A stretch of DNA of 42,293 nt from Candidatus Azophilus lithoversatilis (GTDB lineage: Bacteria > Pseudomonadota > Gammaproteobacteria > Pseudomonadales > Azotimanducaceae): NCBI GenBank assembly GCA_028278675.1, contig JAQAJJ010000046.1:1-42293 (forward strand), read 5' to 3'. The notes below the pieces were generated by a model. The model was not told the DNA's origin. It ran no database searches and worked only from the letters and a program-made list of their open reading frames with translations. This document shows positions 1-42,293 of the stretch, one piece after another; positions within the stretch are counted from its first letter, which is position 1, and every line of letters starts with the position of its first letter. The position numbers and the translations under genes are program-made.

Positions 1-744
1 CGCCAGCGCCAGCACACGGCCCCCGGTTTCGTCTTCGTAGCGCTGCATCCAGCGCCACAGCGCCTCGGGATGGATGCTTTCCGTTGCGGTGAACGGGAAA
101 AGCTGCCGCGCCAGGTGCGCATCGTCTCGATACAGCACGTTGCGGTGCAGCTTGTCGCCGCTGATGGTCGGTGTCCACTCATAGCCGATCAGGGCCGTGA
201 ACACCCCGGGATCATTGAACCGATCGGCCGTCTCGACATATTGCTGCCAAGTGGTTTGCATCACCGCCGGGTTCAGCAGCGGGCTCGGGCCGCCTTCCAG
301 CAGGATGCGCGAAACGTATTCCATCGCCAATGTAAATCCCTCCGCCCCCTTGTTGAACTCGTCGTGCATCGCCCGCAGAATGGGATCGTCGAGCAGTTCG
401 GGATTTCCCCGGATCAACTGGTCAACCACCCCGAGCGCATCGGAGTGATCGGTCACAACCAGGAAGTCCAGCGGCCGCGACAGCTTCGCCGGTTGACCGC
501 CCGTCGCCGTTACCGTCTCGCCCCGCGCGAACCGGTAGGCGTCCTCCACATCCAGCGTTACGCCGGCAGTGCGCGCATCGAGCGAGTTGGTGGTGTGCAG
601 GTGCGTATCGCCCCACAGCACCCGGGTCGGATAGATTGCATCCGCATAGGGTGAATACGCCGTTTCAGCGCTCGACGCCGCGGGGAGACCGGACCAGACG
701 AATGGCCAAGTCAGAAAAAAGAATTTCCGGGCTACAGACAACAT
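1..744 (-). CDS. DUF3604 family exported protein, C-terminus cut by window edge
   Basis: The open frame runs off the left edge; 248 residues are visible. It starts with an ATG (742-744) preceded by AAGGAA and a typical signal peptide (basic RK, then a hydrophobic stretch FFFLTWPFVW, then Ala/Ser-rich to about residue 27). Residues 43-50 read LWGDTHLH and residues 92-102 LDFLVVTDHSD, the paired His/Asp motifs that open DUF3604 proteins and resemble PHP-type metal hydrolases. Later ALIGYEWTP and a stretch ending in FPFTATESIHPEALW also fit DUF3604. The biochemical role of this family is not known to me; location is probably periplasmic. The first 13 bases overlap the 3' end of the hipA-like frame upstream, so the two may be translationally coupled. 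The family call is firm; function is open. Confidence 0.85.
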   Translation of the reverse strand, partial: MLSVARKFFFLTWPFVWSGLPAASSAETAYSPYADAIYPTRVLWGDTHLHTTNSLDARTAGVTLDVEDAYRFARGETVTATGGQPAKLSRPLDFLVVTDHSDALGVVDQLIRGNPELLDDPILRAMHDEFNKGAEGFTLAMEYVSRILLEGGPSPLLNPAVMQTTWQQYVETADRFNDPGVFTALIGYEWTPTISGDKLHRNVLYRDDAHLARQLFPFTATESIHPEALWRWMQRYEDETGGRVLALA

Positions 745-1822
745 TTCGATTCCTTGCTCTTGCGCAGATACCCCAGGGCCATTCTATGCGGGAACGTGAT
801 CATTTGTTTGGAACGGAAGATCTCGATGGTTTCAATGACCGGCTCCAGGATGGCGGCCGAAGTAACGCCCATTGCGTCTGCCAAGCGGCTGAAGTCGTCC
901 AGGGTCAGGGCGTCCCAACGTTTCGCCTTACCCAGCCGCAACCCCATCGTTGGATCGCTTTGGTGGGCAACGGTGGAGAGCATGTCGTAAGCGGGGGAAA
1001 GTTCCGGGTTGATGCCGTCACGGTAGATCAGCGACCAGTTTTTCAGGTGCATGTCGGCATTGCCGATCAAGGCGCTGAATATGAGCCTGCGGGCGAACTG
1101 ATCGACCGCCCGGTCGTCGGCGTAGACAGCGAGTATGCGACCGATGTTGGCGTAGCTGCCTCGCCGATACTTCTTTTCGGGATGCTGATTGAAGACCTGA
1201 GCGAAGTCCTCAGTGTGAATCCTGATGCCGCGGTCACGGTCGAACCGGCGGATTGCCAAAGCGCTTGCGTCAGCCAGGGGTGAGTCTGTGGAAACCTCCG
1301 GGACGCTCTGTATGTCCCGCATCCGGACCAGCCGAACCTCGAGAGTCTCGATGCCGACGGAGGCGGCAATCCACATCATCGAATACTCGTTCTCGGGCAC
1401 GCCCGGGTAGTGTGCGTAGGGTAACTTGATGATCCAGTCGCCACGGCCCCGGGGGCCGGGATCCTGAGTCCGCCTTTGGCTTCCATCACCGCCGAAAATT
1501 TCATCTGCACGCCCGTGAGTGAGAAGCGGAGCACGGAGGAGTCGATTGACCCACCGCCCTGAACGGCTTCTCTGTCGCCGCCCCAATCCCGCGCAGGGAT
1601 GAGTCGCACCGCCCCCGGAAGATCGCCGCCGGTCAAGTACAGCAAGGGGTGGTCGCGCGTCTCGTTGACGTCAGCGAGGCCGGCCAGATAGACGCGGAGA
1701 TGGCCTTCCGGGAGCTGATTCGCGAAATACGCGGGTGCTTTTCGCGTCGTAACCGGCTGATCTTCGACGATGCCACCCAAGTCGTCCAGGAAGGAGAGTC
1801 CAAGAGTTGGACGGTCAGGCAT
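732..1822 (-). pseudogene. HipA-family kinase toxin gene, frameshifted and probably N-terminally truncated
   Basis: Two overlapping frames together make one HipA. The first (from ATG 1822) carries the HipA N-terminal subdomain (FANQLPEGHLRVYLAG, LRFSLTGVQMKFSA, GGLRIPAPG). The second carries the kinase part (GDWIIKLPYAHYPGVPENEY, then FDRDRG, LIGNADMHLKNWSLIY with the catalytic Asp, and SPAYDM with the metal-binding Asp). The switch lies near 1455 in a C/G run: adding one G makes the whole span 1,092 nt, exactly 364 codons. Homology seems to continue in frame upstream of ATG 1822 (FDSNYIH) until a stop near 1890, so about 40 N-terminal residues are missing. Intact HipA phosphorylates a translation factor or tRNA synthetase and is held by HipB. 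No HipB-like gene is visible. A sequencing indel could explain the frameshift but not the lost N-terminus. Confidence 0.8.
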
Positions 1823-1911
1823 GTGGATGTAGTTGGAATCGAAGTAGCTGCAGTTGCCCCAATCCTTGCCCCCATGTTTCCCCGGCTGTCGATAGGCTTA
1901 CCGGGAGTCCA

Positions 1912-1946
1912 CTGGATTACTGGGATTGCTGGGATCACTAGGATCA
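1912..1946. repeat. Short tandem 9-bp repeat beside hipA remnant
   Basis: Four head-to-tail copies: CTGGATTA, CTGGGATTG, CTGGGATCA, CTAGGATCA. It lies where the N-terminal coding part of the hipA-like gene should be, between that gene and the NYN remnant. Slippage in this array may have contributed to loss of the hipA 5' end; that is inference. Confidence 0.75.
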
Positions 1947-2062
1947 CAACGTTATGAATTACAAGAATAATCTGAAACGAATGCATGCCTTGAGTTGAGG
2001 GGCGCAACCCTTGTCTTCTTGCCTGAAGTTGGACATTCGAGACGCTTCCATTCCGATCTGGC

Positions 2063-2548
2063 ATGTATGAGTCGCGCGACACCGGTCAGGCGGCGGAAAT
2101 CGAAAACATGCCTTCCATGGCCGTTGGCATGCGATGCAATTTACGGTCGCCTCTTCGGCGCCTTCATAATCCCAAGATCGACAACCTCCTAGGAACCGAG
2201 AAAGGGGTGGACACCCAATTGGCCACCGATATGATCACGCTGTCTGACACCTACGACGTTGCGGTAGTTGTTTCGGGAGACGCTGACTACATAACTCCAG
2301 TCTCAGCAGCCAATATCTTGGGTATACTGGTGTACAGCGTTTCGTTTCTGACGGACAACGGAAGGAAGCGACCAGGTGGTGCGTGGCGGTTGGGGCGATG
2401 CGTTGATGGCCAAATCGAAGTACCTTTCGAACGGACCCAAGAGCTTTTGGGGGTTGAGGAAATTGGCGTCCAGCGAGGCAACGCCTCAATAATGCAAGAA
2501 GCTGTTCGTCAGCCAAGAATATGGTTCAATTGCTGGCCACTTCCATGA
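2063..2548 (+). pseudogene. NYN-domain (LabA/DUF88-like) protein remnant
   Basis: Only the middle of this 161-codon frame looks like a real protein: KGVDTQLATDMITLSDTY, then DVAVVVSGDADYITPVSAA, and YSVSFL. This is the second half of a NYN domain (PIN-like nuclease fold), with the acidic residues of VSGDADY in the expected place. The first 40 or so residues match nothing I recognise and lack the N-terminal Asp motif of the fold, and the tail is frame-doubtful. The frame ends inside the 87-bp repeat, at the ATGA of its first codons. I read it as a decayed gene with a lost 5' half, not a working nuclease. The ATG at 2063 is only the first available start, so boundaries are approximate. Confidence 0.5.
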
Positions 2549-2627
2549 AACAAATGGAGACAGCCCAGCGACTGGCCGGTTGTTCCTTCGGCGTCGGCGG
2601 CGTGCCGTTCTGGGGCAAGCTAAGGGC
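2541..2627 (+). repeat. 87-bp dispersed repeat, copy A
   Basis: One full unit, from TTCCATGAAACAAATGG to CAAGCTAAGGGC. It matches the units at 15404-15648 (other strand) and 30927-31099 almost throughout and the diverged copy at 19356-19434. Internal features are TTGTTCC at 2580-2586 and the GC-rich core CGGCGTGCCG, an imperfect hairpin. It separates the NYN remnant from the rfb genes. In this orientation it is open for 29 codons, as are the other full copies. Confidence 0.9.
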
Positions 2628-2691
2628 AACTATCCCCAAACGCCGTCTCGCTAGTGGTCGGCCATAGCGTGAGCAGCGGATAGGCGGCACC

Positions 2692-3726
2692 ATGAAGATC
2701 ATTGTCACCGGCGGTGCCGGTTTCATCGGTTCGGCCTTGGTGCGCCATCTGGTTTGGGTGCGAGGCGATGAAGTGCTCACCATCGACAAGCTCACCTACG
2801 CCGGCAACCGGGACAATCTCGCAGCCGTGGCCGAGTGCGCCAATCATCGCCTTGACGTGGTTGACGTTTGCGACGCTGAGCGGCTGCGTTCGCTGTTCTT
2901 CGACTTTGGCCCAGACGCCGTCATGCATTTGGCGGCGGAGTCCCATGTGGACCGCTCGATCGACGGGCCGGCCGACTTCATCCGCACCAACATCCTTGGC
3001 ACCTGTGCGCTGTTGGAGACCGTCAAGGCCTACAACGCTGAGCGGGCCGCAGACAAGGCCTGCCGTTTTCTTCACGTTTCCACCGACGAGGTTTACGGCA
3101 CGCTGGGCGCCGAAGGCGCATTCACGGAGGCCAGCCCTTACCGCCCAAACTCCCCCTATTCAGCCTCCAAGGCAGCCTCCGACCACTTGGTTCGAGCATG
3201 GCGGGCCACCTATGGCCTGCCGGTCATGCTTACCAACTGCTCCAACAACTACGGGCCGTACCAGTTTCCGGAAAAACTCATTCCGGTCATCATCCTGGCT
3301 GCTCTGCGCGGTGCGCCGGTGCCGCTCTACGGCGACGGCCAGCAGGTTCGGGATTGGCTCTACGTTGATGATCACGTGGCGGGCTTGGTGGCGGTGCTCG
3401 AAAACGGCGCCTTGGGCCGCACCTACAACATTGGCGGCGGTTGCGAAAAGACCAATCTCGAAGTGGTCACCGAGGTTCTGACGGCGGTGGCCGAACAAAC
3501 CGGCGCAGACCGCGATGAGATGCTCAAACTGATCGAATTCGTCAAGGACCGTCCGGGTCACGATCGCCGTTACGCCATCGACGGCACCCGCATTCGCCGC
3601 GAACTCGGTTGGCGGCCGCAAACCAGCTTCGCGGATGGCATTGGCCAAACCGTCGCTTGGTATCTCGACAACAAGGAATGGTGGGCGAGCGCGGCGCCCG
3701 AGGAGAGTGATCATGGAGGTCCATGA
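2692..3726 (+). CDS. rfbB: dTDP-glucose 4,6-dehydratase
   Basis: Converts dTDP-glucose to dTDP-4-keto-6-deoxyglucose, the second step of dTDP-L-rhamnose synthesis for surface polysaccharide; cytoplasmic, NAD-dependent extended SDR. The 344-residue protein has the Rossmann motif GGAGFIGS (7-14), the active-site STDEVYG (130-136, with the Thr-Asp-Glu triad typical of RmlB) and YSASK (156-160). Length and motifs are normal for the family. The ATG at 2692 follows GGCGGCACC, and no upstream in-frame homology is left out. Its 3' end overlaps rfbC by 14 bp, and rfbD follows directly, so the three form an operon. rfbA, which makes dTDP-glucose, is not in the window and must lie elsewhere if the pathway is complete. 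Confidence 0.96.
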   Translation: MKIIVTGGAGFIGSALVRHLVWVRGDEVLTIDKLTYAGNRDNLAAVAECANHRLDVVDVCDAERLRSLFFDFGPDAVMHLAAESHVDRSIDGPADFIRTNILGTCALLETVKAYNAERAADKACRFLHVSTDEVYGTLGAEGAFTEASPYRPNSPYSASKAASDHLVRAWRATYGLPVMLTNCSNNYGPYQFPEKLIPVIILAALRGAPVPLYGDGQQVRDWLYVDDHVAGLVAVLENGALGRTYNIGGGCEKTNLEVVTEVLTAVAEQTGADRDEMLKLIEFVKDRPGHDRRYAIDGTRIRRELGWRPQTSFADGIGQTVAWYLDNKEWWASAAPEESDHGGP

Positions 3727-4252
3727 AACCGAGTTGTCCGGTGTGCTCATCATCGAACCCGACGTGCATAGCGACGAACGCGGTTTCTTCATGGAACGCC
3801 ACCACCGCCGCCGCTACGCCGAGTTGCCTGGGCTCGACCTGGACTTCGTGCAGGACAACCACTCCCACTCCCGGCGTGGCGTGCTGCGCGGCCTGCATTT
3901 TCAGCAGCGCCATCCCCAAGGCAAGCTGGTGAGCGTCATCAGCGGCGCCGTATGGGATGTGGCGGCGGACATCGACCCTGCCTCTCCGACTTTTCGGCAG
4001 TGGGTGGGGGTCGAGCTGAACGCCGCCAATCACCGGCAACTGTACATCCCGCCGGGCTTCGCCCATGGCTTTTGCGTGTTCTCGGCTTCGGCGGACCTTG
4101 TTTACAAGTGCACGGACTTCCATCGTCCCGAGGACGAGGCGGGGGTGATCTGGAACGATGCCGAACTGGCCATCGAATGGCCGATTTCGGACCCCATCCT
4201 GTCCCCCCGTGATGCGGGCAACCCCAGCCTGCGCGACTATCTGCTGGGCTGA
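3713..4252 (+). CDS. rfbC: dTDP-4-dehydrorhamnose 3,5-epimerase
   Basis: Epimerises C3 and C5 of dTDP-4-keto-6-deoxyglucose, third step of dTDP-L-rhamnose synthesis. The protein has 179 residues, normal for RmlC, a cupin-fold homodimer. Visible motifs are the opening ERGFFME, LRGLHFQ with catalytic His62, PPGFAHGF, and Tyr131 in LVYKCTDF. I chose the ATG at 3713 (MEVHETEL) over an earlier in-frame ATG at 3635, because the homology begins there and the 26 extra residues would be read from the rfbB coding sequence. It overlaps the end of rfbB by 14 bp, which suggests translational coupling. Confidence 0.95.
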   Translation: MEVHETELSGVLIIEPDVHSDERGFFMERHHRRRYAELPGLDLDFVQDNHSHSRRGVLRGLHFQQRHPQGKLVSVISGAVWDVAADIDPASPTFRQWVGVELNAANHRQLYIPPGFAHGFCVFSASADLVYKCTDFHRPEDEAGVIWNDAELAIEWPISDPILSPRDAGNPSLRDYLLG

Positions 4253-4255
4253 GTC

Positions 4256-5185
4256 CTGTTTAAGCGCGTTCTTCTCACCGGCGGCAGCGGCCAAGTGGGC
4301 ACTGCCGTCCGAGCGCTGGTGCCGCCGGCGGTGTCGGTTCATGCGCCCTCGTCGGCGCAACTTGATGTCGGGGATGGCCGCAGCGTGGCTGCCGCCTTTG
4401 CTGAATTTCGCCCAGATGCCGTGATCAACGCCGCCGCCTACACCCAAGTGGATCAGGCGGAGGACGAAACGGACGCGGCGTATGCCGTCAACGCCCAAGG
4501 TGCGCGCCAAATCGCTTTGGCCTGCGCCGCCAGCCGGTGCCCGTTACTGCACCTGTCCACGGATTACGTCTTCGACGGTTTGAAGCCCAAGCCCTATGAG
4601 GAATCCGATTCCCCGGCGCCGATCAACGCCTACGGCCGCAGCAAGCTGGCAGGTGAACAGGCGGTGGCGGAAGTCCTCGACGCCCACCTCATACTGCGCC
4701 TTTCCTGGGTGTTCAGCGCCACGGGCGCCAATTTCGTCAAGACCATGCTGAACTTGGTTGACCTCGATGAAATCAGGGTGGTCAATGACCAGCGAGGCGC
4801 GCCCACCGCCGCCCGCAGCATCGCCGCCGTCCTATGGGGCATCCTGGAGCGCATGGCCACCGCGCCGCGTTTTGGCCTCTATCACCTTGCCTCCAAACCC
4901 CCAACCACCTGGCATGGCTTTGCCGCCGCCATCTTTGCCGGATTGGGCGAGCGGGAAAGACGAGGCGCGCTGCCCAAACTCATCCCCATCCCCACGACGG
5001 ACTACCCAACCCGCGCCGCCCGCCCGCAAAACTCTTTGCTCAACGGCGCCCGCCTGCAACGCCACTACGGCATCGGCCCCATGGACTGGCGCGGGGAACT
5101 GGCGAAGGTGCTTGCGGCCTTGGCGCCCAAGGTCGTTCCGGGATCGCCCGGCCGAGCCGGCGAACCGGGCGCAGGGGAGCGCTGA
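4256..5185 (+). CDS. rfbD: dTDP-4-dehydrorhamnose reductase, non-ATG start
   Basis: Reduces dTDP-4-keto-L-rhamnose to dTDP-L-rhamnose, last step of the pathway. Motifs are the NAD(P) loop TGGSGQVG near residues 8-15, STDYVFDG at 101-108 and YGRSK (Tyr126, Lys130). A GTG at 4295 would cut into the nucleotide-binding loop, so the start must be upstream. Between the rfbC stop (4250-4252) and the loop there is no ATG, GTG or TTG; CTG at 4256 gives MFKRVLLTGG, as expected for RmlD. So either CTG is used, presumably by coupling to rfbC only 3 bp away, or the ATG has been lost. Final length is about 309 residues, with a short Gly/Pro-rich C-terminal tail beyond the usual end. Confidence 0.9.
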   Translation: MFKRVLLTGGSGQVGTAVRALVPPAVSVHAPSSAQLDVGDGRSVAAAFAEFRPDAVINAAAYTQVDQAEDETDAAYAVNAQGARQIALACAASRCPLLHLSTDYVFDGLKPKPYEESDSPAPINAYGRSKLAGEQAVAEVLDAHLILRLSWVFSATGANFVKTMLNLVDLDEIRVVNDQRGAPTAARSIAAVLWGILERMATAPRFGLYHLASKPPTTWHGFAAAIFAGLGERERRGALPKLIPIPTTDYPTRAARPQNSLLNGARLQRHYGIGPMDWRGELAKVLAALAPKVVPGSPGRAGEPGAGER

Positions 5186-5188
5186 GGT

Positions 5189-5809
5189 TCAGCTTGCCTT
5201 TTCGGCCTCCACTTGGGCGACGCTAGGATGTTCCGCCATGCGGGCCATCACGGCCTTGATCTTGTCGCGGCCTTCGAGCAGGTCGCGGTTGAATATTTTC
5301 TGGGTGACGCCGCAGGCCAAGCCGAAGCTGAAATAGGTGTAGAAGTCCGCCAGGCTCAGTTCACTGCCCGCGGCGTAGGGCGCACCGATGAAGAGTCGAT
5401 CCAACGCCTTCATACCCTTGTCGAGGTCGGCCTCGGTGTTGGCCTTGGTTTCGTCGCTGACGGTCTGGCCGAAGAACGCTTCCCCCAGGCAGCGGCGGGC
5501 CACCAGTTCTACATCCAGCTTGATGTGGCAGGCTAGCTCAAGCACCTTGCCCGCCGCGAACGGATCGGCAGGGATCAAAACGGGTTCGGGCTGCAGCCGC
5601 TCAAGGTAGCCTGCAATGGCAAGAGTTTCGGACAGGTAATGGCCATCAACCCCAATGGCAGGCATGCGGCCCATGGGCGAGCGGGCCAAGTTGTCCTCCT
5701 TCTGGGTGGGTGGGGCCTTGACCTCTTCAAACGCCAAGCCCTTCTCGATCAGCAGGGACTTGGTTAGGCTGTAGTAGTTGCTCATTCTCAATCCGTAGAG
5801 CTGGATCAT
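5189..5809 (-). CDS. Glutathione S-transferase family protein
   Basis: A 206-residue protein with the two-domain GST layout. Residues 1-75 are the thioredoxin-like domain (MIQLYGLRMSNYYSLTK, then MGRMPAIGVDGHYLSETLAI, whose Pro and Ser-Glu-Thr form the glutathione site). The rest is the helical domain, with SLADFYTYFSF matching the conserved hydrophobic staple (S-x-A-D). The ATG at 5809 follows AGGGAGA. It converges on rfbD with 3 bp between the stops. The substrate cannot be told; GSTs of this kind act in detoxification or in isomerisation of catabolic intermediates. The link to the steroid genes downstream is only proximity. Confidence 0.85.
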   Translation of the reverse strand: MIQLYGLRMSNYYSLTKSLLIEKGLAFEEVKAPPTQKEDNLARSPMGRMPAIGVDGHYLSETLAIAGYLERLQPEPVLIPADPFAAGKVLELACHIKLDVELVARRCLGEAFFGQTVSDETKANTEADLDKGMKALDRLFIGAPYAAGSELSLADFYTYFSFGLACGVTQKIFNRDLLEGRDKIKAVMARMAEHPSVAQVEAEKAS

Positions 5810-5878
5810 GTTTTCTCCCTAGACTGGGTGGCGGAATTGGGGGTGGGTGCTGGTCTGGCCCGCGCAATGGGAACGGAA

Positions 5879-6751
5879 TCAAGCGGCCCTCACGGGCGCG
5901 ATGCGCTCGCCAAACTCACTGAGACGATCCAAGCCGCCGGGGCCGGCAAAGAAGAACGCGGGCACCATGATGCGACCGACGCCCAGCTGCGCCATCTGCT
6001 CGACGCCGCGAACGGGATCAGCCATTTGAGCACCGAATATGGCGTTGATCTCGATGCTGTCCGGATCCCGGCCTGCCTGTTCGGCGGCGTTGCGCACGCG
6101 GCCGATCAGGGCGCCGAGGCGTTCGGGGTCGCCTTCGCCAGGGAAGTACCCTTCGGCGATGCGTACGGCGCGCCGGATGGCGGCGCCCGTGTCGCCGCCC
6201 ACATGCACCGGGATGTTGCCGTTGACCGGCCGCGGGCTGCAGGTGGCCGGTGCGAAGTCCACGAATTCGCCGTGAAACTCCGCATGCGGCCCTGACCAGA
6301 GCGCCCGCATGGCGGCGATGTACTCATCGTTGCGCGCGCCGCGTCGCTCCCAGGGAATGCCAAGTGCCTCAAACTCCTCCTTCAACCAGCCGACGCCCAA
6401 GCCGAGCTCCACCCGGCCCCCTGAAAGCTGATCGAGGGTCGCCAACTCTTTGGCCAGCACGAGTGGATTGCGTTGCGGCACGATGAGAATGCACGTGCCC
6501 AGCCGCAGCGACGGCGCTGCGGCGGCGGCGAAGGCCAGCCAGATGAGCGGATCGGGGATCGGCGTGTCGGGCTCGGCGGGAATCTTGCCATCGGCGGTGT
6601 AGGGGTACTTGGAGGCGATCTCGTCCGGCAGGATGACGTGTTCGCCGCCCCACACGGATTCAAAGCCTGCGGTCTCGGCGCGGCGGCAAATCTCCAGCGC
6701 CGTGGCGCCGTCGATGCCAATGCTGCTGGCGAAGGCGAGTCCGACTTTCAT
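5879..6751 (-). CDS. LLM-class (luciferase-like) flavin-dependent oxidoreductase
   Basis: A 290-residue TIM-barrel protein of the bacterial luciferase / F420-dependent subgroup. It begins KVGLAFAS, has ESVWGGEHVILP, then LRLGTCILIVPQRNPLVLAK with ATLDQLSGGRVELGLGVGW, the most recognisable block of the family (about residues 105-125), and later PVHVGGDTGAAIRRAVRIAEGY. These point to F420 or FMN as cofactor and to hydride transfer or oxygenation of an unknown substrate. The ATG at 6751 has GGAGA in front. It is on the same strand as the GST gene, 69 bp upstream of it, so the two may share a transcript. The 283-bp gap on its 5' side is divergent with the TonB receptor and probably holds both promoters; I see no distinct operator there. 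Confidence 0.85.
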   Translation of the reverse strand: MKVGLAFASSIGIDGATALEICRRAETAGFESVWGGEHVILPDEIASKYPYTADGKIPAEPDTPIPDPLIWLAFAAAAAPSLRLGTCILIVPQRNPLVLAKELATLDQLSGGRVELGLGVGWLKEEFEALGIPWERRGARNDEYIAAMRALWSGPHAEFHGEFVDFAPATCSPRPVNGNIPVHVGGDTGAAIRRAVRIAEGYFPGEGDPERLGALIGRVRNAAEQAGRDPDSIEINAIFGAQMADPVRGVEQMAQLGVGRIMVPAFFFAGPGGLDRLSEFGERIAPVRAA

Positions 6752-7034
6752 GAGGTCTCCGATATCTGATTAAGGACGATCATGTTACCTTGACGGGACG
6801 GCTGTCGCGCACGGCATTGATGACTGACTCAGGTTCCCCGGGGAAGCGAACGCGGACGTTCCCGCCCTGCGCATAGTGCGGTGCGCTCAGACACTTCCAA
6901 ACACATTTCCTACTTCCATGCAGTGGGATGGTCAGGTACATTCGCGCATCAGTGGTGCGTTGCCGTGTGGGCTTGCCTCGCCCTGAAATCTGCGTCGGTC
7001 GCGCTCCGCCATCCATCTTGATCAGGAGAGAAAC

Positions 7035-9898
7035 ATGAAGTCGAAACAAGCATTGACTGCGACGGTGGCAGTCCCGTTGTTGTGGCTGGCAGGACTGGCA
7101 GTCGCGGCGGCAGCGGATGCCGCCGGCGAAATCGAGGAGTTGGTCGTCACTGGCTCCTATATCCGGGGCACTCCGGAAGACTCCTCATCGCCGGTGGAAG
7201 TGATGACCCGGGACGACATGGACCTGAGCGGTACGCACAACGTGCTGGAAATGATCCGCAACATGGGTCCTAGCACCGGCATCGACGGCGAGACCAACCA
7301 GTTCCAGTCCAACGGTCTCGAAGGCGTCTCCAACGTCAACCTGCGTGGCTTGGGCGCGGCCCGCACGCTGGTCATGCTCAACGGCCGGCGCATCCAGTAC
7401 TCGCCCTACGGCATCGCGGAGACGGGCCAGTTGTTCGTCAACACCAACGCGATACCGGCCATTGCCTTGGAGCGCATCGAACTGCTCAAGGACGGGGCAA
7501 GCGCCACCTACGGATCAGATGCCGTGGCGGGGGTGGTGAATTTCATCACTCGCTCGAACTTCCGTGGTCTTGAGGTTTTGGCATCCGGCAAGGACATGGA
7601 AGGCAACGACGACGGGGACTGGGAGGGCGGACTGATCGCAGGCTTCGGTACCGATCGGCTGAACCTGGTGGCTTCTGTAGGCTATCAGTACCGGGGCAAG
7701 GTGCCGACCCGCGAGAAAGCTTGGTCCTTGGATGATACCCCGGCCAGCAATCCCCGCGGCGGCTTTTCCGGTATCCCCAATCCATCGAGATTCCTGGGCC
7801 TCAGCAGCACGTTCGGCGTCACGGGCCTGTTCAACGATCCCGACTGTTTGACCGTGGGCGGCCACCTGAATGGCACAGCCTGCAACTTTCGCTTTACGGA
7901 CTTCTTCAATATTGCCGAGGAAGAAGAACACTATCAGGCTTTCATCGAGGCCGATTTCGACCTAAACGACGCTTGGACCCTCGGCGCGGAATTCCTTTAC
8001 GCCAAGGACGATGTGCCGGGCTGGAACTCGTCGCCGTCCTATCCGCCCCAAGCCTTGTTCAGTGCGGACCGCTATGTGGGACCTGGCATGCCGCACTTCG
8101 ATGACTTCATCGTGCGCAATCCGGATCTGGCGGATGTCATGGCCGGCGGTGCTCAGGTGCTCGGGCGCATCTTCGGTGTGGCTGGCGACGCCCAGAGCAA
8201 CTTCCGGGAATATGACCAGTACCGGATGAGCCTTGATGTCGAAGGGTTGCCACCCTGACATACGGCCAGGCCGATGGGGAGCGCAACACGGACGACACCG
8301 CCATTGATCGACTGGCGTTCGCCTATCGTGGCCTTGGCGGGCCCGATTGCAATGTCGACACGGGCGTGCCGGGCAGCGGCAATCTGGGCACCGGCAATTG
8401 CTACTACTACAACCCGTTCACCAGCGCGTACCCGGTTTCCCAGTCCTACACGGCGCTCGATGTGTCGCCGCCGGGCAGCGGCAATCCGCAATTGCACAAC
8501 CCGGAATGGATGCAGGACTGGCTGCAGGATCCCATCGGCACGCGGGTGGAGACGGAACTGTTCGTTGCCGACCTGATCTTCAACGGCGAGTCGTCCCTGT
8601 CCTTGGGTGGCGGCGGCGTGGGCTGGGCAGCCGGTGTGCAATATCGGCGCGAAGACTACAAGGTGACGCCCAACGAGTTTACCGACCTAGACCAGAAGCC
8701 CTGTCCGTTCGGACTGCAGCCGGGCGAGAGCTACGCACGCGCCCCGGAGGGCTTCGGGCTGCCGTTCACCTTCAATTGCCCGTCGGACCCCCTCAGCATC
8801 ACCGGCGGCTATCATTTCCTGGCTGGCACCCGGAACTTCGAGACCGACCAGGACATCTTCGCCCTGTTCGGCGAACTGCAGGTGCCGCTGTCTGACAGCC
8901 TTGATGTGCAGGCGGCGATCCGCTACGAAGACTACGGCGGTGCCGTGGGCTCGACGCTGGATCCGAAACTCGCGGCGCGCTGGGACGTCACCGACAAGAT
9001 CACGCTGCGCGGTTCCGTGGGTACCAGCTTCCGTGGCCCGGGCCTAAACCAGTTGAGCGGGCGCGGCACCTCCCTGCAGTTTGTGGCGCCGACCGGTGCC
9101 TTCAAGGCGGTGGATACCAGCGGCAACCCGGATCTCAGTTCTGAGTCAGCCACGACTTGGAACTTCGGCTTGGTGCTCACTCCCAGTGAGAACGTCTTCG
9201 CGACCATCGACTACTGGATCTTCGACTTTACCGATCCCATAGTCATTGAGCCGGCGGGCGACATCGTGGGCGTGGCCTTCGATGGCACCAACTCGGCGCA
9301 GGCCGAGGCGCTGTCCAAGCTGACCTTCCAGGATCCTGCCAACCCGGCAGCGGCCGGCATCCAGCGCATCAGCGTGACCTACCAGAACGGGCCGGATGTG
9401 AAGACCGACGGCATCGACTATCAGATCGAATGGGACATTCCGGCTGGCAACCTGCTCTGGACCTTGGGCAGCCAAGGCACTTATGTCTTCAACTACGATG
9501 TGGACGGCTGGCAGTGGGCGGGGGAATTCGAGGCAGTCGGCAAGCTGAACCGCTTCACCTATGTGCGGCCGCTGCCGGACTTCAAGAACAATGTGTATGT
9601 CAATCTGTCCATGGGCCGACACAATCTGCGGCTCGATCACCGGTTCACCGCGGACTATGATGATGCCGATGCGCCCACCGGGGCCGACTGGGGCATCGAC
9701 AGTCAACACACACTGGATCTGAACTACAACTTCCGCTTCAACGGTGATCGCACCCGGCTGTTCGCCTCCATCGTCAACATTACCGATGAGGACCCACCCT
9801 TTGCCCGGCTCGACCTGAGCTACGACCCATACACCCACAATCCGTTCGGTCGCGTCATCAAGCTGGGCGTCCAGCATCGTCTGGGGGGTGAAACCTGA
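7035..9898 (+). pseudogene. TonB-dependent outer membrane receptor, one-base frameshift
   Basis: Two consecutive frames form one TonB-dependent receptor. Part one (7035-8258) has a signal peptide (to about residue 28), TonB-box-like EELVVTGS (34-41) and the plug domain (NVNLRGLGAARTLVMLNGRR, LERIELLKDGASATYGSDA, VAGVVNFITR). Part two (from about 8244) gives the beta-barrel, with RYEDYGG, LDPKLAARW, GSVGTSFRGPG and the end NPFGRVIKLGVQHRL. The frame changes in the GGG near 8240: one more G gives EGVATLTYGQADGE and a total of 2,865 nt (955 codons). The ATG follows AGGAGAGAAAC. It is a paralogue of the intact receptor at 22241-25255 (shared GSYI-GTPED and most plug motifs). It may be truly broken, phase-variable, or mis-sequenced. 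Substrate unknown; a sterol or lipid is suggested only by the neighbouring steroid genes. Confidence 0.88.
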
Positions 9899-9927
9899 CC
9901 CGCTGTCGCTCTGAGCCCGACCACCGC

Positions 9928-10257
9928 ATGGTTAGGCCGTACGCCCGGTTCCTGGCCGGGCGCCGCGGTCTGACGCAGCTCGGGCTTGCATGCTGCTTGG
10001 CGTTCGGGCCGGTGGGTGCCCCTTGCGCCCTTGCCGCCGCGGCTGGTTCTGCGGTGGCCGATGCGCCCTCGGTCGACGCCCCGGAGGTCGCCCCGCAGGT
10101 CGAGGCGGATCCGGTAGTGTGTCGGCGCATCAAGGTGATCGGCAGTCATATGCGCCAGCGCATCTGCCGCAAAAAGAGCGAGTGGCGGGCGATGCGGGAA
10201 GACGCCCAGCAGTTACTGAACCGGAAGCTGCCCAATACTCGATCGTCAGAAGGCTGA
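9928..10257 (+). CDS. Small exported protein of unknown function
   Basis: The predicted protein has 109 residues. Residues 1-38 form a signal peptide (basic MVRPYARFLAGRR, hydrophobic core LGLACCLAFG, Ala-rich cleavage region near APCALAAAAG). The mature part starts with a Pro/Val/Asp-rich linker and ends with a compact motif PVVCRRIKVIGSHMRQRICR followed by a Trp and MREDAQ. This pattern (V-C-R-x6-GSH-x-R-x-R-x-C-R, then W-x-x-M-R) recurs, as far as I recall, in short proteins of gammaproteobacteria annotated as hypothetical. The two Cys, 14 residues apart, may form a disulfide. It lies 29 bp after the TonB receptor on the same strand, so co-transcription is plausible. No function is assigned. 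Confidence 0.6.
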   Translation: MVRPYARFLAGRRGLTQLGLACCLAFGPVGAPCALAAAAGSAVADAPSVDAPEVAPQVEADPVVCRRIKVIGSHMRQRICRKKSEWRAMREDAQQLLNRKLPNTRSSEG

Positions 10258-10562
10258 GCGGCCCGCTCGGTCTTAGGACCCGGCGTCAGGCGAAGCCCGG
10301 TCCGTGCGGCATTGTGCCGAAATGCCGTGCGATCGAAGCGGTTCGCTCCGCCGGGGCTGTGCCGCGTCGACGGCGGCACCGTCCAGCAGCCGGATTCGGC
10401 CAATCGCCCGCCGTGCCTCGGTAGGGAATCAGGCGCTGCCGGCAGGAGGTGACTTCGGTTCCTGATCACCAAAGTCCTGTGGACGAACAACCTCCGGCTT
10501 CAGGTGCGCACAAAGTCGTGCGTGGTGATCCACGTCGCGGAAGTGGGGGTTGGCGAAAGCCC
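10258..10562. other. Non-coding gap between convergent genes
   Basis: No convincing gene on either strand; open frames here have no recognisable composition or motif. One stem is visible: GTGCCGC (10359-10365) and GCGGCAC (10373-10379) with a 7-nt loop, but no T tract follows, so I do not call a terminator. The gap separates the small exported protein gene (plus) from the end of the SnoaL-like gene (minus). Confidence 0.6.
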
Positions 10563-11186
10563 TCAGCGAACTCGTATGCGCGGGTCCGGTGCCCCGCGCC
10601 GGATGGTGCGGAGGAACTCGTCGAGCGGTGCCGGGGTCGCCACCTCGGGCTCGTCTTCCGTGGGCGGATTTTTCCAGAAGGCCTCCCAGGCGGGGAACAG
10701 GTCGTGGAACGCGCCCTCACAAGGGGGGCGTCCGGGCCAACGCATCTTGCACTCGCCGATAGGCGGCTTGTTGAGGTCGGTGGCGTACCAGTAGCAGGGC
10801 AGGCGGCGGCGGAACAGCCAGCGGCCATCGATGCGCTCGTAGTCGTCCCAGTAGAGCATCTGCATGATGATCCACTCGCCGCCGGTCTCGTGCTCGTTCT
10901 TCGAGTACAGGGCCCCGTGAGCGTGGTCGGCGTCGTCGAATTCGATGATGTGGTTGCCAGTGTGGTGCGAGGTGCCGGTGAACTGCAGGCGCAGGGTGTC
11001 GTCCAGCCACCGCTTTAAGTGGCTGCGCCCGATCCGGCCTCGGCCCACTTGGATGTCGGGCGCGAATAGATTGACGTGGGCGTCGAGGTCGCGCATGTCC
11101 AGCGACAGGGCGTACTTGGCGACCAGTTGGCGAATTGCCTCGATCGACTCCAAGCGGTCCAAGCGTTGTTCCAGGGAAGCCTTCAC
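10563..11186 (-). CDS. SnoaL-like / NTF2-fold protein
   Basis: A 207-residue protein with the SnoaL_4-type layout seen in aromatic and steroid pathways: an N-terminal helix LEQRLDRLESIEAIRQLV, then YALSLDMRDLDAHVNLFAPD, a His-rich strand TGTSHHTGNHIIEF, and a last block EWIIMQMLYWDDYERIDGRW followed by LFRRRL. Proteins of this fold can be isomerases, dehydratases or small dioxygenase-type subunits; here the Arg/Asp and His-His positions are kept but the reaction is unknown. I chose GTG 11186 because GGAAGGAG lies seven bases before it; an ATG at 11228 would add 14 unconserved basic residues. It lies near steroid genes and a role in steroid or bile-acid conversion is possible, by context only. 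Confidence 0.75.
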   Translation of the reverse strand: MKASLEQRLDRLESIEAIRQLVAKYALSLDMRDLDAHVNLFAPDIQVGRGRIGRSHLKRWLDDTLRLQFTGTSHHTGNHIIEFDDADHAHGALYSKNEHETGGEWIIMQMLYWDDYERIDGRWLFRRRLPCYWYATDLNKPPIGECKMRWPGRPPCEGAFHDLFPAWEAFWKNPPTEDEPEVATPAPLDEFLRTIRRGAPDPRIRVR

Positions 11187-11327
11187 TGTGCGCTCCTTCC
11201 GTTTCGGTCCGTTTTCCCTGCTACGCAATTCTACAAAAGCGAACTGCGTGATTGGCTGCCGTCGGGCCGAGTCTGTCTGTGAATAGGCAGATTCCTAGGT
11301 TAGCATCTGCGCTCCGCCCGTCGCGGT

Positions 11328-11780
11328 TTGAGTTGCTTGGCGTTGCCGTTCACCCCTGATGTGCTGTATGAGGGCTTCATCGCGCTGTTGCGCGATGACG
11401 GCCGCATGTCGGCTCGAGAATCGTCCTCCACCGTTCGCAAACGCATCCGCAGCATGGAGCAGGCGGGCATCATGCGGGTGGTGGCGGTCACCGACTTTGC
11501 GGCGGCAGGCTTCGATCTGCTGCTGGCCATCGGCATCGAGGTGGAAAATCGCAATGCTGAGGCCGTTGGCCGGGAACTGGCGGAATTGCCCGAGGTGTTT
11601 TCCGTCAACCTCACCACGGGTCCCAACGACTTGGAGATACTGGTGGCTGCCCAGTCCTTCGAGCAACTCGCGACCTTTCTGCACGAAGAAGTGTCCCAAG
11701 TGGATGGCATTGGGCGCTTGACGCCGGCGCTCACGGTCGAGGTGTACAAGTATCAATCGGAGTACGTGCCCCAACTATGA
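11328..11780 (+). CDS. Lrp/AsnC-type regulator with a shortened HTH
   Basis: An about 150-residue Lrp/AsnC-like protein. The C-terminal effector half (VAVTDFAAAGFDLLLAIGIE, LPEVFSVNLTTGPNDLEILV) is normal. The N-terminal HTH is not: after LLRDDGRMSARE it goes straight to SSSTVRKRI, whereas its neighbour has seven more residues between the matching Arg-Glu and Thr-Val-Arg. So 21 bp, most of the second HTH helix and the turn, are missing without a frameshift. The start is uncertain: TTG 11328 is the farthest, and there is no clear ribosome site. Its stop overlaps the next gene as ATGA. It could still dimerise with that neighbour through the effector domain but probably binds DNA poorly. Decay or an evolved partner subunit are both possible. 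Confidence 0.7.
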   Translation: MSCLALPFTPDVLYEGFIALLRDDGRMSARESSSTVRKRIRSMEQAGIMRVVAVTDFAAAGFDLLLAIGIEVENRNAEAVGRELAELPEVFSVNLTTGPNDLEILVAAQSFEQLATFLHEEVSQVDGIGRLTPALTVEVYKYQSEYVPQL

Positions 11781-12256
11781 CCCAGCGCAAGCTCGATGAT
11801 GTGGACCGGCGCATACTCACCTACCTCGCTGAGGATGCGCGCCTGAGCAACCGCGAGGTCGCCCAGGCCCTGGGGCTCGCGGAGGGCACCGTGCGCGGGC
11901 GCATCAAGCGCCTTCAGGATCGCGGCATGATCAAGATCACCGCGGTGACCCGATTCTCCGGCCCCGGCGCGCCTGTCATGGCCTACATCGGCGTGCGCGC
12001 CGACCTGCATCGGATCGCCGAGACCGCCCAAGCCATTGCCCGCCTGCCTTTTGTCCGCTTCGCCGCCACCATATTGGGCCGCTACGACATCCTGGCAATC
12101 ACCGTCGTGGAGGACGGCGCGGAATTGGTGCGCTTGGTCAACGACGAAATCATGCCGCTGGCCGGCGTGCGGCACGCGGAGACCACGCTGGCCGTGAAGA
12201 ACCTGAAGTACGACTACCGCTGGGGCCGCATCATCGACCCCGATGCGACGCCCTGA
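11777..12256 (+). CDS. Lrp/AsnC family transcriptional regulator
   Basis: A complete 159-residue regulator. Residues 6-60 are the winged HTH (LDDVDRRILTYLAEDARLSN, REVAQALGLAEGTVRGRIKR), followed by the RAM effector domain (GRYDILAITVVEDGAELVRL is the family block). Such proteins form octamers and respond to amino acids or other small acids. The ATG overlaps the stop of the previous lrp gene by ATGA, so the pair is co-translated; tandem Lrp pairs can form mixed oligomers. It converges on the SDR gene at 12324. It is the only intact DNA-binding regulator next to the steroid locus, since no KstR-like TetR gene is present in the window, so it is a candidate regulator of that locus; this is inference. 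Confidence 0.88.
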   Translation: MTQRKLDDVDRRILTYLAEDARLSNREVAQALGLAEGTVRGRIKRLQDRGMIKITAVTRFSGPGAPVMAYIGVRADLHRIAETAQAIARLPFVRFAATILGRYDILAITVVEDGAELVRLVNDEIMPLAGVRHAETTLAVKNLKYDYRWGRIIDPDATP

Positions 12257-12323
12257 GCGGCTTCCACCCGATTCCGCCGTAGTCAGCGCCCCGCCGGCCA
12301 GTGGCGCTGAGTAGCGAAGCGAC

Positions 12324-13097
12324 TCAATCGTCTCGCCGAAGGCGGGGCGCGTCCTGGGCGAAGGTCAGGAAGCTGGGTGGCTCGCCGCCGCCGAACACTT
12401 CGAGGGAGGCGCCGGAAACGTATGAGGCGGCGTCGGAGGCCAGATAGAGGCAGGCGTTAGCGATGTCTTCGGCGGTGCCCATACGTTTGGCCGGCAGCTT
12501 GTCCTCGATGGCGGCGAGACCATGCTCGCCACCGTAGTGCTCATCGGCCGCATCGGCGGAGGTCTTGATGAGGCCGGCGATGATGGCGTTGACCCGCACG
12601 TCGGGACCCCACTCCTGGGCGAGGGAGGCGGTGGCGGACAGCAAGCCCGCCTTGGCCGCTCCGTAGGCCACTGTGCCGGGCGACGGTCGGATGCCGGAGA
12701 CGCTGGCGATGTTGATGATGGACCCCTTGGCGTCCTTGAGGGCGGGATGGGCCTTTTGGCTGACCAGCAGGGGCGCAAGCAGATTCAACCGGATGATGGC
12801 CTCGGTGAAGCGCGGCGAGACGGTCGCGGCGTCCGCCGCCGGGCTGCCGCCGGCGTTGTTGACCAAGATGTCGAGCCGTCCCGACCGATCAAGCACCGTG
12901 TCGATCAGGCGTTGCACTTGGTCCGCGTCACGCACGTCGGCTTCAATGAACTCGGTGTTCTCCTCCGCCTCGCCGGGCGCATTGCGTGCGCAGGCAAACA
13001 CCTTGGCGCCGCAGTCGAGGAAGGCACTGACGATGCCGCGCCCGATGCCGCGGCTGCCGCCGGTGACCAGCACCACCTTGTCGTTGAATCTCGGCAC
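12324..13097 (-). CDS. Short-chain dehydrogenase/reductase (SDR)
   Basis: A classical SDR of 257 residues. Motifs: TGGSRGIG (12-19) for NAD(P), NNAGG (80-84), and a catalytic set Ser132, Tyr145, Lys149 (IASVSGI, AYGAAKAG). The C-terminus has the usual LYLASDAASYVSGASLEVFGG. I set the start at GTG 13097, which has AGGAGG five bases upstream; a longer reading from 13325 would add about 76 residues with no homology. It is transcribed away from hsaA from a shared 284-bp intergenic region, which ties it to the steroid locus. A 3- or 17-hydroxysteroid dehydrogenase role is plausible but the sequence does not settle the substrate. Confidence 0.85.
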   Translation of the reverse strand: MPRFNDKVVLVTGGSRGIGRGIVSAFLDCGAKVFACARNAPGEAEENTEFIEADVRDADQVQRLIDTVLDRSGRLDILVNNAGGSPAADAATVSPRFTEAIIRLNLLAPLLVSQKAHPALKDAKGSIINIASVSGIRPSPGTVAYGAAKAGLLSATASLAQEWGPDVRVNAIIAGLIKTSADAADEHYGGEHGLAAIEDKLPAKRMGTAEDIANACLYLASDAASYVSGASLEVFGGGEPPSFLTFAQDAPRLRRDD

Positions 13098-13230
13098 GTC
13101 GCCTCCTAGCGCTTGATACAAGCCCTCAACTCGCTCCAGCATGTCAGGTCGCTGAGGGAAAAGGAACAACCAGCCGCCCGCGTGGAAGGCTCCACACACA
13201 TATATACAGAGCATGGATTTTGTTTCAAAC

Positions 13231-13301
13231 TTGCTGATAGCGCAACCAAATGGCGGGCTGGCTCCCAGTTTGCGTAGAACCAGCTCGATTGATTTGCGCA
13301 A
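13231..13301. promoter_or_regulatory. Possible operator sites between the SDR and hsaA
   Basis: In the divergent region between the SDR gene and hsaA are two TTGC/GCAA inverted repeats: TTGC-N7-GCAA at 13231-13245 and the perfect palindrome TTGCGCAA at 13294-13301, with a TTGCG half-site at about 13270. Position suits a regulator of both transcripts. There is no match I recognise to a named operator, and short palindromes arise by chance in this base composition. Confidence 0.25.
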
Positions 13302-13381
13302 GAGTGGCCCTGTGAAGGTGGACACACTGCCCCTACTATGGGACCATCGAATGCAATCGGCGCACGTTTTTCGAATCTGAA

Positions 13382-14548
13382 ATGTCTAAATCGACCCCGG
13401 CAGCGATCGGTATCTGCGAGCCTCAAGCGCTTGATATCGAACCCCATCTGCCCCTGATCGCCTCACTCGCGGCTGAGGGCCGGGCCAACCGCCAAGTCAA
13501 ACGGGAAGCCATTGAGGCCATCATGGAATCCGGCTTCATGCGCGCCCTGCTGCCCAAACCTTGGGGCGGCTTGGAAGCGACCCCGCAAGACTTCTTTCGG
13601 GCCCATTTGCGCATCGCCGAACAGGACATGAGCACCGCCTGGGTGGCGGGCATCATCGCTGTGCACGCCTTTCAGCTTGCCATCATGAATCGTCAGGCGC
13701 TCGACGACGTGTATGCTGAGGGTCCGAACACCTTGATTTCGAGTTCCTACAATCCCGTTGGTGCCAAGGTGGAGGCTGCCGAGGGAGGCTTCATGCTCAG
13801 CGGCCGCTGGGGCTGGAGCTCGGGCTGCGAGCACTGCACCTGGGTGTTGCTGGGGGGCATCGTTCCCGGCGAGGACTATCGCACTTTTTTGGTGCCGCGC
13901 AGGGACTATCGAATTGAAGACACCTGGTTTGTCTATGGCTTGCAAGCCACTGGCTCCAACGACATCGTCATCGAGCAGCCAGTGTTCGTCCCCGAACACC
14001 GCACCCACAAGCGCCTGGATGGCTTTAACTGCGTCCACTCCCAGGACAACCCCATGTATGGCATTCCCTGGGCGCAGATGTTCGTGCGCGTGGTTTCCAC
14101 CCCGGCCATCGGCGCGGCGCGTCATGCGGTGGCGGCGTTCGCCGGCAAGGCCGCCGGCAGCAGCACCGATCCGACCAAGCTGCAGGGCGACCCGGACATC
14201 ACTCGGCGGGTGGCCCAAACCCTCAACGACGTTGATCAGGCCCAGGCCGTGCTGTTCCGCAACTTTGACCGCATGATGGCGAGCATGCAGGCCGGTGAGT
14301 CATTGGATCTGATGGATCGGGTGCGTTGGCGCTATCAGGCCAGCCTCATCATCGACGACATGACCCGCGCCGTGGACCGGCTCTTCGAAGTGGCCGGTGG
14401 CCGCAGTGTGTTCAACGAATCCGCCATTCAGGACATCTGGCGCGACATCCGCGTTGCCCGCGCCCATGTGGCCAACAACCCAACGGCCTTTGCCCGCAAC
14501 TACGGGGCAATGGCGCTGGGGGCCGACAACAGCGACGCCTTTGTTTGA
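13382..14548 (+). CDS. hsaA: 3-HSA 4-hydroxylase, oxygenase component
   Basis: Flavin-dependent two-component monooxygenase of the acyl-CoA dehydrogenase fold (388 residues). HsaA (TesA2 in Comamonas) hydroxylates 3-hydroxy-9,10-secoandrostatrienedione to the catechol 3,4-DHSA, with reduced flavin supplied by a separate reductase. Evidence is the block LSGRWGWSSGCEHCTWVLLG (about 140-159), LVPRRDYRIEDTW, then GLQATGSNDIVIEQPVFVPE, all characteristic of HsaA/group D hydroxylases, plus a C-terminal helix bundle ending FARNYGAMALG. It is first in the co-directional steroid row; hsaD follows 8 bp later. The reductase gene hsaB is not in the window. The start ATG 13382 has only a weak ribosome site (GAATCTGAA). 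p-Hydroxyphenylacetate-type hydroxylases are relatives, but the neighbours decide for the steroid role. Confidence 0.88.
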   Translation: MSKSTPAAIGICEPQALDIEPHLPLIASLAAEGRANRQVKREAIEAIMESGFMRALLPKPWGGLEATPQDFFRAHLRIAEQDMSTAWVAGIIAVHAFQLAIMNRQALDDVYAEGPNTLISSSYNPVGAKVEAAEGGFMLSGRWGWSSGCEHCTWVLLGGIVPGEDYRTFLVPRRDYRIEDTWFVYGLQATGSNDIVIEQPVFVPEHRTHKRLDGFNCVHSQDNPMYGIPWAQMFVRVVSTPAIGAARHAVAAFAGKAAGSSTDPTKLQGDPDITRRVAQTLNDVDQAQAVLFRNFDRMMASMQAGESLDLMDRVRWRYQASLIIDDMTRAVDRLFEVAGGRSVFNESAIQDIWRDIRVARAHVANNPTAFARNYGAMALGADNSDAFV

Positions 14549-14556
14549 GAACAGTC

Positions 14557-15399
14557 GTGGCGAGCGCTGAGCAGGGTGGCCCACCACGCGGGAAAACCGT
14601 CGAATCGGCGGGTTTGACGCTGCACTATCACGACCATGGGGCCGCAGGCAGCAACGGTCGGGTGGTGGTGTTCGTGCATGGGAGCGGCCCCGGTGCCAGC
14701 GGTTACAGCAACTTCAAGCTGAACGCCCCCGTCCTTGCCGAAGCGGGCTACCGCGTGGTCGTGCCTGACTTGCCCGGTTTCGGGTACTCCTCGAAGCCGG
14801 TTGACATCGACTACACCACGGACTTCTTCGTTGCACACCTGATCGGCCTGCTGGATGCCCTCGGCATCGAGCGCTGTGCGTTGGTGGGCAATTCCCTGGG
14901 CGGCGCCGTCTGCATCCGCGCCGCCCTGGATCATCCCGAGCGGGTCGAGAAGCTGGTGCTGATGGCGCCCGGCGGCATCGAGGAGCTCGACACCTACATG
15001 GCGATGCCGGCGATGGCCCGCATGATCGCCAACTTCACCAGCGGCGCCCTGGACCGCAACGGCTTGCGGCAAATCCTGCAAACGCTGGTGTTCGATCCGG
15101 TGGTGGTGACCGATGCGCTGGTCAATGAGCGCTACGCCATCGCTCAAACCCAGCCGCCGGAAGTGCTTGGACGCATGCGCATTCCCAACATGGAGGGTGA
15201 ACTGGGCGGCATCACCTGCCCGGTGCTGGCGTTTTGGGGCATGGACGATGAGATGCTGCCCCCCGGCGGCGGGCACAAGATTCTCGAGGCCTGCCGTCCC
15301 AGCCGGTTGGTCGAGGTGGCGGAATGCGGGCACTGGGTCATGGTGGAGCATGCCCGCATGTTCAACGCTGCCTGCCTCGACTTTCTGGATAACGACTGA
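14557..15399 (+). CDS. hsaD: DSHA C-C bond hydrolase (meta-cleavage product hydrolase)
   Basis: An alpha/beta hydrolase of 280 residues. HsaD (TesD) splits the ring-A meta-cleavage product 4,9-DSHA into HIP and a C5 dienoate. Visible: HGSGPGASG oxyanion region (41-49), nucleophile GNSLGG with Ser113, Asp231 in WGMDDEMLP and His259 in CGHWVMVEH. The GPGASG loop and the overall length are typical for meta-cleavage hydrolases such as HsaD/BphD. The GTG at 14557 gives the expected N-terminus and sits 8 bp after hsaA; no ATG is available in frame before the core. The stop is followed at once by the triple 87-bp repeat, which separates it from hsaC. Confidence 0.9.
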   Translation: MASAEQGGPPRGKTVESAGLTLHYHDHGAAGSNGRVVVFVHGSGPGASGYSNFKLNAPVLAEAGYRVVVPDLPGFGYSSKPVDIDYTTDFFVAHLIGLLDALGIERCALVGNSLGGAVCIRAALDHPERVEKLVLMAPGGIEELDTYMAMPAMARMIANFTSGALDRNGLRQILQTLVFDPVVVTDALVNERYAIAQTQPPEVLGRMRIPNMEGELGGITCPVLAFWGMDDEMLPPGGGHKILEACRPSRLVEVAECGHWVMVEHARMFNAACLDFLDND

Positions 15400-15403
15400 T
15401 GGA

Positions 15404-15648
15404 AGCCCTTAGCTTGCCCCGGAACGGCACGCCGTTGACAGCGAAGGAACAACCCGCCAGTCGCTGGGCTGTCTCCATTTGTTCCATGAAAGCCCTTAGC
15501 TTGCCCCAGAGCGGCACGCCGCTGACATCGAAGGAACAACTTGTTCCATGAAAGCCCTTAGCTTGCCCCAGAGCGGCACGCCGCTGACATCGAAGGAACA
15601 ACCCGGCAGCCGCTGGGCTGTCTCCATTTGTTCCATGAAAGCCCTTAG
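15404..15648 (-). repeat. 87-bp dispersed repeat, tandem array B (three units)
   Basis: Direct tandem copies starting with AGCCCTTAGC on the plus strand: 15404-15490 (87 bp), 15491-15552 (62 bp, an exact 25-bp internal deletion) and 15553-15639 (87 bp), then the first nine bases of a fourth. The core AGCGGC-GT-GCCGCT (minus strand) is a perfect hairpin in two units, and each unit carries TTGTTCC and GGAACAA as an inverted pair. The array begins four bases after the hsaD stop and ends ten bases before the hsaC ATG, in the middle of the steroid row. Confidence 0.95.
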
Positions 15649-15657
15649 GTAGCGGTA

Positions 15658-16557
15658 ATGACCATTTCAGCACTGAGTTACGTGCGGCTTGAAATGCGGG
15701 ATCCATCCGAGTGGCAGCGATTTGGCGAGCAGGTGCTGGGCTTCGCCGGCCGGCCCGCTGAAAACTGTGCCGTGCGCGGCACCCTGTGCTTGGCCATGGA
15801 TGCCATGCCCTTCCGCTATCTCATCGAGCCGGGCGATGCCGACCGCTTTGCCGCCGCCGGTTGGGAATGCGCCGACGCCGATGCCTATGGCCATGTAGTG
15901 GGTGCCTTGCAGGAGGCTGGCGCGCTAGTGCGCCTTGGAACCGATGTCGAGGCGGGGTCCCGAGGCGCTGCAGACTTGGCCTTCGGCGTGGACCCCTCCG
16001 GCAACGCCTTCGAGCTTTGCCACGGCCGCACCTCGAACGACGCTTCGTTCAACTCGCCCATCGACGGGTTGCGCTTCGTTACCGGCGCCATGGGCTTGGG
16101 CCACGCCGTGCTGCCGGCGCCCGAATTCGCGGCCACCGACGCCTTCTATCGTGACGTGCTCGGCTTCGGCGTCAGCGACGAACTGACGCTGCCACCGCCG
16201 GCGGAGGGCGCACCGGAGCAGCGCATTCACTTCCTGCACGCCGACAATCCCCGCCATCACAGCGTCGGCCTTTGCAACTTTCCCGCGCCGAACGGGGTGG
16301 TGCATCTCATGGCGGAGGTGGACTCCCTGGACAACGTGGGTGCCTGCCTTGATCGTGCCAAGGCGGCTGAAGCCCCGATCGTGGCGAGCCTCGGCCGACA
16401 CCTAAACGACGGCATGGTGTCCTTCTACATGCTCGCCCCAGGCGGTATCCCGATTGAATATGGCTACGACGGACGCCAGTTCGATTGGAGCGTCTTCGAG
16501 CCGACTCGCAGCACCGTGGGCGACATCTGGGGCCATGAGTACAACTTCCCGGGTTGA
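15658..16557 (+). CDS. hsaC: 3,4-DHSA extradiol dioxygenase (ring-A cleavage)
   Basis: A two-domain VOC-fold extradiol dioxygenase of 299 residues. HsaC (TesB) opens the catechol 3,4-DHSA by meta cleavage with Fe(II). The active C-terminal domain shows His149 (MGLGHAVLP), the RHHSVGLC motif (His200/His201) and Glu267 in GGIPIEYGYDG, the 2-His-1-carboxylate set of the BphC family, with FLHADN contributing the acid-base His. Order hsaA, hsaD, hsaC is kept close, though the tandem repeat lies before it. The ATG at 15658 is ten bases from the repeat array and has a weak site (GGTAGCGG), so translation may depend on the transcript context. Confidence 0.9.
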   Translation: MTISALSYVRLEMRDPSEWQRFGEQVLGFAGRPAENCAVRGTLCLAMDAMPFRYLIEPGDADRFAAAGWECADADAYGHVVGALQEAGALVRLGTDVEAGSRGAADLAFGVDPSGNAFELCHGRTSNDASFNSPIDGLRFVTGAMGLGHAVLPAPEFAATDAFYRDVLGFGVSDELTLPPPAEGAPEQRIHFLHADNPRHHSVGLCNFPAPNGVVHLMAEVDSLDNVGACLDRAKAAEAPIVASLGRHLNDGMVSFYMLAPGGIPIEYGYDGRQFDWSVFEPTRSTVGDIWGHEYNFPG

Positions 16558-16578
16558 GTGGGCTGGGGCCAGCGCCGC

Positions 16579-17454
16579 ATGAACAAGACCTGCGCCATCG
16601 CGGACATCGCCAATGCCATCGAGTCCGGCATGACCTTGGGCATTGGCGGCTGGGGCGGCCGGCGCAAGCCCATGGCCGTCATTCGGGAACTGCTCAAGAC
16701 CGACGTGCGGGGGTTGACCATCATCAGCTATGGCGGTCCGGATGTCGGCATGCTGGCGTCGGCGGGAAAAATCGCCAAGCTGGTGTTCGGCTTTGTTTCC
16801 ATGGACCTGGTGCCTTTGGAGGCGCACTTTCGGGCCGCCCGCCAAGCGGGTGCCTTCGAAGTGATGGAACTCGACGAAGGCATGCTGCAGCTCGGCCTCA
16901 AGGCGGCCGCCGCGCGGCTGCCGTTCCTGCCCACCCGGGTCGGGTTCGGCTCCGACGTGTTGAGCGCCAATCCGGAGATCAAGACCATCGCCTCGCCCTA
17001 CGCGGATGGCGAGACCCTGGTGGCGATGCCGGCGCTGCCGATTGACGTGGCGGTCTGCCACGTTAATGAAGCCGACGAGTTGGGCAACTCGCGCATCACC
17101 GGGCCGGACCCCTTCTTTGACGAGTGGCTGTGCCGGGCCGCCGGCCAAGCCTTCCTCACCACCGAAGCGCTGGTCGATGCAGACGCCTTCAATGACCCGT
17201 TGACCGCCTTGCAGATGCCGATCGAGCGATCCTTGGTGCAGGGTGTGGCGCCAGCGCCATGGGGCGCCCATCCGACTTCCTGCGGGCCGAAGTACGGCAT
17301 GGACGTCGAGCATCTGCGCGTCTACTCAGCGGCTGCCAAGGGCGGCTGGACGGATTACCTTGAACGCTACATTCTCGGCAAGGATCTGCCGGCCTACTTG
17401 TTGGAAGTCGGCGGTCCCGAAGCGGTCGGCGCCCTGCCGTTGCCGGTGTTTTGA
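16579..17454 (+). CDS. ipdA: Steroid ring-opening CoA-transferase-fold hydrolase, alpha subunit
   Basis: IpdA pairs with IpdB to form the COCHEA-CoA hydrolase that opens the last steroid ring; the fold is that of class I CoA transferases. The 291-residue protein has the strongly conserved opening GMTLGIGGWGGRRKPMAVIR, then ISYGGPDVGMLASAGK, LDEGMLQLGLKAAAARLPFL and ALPIDVAVCHVNEADELGN. These match the Mycobacterium IpdA pattern (GWGxRRKPM and EGML-GL-AAA-RLPFLP) rather than ordinary 3-oxoacid CoA-transferases. I chose ATG 16579 over GTG 16558, seven codons earlier. It lies 21 bp after hsaC and 10 bp before ipdB. Confidence 0.9.
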   Translation: MNKTCAIADIANAIESGMTLGIGGWGGRRKPMAVIRELLKTDVRGLTIISYGGPDVGMLASAGKIAKLVFGFVSMDLVPLEAHFRAARQAGAFEVMELDEGMLQLGLKAAAARLPFLPTRVGFGSDVLSANPEIKTIASPYADGETLVAMPALPIDVAVCHVNEADELGNSRITGPDPFFDEWLCRAAGQAFLTTEALVDADAFNDPLTALQMPIERSLVQGVAPAPWGAHPTSCGPKYGMDVEHLRVYSAAAKGGWTDYLERYILGKDLPAYLLEVGGPEAVGALPLPVF

Positions 17455-17464
17455 GGCTACGCTG

Positions 17465-18250
17465 ATGAGCGGCTACAGCTTGGCGGAACTGTGCATCTGC
17501 AGCGCTGCGGAGGCCTTTCGGGGCGACGGTGAGGTGCTGGCCACCAGCATCGGCTTGGTGCCGCGCTTGGGCGCCGGGCTCGCCAAGCTGACCTTCGAGC
17601 CGGGGCTCATGATCACGGATGGCGAAGCCTATCTGGTGCGGGAGCCGGTGCCGGTGGGGCCGCGCGGGGACTACCGGCCCAAGATAGAGGGGTTGATGAC
17701 TTACGAGCGGGTTTTCGATCTCATCTACAAGGGCAAGCGCCACGCCATGGTGACGCCGGTGCAGGTGGACCGCTTTGGGCAGATGAACATCTCCATCATC
17801 GGCGATTACGAGCGGCCCAAAACGGCCTTGCTGGGCGTTCGCGGATATCCGGGCAACACCATCAGCAACGCCAATTCCATGTTCCTGCCGCAGCACACAA
17901 CGCGCGCCTTCGTGGCGGGCGAGGTGGATATGGTCGGCGGCATCGGCTACAACCCAACCCGTTGGCCGAATGGCCAACAGCCCAAGCATCTGGACTTGCG
18001 CCGCATCGTCACCAATCTGGCGGTCATGGACTTCCAAGGACCGAACCACGCCATCCGCGTCATCAGCCTGCACCCGGGCGTGAGCTTCGACGAGGTGCAG
18101 GACAACACGGGCTTCGAGCTTGCGGCGGTGCCCGAGCTTTCGACCACACCCGCGCCGACCAACACGCAGCTTACGCTCATTCGCGAACGCTTGGATCCCC
18201 ACGGCCTGCGCGCCGGCGCCATCCCCGGCAATCCGCCGGGGGTTCGTTGA
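17465..18250 (+). CDS. ipdB: Steroid ring-opening CoA-transferase-fold hydrolase, beta subunit
   Basis: Beta subunit of the COCHEA-CoA ring-opening hydrolase, 261 residues. It begins MSGYSLAELCICSAAEAFRG and has GEVLATSIGLVPRLGAGLAK, LMTYERVFDLIYKGKRHAMV, then VDRFGQMNISIIGDYERPK and LGVRGYPGNTISNANSMFLP, the blocks of IpdB-type proteins. Together with ipdA it forms a heterotetramer in the known cases. Translation is probably coupled to ipdA (10-bp gap) and to ipdC (8 bp). Nothing odd in length or motifs. The main alternative, a generic CoA-transferase beta subunit, is made unlikely by the neighbouring hsa and ipdC genes. Confidence 0.9.
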   Translation: MSGYSLAELCICSAAEAFRGDGEVLATSIGLVPRLGAGLAKLTFEPGLMITDGEAYLVREPVPVGPRGDYRPKIEGLMTYERVFDLIYKGKRHAMVTPVQVDRFGQMNISIIGDYERPKTALLGVRGYPGNTISNANSMFLPQHTTRAFVAGEVDMVGGIGYNPTRWPNGQQPKHLDLRRIVTNLAVMDFQGPNHAIRVISLHPGVSFDEVQDNTGFELAAVPELSTTPAPTNTQLTLIRERLDPHGLRAGAIPGNPPGVR

Positions 18251-18258
18251 GGCAGCCG

Positions 18259-19431
18259 ATGGACGCGCTTGCCAACGCGCTCACCACTCGGGCCACCGAG
18301 CGATTGGGCTGCCGTTACCCGATCGTGCAAACCGCCATGGGCTGGGTTTCCACTTCCGCCTTGGTCACTGCCAGCGTTCGCGCTGGGGCGTTTGCCTTTC
18401 TCGCCTGCGCGGTCATGACGCCGGAAGAGGCCGAGGGCGAGGTTCGCACCGTACTCGATGCGGTTGACGGACCCTTCGGCGTCAATTTCCACGGCTTTCA
18501 GCCGGGCGCGGAACGCATCGCCGATTTGGTCATTGACCACGGGGTCCGGGCGGTCAGCTACGGACGTGCCCCATCGCCAAAGCTGATCGACAAGCTGAAG
18601 GCGGCAGGGGTGCTCTGCGTGCCCACCATCGGTGCCGGCAAGCACGCCGGCAAGGCGGTTGAACTCGGGGCGGACCTGATCGTCTGCCAAGGCGGCGAGG
18701 GTGGTGGCCACACCGGGGTGACGCCGACTTTGCTGTTGCTCGCCGAGACCCTCGATGCGGTGCAAGTGCCGGTCCTCGCCGCGGGTGGCTTCCGGGATGG
18801 GCGGGGGCTGGCGGCGGCGTTGGCCTTCGGTGCCGACGGCATTGCGATGGGCACCCGCTTCATGCTCACGTCGGACAGTCCGACGCCAGCCGCCACCAAG
18901 GCGCGTTACCTGGCGGCCGAGGTCAACCAGATTCCGGTCAGCGCCAAGCTGGATGGCTTGCCGCAGCGCATGTTGATGAACGAGACGCTGGCCCGGCTGG
19001 AACGGGCCGGCAGCCTGTCGATGGCGGTTCGGGCGCTGGCCAACGGTTGGCGCTACCGCTCTGAAACGGGTGCCTCGGTCCTGGCGCTGGTGAAATCGGC
19101 TTGGGCGATGACGCGAGGCGGCGAGCTCACGCTCTCCCAAGCGATGATGGCGGCCAATGCGCCGATGATCATCAAGAAGGCCATGGTCGAGGGCGATCCG
19201 GCGCAGGGGGTGCTGCCCAGCGGCCAAGTGGCGGGGCTGATCGATGATCTGCCAAGCTGTGATGAACTGGTCTCAGGTCTCGTTGCGGATGCCCGACAAC
19301 GCATCGCCAGTTTGGCGGAGGCCGATTCAACAGATCGCAACGGGAGTCTTTCGTCGAACACAGGGAGGCAGCCCGGAAACAGCCCGGCTGTTCCGTCGCC
19401 GTCAGCAGCGCACCGGTCTGGGACAAGCTAA
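18259..19431 (+). CDS. ipdC: NMO-family flavin reductase/oxidase of HIP degradation, repeat-extended C-terminus
   Basis: FMN-binding TIM-barrel protein of the nitronate monooxygenase / 2-nitropropane dioxygenase family. IpdC acts on 5-hydroxy-HIC-CoA-type intermediates in the last-ring branch. Motifs: CRYPIVQTAMGWVSTSALV (about 18-36), GEGGGHTG for FMN phosphate, VLAAGGFRDGRGLAAALAFG and ADGIAMGTRFM. It is 390 residues. The conserved part ends near residue 355 (ARQRIASLAEA); the last about 25 codons (from NTGRQPGNS) are read from a diverged 87-bp repeat, and the TAA stop lies inside the repeat. So the repeat appears to have replaced or extended the natural C-terminus. ATG 18259 is 8 bp after ipdB. 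Confidence 0.88.
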   Translation: MDALANALTTRATERLGCRYPIVQTAMGWVSTSALVTASVRAGAFAFLACAVMTPEEAEGEVRTVLDAVDGPFGVNFHGFQPGAERIADLVIDHGVRAVSYGRAPSPKLIDKLKAAGVLCVPTIGAGKHAGKAVELGADLIVCQGGEGGGHTGVTPTLLLLAETLDAVQVPVLAAGGFRDGRGLAAALAFGADGIAMGTRFMLTSDSPTPAATKARYLAAEVNQIPVSAKLDGLPQRMLMNETLARLERAGSLSMAVRALANGWRYRSETGASVLALVKSAWAMTRGGELTLSQAMMAANAPMIIKKAMVEGDPAQGVLPSGQVAGLIDDLPSCDELVSGLVADARQRIASLAEADSTDRNGSLSSNTGRQPGNSPAVPSPSAAHRSGTS

Positions 19432-19434
19432 GGG
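19356..19434 (+). repeat. 87-bp dispersed repeat, diverged copy C
   Basis: Aligns without gaps to most of the 87-bp unit: GAACACAGGGAGGCAGCCC, GGCTGTTCCGTCGCCGTCAG, TCTGGGACAAGCTAAGGGAG correspond to consensus GAACAAATGGAGACAGCCC, GGTTGTTCCTTCGGCGTCGG, TCTGGGGCAAGCTAAGGGC. Roughly 70-75% identical by eye. It supplies the ipdC stop (TAA 19429-19431), and its end AAGGGAG lies five bases before the echA20 ATG as a good Shine-Dalgarno sequence. Confidence 0.75.
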
Positions 19435-19441
19435 AGTTATC

Positions 19442-20248
19442 ATGCCGTTTGAAGTGGAAGTCCGCGAACGCATCGGCGAGATCATCTTCAATCATCCGCC
19501 GGTCAACGCCTTCGACTCCCGGATGTGGCTGGAACTGCCGGGCATCATCCACGACTTGGCGGAGCGGCCGGACGTGCGCTGCCTGCTCATCCGCGCCGAA
19601 GGCCGGGGCTTTTGCGCCGGGGTGGACATCAAGGAACTGCAGGCAAATCCGCAGCGCATCGTCGAGGTGAACCGAGGCAACTTCCTAAGCTACCAAGCAG
19701 TGCATCGCTGTGAAGTGCCGGTTGTGGCAGCCCCGCACGGTTTTGTGCTCGGCGGCGGCATCGGCGTTTGCGGCGCCAGCGACGCCATCATCGCCGCTGA
19801 CGACGCCTATTTCGCGCTCCCGGAAATCGACCGCGGCGCCATGGGCGGTGCCGCCCACATGCAGCGCTTCCTGCCCCATGCCAAGGTGCGCGCCGCGTTC
19901 CTCACCGGCGGGCAGGTTTCCGCCGAGGAGGCTTGGCGCCTCGGTGGGGTGGAGCGGGTGTTGCCGCGCAATGAGCATGGGGCGGCCGCCCGAGAGTTTG
20001 CTGCCGTGATCGCCTCCAAGAGCCGCGATGCGCTGCGCATCGCCAAGCAGGCGCTGAACGGCATCGAGGCCTTCGACGTGGACCGCGCCTATCGCTGGGA
20101 GCAGGGCTTCACCTTCGAGATGTACATGCACGACGACTCGCAATCGGCTAGGGATGCGTTTGTTGACACCGGCGGCGCGGCCGAGTTCGGCAGCGAATCC
20201 CAAGGCGGTGACGCCGAACCAATCCAGGAAACAGGGAAGGAATCATGA
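19442..20248 (+). CDS. echA20: Crotonase-family HIEC-CoA ring hydrolase
   Basis: A 268-residue crotonase. EchA20 opens ring D of HIEC-CoA in the last-two-rings pathway, a hydrolase activity on an enoyl-CoA hydratase fold. Motifs: RGFCAGVDIKELQ (oxyanion hole), HGFVLGGGIGVCGASD, and ALPEIDRGAMGGAAHMQRFL, where the PEIDRGAMG block resembles EchA20 more than a usual hydratase (which has a Gly-rich PGGGGTQRL). Pro/Glu of ALPEIDRG keeps the acidic residue. The Shine-Dalgarno AAGGGAG in front of ATG 19442 is part of repeat copy C. It overlaps fadA6 by ATGA. The C-terminal about 20 residues are acidic and likely disordered. Confidence 0.87.
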   Translation: MPFEVEVRERIGEIIFNHPPVNAFDSRMWLELPGIIHDLAERPDVRCLLIRAEGRGFCAGVDIKELQANPQRIVEVNRGNFLSYQAVHRCEVPVVAAPHGFVLGGGIGVCGASDAIIAADDAYFALPEIDRGAMGGAAHMQRFLPHAKVRAAFLTGGQVSAEEAWRLGGVERVLPRNEHGAAAREFAAVIASKSRDALRIAKQALNGIEAFDVDRAYRWEQGFTFEMYMHDDSQSARDAFVDTGGAAEFGSESQGGDAEPIQETGKES

Positions 20249-21396
20249 CCGAGGCCTACATCATCGATGCGCTGCGCACGCCCACCGGACGGCGTCGGGG
20301 TGGATTGGCGGAAATGCACCCGGCGGATCTAGGTGGGCTGGCGCTGAAGGCGCTCGTTGCGCGCAACGCCGTGCCCGCCGACGACTATGAGGACGTGCTG
20401 TTCGGCTGCGTGGACACCATCGGTCCCTTGGCGGGCGACATCGCCCGCACCTGCTGGCTGGCCGCGGGGCTGCCCCTGCATGTACCGGGGGTAACCATCG
20501 ACCGTCAATGCGGCTCCTCCCAACAAGCGGTGCACTTTGCCGCTCAGGCCGTGATGAGCGGCACCAACGACGTGGTGGTGGCCGGCGGTGTGCAGACGAT
20601 GTCGCAGATCCCGATTTCCGCCGCCATGCTGGCGGGCCCGGCCCACGGATTCGGCGACCCCTTCACCGGTTCGCCCGGCTGGGTGGCCCGCTTCGGCGAT
20701 GGCTTGGTCACGCAATTCAACTCGGCGGAGATGATTGCCGAAAAGTGGGGCTTGTCCCGCTTGGACATGGAGCGGTTCGCGCTGACCTCCAACGAGCGCG
20801 CCTGCCACGCCATCGACACGGGCCGTTTTGCACGCGAGATCGTGCCGGTCAACGGGGTGGCCGACGACGAAACGCCGCGCCGGGGAACGAGTCTCGAGGC
20901 CATGGCTGGGCTTGAACCCTTGCAGCCCGGTGGCCGCATCACGGCGGCAGTGTCCAGCCAAACCTGCGATGCCGCCGCGGCGCTGCTGATCTGCTCGGAA
21001 GCGGCGGTGGCCCGCTACGGGCTCAAGCCGCGGGCTCGCATTCACCACATCAGCGTGTTGGCCGACGATCCCATCTGGATGCTGACCGCGCCCATGCCGG
21101 CCACCGAGCGGGCGCTGCGAAAAACCGGCATGAGCATTGACCACATCGACCGCGTGGAGATCAACGAGGCCTTCGCTCCGGTGGTGATGGCTTGGTTGGC
21201 CGAAACCGGTTGCGACCCGGAGCGGACCAACGTCAATGGCGGCGCCATCGCCTTGGGCCATCCGCTGGGCGCCACCGGGGCCAAGCTCATGACCACCCTG
21301 CTGCACGAACTCGAGCGCAGCGAGGGGCGCTTTGGCCTGCAGACGATGTGCGAAGGCGGCGGACAGGCCAACGTCACCATCATTGAGCGCCTTTAG
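20245..21396 (+). CDS. fadA6: Thiolase of the HIP-CoA branch
   Basis: Acetyl-CoA acyltransferase of 383 residues, the thiolytic step after ring opening (FadA6 in Mycobacterium). Nucleophile Cys lies in DRQCGSSQQAV (about 90), with EINEAFAPV, GGAIALGHPLGATGAK (His) and the second catalytic Cys in MCEGGGQANVTI. Start ATG 20245 overlaps the echA20 stop (ATGA), so the two are translated together, and the SDR ipdF follows 11 bp later. A general thiolase is the alternative, but position between echA20 and ipdF supports the steroid role. Length is normal. Confidence 0.87.
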   Translation: MTEAYIIDALRTPTGRRRGGLAEMHPADLGGLALKALVARNAVPADDYEDVLFGCVDTIGPLAGDIARTCWLAAGLPLHVPGVTIDRQCGSSQQAVHFAAQAVMSGTNDVVVAGGVQTMSQIPISAAMLAGPAHGFGDPFTGSPGWVARFGDGLVTQFNSAEMIAEKWGLSRLDMERFALTSNERACHAIDTGRFAREIVPVNGVADDETPRRGTSLEAMAGLEPLQPGGRITAAVSSQTCDAAAALLICSEAAVARYGLKPRARIHHISVLADDPIWMLTAPMPATERALRKTGMSIDHIDRVEINEAFAPVVMAWLAETGCDPERTNVNGGAIALGHPLGATGAKLMTTLLHELERSEGRFGLQTMCEGGGQANVTIIERL

Positions 21397-21407
21397 AGGC
21401 TACCGCC

Positions 21408-22193
21408 GTGGCTGATTTTTCGTTGCCTCCGGACTACCCGCCAGGCCACGATCTGCTGCGCGGCCGGCGGGTCCTGATCACTGCTGCGGCGGGCACCGGG
21501 ATCGGATTCGCAGCGGCTAAACGCTGCGTGGAGGAGGGCGCTTCGGTGCTGATCTCCGACATCCACCCCGCCCGGTTAACCGAGGCCGCAGCTCGCTTGG
21601 AGGCACTGGCGAAGGGACGCGTGGTGGCCCAACGCTGCGACGTGACGGTTCAGGAAGACGTGGACGCGCTCTTCGCGGCTGCGGAGCAGGCTTTCGGCGC
21701 AATGGACGTGGTGATCAACAACGCGGGCCTCGGCGGCACGGCCGATTTGGTGGACATGACCGACGCGCAGTGGGCCAAGGTGCTGGACGTGACCTTGACC
21801 GGCACCTTCCGCATGACCCGTGCGGCGATGCAGGCTATGCGCGGTACCGGCGGCGTGATCGTCAACAACGCTTCCGTGCTCGGCTGGCGGGCGCAGAAGG
21901 GCCAAGCCCATTACGCCGCGGCCAAGGCAGGCGTGATGGCCTTGACCCGTTGCGCCGCTTTGGAGGGTGCGGACCTCGGCATCCGCGTCAACGCCGTTGC
22001 GCCCAGCCTGGCGATGCACCCCTTCCTTGCCAAAGTGACCACCGAGGCCTTGCTCAACGAGCTTGAAGCCAAGGAAGCCTACGGACGACCTGCTGAGGTT
22101 TGGGAAGTGGCCAACGTGATGGTCTTTCTGGCCAGCGACTACGCGTCCTACATGACCGGAGAGACCCTCTCCGTTTCCAGCCAGCGAGCGTAG
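21408..22193 (+). CDS. ipdF: SDR of HIP-CoA degradation
   Basis: A 261-residue SDR like Rv3559c/IpdF, which oxidises a hydroxyl on the HIP-CoA side-chain/ring intermediates. The diagnostic block is LITAAAGTGIGFAAAKRCVE (about 25-44), in which the usual TGxxxGIG is AAAGTGIG, preceded by a long N-terminal segment (LPPDYPPGHDLLRGRRV). NNAGLGG, NNASVLGWRAQKGQAHYAAAKAG give the Ser-Tyr-Lys set. The start is GTG 21408 after GAGG. It is the last gene of the row: a T tract (CTTTTT at about 22228) follows, but the stem before it is poor. The TonB receptor on the other strand ends 47 bp downstream. Confidence 0.85.
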   Translation: MADFSLPPDYPPGHDLLRGRRVLITAAAGTGIGFAAAKRCVEEGASVLISDIHPARLTEAAARLEALAKGRVVAQRCDVTVQEDVDALFAAAEQAFGAMDVVINNAGLGGTADLVDMTDAQWAKVLDVTLTGTFRMTRAAMQAMRGTGGVIVNNASVLGWRAQKGQAHYAAAKAGVMALTRCAALEGADLGIRVNAVAPSLAMHPFLAKVTTEALLNELEAKEAYGRPAEVWEVANVMVFLASDYASYMTGETLSVSSQRA

Positions 22194-22240
22194 CCGCCGG
22201 CCTAAAGGAAATCCGTGGCGCGGGGCTTTTTAAGACTCCC

Positions 22241-25200
22241 TTACTGGCTCATCCGGTAAGTGACGCTGAACTTGAACATGCGCCCGAACGGGTTGTGGCT
22301 GAAGGCGTCGTAATTCATTTCGCGGCCAGTGAAGGGCGGGTCCTCATCCGCAAGGTTGATCGCCGAGAGCGACAGGCTGACCTGATCATCCATGAGGCTG
22401 TAGTTCAGATGCAGGTCGTGGGTTATGTGGCTTTTGATGTCCGTCACCCCGGATGGGTTGCCGGCCAAGTCATCGTAGCCGTCGATGTAGTTGAGGTTGT
22501 AACGCAGGTTCATCGGACCAATGGCGTAGTTGACGATGCCGCGGCCTTTCCACTTCGCCAAGGTGCGCGCCAGGGAGGTTCCGTAGTTGTACCGGCCGAG
22601 GGCGTCGTAGGCGTCGCCGAGCACCCATGAATCAATGTCGTAGCTCAGGATGCGGGTGCCGGTAACCCCAACGCTGGCGATGCCGGGACCAACTGGCAGA
22701 CTGTAGCGGGCGGTGAAGTCGATGCCGTCGGTTTCGGTGTCGGGTCCGTTGACGAGCTGGATGTCGATGATCTCTAGGTTCGCCGCCGCCGCATTGCCGC
22801 CGAAGGTCAGGCGGGAGAAGTAGGGACTGGCCGGGTCGCAGGGATCGGTCGGCCCACCGGGGCAGGCTGCCGCGAGAACATTGGTGAAGGGTTCCGTCAC
22901 GAGCGGTTTCTTGAAGTCGTATGACCAGTAGTCCAATGTGACGAAAACATTGTCGGTGTCCCCGATTAGGCCGTCGTGATCGACGAGCAGGCCCACGTTG
23001 AAGGTGGTGGCCTCTTCAGGCTCGAGATTGGGGTTGCCTTGAGTGTCAACGCGCTTGAACGCACCCGTCTGGCCGACGAACTGCAGCGAGTTGGACGAGG
23101 CGGAGGCGACGATTTGGTTCAGCGTCGGCCCGCGGAAGGTGGTGCCCACCGAAGCGCGCATCGCGATGCTTGGCAGCAGCTGCCAACGCACCGCGAGTTT
23201 GGGGTCGAGGCTGGAGCCTGCGGAGCCGCCGTAGTCCTCATAGCGCACCGACAATTGCGCCTCGACCGTTTCCGCCAAGGTGGCGTGGAGTTCGCCAAAC
23301 ACTGAGTAGATGTCCCGGTCCTCGTCGATGTGGGAGCCGGGTGGCAGGAAGCCGAACAAGCCGTTGCGATTGCTGGTGCAGTCCTTGATTTCCGGTCCGG
23401 CGGCGCAGGGGAAGAGCGAGAAATCATTCAACTCATAGGGGCCGGACTCGTAGGTTTCGCTTCGCCATTGGGTGCCGACCGCGAAACTCAATTCGTTGCC
23501 GGCCAGCGTCCACGGCAAGGCGCCAGTGAGAATGCCCTCCAGCACCAACAGCGACGCCTTTCCGTCGCCGCCATGCGGCGACAGCATGTAGTCGAGCAGC
23601 GCTTGGTTGTTCAAGTCGGGATTGAAATCGGGATTTTCCGCGATGCCGCCCGGCACCTGGGGATGGGAGCCGGGCATGGAATTGGAGAATGGAATCCAGT
23701 AGCGGCATGGCCCTTGGCCGGCATTGGCCATGACGGTGTCCAGGGAAAACGCCAGGTTGCCGTTCTCGTCGTACTCATTGGGCACCATGGCTTCGCACTC
23801 GTGTCCGCCGAGGCCTTGTCGGGCACGGGCGTCGCGATAGACCATGGTGTCGCCGCCGTCAAAGTCCCGTTCGGACTGGGAATAGGTGGCGGAAGTCGTC
23901 CAGCCGTAGTCTCCGAGGTCGCCGTCCAACGTGAAGTTCAGCCGCCACAGGTCGGATTTGCGGTGATGGTCGCGAAGCGGGCCATCCTGACCGTAGTAGC
24001 GGCCGTAGAACCAAGCCACATCCTGCCAGGCAGCAGGGATGCCGGCATCCGTCTGGGCGGGGTCGCCCTGCCAGCGGCAGTAGTCCGCATCGCACCAGGC
24101 GTAGTCGCCGTAGATGTCGGGGTACCTGCTGGCCATGTCCACCAAGCCCGGGTTGTTGGCGCGGATGGTGCGGTTTTCGTCCACCAGCCGGTTGGGCGGG
24201 TAGGATGGGGAGGTGTTCCAGCCGGGCACGTTGCTGTCAGTGATCAAAAACTCGCCGGTCAAGGTGATGCTGTCACTGACCTCCCATGATCCTTCCGTGA
24301 ACCACTGCCAGCGCTCCGCTTCCTCGGAAATGTTGTCGAACGCCGTGTACTGGAAGCGACAGAAACCACCGCCGGTGTTGCCGGCCACGCCGGCCGTGGT
24401 AATCGCGCCGCCAAGCTTCTCGCAGTTGGGATCGACGATGCCCGTTGCCAGTAGGCCGGTGAAGCCGCCGATGGGAAATGCGTTCCACCGATCCAAGGGC
24501 ACCACGACGGAAGGCCGGCCGACGCTCGACCAGCCACCGCCGGGGCTGTCGGCGTAGGGTCGCACGGCCCAATCCCGCTCGGACAGCTCAAGTTCGCCGC
24601 GTTTGATGTAGCTGAAGGAGCTTGCGATGTGGCCGCGGCCGTCAGCGAAGTCGGTGCCGACGATTACGCCCGCTTCGGTGTCGCCGCTGGAGTCCTCGAT
24701 GGTCTTATGGTTGGCGGACACTTCAAAGCCAGTGAAGTCGCTGCGGGTGATGAAGTTCATCACCCCGGCGATGGCGTCCGAACCGTAGGTGGCGGCTGCG
24801 CCATCACGCAGGATCTCAATCCGTTCCACGGCGATGGAAGGCATCATGTTCACGTCCACCAGCAATTGCGCCTGCGCACCGATGGCGTGGGGCGACCAAG
24901 TGGTGCGACGACCGTTGATGAGAACCAGCGACCGGCTGGGACCGAGTCCGCGAATGTTGACCGTGGCTCGGTCGGCGCCGGCGCCAGCCTGAAACTGGTC
25001 GGTTTCGCCGTCAGCCCCTTGGCTGAACGACAGGTTCTTGATCAGGTCCAACGTGGTGGGCGACCCTTCCAACGCCAAGTCGTTCCGGGTGAGCGCGGTC
25101 ACCGGCAAGGGCGCGTCCTCCGGCGTGCCCTTGATGTAGGAGCCGGTCACCAGAATTTCCTCGATTTCGCCGTCGGCGGCGAAACCGTGCCCCGCAACGG

Positions 25201-25255
25201 CGAGCAACGGCAGCATGAGACAGGTAGCCAAACGGCTTGAGAATGGTTGATTCAC
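22241..25255 (-). CDS. TonB-dependent outer membrane receptor, intact
   Basis: A 1,004-residue receptor. Signal peptide to about residue 27 (ATCLMLPLLAVAGHGFAAD), TonB-box-like EEILVTGS (32-39), plug domain with VNIRGLGPSRSLVLINGRR and VERIEILRDGAAATYGSDAI, and a long beta-barrel ending NPFGRMFKFSVTYRMSQ. I prefer GTG 25255, with GGAGG and five bases before it, over the GTG at 25261. It is a paralogue of the frameshifted receptor at 7035, with the same GSYIxGTPED segment. The extended periplasmic N-terminus of a sigma-regulating transducer is absent. The gene lies head-on to the steroid row and is divergent from an acyl-CoA dehydrogenase, so a steroid or other lipid substrate is likelier than a siderophore, but the sequence does not prove it. 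Confidence 0.92.
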   Translation of the reverse strand: MNQPFSSRLATCLMLPLLAVAGHGFAADGEIEEILVTGSYIKGTPEDAPLPVTALTRNDLALEGSPTTLDLIKNLSFSQGADGETDQFQAGAGADRATVNIRGLGPSRSLVLINGRRTTWSPHAIGAQAQLLVDVNMMPSIAVERIEILRDGAAATYGSDAIAGVMNFITRSDFTGFEVSANHKTIEDSSGDTEAGVIVGTDFADGRGHIASSFSYIKRGELELSERDWAVRPYADSPGGGWSSVGRPSVVVPLDRWNAFPIGGFTGLLATGIVDPNCEKLGGAITTAGVAGNTGGGFCRFQYTAFDNISEEAERWQWFTEGSWEVSDSITLTGEFLITDSNVPGWNTSPSYPPNRLVDENRTIRANNPGLVDMASRYPDIYGDYAWCDADYCRWQGDPAQTDAGIPAAWQDVAWFYGRYYGQDGPLRDHHRKSDLWRLNFTLDGDLGDYGWTTSATYSQSERDFDGGDTMVYRDARARQGLGGHECEAMVPNEYDENGNLAFSLDTVMANAGQGPCRYWIPFSNSMPGSHPQVPGGIAENPDFNPDLNNQALLDYMLSPHGGDGKASLLVLEGILTGALPWTLAGNELSFAVGTQWRSETYESGPYELNDFSLFPCAAGPEIKDCTSNRNGLFGFLPPGSHIDEDRDIYSVFGELHATLAETVEAQLSVRYEDYGGSAGSSLDPKLAVRWQLLPSIAMRASVGTTFRGPTLNQIVASASSNSLQFVGQTGAFKRVDTQGNPNLEPEEATTFNVGLLVDHDGLIGDTDNVFVTLDYWSYDFKKPLVTEPFTNVLAAACPGGPTDPCDPASPYFSRLTFGGNAAAANLEIIDIQLVNGPDTETDGIDFTARYSLPVGPGIASVGVTGTRILSYDIDSWVLGDAYDALGRYNYGTSLARTLAKWKGRGIVNYAIGPMNLRYNLNYIDGYDDLAGNPSGVTDIKSHITHDLHLNYSLMDDQVSLSLSAINLADEDPPFTGREMNYDAFSHNPFGRMFKFSVTYRMSQ

Positions 25256-25402
25256 AGACACCTCCCCAGCAGTGCGAATTGTCGGATTTTCAATGCAAAT
25301 TTGCCCGTTGGCACGGACGAGGCCACTATGGCCTTGTTATTTTGCGAATGCAATAAGATGCGCGGCGAACGGCACTTTCTTTTGCGGATTGAGCCCCGCA
25401 CA

Positions 25403-26635
25403 ATGATGGACCCAAACGGGGGCGGGGCGCGGCCATTGGACACTTCATTCAGCGACGAGCACGAGGCGTTTCGTGACGAGGCGCGGGCCTTCCTCGACGC
25501 CAACCTCCCTGAGGACCTCAGGCGAGCGCAACGCCTTTGTCCGGGCATCTTTCTCGACTACGAGCACAACATCCGCTGGCACCGCATCCTGCATCGGCAG
25601 GGTTGGGTGGCGCCCGCATGGCCGAAGGAGCACGGCGGGCCGGGTTGGGACTTGACCCGCCGCTACCTCTGGTCCATCGAGGCCACTCGGGCGGAGGCGC
25701 CCAGCTTGGCACCGATGGGCCTCGGCATGTGCGGCCCCATGCTGATCGGCTACGGCACGGAGGCGCAGAAGGCCGCGCTGCTGCCGCGCATTCTGTCCGG
25801 GGAGGACTATTGGTGCCAAGGCTATTCCGAGCCCGGCTCCGGTTCCGACTTGGCCTCACTGAACTTGAAGGCCGTTTCCGATGGCCACTGCTACCGGCTC
25901 AACGGCTCGAAGATCTGGACCACCCACGCCCACTATGCCAACAAGATGTTCTGTCTCGTGCGCACCCGTGAGGGGGAAAGGCCGCAACAGGGCATCACCT
26001 TCCTGCTGCTCGACATGGACTCTCCCGGCGTCCGAGTCGAGCCCATCGTCTTCGCCTCCGGCACCCACGAGGTCAACCAGGTGTTCTTCGACGACGTTCG
26101 GGTGCCGAAGTCCAACCTCGTCGGCCAGGAGCATGAGGGCTGGACCGTAGCCAAGTACCTGCTTGAGTTTGAGCGCGGTGGTGGCGGCTCGGCGGGCTAT
26201 CAGACGGCGCTCGACCGGGTTCGCCGCTTGGCAGCGCAAACCCCTGGCGAACAGGGCGCGCTCATTGACGACTCTGACTTCCGCAGTCGGCTCGATGCCG
26301 CGGACGTCAAGCTGCAAGCCATCAAGGCCACTGAATTCCGCATCATGGCGGCGCTCTCCAAGGGTCAGCCGCCGGGACCGGAGTCCTCCATCATGAAGAA
26401 CTTCGGCGCGGACATTGGCCAGGCGCTAACCGAGCTGGCCTTGGAGGCGCTCGGCGTGCAAGCCGCCCCGCACCAGCCGGAGGCATTGGCTGCGGGCCGC
26501 AACGTGCCGCCCATCGGTCCGGCCAGCGGCGTGACCGTCTTTCCCCGCTACTTCAACCTGCGGGCCAGCTCCATCGCCGGCGGCACCAATGAGGTGCAGA
26601 AGAACATCGTCGCCAAGCTGGTGCTCGGCCTCTAG
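25403..26635 (+). CDS. Acyl-CoA dehydrogenase
   Basis: A 410-residue FAD-dependent acyl-CoA dehydrogenase, full-length. The N-terminal helical domain (FSDEHEAFRDEARAFLDANL) leads into GWVAPAWPKEHGGPGW, then WCQGYSEPGSGSDLASLNLK, the flavin/substrate loop, NGSKIWTTHAHYANKM, and the C-terminal ASSIAGGTNEVQKNIVAKLV. The catalytic Glu position is not obvious to me in LRASSIAGGTNE, as in several steroid-type FadE proteins that work as heteromers. The YSEPGSGSDLAS and WT-HAHYANKMFCLVRT pattern recalls the FadE groups that act on HIP-CoA or side chains. ATG 25403 or 25406 starts the homology; an earlier ATG at 25247 would overlap the receptor gene. Divergent from the TonB receptor over a 147-bp gap. 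Confidence 0.88.
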   Translation: MMDPNGGGARPLDTSFSDEHEAFRDEARAFLDANLPEDLRRAQRLCPGIFLDYEHNIRWHRILHRQGWVAPAWPKEHGGPGWDLTRRYLWSIEATRAEAPSLAPMGLGMCGPMLIGYGTEAQKAALLPRILSGEDYWCQGYSEPGSGSDLASLNLKAVSDGHCYRLNGSKIWTTHAHYANKMFCLVRTREGERPQQGITFLLLDMDSPGVRVEPIVFASGTHEVNQVFFDDVRVPKSNLVGQEHEGWTVAKYLLEFERGGGGSAGYQTALDRVRRLAAQTPGEQGALIDDSDFRSRLDAADVKLQAIKATEFRIMAALSKGQPPGPESSIMKNFGADIGQALTELALEALGVQAAPHQPEALAAGRNVPPIGPASGVTVFPRYFNLRASSIAGGTNEVQKNIVAKLVLGL

Positions 26636-26669
26636 CGTACCCATCCACCGGATTTTTTTGGAGAAATCC

Positions 26670-27407
26670 ATGACCCAACTCGTGTTGCGCGAAGACCAGG
26701 ACGGCCTTTGCACCTTGACCCTCAACCGCCCCGAGGCGCTCAACGCCTTGAGCCCGAACCTGTTCGTCGAACTGCGCCGCCACATCGACGCCATTGGGGA
26801 GCAGACCGAGACGGTGGGCTGCGTGGTCCTTTGCGGCAAGGGCCGTTCGTTCTCCGCCGGCAACGACCTAAAGGCCATTCAGGCCGGCGAGCGGGCGCCG
26901 AGCCCGCACTTCCAAGCGGAGACCTTGGAGGCCATCGAGCGATTGCCGCAGCCGGTCATCGCCGCGGTGCAGGGCCACTGCTACACCGGCTCCCTCGAAC
27001 TGGCCTTGGCCTGCGATCTCCTGATCGCAGCTGAGGATGCGCGCTTTGCCGACACCCACGGCAAATGGGCCATGTCGCCGACCTGGGGCATGACCCAGCG
27101 CCTGCCGCGCCGGGTGGGACTGCTTAACGCCAAGGAGATGATGTTCAGCGGGCGAGTGATTGGCGGTGCCGAAGCCGTCGCCCTCGGCCTCGCCAACCGC
27201 TGCGTGCCCGCTGGCGAATTGATGGACGCTGCCGAAGCGATGGCCCGCTCGTTTCTGGCCAATTCCTGGTTCACCCTGCGCGCCGACAAGATGCTGGTCA
27301 ACGGCGGCCTGGACCGGGGCCTAAGCGAAGGCTTGCGCTTCGAACGAACCGAGAACCCCGGCAGCGGGCCGGACATGGCCGAGCGGCTCAAGCAGTTTGG
27401 ACGTTAG
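26670..27407 (+). CDS. Enoyl-CoA hydratase/isomerase family protein
   Basis: A 245-residue crotonase. The N-terminus is typical (LTLNRPEALNALSPNLFVEL), with KGRSFSAGNDLKAIQAG for the oxyanion hole and GHCYTGSLELALACDLLIAA, where the first catalytic Glu is kept (SLELAL). The second catalytic position is unusual: HGKWAMSPTWGMTQRLPRR has Lys/Trp where hydratases have PExxLG, so it may be an isomerase or hydrolase rather than a hydratase. ATG 26670 follows GGAG with a good spacing; 34 bp after the acyl-CoA dehydrogenase gene, so an operon with it is likely. Its stop overlaps the end of clpP on the other strand. Confidence 0.85.
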   Translation: MTQLVLREDQDGLCTLTLNRPEALNALSPNLFVELRRHIDAIGEQTETVGCVVLCGKGRSFSAGNDLKAIQAGERAPSPHFQAETLEAIERLPQPVIAAVQGHCYTGSLELALACDLLIAAEDARFADTHGKWAMSPTWGMTQRLPRRVGLLNAKEMMFSGRVIGGAEAVALGLANRCVPAGELMDAAEAMARSFLANSWFTLRADKMLVNGGLDRGLSEGLRFERTENPGSGPDMAERLKQFGR

Positions 27408-27994
27408 CCGAGTTCGTCCACGCTGGCGATGATCTTGCCGACCAAGCCGTACTCAACGGACTCCTCAGCGCTCATCCAGTAGTCCCGGTCGGTGTCCTCG
27501 GCCACCTTCTTCAAGGGCTGTCCGGTGCGCTCGGCAATGATCTGGTTGATGCGCTCGCGGGTCTTGATGATCTCCCGGGCGTGGATTTCGATGTCCGAAG
27601 CGTCGCCGCCGAAGCCGCCCGCCGGCTGGTGAATCAGAAAGCGGGTGTTGGGCAGGCAGAGCCGGTCCTCCTTCTCCGGGGCCAAGTAGATGTGGGTGGC
27701 GATGCTGCCCACCCAGCCGGTGCCGACGATGCGCACCCTGGGCTTGATGTAGCCGATCATGTCGAAAATGGTGTCGCCGGACTCGACGTGGCCGCCGGGC
27801 GAGCCCAGATAGATCGTGATCGGATCGTCCGACTCGAAGGACAGGCTCAGCAGCTTCTCCGCTGTTCGCTGGGCCAGGTCCTTGGTGATCTCGCCGAAAA
27901 TGGTCAATGTGCGATGCTTGAACAGCGAGCTTTCCAGCAGGTTGAACTGCTTGGCGGCTTCGATCATGTCCCGCTCGCCTTCTAGATTGGTCAT
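27404..27994 (-). CDS. clpP: ClpP-like serine protease subunit (paralogue type)
   Basis: A 196-residue ClpP fold with the full catalytic triad Ser97 (GTGWVGSIATH), His122 (RFLIHQPAGG) and Asp171 (DTDRDYWMSAEE). It differs from housekeeping ClpP in the sequence around the Ser (GWVGSIATH instead of GQAASMGA) and in its N-terminal part (MTNLEGERDMIEAAKQF, no propeptide). So I take it as a second, ClpP-like enzyme working with a Clp ATPase or alone; neither clpX nor clpA is in the window. The ATG at 27994 follows AGGAG by five bases; an ATG at 28060 would add 22 residues with no homology. The neighbouring genes give no clue to substrate. Confidence 0.88.
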   Translation of the reverse strand: MTNLEGERDMIEAAKQFNLLESSLFKHRTLTIFGEITKDLAQRTAEKLLSLSFESDDPITIYLGSPGGHVESGDTIFDMIGYIKPRVRIVGTGWVGSIATHIYLAPEKEDRLCLPNTRFLIHQPAGGFGGDASDIEIHAREIIKTRERINQIIAERTGQPLKKVAEDTDRDYWMSAEESVEYGLVGKIIASVDELG

Positions 27995-28090
27995 AAGGGC
28001 TCCTAAGGGCAAGAGTGCGGGATGAGCAGGGCATTCCCGCAGGTTGTGCGATAGACTCAAAGGCCGCGAATTCTACATGAGGGGAATCCC

Positions 28091-29014
28091 ATGCCGTTAG
28101 TGCCGGAGTACCAGGCGATGCTGGAGGCGCTGGCCGCCGAACCCGGACCGCCGATCGTCGAGATGACACCTGATGAAGCCCGGGCGCTCTATCGGATGAT
28201 GCGCCCGTTGAACGACGCTCTTGCGGTGGGCGAGGTGATTGAGCGCCGCGTTCCCGGCCCGGCTGGCGAGGTGCCGCTGCGCATCTACCGGCCGCAGGCG
28301 CCGGGACCGCATCCGGTGTTGGTCTATTTTCATGGCGGCGGCTGGGTCATCGGCGACCTTGACACCGCCGACGCCGCCTGCCGCGACCTTTGCGAAACAG
28401 CGGGCTGCGTGGTGGTGTCCGTTGACTACCACTTGGCTCCGGAACACCGTTTCCCCGCCGCGGTGGACGACAGCTACGCCGCCTTGGAATGGGTGGCCAG
28501 CCACAAGGATGAGCTCGGCGGCAGCGGACGCCTCGCAGTGGCCGGCGAAAGCGCGGGCGGCAACCTGGCGGCGGTCCTCTGCCTGAAGGCCCGCGACCAA
28601 GCGGGGCCGCCAATCGACTTTCAACTGCTCCTCTACCCGGTAGTGGACCACGACTTGAGCCGCCCATCCTACGTTGACAACGGCACTGGCTACATTCTGG
28701 AGACCGCCACCATGCATTGGTTCTGGGACCACTATTGTCCGGAGCCGGTCAGCCGCAGCCATCCCTACGCCTCGCCACTGAAGGCCGCCGACCACGCCGG
28801 CCTGCCCCCGGCCTTGGTGATGACCGCCGAGTTCGACCCGTTGCGTGATGAGGGCAACCTGTATGCGGAAACGCTGGCCGCCGCCGGCAACCAGGCTGAG
28901 GCCATTTGCTGCGAGGGCCTAGTCCATGATTTCTTTGCCACCGCGCAGCAGTTCAAGGCCAGCCGCGCCCCATTCGAGACCGCCTGCGCTGCGCTGCGCA
29001 AAGCGCTGCGGTAA
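28091..29014 (+). CDS. HSL-family alpha/beta hydrolase (esterase/lipase)
   Basis: A 307-residue hormone-sensitive-lipase-like esterase. It has the HGGGWVIGD oxyanion motif (81-89), the nucleophile GESAGG with Ser154, then EFDPLRDEG (Asp) and GLVHDFF (His). The cap region at the N-terminus is of usual length. It hydrolyses short- or medium-chain esters; in this setting a steroid ester or another lipid is possible but not shown. The ATG at 28091 follows AGGGGAATCCC. A degenerate CYP153 gene follows 18 bp after its stop, so the two were probably one operon. Confidence 0.88.
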   Translation: MPLVPEYQAMLEALAAEPGPPIVEMTPDEARALYRMMRPLNDALAVGEVIERRVPGPAGEVPLRIYRPQAPGPHPVLVYFHGGGWVIGDLDTADAACRDLCETAGCVVVSVDYHLAPEHRFPAAVDDSYAALEWVASHKDELGGSGRLAVAGESAGGNLAAVLCLKARDQAGPPIDFQLLLYPVVDHDLSRPSYVDNGTGYILETATMHWFWDHYCPEPVSRSHPYASPLKAADHAGLPPALVMTAEFDPLRDEGNLYAETLAAAGNQAEAICCEGLVHDFFATAQQFKASRAPFETACAALRKALR

Positions 29015-29032
29015 CTGGAAGGGCCGGCCAGC

Positions 29033-29711
29033 ATGAGCGAACTCTGGGATCAACAAGCGGGGGTCGAAGCGGTGCCGCTTGAGGAAATCGACATCAGCCG
29101 ACCGGAACTGTATCGAGACGACAGTTGGCGACCGTGGTTCGCCCGCCTGCGGCGTGAAGCGCCTCTGCACCATCTGGCTGACAGCGACAACGGCGCGTTC
29201 TGGTCGGTGACCAATCGTCGGCGGCAACGACACCACCCGCAACAGCATCAGCGGCAGCGTGATGGCGCTGAACGAACATCCGGACGAGTTCCAAAAGCTC
29301 AAGGACAACCCCAAGCTGATTCCCAACATGGTCTCGGAGATCGTTCGCTGGCAAACCCCGGTCATTCACATGCTTCGCACCGCCTTGGAGGACTTTGAGC
29401 TGGACGGCCAGCGCATCAAAGCGGGCGACAAGGTGGTCATGTGGTACCTTTCCGGGAACCGAGACGAGGCGGTATTCGACGACCCGGACCGCTTGCGAAT
29501 CGACCGCCCCAACGCCCGCGCCCACCTCGCCTTTGGCTTCGGCATCCACCGCTGCATGGGCAACCGGCTAGCGGAGCTGCAGCTCAAGGTGCTGTGGGAG
29601 GAGATACTGAAGCGTTTCCGCAAGGTGGAGCTGGTCGGCGACGTGGTTCGCCTGCCCAACAACTTCATCCGCGGCATCAAGGACTTCCCGGTGCGCCTGC
29701 ACCCGATCTAG
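29033..29711 (+). pseudogene. CYP153-like cytochrome P450, large internal deletion
   Basis: The N-terminal 60 residues ([40 protein letters not shown]) match the start of a CYP153 alkane hydroxylase. The frame then breaks near 29214, and the rest reads in another frame from the I-helix ([13 protein letters not shown]) through [35 protein letters not shown], the heme loop [18 protein letters not shown] (Cys ligand) to the end RLHPI. Total length is 679 nt against about 1,260-1,400 for an intact gene, so some 600-700 bp covering helices B' to H are gone. CYP153 enzymes hydroxylate alkane ends; this copy cannot fold. The TAG stop at 29709-29711 is part of the CTAG flank of the next element. Confidence 0.85.
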
Positions 29712-29820
29712 GGAGCCTCTGATCAAGTCCCGGAAGCTCAGAGGAGTCTGGCGGGCGGGATGGTGCAAGGGCGCCTTAACCCGTGAAATGCTGAGCGAAC
29801 GCGACTTGATCAGAGGTTCC
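29712..29820. mobile_element. MITE-like element 1, 18-bp inverted repeats in CTAG
   Basis: 109 bp, with left end GGAGCCTCTGATCAAGTC (29712-29729) and right end GACTTGATCAGAGGTTCC (29803-29820), reverse complements except one base. CTAG stands directly outside both ends (29708-29711, 29821-29824), as a 4-bp target duplication would. The TIR and the CTAG (YTAR-like) target recall IS5-type transposons; no transposase is present, so it is a non-autonomous remnant. Family is an inference. Confidence 0.72.
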
Positions 29821-29824
29821 CTAG

Positions 29825-30001
29825 GAGCCTGCGCCATAGGAAGTCGCGAAAGCGAAATTCGACGCGAACCGCGGGTTCGCGCCGCCGCATCCCTTTGGAC
29901 TGGCGATTGAGGAGAATATCCAGCTATATTTGACGAAATCGAACGTTCAAAGGGGCGGATGAGAGCGGATTTGCAGCCGTGAATTCCGGAGGCAGAGGCT
30001 C
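29825..30001. mobile_element. MITE-like element 2, weaker inverted repeats in CTAG
   Basis: 177 bp with ends GAGCCTGCGCC and GGCAGAGGCTC (9 of 11 match as inverted repeats; perfect over CTAGGAGCCT / AGGCTCCTAG when the flanks are counted). CTAG flanks both ends, the left one shared with element 1. Inside is a stem CGCGAACC-GCG-GGTTCGCG at 29863-29881. No coding frame. With element 1 it fills the gap up to the SDR gene, except 37 bp that carry its ribosome site. Confidence 0.5.
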
Positions 30002-30038
30002 CTAGACCAAAAAAGTTCAGCAAATCGGAGAACAATCC

Positions 30039-30755
30039 ATGGACACAGCCGTTGTGATTGGCGTCGGGCCGTTGGCTGGCCTTGGCGGTGCGCTTTGCCA
30101 GCGGTTCGCCGCAATGGGCCTGCACGTGTTCGCGGGGGGCCGAACCAAGGCCCAAGTGGAAAGCGTGGCGCAAAGCATCCGGGACGCGGGTGGTGAAGCG
30201 ACCGCGGTGGTCGCGGACGCCACCGATGAGGCGTCGGTGGCGGCGTTGTTCGACGCTGCGGGCGACGGCCTGGCTGTTGCCATCTACAACGCCGGCAACA
30301 ACCAGCCGGGGCGGGTCATCGACATGGACGCGGACTACTTTGAGTCCGCTTGGCGGGTGTGCTGCTTCGGCGGCTTTCTGTTTGGGCGCGAGGCGGTGCG
30401 CCGCTTCCTGCCCAAAGGCGGTGGCACGCTGCTCTTCACCGGCGCCAGCGCCTCCATGCGCGGACGCGCCAATTTCGGTGCGTTCAGTGCCGCCAAAGGG
30501 GGCTTGCGCAATCTCGCCCAAGCCATGGCCAAGGAGTACGGCCCGGAGGGCGTCCATGTCGGCCATGTGGTGGTGGACGGCGCCATCGGTGGCGAGAAGA
30601 TCATGCGCGGTTTCCCGCAGTACGCGGAAAAACTCGGTGAGCAAGGCATGATCTCCCTCGAGGGGATCGCCGACGGCTTCGCTTACCTCCACAACCAGCC
30701 CCACCGCGCCTGGACCTTCGAAATCGACCTGCGCACTTCCGTGGAGCGGTGGTAA
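30039..30755 (+). CDS. SDR-like oxidoreductase lacking the catalytic Tyr
   Basis: A 238-residue SDR fold: glycine-rich loop IGVGPLAGLG (7-16), AGGRT for the cofactor, AIYNAGNNQPG (NAG motif), TGASASMRGRANFGAF. The catalytic Ser lies at about 136, and Lys153 is present, but the residue that should be Tyr is Phe149 (FGAFSAAKGG). A set of SDR-like proteins share the FGAF/FAAF pattern, so this may be normal for its own subfamily, in which another residue or no acid-base chemistry is used. The C-terminus ends TFEIDLRTSVERW. ATG 30039 follows GGAG with normal spacing. Confidence 0.8.
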   Translation: MDTAVVIGVGPLAGLGGALCQRFAAMGLHVFAGGRTKAQVESVAQSIRDAGGEATAVVADATDEASVAALFDAAGDGLAVAIYNAGNNQPGRVIDMDADYFESAWRVCCFGGFLFGREAVRRFLPKGGGTLLFTGASASMRGRANFGAFSAAKGGLRNLAQAMAKEYGPEGVHVGHVVVDGAIGGEKIMRGFPQYAEKLGEQGMISLEGIADGFAYLHNQPHRAWTFEIDLRTSVERW

Positions 30756-30763
30756 CGGCCATA

Positions 30764-30849
30764 GGGCGGTTCGCCCTCGAGCCGAAGGAACAGCTTCGAA
30801 CGAGGGTCGGCTTGAGGGCGTCCCGCCCTCGGACGGCGCGAAGCGCCGT
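30764..30849. repeat. Cluster of strong hairpins after the SDR gene
   Basis: Four stems in 86 bp: GGGCG-GTT-CGCCC (30764-30776); CCCTCG...CGAGGG with an inner CGAAG-GAACAG-CTTCG (about 30774-30806); GAGGGCG-TCC-CGCCCTC (30814-30830); ACGGCGC-GAA-GCGCCGT (30833-30849). Looks like a REP-type cluster or a structured 3' end, since it begins eight bases after the SDR stop. No T tract follows, so no simple terminator is called. The 87-bp repeats start about 80 bp later; the stretch between holds nothing recognisable. Confidence 0.65.
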
Positions 30850-30926
30850 TCCCCACGCAATGGACGTCCCGCAGGCAAAGCGCGTGTTCCCCGCCTATCG
30901 GCACCCCGGCGGGCCGGGACGGGAAC

Positions 30927-31099
30927 TTCCATGGAGCAAATGGAGACAGCCCCGCGGCTGGCGGGTTGTTCCTTCGGCGTCGGCGGCGTGCCGTTCTGGG
31001 GCAAGCTAAGGGCTTCCATGGAACAAACGGAGACGCTCCCGCCGCGGCACGGTTGTTCCTTCGGCAACAGTGGCGCGTCGCACTGGGACAGGACACTAG
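30927..31099 (+). repeat. 87-bp dispersed repeat, array D (one full, one decayed unit)
   Basis: The first unit, from the ATG at 30931 to the next ATG at 31018, is exactly 87 bp and nearly identical to copy A; the second (31018-31099) keeps ATGGAACAA, GGTTGTTCCTTCGGC and GGGACAGGACACTAG but is diverged in between. Both are open in the same frame, with a continuous reading from 30931 to 31173. It lies upstream of the vapBC-like pair. Confidence 0.9.
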
Positions 31100-31141
31100 A
31101 TGCAACGACAATATTTGATGCGCTGGCGCTGACTTGGATTT

Positions 31142-31186
31142 GTGGCAGAATGGTAAATTACTGGCAAAATTGATGTCTCATGCCAC
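31142..31186. promoter_or_regulatory. Inverted repeat upstream of the VapB-like antitoxin
   Basis: GTGGCA (31142-31147) and TGCCAC (31181-31186), with an extra TGGCA at 31162-31166, stand 33-77 bp before the antitoxin ATG in an unusually AT-rich stretch. Such pairs are typical autoregulatory sites of AbrB-type antitoxins. No clear -35/-10 pair was found. Confidence 0.3.
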
Positions 31187-31218
31187 ATAAACAGTATGAA
31201 TGGAAATAGGAAAGCTAA

Positions 31219-31482
31219 ATGCCAAGCACTGAATTCCATGCCGATGTTCGGCTGGGTCCTCAAGGTAGGCTGGTCGTTCCGGCTGCTGTTAGAAGAGCGC
31301 TGGGTTTCCAGTCCGGCGAAACTCTCATCGCCCGAATTGACGACGAGCGCTTGGTGGTGGAAAAGGCTGCCGCGGTGGAGCGTCGGCTGCACAAGTACTT
31401 TCGAAAGTTCGAGGGCCGGAGCCTTGCCGATGAGCTGATCGCGGAACGTCGGGAAGAAGCGGCTAGGGAAGGTCGTTCATGA
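31219..31482 (+). CDS. vapB: AbrB/SpoVT-type antitoxin
   Basis: An 87-residue protein with a swapped-hairpin AbrB domain in its first half (FHADVRLGPQGRLVVPAAVR, LGFQSGETLIARIDDERLVV) and a charged helical tail (RSLADELIAERREEAAREGR) that would wrap the toxin. This is the usual layout for antitoxins of PIN-domain toxins. ATG 31219 follows AGGAAAGCTAA. It overlaps the toxin gene by ATGA, giving tight coupling. It binds the toxin and represses its own promoter; a possible operator is seen upstream. Its lower GC than the surrounding genes suggests acquisition. Confidence 0.85.
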   Translation: MPSTEFHADVRLGPQGRLVVPAAVRRALGFQSGETLIARIDDERLVVEKAAAVERRLHKYFRKFEGRSLADELIAERREEAAREGRS

Positions 31483-31859
31483 CCGTGGTGCTCGATGCGT
31501 CTGCTCTGCTCGCCTACCTGCAGCGCGAGTCAGGGGGTGACACCATTGGAAAGGCGCTTCGTGGTGCCCTTATGTCCACTGTGAACTGGGCGGAAGTTGT
31601 TCAGAAAGTTCCTGACCAGGACATAGGAGCGGTCGGCCTACGCGGTGCCTTGGAATCCCTCGGCCTGTCTTTTGAACCCTTTGCCGTCGCCCAAGCCGAA
31701 ATCGCGGGGGAATTGCGGGAGAAAACCAGGTCGCTCGGTCTTTCCCTAGGCGATCGCGCCTGCCTCGCGCTTGGAATGGACAAGGACGCATTGGTCTTAA
31801 CCGCGGACCGTACTTGGAAGCAGTTAAACTTAGGGGTCGGGGTGGAATCGATTCGCTAG
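31479..31859 (+). CDS. vapC: PIN-domain ribonuclease toxin
   Basis: A 126-residue PIN domain with all four acidic positions: Asp6 (VVLDASALLAYL), Glu39 (VNWAEVVQK), Asp92 (LSLGDRACLALG) and Asp110 (LTADRTW). This is the VapC-type Mg-dependent RNase, normally held inactive by the antitoxin encoded just upstream. The start ATG overlaps the antitoxin stop (ATGA). Full length with no damage, so the pair is probably active. It is a solitary module with no link to the lipid genes. VapC targets (tRNA or rRNA) cannot be read from the sequence. Confidence 0.88.
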   Translation: MTVVLDASALLAYLQRESGGDTIGKALRGALMSTVNWAEVVQKVPDQDIGAVGLRGALESLGLSFEPFAVAQAEIAGELREKTRSLGLSLGDRACLALGMDKDALVLTADRTWKQLNLGVGVESIR

Positions 31860-31969
31860 CGGGCTGCCCCGCGGCTGACCGCGGAACGCCTATCGACTGG
31901 CTGCAACCGTAACCCGCCTTCCTCCATTGCAGTGAAGAACGGCGGGTTTGATGCCAGTGGGTCAGCGGC

Positions 31970-32392
31970 TTAAGGATCGACTCTGGCTGAAGCGTACCCC
32001 GAGACCACCATCTTGCCGTCCTGGTTGGTGGTTTCCACCTTCAGCTTAACCACCGAGTCACCGTCCTCCACCGCGACCTCCTCCACCGTGGCGGTGGAAT
32101 GCAGGGTGTCGCCGGGCCAGACTTGGTTGGTGAAACGCACGCCGAAGGTTTTGAGACGTCCGTCGCCGACGTAGTTGGTCAGCATCCGGCCGGTCATGCC
32201 CATGCTCAGCATGCCGTGGGCGAAGACGCTGGGGTAGCCGGCCACTTGGGTGGTGAAGATTTCGTCGGTGTGCAGGGGGTTGTAGTCCCCGGAGGCGCCT
32301 GAGTACTGCACGAGCTGGGTGCGTTTGAGGTCCTCCACCAAGCATTCCTCATAGGTGTCGCCGATGTTCAAATTGCCAGCGCTTAGTGCCAT
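31970..32392 (-). CDS. MaoC-like dehydratase/hydratase, hotdog fold
   Basis: A 140-residue single hotdog domain with the hydratase-2 motif YSGASGDYNPLHTDEIF (Asp and His catalytic), then AHGMLSMGMTGRML and VRFTNQVWPGDTLHS. It hydrates or dehydrates a 2-enoyl/3-hydroxyacyl-CoA. Its ATG has AGGAGG upstream and lies 12 bp after the partner gene (32405), so they are co-expressed, a pattern of heteromeric MaoC enzymes (as in ChsH1-ChsH2 in steroid side-chain oxidation). Whether this pair acts on steroids is not shown; the neighbours make it credible. Confidence 0.88.
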   Translation of the reverse strand: MALSAGNLNIGDTYEECLVEDLKRTQLVQYSGASGDYNPLHTDEIFTTQVAGYPSVFAHGMLSMGMTGRMLTNYVGDGRLKTFGVRFTNQVWPGDTLHSTATVEEVAVEDGDSVVKLKVETTNQDGKMVVSGYASARVDP

Positions 32393-32404
32393 CTCGATAT
32401 CCTC

Positions 32405-32893
32405 CTACTGATCCACGGGTCGCTCGGTGCGCACGCCGACGCCCCGGGCGGTGATGACCAGTTCGCCGTTCTGGTCGCGGTACTCGGTCACGGTTTCGCT
32501 GAACGTCAGCTTGCCGGCGCGCTTGCTTTCCCGCTCCCAAGTCTTGCCGGGCTTGACCGTGGCGGTGAGCACATCGCCCGGGCTGATGTGGCGGTGGTAC
32601 TCGAAGTGCTGCTCGGCATGCAGGCCGCCGCCGCCACCGCCGCCGGAGCCGTCCCGCTTGATGCCGGTGGCCTCCTTGCCGGAGCCGAACCAGGGTTCGC
32701 CGATCTTCGGGCGCAGGAAGTAGTCGGGGTCGAATTGGGCGCTGGACTGCGCAAAGGTCGGCGGCGCGATCATCTTGCCCGGCTCGGTGCCCGCCGCGTA
32801 CTCCTCGTCGTAGTAGATGGGATTGGCGTCCGCCACCGAACGGGCGAACATCATGATGTGGCTGGCTTCCACGGGAAAGCGGTCAATGGCCAT
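32405..32893 (-). CDS. MaoC N-terminal-type (FAS1-like) dehydratase partner
   Basis: A 162-residue hotdog protein without the full hydratase-2 motif: FPVEASHIMMFARSVADANP, then PPTFAQSSAQFDPDYFLRP, EQHFEYHRHISPGDVLTATV, ETVTEYRDQNGELVITARGV. It matches the N-terminal MaoC domain that gives the acyl-binding half in heteromeric enzymes. Unusual is a flexible run of seven Gly (DGSGGGGGGGLH, about residue 85) in the middle of the domain, in a loop. ATG 32893 follows a strong GGGGG site. Pairs with the downstream MaoC gene. Confidence 0.87.
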   Translation of the reverse strand: MAIDRFPVEASHIMMFARSVADANPIYYDEEYAAGTEPGKMIAPPTFAQSSAQFDPDYFLRPKIGEPWFGSGKEATGIKRDGSGGGGGGGLHAEQHFEYHRHISPGDVLTATVKPGKTWERESKRAGKLTFSETVTEYRDQNGELVITARGVGVRTERPVDQ

Positions 32894-32974
32894 GGATTCC
32901 CCCCTCGTTTGTCTGAGTTTGTTTGAGTCTATGGCAATGCTGCGGGGGCAGTATCCCCTACCCGCAAGCTGGGT

Positions 32975-33742
32975 TCAACGGCCCTTGAACTGCGGCGGGC
33001 GCTTCTCCAGGAACGCGCTGATGCCTTCTGCCTTGTCCTCTGTCTGCACCAGTGCGCCTTGGGCGTACTTCTCCAGCATCAGGGCGCCGGCCAGGCTCGC
33101 CTCCATGCCGAAGTTGACCATCGCCTTCATGGTGCGCGGCACGAACGGCGCGAAGTTGGCCAGGTGCCCGGCCATGCGCCGCGCCTCGGACAACAGCTCG
33201 CCGGGTTCCACGATCCGCGTGATCAGGCCGATCGCCAGCGCCCGTTGCGCGTCGATGGGTTCGCCCATGAGCAGCATTTCCATCCCCCAGCCGCGCCCGA
33301 CGATGCGCGGCAGGCGAGCGGTGGCGCCGCCGCCGGGAATGATGCCGAGCTCGCCTTCGGGAGTGGCGAATCGGGCGTTTGGAGTGGCGATGCGCAAGTC
33401 GCAGCCCAAGGCGACTTCCAGCCCCCCGCCCATGCAGATGCCATTGATTGCGGCGATGGTCGGCTTTGGCGTCCGCTCCAGGCGGTCAGCCAAGCCTTGG
33501 ACAATGGGCTCCAAGGCCTTCTTGAAGTCCCGGTGCAGCACTTCGCTGAGATCGGAGCCGGAAGCGAAGGCATGGTCGCCCGCGCCAGTTAGGGTAATGA
33601 CCCGCACGGCATCGTCAGCCGCCGCTCGACCGACGGCCTGATGCAGCTCCTCGAGGGTGTCCAACGAGATGGCATTGTGTTTGTCGGCGCGATCAATCGT
33701 GACGAGGGCCATAGGGCCCTGCGCTTCATACTGAACGTTCAC
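32975..33742 (-). CDS. Enoyl-CoA hydratase/isomerase family protein
   Basis: A 255-residue crotonase: MALVTIDRADKHNAISLDTL, GDHAFASGSDLSEVL (oxyanion-hole block, with Ser for the usual Gly), GICMGGGLEVALGCDLRIA with a Glu, and PEGELGIIPGGGATARLPR with the second catalytic Glu. Both Glu are present, so a genuine 2-enoyl-CoA hydratase is likely. The start is GTG 33742, with no good ribosome site nearby. It lies 81 bp upstream of the MaoC pair on the same strand and 19 bp downstream of the OmpA gene. Pathway unknown; it fits the fatty-acid or steroid acyl-CoA set of this region. Confidence 0.87.
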   Translation of the reverse strand: MNVQYEAQGPMALVTIDRADKHNAISLDTLEELHQAVGRAAADDAVRVITLTGAGDHAFASGSDLSEVLHRDFKKALEPIVQGLADRLERTPKPTIAAINGICMGGGLEVALGCDLRIATPNARFATPEGELGIIPGGGATARLPRIVGRGWGMEMLLMGEPIDAQRALAIGLITRIVEPGELLSEARRMAGHLANFAPFVPRTMKAMVNFGMEASLAGALMLEKYAQGALVQTEDKAEGISAFLEKRPPQFKGR

Positions 33743-33761
33743 GAGGCAGTCGCAGCAGGAT

Positions 33762-34883
33762 TTACTTCATCCGAATGACCATGCGGGTGCCGTCCGCCTT
33801 GCCGGTCACGCGGCGGTTGCGCTGGCGCCCCTCGTCGGTGTCGTTGCTGGCGATGGGGCGGGACTCGCCATACCCCGTCGCCGAAATTCGGCTGGCGGCA
33901 ATGCCCTCCACGTCCACCAAGCGATCGAGCAGCGCCCTGGCACGCTCCTGTGACAGCCTTTGGTTGTAGCGGTCGGTGCCCATGGAGTCGGTATGGCCCT
34001 CGATCACGGCGTCGGCCTGCGGATGTTCGCGCATGAACTCCGCGATGCGCCGCACGTCCCCGTACTCGTTGGGGCGCAGTTCAGAGGAATCGAAGTCAAA
34101 CTCGATGAGCACTTCCTCACTGATTGCCTCCTCATCCTCAAAGTGGCAGCCCTTGGCGTCCACTGCGGCCCCGATGGGGGTGCCGGGGCACTCATCGAGG
34201 TAGTCAGGCACACCGTCGCCATCTTCATCAAGCGGGCAGCCGTTGGCGTCAACAGCTATGCCCTGGGGCGTGTTTGGGCAGCGGTCGTTGGGGTCGGCTA
34301 TGCCGTCCCCATCGGAATCCGGGGGCGGGGGCGGCGCGATCTTTCCGAGCGAGGCGGTCAAGCCAATGAAGGCGAACGGCTCGAATCCACCCTCATCACT
34401 GGAATGCACGGCGCGCAGGTCGGCGCGCAGCGACAGACGGCGATTGATCTCGCCGAAGACCCCGGCCCCAACGTTTATTTGCGTATCTGTCGAGTCCCCG
34501 ATTTCCGTAAGTCCGACGCCGAACAGGGTAAACGGCTGGAAGTTCCCAAAACGCCCGACCTTGTAGAGCGCATTGGCCCAGATGAGCTCCGCATCGCGGC
34601 CTTGGCGGTCCATGTTCGAATCGTAGCGGCTGGCGATAACGCCTTGGTGATCGACGGACACTTCCGAATAGAGCAGTTCAAGGCCGAGTTCTCGGTTGAC
34701 CATGTAACCGAAGCCGATGGCGGGACCGATTCTCAGGTCCTCGCCGTTTGGCGCTCGGTATATGGCCATGCCCGGAGTCAAGTAGGCCTTGCCCGCACGA
34801 GGGCCTAGCTGATCGTCGGCAACTGCCGGAATGCTGATGGCCAGCAGGCCCGTCAGCATGAGCCATTGGCTCCTTAGCTTCAT
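33762..34883 (-). CDS. OprF/OmpA-type outer membrane protein
   Basis: A 373-residue protein in three parts. Signal peptide (LMLTGLLAISIPAVADD, cut near residue 22), an N-terminal 8-strand barrel (about 25-185; YLTPGMAIYRAPNGEDLRIG, LFGVGLTEIGDS), a proline run and two thrombospondin-3-type Asp-rich repeats (DSDGDGIADPNDRCPNTPQG and DEDGDGVPDYLDECPGTP, Ca-binding), and an OmpA C-terminal domain (IEFDFDSSELRP, IEGHTDSMGTDRYNQRLSQE, RISATGYGESRPIASN) that holds peptidoglycan. It links the outer membrane to the cell wall and may act as a slow porin. ATG 34883 follows AGGAG. It is followed by the crotonase gene. Confidence 0.93.
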   Translation of the reverse strand: MKLRSQWLMLTGLLAISIPAVADDQLGPRAGKAYLTPGMAIYRAPNGEDLRIGPAIGFGYMVNRELGLELLYSEVSVDHQGVIASRYDSNMDRQGRDAELIWANALYKVGRFGNFQPFTLFGVGLTEIGDSTDTQINVGAGVFGEINRRLSLRADLRAVHSSDEGGFEPFAFIGLTASLGKIAPPPPPDSDGDGIADPNDRCPNTPQGIAVDANGCPLDEDGDGVPDYLDECPGTPIGAAVDAKGCHFEDEEAISEEVLIEFDFDSSELRPNEYGDVRRIAEFMREHPQADAVIEGHTDSMGTDRYNQRLSQERARALLDRLVDVEGIAASRISATGYGESRPIASNDTDEGRQRNRRVTGKADGTRMVIRMK

Positions 34884-35138
34884 TTCAACTCCTTGCGCTC
34901 ATTGGCACACTGGCCGTTCGCGGACTTTTTTGATGGTTGATCGATATCAAGCGAGCGCTCGTTGTCCGGGTGGACGTCAGCTCGGCAAGGGACGGCCTCA
35001 GACGGGCGGAGGAAAGGTCGCCAACCCGGAATTTAACCCACTATGCTCACTTGCCCCAAGGCTTTCGGATGCTACGGAATCTTAAAGCGCTTGTACAGCG
35101 CTGCGCACCATAATTCGCTTGTTGCGGATCCAAATAGA
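34884..35138. other. Non-coding upstream region of the OmpA gene
   Basis: 255 bp with no coding sequence I can support. It carries the AGGAG site of the OmpA gene and, by position, its promoter, but I could not pick a convincing -35/-10 pair. Together with the hairpin segment to 35367 this makes a 484-bp gap between the OmpA and histidine kinase genes. Confidence 0.5.
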
Positions 35139-35170
35139 AAGCCGCCGGCTGGAGAGGAAGCCGGCGGCTT
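35139..35170 (-). terminator. Strong hairpin, probable terminator of the two-component operon
   Basis: AAGCCGCCGGCT (35139-35150) pairs perfectly with AGCCGGCGGCTT (35159-35170) over an 8-nt loop. Read on the minus strand, the stem is followed by TCTATTT, a modest T-rich tail. It lies about 200 bp beyond the stop of the histidine kinase gene and before the OmpA promoter region, fitting the end of that transcript. Confidence 0.6.
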
Positions 35171-35234
35171 GGGGTGACCGCAAGCGGTCCAAGGGATCGC
35201 TTGTGGCCTAGGGGATGGAGATTGCCTCCTTCCA

Positions 35235-35254
35235 GAACGACAAAATCGTCGTTC
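35235..35254. other. Hairpin in the 3' region of the histidine kinase gene
   Basis: GAACGAC-AAAATC-GTCGTTC, a perfect 7-bp stem with a 6-nt loop, continued by two more G-C pairs after one mismatch. It stands in the same 3' region as the terminator hairpin; on the minus strand several GGA triplets surround it. Confidence 0.45.
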
Positions 35255-35367
35255 CGGGAATACACTTTGGTTGATCGCTGTTACGCGACAATTTCATGAA
35301 CGGAGAGTTTTGTGTCAGTTTGTAACTTTTATTGTCATTTTCGTCACTCTGTTGTCGAGACGGCGGA

Positions 35368-36669
35368 TCAAACGCTGACGCATACGTCGGTGCCGCCGCT
35401 AGGATTGTCGCTGATCGTTACGCTCCAACCGTGCGCCTCGCAGAGCTGATGGGCAATGGCCAGCCCCAAGCCGCTGCCGCCGGTTGCCGCGCTGCGTGAG
35501 CCATCCAGCCGAAAGAACGGCTGAAACACGGCTTCGCGATGGGCTGCGGGAATGCCCGGCCCGCTGTCGATCACGTGCACTTGCCGGCCGCGCAGGCGCA
35601 CTTGCGCGTCCTGGCCGTGTTGCTGGGCATTGTTGATGAGATTGGCCAGCACCCGGGTCAGCGCCCCCGGCGCCACTTCCACGGCGGTTTTTGCCGATTT
35701 GTCGCAGTCGAAGGGAACGGGTGGATCCTGACGCCGCAGCAGATCAGCCACCAACTTCCGCAGTTCGGTCGGCCGCGTCGGCTCATGGGTGCCGCGTGCG
35801 AATTTGAGTGCATCGGTGATGAGTTCGTCCATGGACTCGAGATTGCGCTCCAGACGGGCGACCAGAACCGCGTCCACGGTCTTAGGCAGCAGTTCCACGG
35901 CCAGGCGCATGCGCGCCAGCGGCGTCTTCAGATCATGGGAGATGCCCGCCAGCAAGGTGGTGCGGTTGGAGAGCAGGGCGGATATTTCCCGAGCCATGGT
36001 GTTCAGATTGCGCGCCAGCACGACCAGCTCCTTGGGACCCTCTTCCGGCAAGGGGTCGAAGTTGGCGCCGCCACGGAATGCGTCCGCCCGTTCCGCCGCC
36101 TGCACCAGTGGACGGGTCACACGCAACACGATGATCGCCGAGGTGACTAGGACCACCCCCGCGCCGAGGCCGGCGATGACCAGGCCGACGTAGAGGGGCT
36201 GGATGTCCTGCCGTGTGCTGGAGAAGCCGATCTGCAGTTGGTATCCGCCCATTGGCAGAGTTGCCCACACCAGTTCGTTGCCTTGGGTGATCACCACTGG
36301 CTGGCCCAGGCGGGTGTTCAGCCGTTCTTCCAGTTGGGTCAGAAAGGGGGATTCGTCGTAGCGGGCGGGTGGGTAAGCACGGGCCTCGGCGCTGATGATC
36401 AGGTCGTGCTGCTCTGCCAGCTCCAACTCGAAATAGGGGCGCGACTCGGGCGGCAGTTCATCCCAGGTCTGCGCTGTCAATACCAACAGCGCCGCTTGGT
36501 CATCCGCCGACTGCTCGGCGATGGGTTCCACGACGAACGACTGAAGTGCCGCCACGGCGATGGCCACAATCGCCAACGAACTGACAGCCAAGGTCAGATT
36601 GGTGCGGACCAACAGTGAGGTGGGTCGAGCGATCACTGTCGGCGCCTGCCATCGCCCGTTATTGGCCAT
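35368..36669 (-). CDS. EnvZ-like sensor histidine kinase
   Basis: A 433-residue membrane sensor. First membrane helix at about 20-42 (TNLTLAVSSLAIVAIAVAAL), a periplasmic domain to about 158, second helix at 160-183 (LVIAGLGAGVVLVTSAIIVL), then HAMP, dimerisation helix with His245 (AGISHDLKTPLARMRLAVEL), and ATPase boxes NLINNAQQHG, DSGPGIP and GGSGLGLAI. All core residues are there. The SHDLKTPLARMR pattern and the partner are EnvZ-like. ATG 36669 overlaps the regulator gene by 11 bp; earlier starts would add residues read inside the regulator gene. The signal is unknown. Confidence 0.92.
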   Translation of the reverse strand: MANNGRWQAPTVIARPTSLLVRTNLTLAVSSLAIVAIAVAALQSFVVEPIAEQSADDQAALLVLTAQTWDELPPESRPYFELELAEQHDLIISAEARAYPPARYDESPFLTQLEERLNTRLGQPVVITQGNELVWATLPMGGYQLQIGFSSTRQDIQPLYVGLVIAGLGAGVVLVTSAIIVLRVTRPLVQAAERADAFRGGANFDPLPEEGPKELVVLARNLNTMAREISALLSNRTTLLAGISHDLKTPLARMRLAVELLPKTVDAVLVARLERNLESMDELITDALKFARGTHEPTRPTELRKLVADLLRRQDPPVPFDCDKSAKTAVEVAPGALTRVLANLINNAQQHGQDAQVRLRGRQVHVIDSGPGIPAAHREAVFQPFFRLDGSRSAATGGSGLGLAIAHQLCEAHGWSVTISDNPSGGTDVCVSV

Positions 36670-37360
36670 CCGGGCAAAACATGTAGCCCTTGCCCCACAC
36701 CGTCTTGATGTAGGTTGGTTCGGCGGCGTCGGGTTCGATCTTGCTGCGTAGGCGTGTGATGCGCACGTCGATGCTGCGGTCGAATGGCGAGCGCTCGGCA
36801 CCGGTCAATAGGTCCAGTATGCGATCCCGATGCAGCACCCGGTTCGGATGGGTGGCCAGAATGCGCAGCAGGTCGAATTCACCCGAGGTGAGCGCCACCG
36901 GGGCCCCCTTGCAGCTCAATCGATGGGCCGAGAAATCGAGCTTGAAGGGGCCGAAGCGAGTGACTTCGACCTCGTCGGCGGAAATCGGGCGGGTGCGGCG
37001 CAGCACGGCCCGAACTCGGGCCAGCAACTCCCTGGGGTTGAAGGGTTTGCCCAGATAGTCGTCAGCGCCCACCTCCAAGCCGACGATGCGGTCCACTTCC
37101 TCGCCTTGGGCGGAGACGATGATGATGGGCAGGCCGCGGTTCGCCTTCAGCCGCCGGGCGATGGACAGCCCGTGCTCACCGGGCAGCATCAGGTCCAGAA
37201 TCACGAGATCCGGCGTCGTCTCCGCCAGATAGGCATCCATAGCGGTTCCGCTCTCGACGCAATCGACGTCAAACCCCTGCCGGCACAGATAGGCTTGCGT
37301 CAGTTCTGAAAGCTCCGGGTCGTCGTCCACGACGAGCAGCTTGGCGCCTTCGATTTCCAC
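36659..37360 (-). CDS. OmpR-family response regulator
   Basis: A 233-residue OmpR/PhoB-type regulator. The receiver domain has the acidic pocket VVDDDP (10-15), phospho-acceptor Asp56 (VILDLMLPG) and the conserved Lys in YLGKPFNPREL. The winged-helix DNA-binding domain covers about 130-230 (LTSGEFDLLRILATHPNRVL, IDVRITRLRSKIEPD, YIKTVWGKGYMF). It forms an operon with the EnvZ-like kinase, whose start it overlaps. Nothing missing. In the closest systems it controls porin genes, and the OmpA gene lies just beyond the kinase, so this may be one target; that is inference. Confidence 0.94.
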   Translation of the reverse strand: MEIEGAKLLVVDDDPELSELTQAYLCRQGFDVDCVESGTAMDAYLAETTPDLVILDLMLPGEHGLSIARRLKANRGLPIIIVSAQGEEVDRIVGLEVGADDYLGKPFNPRELLARVRAVLRRTRPISADEVEVTRFGPFKLDFSAHRLSCKGAPVALTSGEFDLLRILATHPNRVLHRDRILDLLTGAERSPFDRSIDVRITRLRSKIEPDAAEPTYIKTVWGKGYMFCPDGQ

Positions 37361-37363
37361 GAA

Positions 37364-37870
37364 TTAACCGGGGTCGGACACCTGTTGGGTGGCGGCCTTT
37401 GGGGTCGGCTCTGAGGGCTCCTGATCGGTGGCCTGCGGCTGGCCTGCGCGTTGCTCGAAACCGACGCCAAACTCCTTCGTGTTGGCTGCCCCAGTTCCCA
37501 AACGGATGTGCAGCCGGCCCCCCGCCTGGCCCTGCGGAACGGCTCCGTAACGTCGTGTCAGGCGGATGCTCAGAACGCCGCTGCCCCCGCCTTGGCGGCG
37601 CGCCATGCGCATCTTCACTTCGGAAAGCAACGCCCGCCGTTCGGCGGCCGCCAACTCGTCCCAACGTGCCGCGAGAGCCGTGAGCTGCTCGTCGCTTGCA
37701 TCCGTGTAACTGACCGGGAGGTCTTGGGATGCGTCCGGTTCAGGCTCCGCCGCGACGGCCGCGAACCCGACGTTGGCGGCGCACAGTGCGATGCACAGGC
37801 TGGCCAGGCACCGCCGCGGGCCCCAGAGGGAGCGATCGCCAGCTCGAGATGCGGTTCGCTTGTTCAGCAT
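37364..37870 (-). CDS. Small exported protein with a DUF3106-like helix
   Basis: A 168-residue protein. After a basic N-terminus (MLNKRTASRAGDRSLWGPRR) comes a hydrophobic signal (CLASLCIALCAANVGFAAVA, cleavage near AAEPEP). The mature part has DEQLTALAARWDELAAAERR followed by ALLSEVKMRMAR, a helical segment like those of DUF3106 proteins, and a Gly/Gln-rich, low-complexity C-terminus ending ATQQVSDPG. I chose ATG 37870, because an ATG at 37969 would overlap the thiolase gene and add only Arg-rich sequence. Its stop lies 3 bp before the response regulator gene, so all three may be one transcript. Function unknown. Confidence 0.6.
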   Translation of the reverse strand: MLNKRTASRAGDRSLWGPRRCLASLCIALCAANVGFAAVAAEPEPDASQDLPVSYTDASDEQLTALAARWDELAAAERRALLSEVKMRMARRQGGGSGVLSIRLTRRYGAVPQGQAGGRLHIRLGTGAANTKEFGVGFEQRAGQPQATDQEPSEPTPKAATQQVSDPG

Positions 37871-37920
37871 CCGCGCGATTCGAGAAAGACGACTGGAAAA
37901 AGCGGCACCATGTGCGGTTC

Positions 37921-39105
37921 TCAAGCCGCCTCGAACAGTCCGGCGGCGCCTTGGCCGCCGCCGATGCACATGCTGACGACGCCGTACTTCTTGTTGCGCC
38001 GCTTCAGTTCGCGCAGGACCAGCCCGGTCATGCGCGAGCCAGTCATGCCGAACGGATGGCCGATGCTGATGCTGCCGCCGTTGACGTTGTAGATGTCGTT
38101 ATCGATGCCGAGCGCATCACGGCAGTACACGCACTGGGAGGCGAAGGCCTCGTTGAGCTCCCACAAGTCGACGTCATCCTGCTCAAGGCCCGCATTCCGG
38201 AGCAGCCGCGGAATGGCGAACACCGGACCGATGCCCATTTCATCGGGCTCGCAGCCGGCCACGGTGAAGCCCCGGTAGATGCCTAAGGGTTCAACGCCGA
38301 GCTGACTGGCCCGCTTGCCGCTCATCAGCAGCGTCATGGACGCGCCGTCGGAGAGTTGCGAGGCGTTGCCGGCGGTGACCGTGCCATCCTCTTCAAAAGC
38401 GGGCGGCAGCCCCGCCAAGCCGTCCAAGGTGGTGGTCGGCCGGTTGCACTCGTCCCCGTCCACCATCACGTCCGCCAGGCTTTCCTCGCCGGTCTGCCTG
38501 TCCACCTTTTTCATGGTGGCCGGCATCGGCACAATTTCCTCACCGATTGCGCCCGCCTGCTGGGCCTGGGCGTAGCGCTGCTGGCTTTGCAGGGCGTATT
38601 GGTCCTGCATTTCACGAGTGACCTGGTAGCGCCTGGCCACCACTTCGGCGGTGTTGCCCATGGCCATGAAAATGTCGGGCTTCTCCTCAAGCAGGGTTTT
38701 GTTCAATTCGGCCTTGCCGGGATCTTGGCGGGTGCGCATGGAGATCGAATCGACACCGCCGGCGATGGCCACTTCGGTTTGTCCCGAGGCAATCTGGTTG
38801 GCGGCGATGGCGATGGACTGGAGGCCGGATGAGCAGAAGCGGTTGATGGTGACCCCGGCCGCGGTGATGGGCAGCTTGGAGAGCACCACCGCCAGGCGGG
38901 CCAGATTGCCGTCCTGCTCGCCCGCGTGGCTCGCGGCGCCGACGACGACATCCTCCACCTCATCCGGTGCCAGCTTCGGATTTCGGTCCAGCAGCGCATC
39001 GATGCAATGCGCCAGCATGTCATCGGATCGAGTCAGGTTGAAGCTGCCCCGAAACGACTTGGCCAGCCCCGTGCGCACGCTGTCAATGACGACGACATCT
39101 CTCAT
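37921..39105 (-). CDS. Acetyl-CoA C-acyltransferase (thiolase)
   Basis: A 394-residue thiolase. The opening [20 protein letters not shown] is typical, the nucleophile Cys lies in [14 protein letters not shown], and the His and second Cys in [18 protein letters not shown] and [27 protein letters not shown] replaces the more usual NEAFAxQ. It thiolyses 3-oxoacyl-CoA in beta-oxidation; a role in sterol side-chain removal, as for FadA5, is possible but not shown by the sequence. The start is ATG 39105 with GGAAGG four bases before it; the longer reading to 39222 is not conserved. Next to uvrA, on the same strand. Confidence 0.9.
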
Positions 39106-39246
39106 TTTCCTTCCCTCGATCGTTTTAGTTGTGGAAAACGCCCATCGCCAGCTGCGTTGAACGCCAATCGACCTCCAATGGTAGCAAAAAAACGGCCTTG
39201 GGGCGCGTTTCAAGAGCAACAAGAGCCCCGATGGCCCCGCCCCGAA

Positions 39247-42090
<2,844 letters not shown>

Positions 42091-42293
42091 TGCTGGTCTT
42101 TAGTGGATCGGGAACGACGCTGTTAACGTTATCGGGTATGGTCATTGGGGGCAACACTCCCGGCCCCGACATCCCGAGGACGGAATCGTCAACACTTATT
42201 CGGCAGATCGACGGCTAGCAGCCTGTCGGACTTAAACGCGGGTAAAGTTATAACCCACTGAAATAATTACATATTCCAATATTGTCTAAGAGG
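42091..42293. other. Upstream region of uvrA, no gene seen
   Basis: 203 bp to the window end, with no supported coding frame. Base composition changes sharply to AT-rich after about 42230 (GTTATAAC palindrome, TATTCC, TATTGTC), consistent with a promoter of uvrA or of a divergent gene; ssb is often found opposite uvrA in gammaproteobacteria, but nothing of it is in this window. Confidence 0.4.

Follow-up and report, generated by a model that had tools for sequence, protein, structure and literature searches.

A steroid ring-degradation operon in a Pseudomonadales genus that seems to have lost FadE30 and FadE31

In Candidatus Azophilus lithoversatilis, a member of the Pseudomonadales, nine genes in a row very probably make up the core operon for aerobic steroid breakdown by the 9,10-seco route. 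The lineage seems to have lost the acyl-CoA dehydrogenases FadE30 and FadE31, and another dehydrogenase pair probably performs at least the FadE30 step. With this row, one further genus of the Gammaproteobacteria joins the known steroid degraders. The apparent loss of FadE30 and FadE31 in nine genomes that keep the earlier and later enzymes amounts to a natural knock-out: either other enzymes can perform these steps, or the pathway usefully stops early. Either outcome bears on how essential FadE30 and FadE31 are in other steroid degraders.

Layout of the row

The window (the whole stretch of DNA analysed here, 42,293 nucleotides) is part of a draft genome designated G000, of which C numbers denote contigs; other G numbers denote compared genomes. 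All nine row genes are open and lie on the plus strand between 13382 and 22193, as the first-pass annotation had proposed:

11328..11780, plus strand: Lrp/AsnC-type regulator 1 (Pfam PF01037, ligand-binding domain only; same place in congeners)
11777..12256, plus strand: Lrp/AsnC-type regulator 2 (Pfam PF13404 and PF01037; same place in congeners)
12324..13325, minus strand: SDR-family oxidoreductase, divergent to hsaA (NCBIfam PRK07856, 355.8, cut-off 255)
13382..14548, plus strand: hsaA, 3-HSA 4-hydroxylase oxygenase subunit (NCBIfam NF045629, PDB)
14557..15399, plus strand: hsaD, meta-cleavage product hydrolase (GTG start; NCBIfam, catalytic residues)
15402..15637, no strand: 87-base repeat, about 2.7 units, between hsaD and hsaC
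15658..16557, plus strand: hsaC, extradiol dioxygenase (NCBIfam, PDB 2zi8)
16579..17454 (alternative GTG at 16558), plus strand: ipdA, COCHEA-CoA hydrolase alpha (PDB 6co6_A)
17465..18250, plus strand: ipdB, COCHEA-CoA hydrolase beta (PDB 6co6_B)
18259..19431, plus strand: ipdC, FabK/NMO-type flavoenzyme (Pfam NMO, PDB FabK)
19442..20248, plus strand: echA20, crotonase-fold ring-D hydrolase (NCBIfam PRK07938; place in row)
20245..21396, plus strand: fadA6, thiolase, joined straight to echA20 (NCBIfam PRK07801)
21408..22193, plus strand: ipdF, SDR (NCBIfam PRK07831, PDB 3o38)
22241..25261, minus strand: TonB-dependent receptor (Pfam; a similar gene adjoins the row in G375 and G376)
25400..26635, plus strand: acyl-CoA dehydrogenase, PimC-like (TIGR03204, 350.5, cut-off 623.85)
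26670..27407, plus strand: enoyl-CoA hydratase adjoining the PimC-like gene (NCBIfam PRK06190, 198.1, below cut-off 253)

From hsaA to ipdF, the successive intergenic distances are 8, 258, 21, 10, 8, 10, -4 and 11 bases. The earlier description of small gaps or ATGA overlaps fits most junctions (8–21 bases) and the single ATGA overlap, between echA20 and fadA6, but not the 258-base gap between hsaD and hsaC, which contains the 87-base repeat. This repeat has 84 BLAST matches in the source genome, and the 3′ end of ipdC enters a copy of it (19356–19434).

Identity of the encoded enzymes

Steroid-pathway models are the top NCBIfam families for HsaA, HsaC and HsaD, each protein scoring under the cut-off of its own model. 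HsaA reaches 312.1 bits with NF045629 (cut-off 450) versus 203.5 for the second family, and its best PDB matches are 3afe and 2rfq. HsaC reaches 254.1 (cut-off 450) versus 231.6 for BphC, and 230.7 bits with PDB 2zi8 versus 152.4 with 1han; its H149, H216 and E267 align with the H/H/E of the 2zi8 chain. For HsaD (catalytic residues S113, D231 and H259), NCBIfam ranks HsaD (195.8, cut-off 400) over BphD (171.6), whereas the PDB search favours BphD (158.7 bits versus 152.4 for HsaD); nearly tied with BphD, this assignment is ambiguous and the weakest of the nine. Since HsaA, HsaC and HsaD, like the HsaB and KstD-like proteins encoded elsewhere, fall under the curated cut-offs, their names rest on best-match order and neighbourhood.

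IpdA scores 256 bits with PDB 6co6_A versus 84 with glutaconate CoA-transferase, and its GGWGGRRKPM block starts at residue 23; IpdB scores 211.1 bits with 6co6_B versus 60. EchA20 (PRK07938, 323.8, cut-off 260), FadA6 (PRK07801, 678.7, cut-off 591) and IpdF (PRK07831, 428.2, cut-off 336; PDB 3o38, 305.6) all exceed their family cut-offs. The putative IpdC (Pfam NMO 227.5; PDB FabK 153.9) is assigned solely by fold family and position. The HsaC iron ligands, the HsaD residues and the IpdA block are present as the first-pass annotation had described, and comparison with characterised enzymes by profile and PDB search favours the steroid versions, with HsaD as the ambiguous case. Across the class, an IpdA search gives matches in 9 of 369 genomes, five above 300 bits, the source genome among these.

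Conservation and layout among relatives

The same nine genes occur in identical order in five further genomes (G375, G376, G370, G374 and G400; 56–96% identity per gene), which argues that the row is not due to chance; additional genes interrupt it in G374 and G400. Relative to the congener G370, dN/dS is 0.058–0.156, and the nine genes are under purifying selection. Of the nine genus members, seven have both HsaC and FadD3 and two have neither; hsaC, ipdA and fadD3 are kept in seven of nine. HsaC matches (E 1e-20) are found in 26 of 58 genomes, BphC-type paralogues included. In G369, the two halves of the row lie about 1.4 Mb apart. The genomes SB0675, VYDB01 and OY282430 are probably sponge-associated.

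The layout, which the first-pass annotation set apart from that of Mycobacterium, is the ordinary proteobacterial one and already known. In steroid-degrading Proteobacteria, ring A/B and C/D genes are mostly kept together, according to excerpts of PMC4810484, and in Comamonas tesB is followed by scdL1L2 and the rest, as given in part of PMC13101464. Comparison with Comamonas and 70 related loci led us to reject the idea of an unusual arrangement; matches with less than 50% coverage were dropped, as were IpdF, EchA20, FadA6 and SDR matches below 42% identity. The Comamonas cluster, in that same part of PMC13101464, likewise has a ring-A meta-cleavage gene followed by homologues of ipdAB, ipdC, echA20 and fadA6 in the same order, whereas the window row also carries hsaA and hsaD ahead of that gene, has ipdF immediately after fadA6, and is without scdN, the FadE31–FadE32 pair and the FadE30–FadE33 pair. 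The KstR2 regulon of Mycobacterium tuberculosis comprises ipdA, ipdB, ipdC, echA20, fadA6, ipdF, fadD3 and fadE30-33 in the sections of PMC5380842 that we draw on. It has the same ring C/D enzymes (6co6 being the best structure for both IpdA and IpdB), whereas the window row is one operon that includes ring A/B genes, and FadE30 and FadE31 were not found. Regulation also differs, with tandem Lrp/AsnC genes upstream in the window and the Tet-like repressor KstR2 in the actinobacterial regulon.

The family relative G389 (locus L103) shares the order Lrp pair, SDR, hsaA, hsaD, hsaC, ipdAB, ipdC, echA20 and ipdF; fadA6 was not seen in its cluster stretch. Unlike the window, it carries hsaEGF between hsaD and hsaC and a further crotonase gene separating ipdB from ipdC; FadE31–FadE32 follows echA20, and FadE30 lies at a distance of about 23 kb.

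The rest of the pathway

The row had been called complete-looking, but other contigs carry hsaB, hsaEGF, kshA, kstD and fadD3; orthologues of FadE30 and FadE31 were not found in the genus. The genome-wide search suggested by the first-pass annotation recovers KshA_C-family, KstD-like, HsaB and FadD3 genes. The KshA_C family occurs at six places (one weak, at 26.7 bits), and KstD-like genes lie on C13 and C34 (624 and 538 bits, under the cut-off of 789). On C13, the KshA-like gene shares 77% and 76% identity with genes that lie 1.0 and 2.6 kb from hsaA-D-C in G369 and G373, respectively, and a KstD-like gene shares 70% identity with one within the G373 cluster. HsaB on C47 scores 197.4 bits with the top one of seven families (cut-off 230). 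HsaEGF on C58 can be compared with the relative G400, which carries hsaEGF between hsaD and hsaC (HsaF 89%, HsaG 75%, HsaE 61% over 132 residues only); HsaF is above its family cut-off, and HsaE and HsaG are named by this identity. FadD3 at C17:91619 scores 793.6 bits with a profile of cluster-linked copies and 693.4 with NCBIfam FadD3 (cut-off 657), so that all of FadD3, IpdA, IpdB, IpdC, IpdF, EchA20 and FadA6 of the HIP (ring C/D) pathway are found in the genome.

With kshA- and kstD-like genes, hsaB, hsaEGF and fadD3 present elsewhere in the genome, the gene content gives good support for a 9,10-seco pathway. The steroid reading holds, as IpdA and IpdB score far above generic CoA transferases and kshA- and kstD-like genes are present.

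Two missing dehydrogenases

A FadE31 gene (in the FadE31–FadE32 position) separates echA20 from fadA6 in 63 of 70 related loci, while the two are adjacent in seven (five congeners, one seen twice, and the family relative G400), as they are in the window. Loci L098 and L113 come from one contig, as do L109 and L159, so these counts represent at most 62 and 6 distinct contigs; EchA20 below 42% and FadA6 below 55% identity were excluded. Published work equates IpdE1–IpdE2 with FadE30–FadE33 and the pair between echA20 and fadA6 with FadE31–FadE32; the latter assignment follows from a gene count against locus tags 1277–1283 of C. testosteroni CNB-2.

Profile searches of 16 genomes give 678–731 bits for FadE31 in six and 590–760 bits for FadE30 (= IpdE1) in five, whereas neither orthologue was found in the nine genus members and G400 (best scores 295.7 and 310.5 bits, respectively). 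None of ten G000 dehydrogenases placed in trees falls inside the FadE30 or FadE31 clade, with some forks open. The lineage thus seems, from these profiles and trees, to have lost both enzymes. We found no earlier report of such a loss in a search that judged titles and abstract openings and lay mostly outside the subscription literature.

Proposed pathway and candidate substitutes

Onto the observed genes, families, conserved neighbourhood and purifying selection, each reaction is transferred from studies of Mycobacterium, Rhodococcus and Comamonas. KstD and KshA would convert a 3-ketosteroid to the 9,10-seco phenol, and HsaA with HsaB would form the catechol, whose ring A would be opened by HsaC. 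HsaD would release a C6 piece, to be finished by HsaE, HsaG and HsaF. FadD3 would produce HIP-CoA, the side chain of which would be shortened by one β-oxidation cycle. IpdF and IpdC would oxidise the product, EchA20 would open ring D and IpdAB ring C, after which a thiolase such as FadA6 would free acetyl-CoA and leave MOODA-CoA. FadE30 would be the partner of FadE33 in the β-oxidation cycle, and FadE31 that of FadE32 on MOODA-CoA.

Because ipd genes acting after the FadE30–FadE33 step are kept, we infer that another steroid-type dehydrogenase pair performs at least this step, most likely the pair at C17:100.2–102.5 kb, near fadD3. A full last-two-rings pathway has a little less than an even chance; in it, steroid-type alpha/beta acyl-CoA dehydrogenases that the genus already had (the C17 and C57 pairs) and a dicarboxylyl-CoA dehydrogenase of the PimC/PimD type would serve the FadE30–FadE33 and FadE31–FadE32 steps. 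A PimD-type gene lies on C2. The alpha subunits of the C57 and C17 pairs also have orthologues in G389, which retains FadE30 and FadE31, and this weakens the idea that the pairs were gained as replacements. The C57-type alpha is also present in G371 and the C17-type in G372, both genomes without HsaC and FadD3; neither candidate pair is tied to the steroid pathway.

Alternative explanations

Reading the row as a meta-cleavage operon for biphenyl or another aromatic compound, followed by generic CoA enzymes, is barely credible, even with BphD as the top PDB match of HsaD (by 6 bits) and a family lead of HsaC over BphC of only 23 bits. IpdA, IpdB, EchA20, FadA6 and IpdF match steroid-pathway families best, and we know of no role for them in biphenyl breakdown; KshA- and KstD-like genes lie near hsaA-D-C in congeners, and the family and PDB matches of HsaA, HsaC, IpdA and IpdB lead us to reject a biphenyl operon. 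A non-classical steroid or terpenoid substrate, whose first side-chain cycle needs different dehydrogenases, is improbable: the subsequent steps on rings C and D have their standard enzymes, so that standard intermediates are implied, although the 3.8 Mb genome has 31 P450 matches (some being fragments of one gene) and several KshA-family oxygenases. Naming these P450s by NCBIfam in G000 gave no useful assignment.

The dehydrogenases could also have escaped detection because assemblies are incomplete or sequences have diverged strongly. Only two of the nine genus genomes are not drafts, and G000 is among the seven that are; the FadE32 and FadE33 families are divergent, and the C27 gene, a long branch in the trees, is 36.9% identical to Comamonas FadE33 versus 39–43% for the 11 best other copies (in G000 only). 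Yet the single-contig G369 and G374 (96% and 98% complete) lack both enzymes, and so do the remaining seven genus members; both profiles detect their targets in genomes outside their training sets (FadE31 in G017 and G411 at 678 and 731 bits; FadE30 in G017, G389, G419 and G411 at 590–760 bits), and all 40 acyl-CoA dehydrogenase family places in G000 besides HsaA were retrieved, with ORFs of at least 250 residues scored. Such an oversight is very improbable. A shortened pathway, in which HIP-CoA or MOODA-CoA is made and an intermediate excreted, perhaps to a host or neighbour, is unlikely, if the least so of these alternatives. It would fit the absence of FadE30 and FadE31 orthologues in nine of nine genus members and, as far as an excerpt of PMC5380842 describes it, an M. 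smegmatis fadE32 mutant that accumulates MOODA and still grows slowly on HIP. A stop at FadE30–FadE33 would idle ipdABC, echA20, fadA6 and ipdF, which are nevertheless under purifying selection; this objection covers that stop, and one at MOODA-CoA may occur.

Flanking genes

The PimC-like dehydrogenase falls outside the FadE30 and FadE31 clades in trees and is 91–94% identical in G370, G375 and G376. The TonB-dependent receptor is a possible uptake gene, its membership in the pathway being a guess. The SDR gene is kept next to hsaA in congeners, and its real start is probably more internal.

Steroid degradation genes of the row

The window is contig C46 in its entirety, 42,293 bases of the Candidatus Azophilus lithoversatilis genome (G000; 3.77 Mb in 104 contigs). 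It carries the nine-gene row described by the first-pass annotation, all nine genes being open and on one strand, and the catalytic residues named there are correct:

13382-22193, + strand: hsaA, hsaD, hsaC, ipdA, ipdB, ipdC, echA20, fadA6, ipdF

The small gaps and ATGA overlaps reported for this row hold at most junctions: neighbouring genes are 8-21 bases apart, and one pair shares an ATGA overlap. The exception is the 258-base stretch between hsaD and hsaC, which contains repeats.

The products are rightly read as steroid enzymes. HsaA, HsaC and HsaD score highest against the NCBIfam steroid families (312, 254 and 196 bits, versus 203, 232 and 172 for the aromatic ones), in each case below the curated cut-off. 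The best PDB matches of HsaA and HsaC are steroid chains, while for HsaD, PDB favours BphD (158.7 vs 152.4 bits). IpdA and IpdB match 6co6 chains most closely (256 and 211 bits); glutaconate CoA-transferase scores far lower for both. We take 3afe, 2zi8 and 6co6 to be HsaA, HsaC and IpdAB of Mycobacterium tuberculosis, and 3o38 to be a mycobacterial IpdF. EchA20, FadA6 and IpdF exceed the NCBIfam cut-offs of PRK07938, PRK07801 and PRK07831, presumably the families of the same names. IpdC matches FabK/NMO folds, the type that a section of PMC5380842 leads one to expect.

The genome-wide search proposed for kshA, kstD, hsaB and fadD3 located candidates for all of these on other contigs: KshA_C-family oxygenases have six matching sites, of which three are on C13 and one is weak, KstD-like proteins are encoded on C13 and C34, fadD3 lies on C17, and the sole flavin-reductase match fits HsaB best (197.4 bits; cut-off 230). 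Contig C58 holds hsaE, hsaG and hsaF. Orthologues of the G000 genes lie near hsaA-D-C in congeners G373 (KshA-like and KstD-like) and G369 (KshA-like), which ties the scattered KshA- and KstD-like genes to the row.

Conservation and layout

The same nine-gene order recurs in congeners G375, G376, G370 and G374 and in the family relative G400, with extra genes interspersed in the last two. On the single contig of G374 the hsaADC and ipdABC halves lie together; on that of G369 they are found at about 2.73 and 1.30 Mb, ~1.4 Mb apart. HsaC and FadD3 co-occur in seven of nine genus members and are both absent from G371 and G372. Compared with G370, dN/dS of the nine genes is 0.058-0.156.

Placement of ring C/D genes directly after ring-A/B genes, which had been contrasted with Mycobacterium, is an ordinary layout. 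As in the window, the ring-A cleavage gene tesB of Comamonas stands ahead of scdL1L2 and the remaining ring C/D genes, according to part of PMC13101464, and our gene-order comparison of related loci gave the same tesB-scdL1L2 order. Most proteobacterial genomes keep all steroid genes in a single cluster (PMC4810484, in excerpt), and steroid degraders, marine and sponge ones included, were already known among Gammaproteobacteria (PMC5790920, in excerpt). IpdA-like proteins also occur on plasmids: 300 records match, 132 of them with a query coverage of 80% or more; none reaches 60% identity, and the closest come from Burkholderia, Caballeronia, Novosphingobium and Vibrio. Among the full set of records there will also be other CoA transferases.

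Tandem Lrp/AsnC regulators (11328-12256) head the row. Such a tandem precedes ipdA in 8 named non-genus loci out of 80 loci in all, mostly from Halieaceae and other marine Gammaproteobacteria, and a Sphingobium Chol11 bile-salt cluster has one too (PMC12882949, in excerpt). A TonB-dependent receptor is split into plug and barrel ORFs (7035-8258 and 8366-9898); its paralogue at 22241-25261 is a single ORF.

Apparent loss of FadE31 and FadE30

The row, which had looked complete, is not. A FadE31-type gene lies between echA20 and fadA6 in 63 of the 70 related loci holding both genes, while in seven (L097, L098, L099, L101, L104, L113 and L114) echA20 directly adjoins fadA6, as it does in the window. 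These seven represent five congeners (one seen twice) and G400; the comparison leaves out G373, whose available stretch ends short of these genes. By gene count and a table in PMC5380842, the missing pair is FadE31-FadE32, and the same section of that source ties FadE32 to MOODA-CoA. What deserves a second look is that two dedicated dehydrogenase subunits, FadE31 and FadE30 (IpdE1), have been lost throughout the lineage.

Across 16 genomes, the FadE31 profile scored 678-731 bits in six, and no score exceeded 296 in the remaining ten, namely the nine genus members and G400. The FadE30 profile scored 590-760 bits in five genomes, whereas neither G400 nor any genus member rose above 311. Genome G161 likewise gave no FadE30, its best score (346.7) coming from its FadE31 gene. 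Both profiles recovered genomes outside their building sets (G411 and G017 for FadE31; G411, G419, G389 and G017 for FadE30), and two of the members without both genes, G369 and G374, are each assembled as a single contig. In G000, ORFs of at least 250 residues from all 40 dehydrogenase-family places besides HsaA were scored with both profiles, the highest values being 295.7 (FadE31) and 310.6 (FadE30). In a tree where the FadE30 and FadE31 clades each had 100% ultrafast bootstrap, neither clade took in any of ten G000 sequences, and a second tree agreed.

Candidate substitutes

The ipd genes downstream of the FadE30-FadE33 step are intact and under selection, and therefore something must carry out that step. 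Several G000 dehydrogenase pairs show an alpha/beta make-up, and one of them, on C17 near fadD3 or on C57, may serve as the substitute. The alpha subunits of the C57 and C17 pairs have 4x28, which we take to be ChsE4-ChsE5, and 6wy8/6wy9 (Tcur3483) as best PDB matches. The C17 pair lies ~7 kb from fadD3, and in G370 and G375 the two are likewise linked, at 5-7 kb. However, both alpha types also occur in the family relative G389, which retains FadE30 and FadE31, and the C57 type is found in G371 and the C17 type in G372, both without HsaC and FadD3, which argues against a special link. A C27 pair has an IpdE2-like beta subunit scoring 183 bits (cut-off 450), where Comamonas FadE33 itself reaches 163. 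For MOODA-CoA, further candidates would be a PimC-like dehydrogenase (25400-26635) and, on C2, a PimD-like gene scoring 422.9 bits (cut-off 652.7), but the PimC-like gene is not beside ipdF in G374 and G369.

Repeat element and neighbouring genes

An 87-base (29-codon) repeat gives at least 84 BLAST matches in G000, where scoring covered 40 of 176 first-look candidates; the congener loci examined gave no match.

Copies of the 87-base repeat
Window, 2544-2627
Window, 15402-15637: hsaD-hsaC gap
Window, 19356-19434: 3′ end of ipdC
Window, 30930-31090
Locus L226, 9459-9543
Locus L023, 2781-2867

Its locations include the space between hsaE and hsaG, and a copy within an SDR gene on C8 is in frame with that gene. 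Several reading frames of the repeat are open, for which Rickettsia palindromic elements offer a comparison; fold z-scores are weak (-1.8 and -0.66).

A cytochrome P450 remnant (29033-29711) has lost its central part and retains N- and C-terminal pieces that are out of frame with each other, whereas G370, G375 and G376 have open copies of about 420 residues. G000 has 31 P450 Pfam matches in its 3.77 Mb, some being pieces of one gene, and none of nine P450s scanned received a steroid name from NCBIfam. The gene at 28091-29014 encodes a hormone-sensitive-lipase-family esterase, scoring 284.7 against the chloramphenicol hydrolase model (cut-off 500) and 398.5 against NCBIfam LipP1 (cut-off 350).
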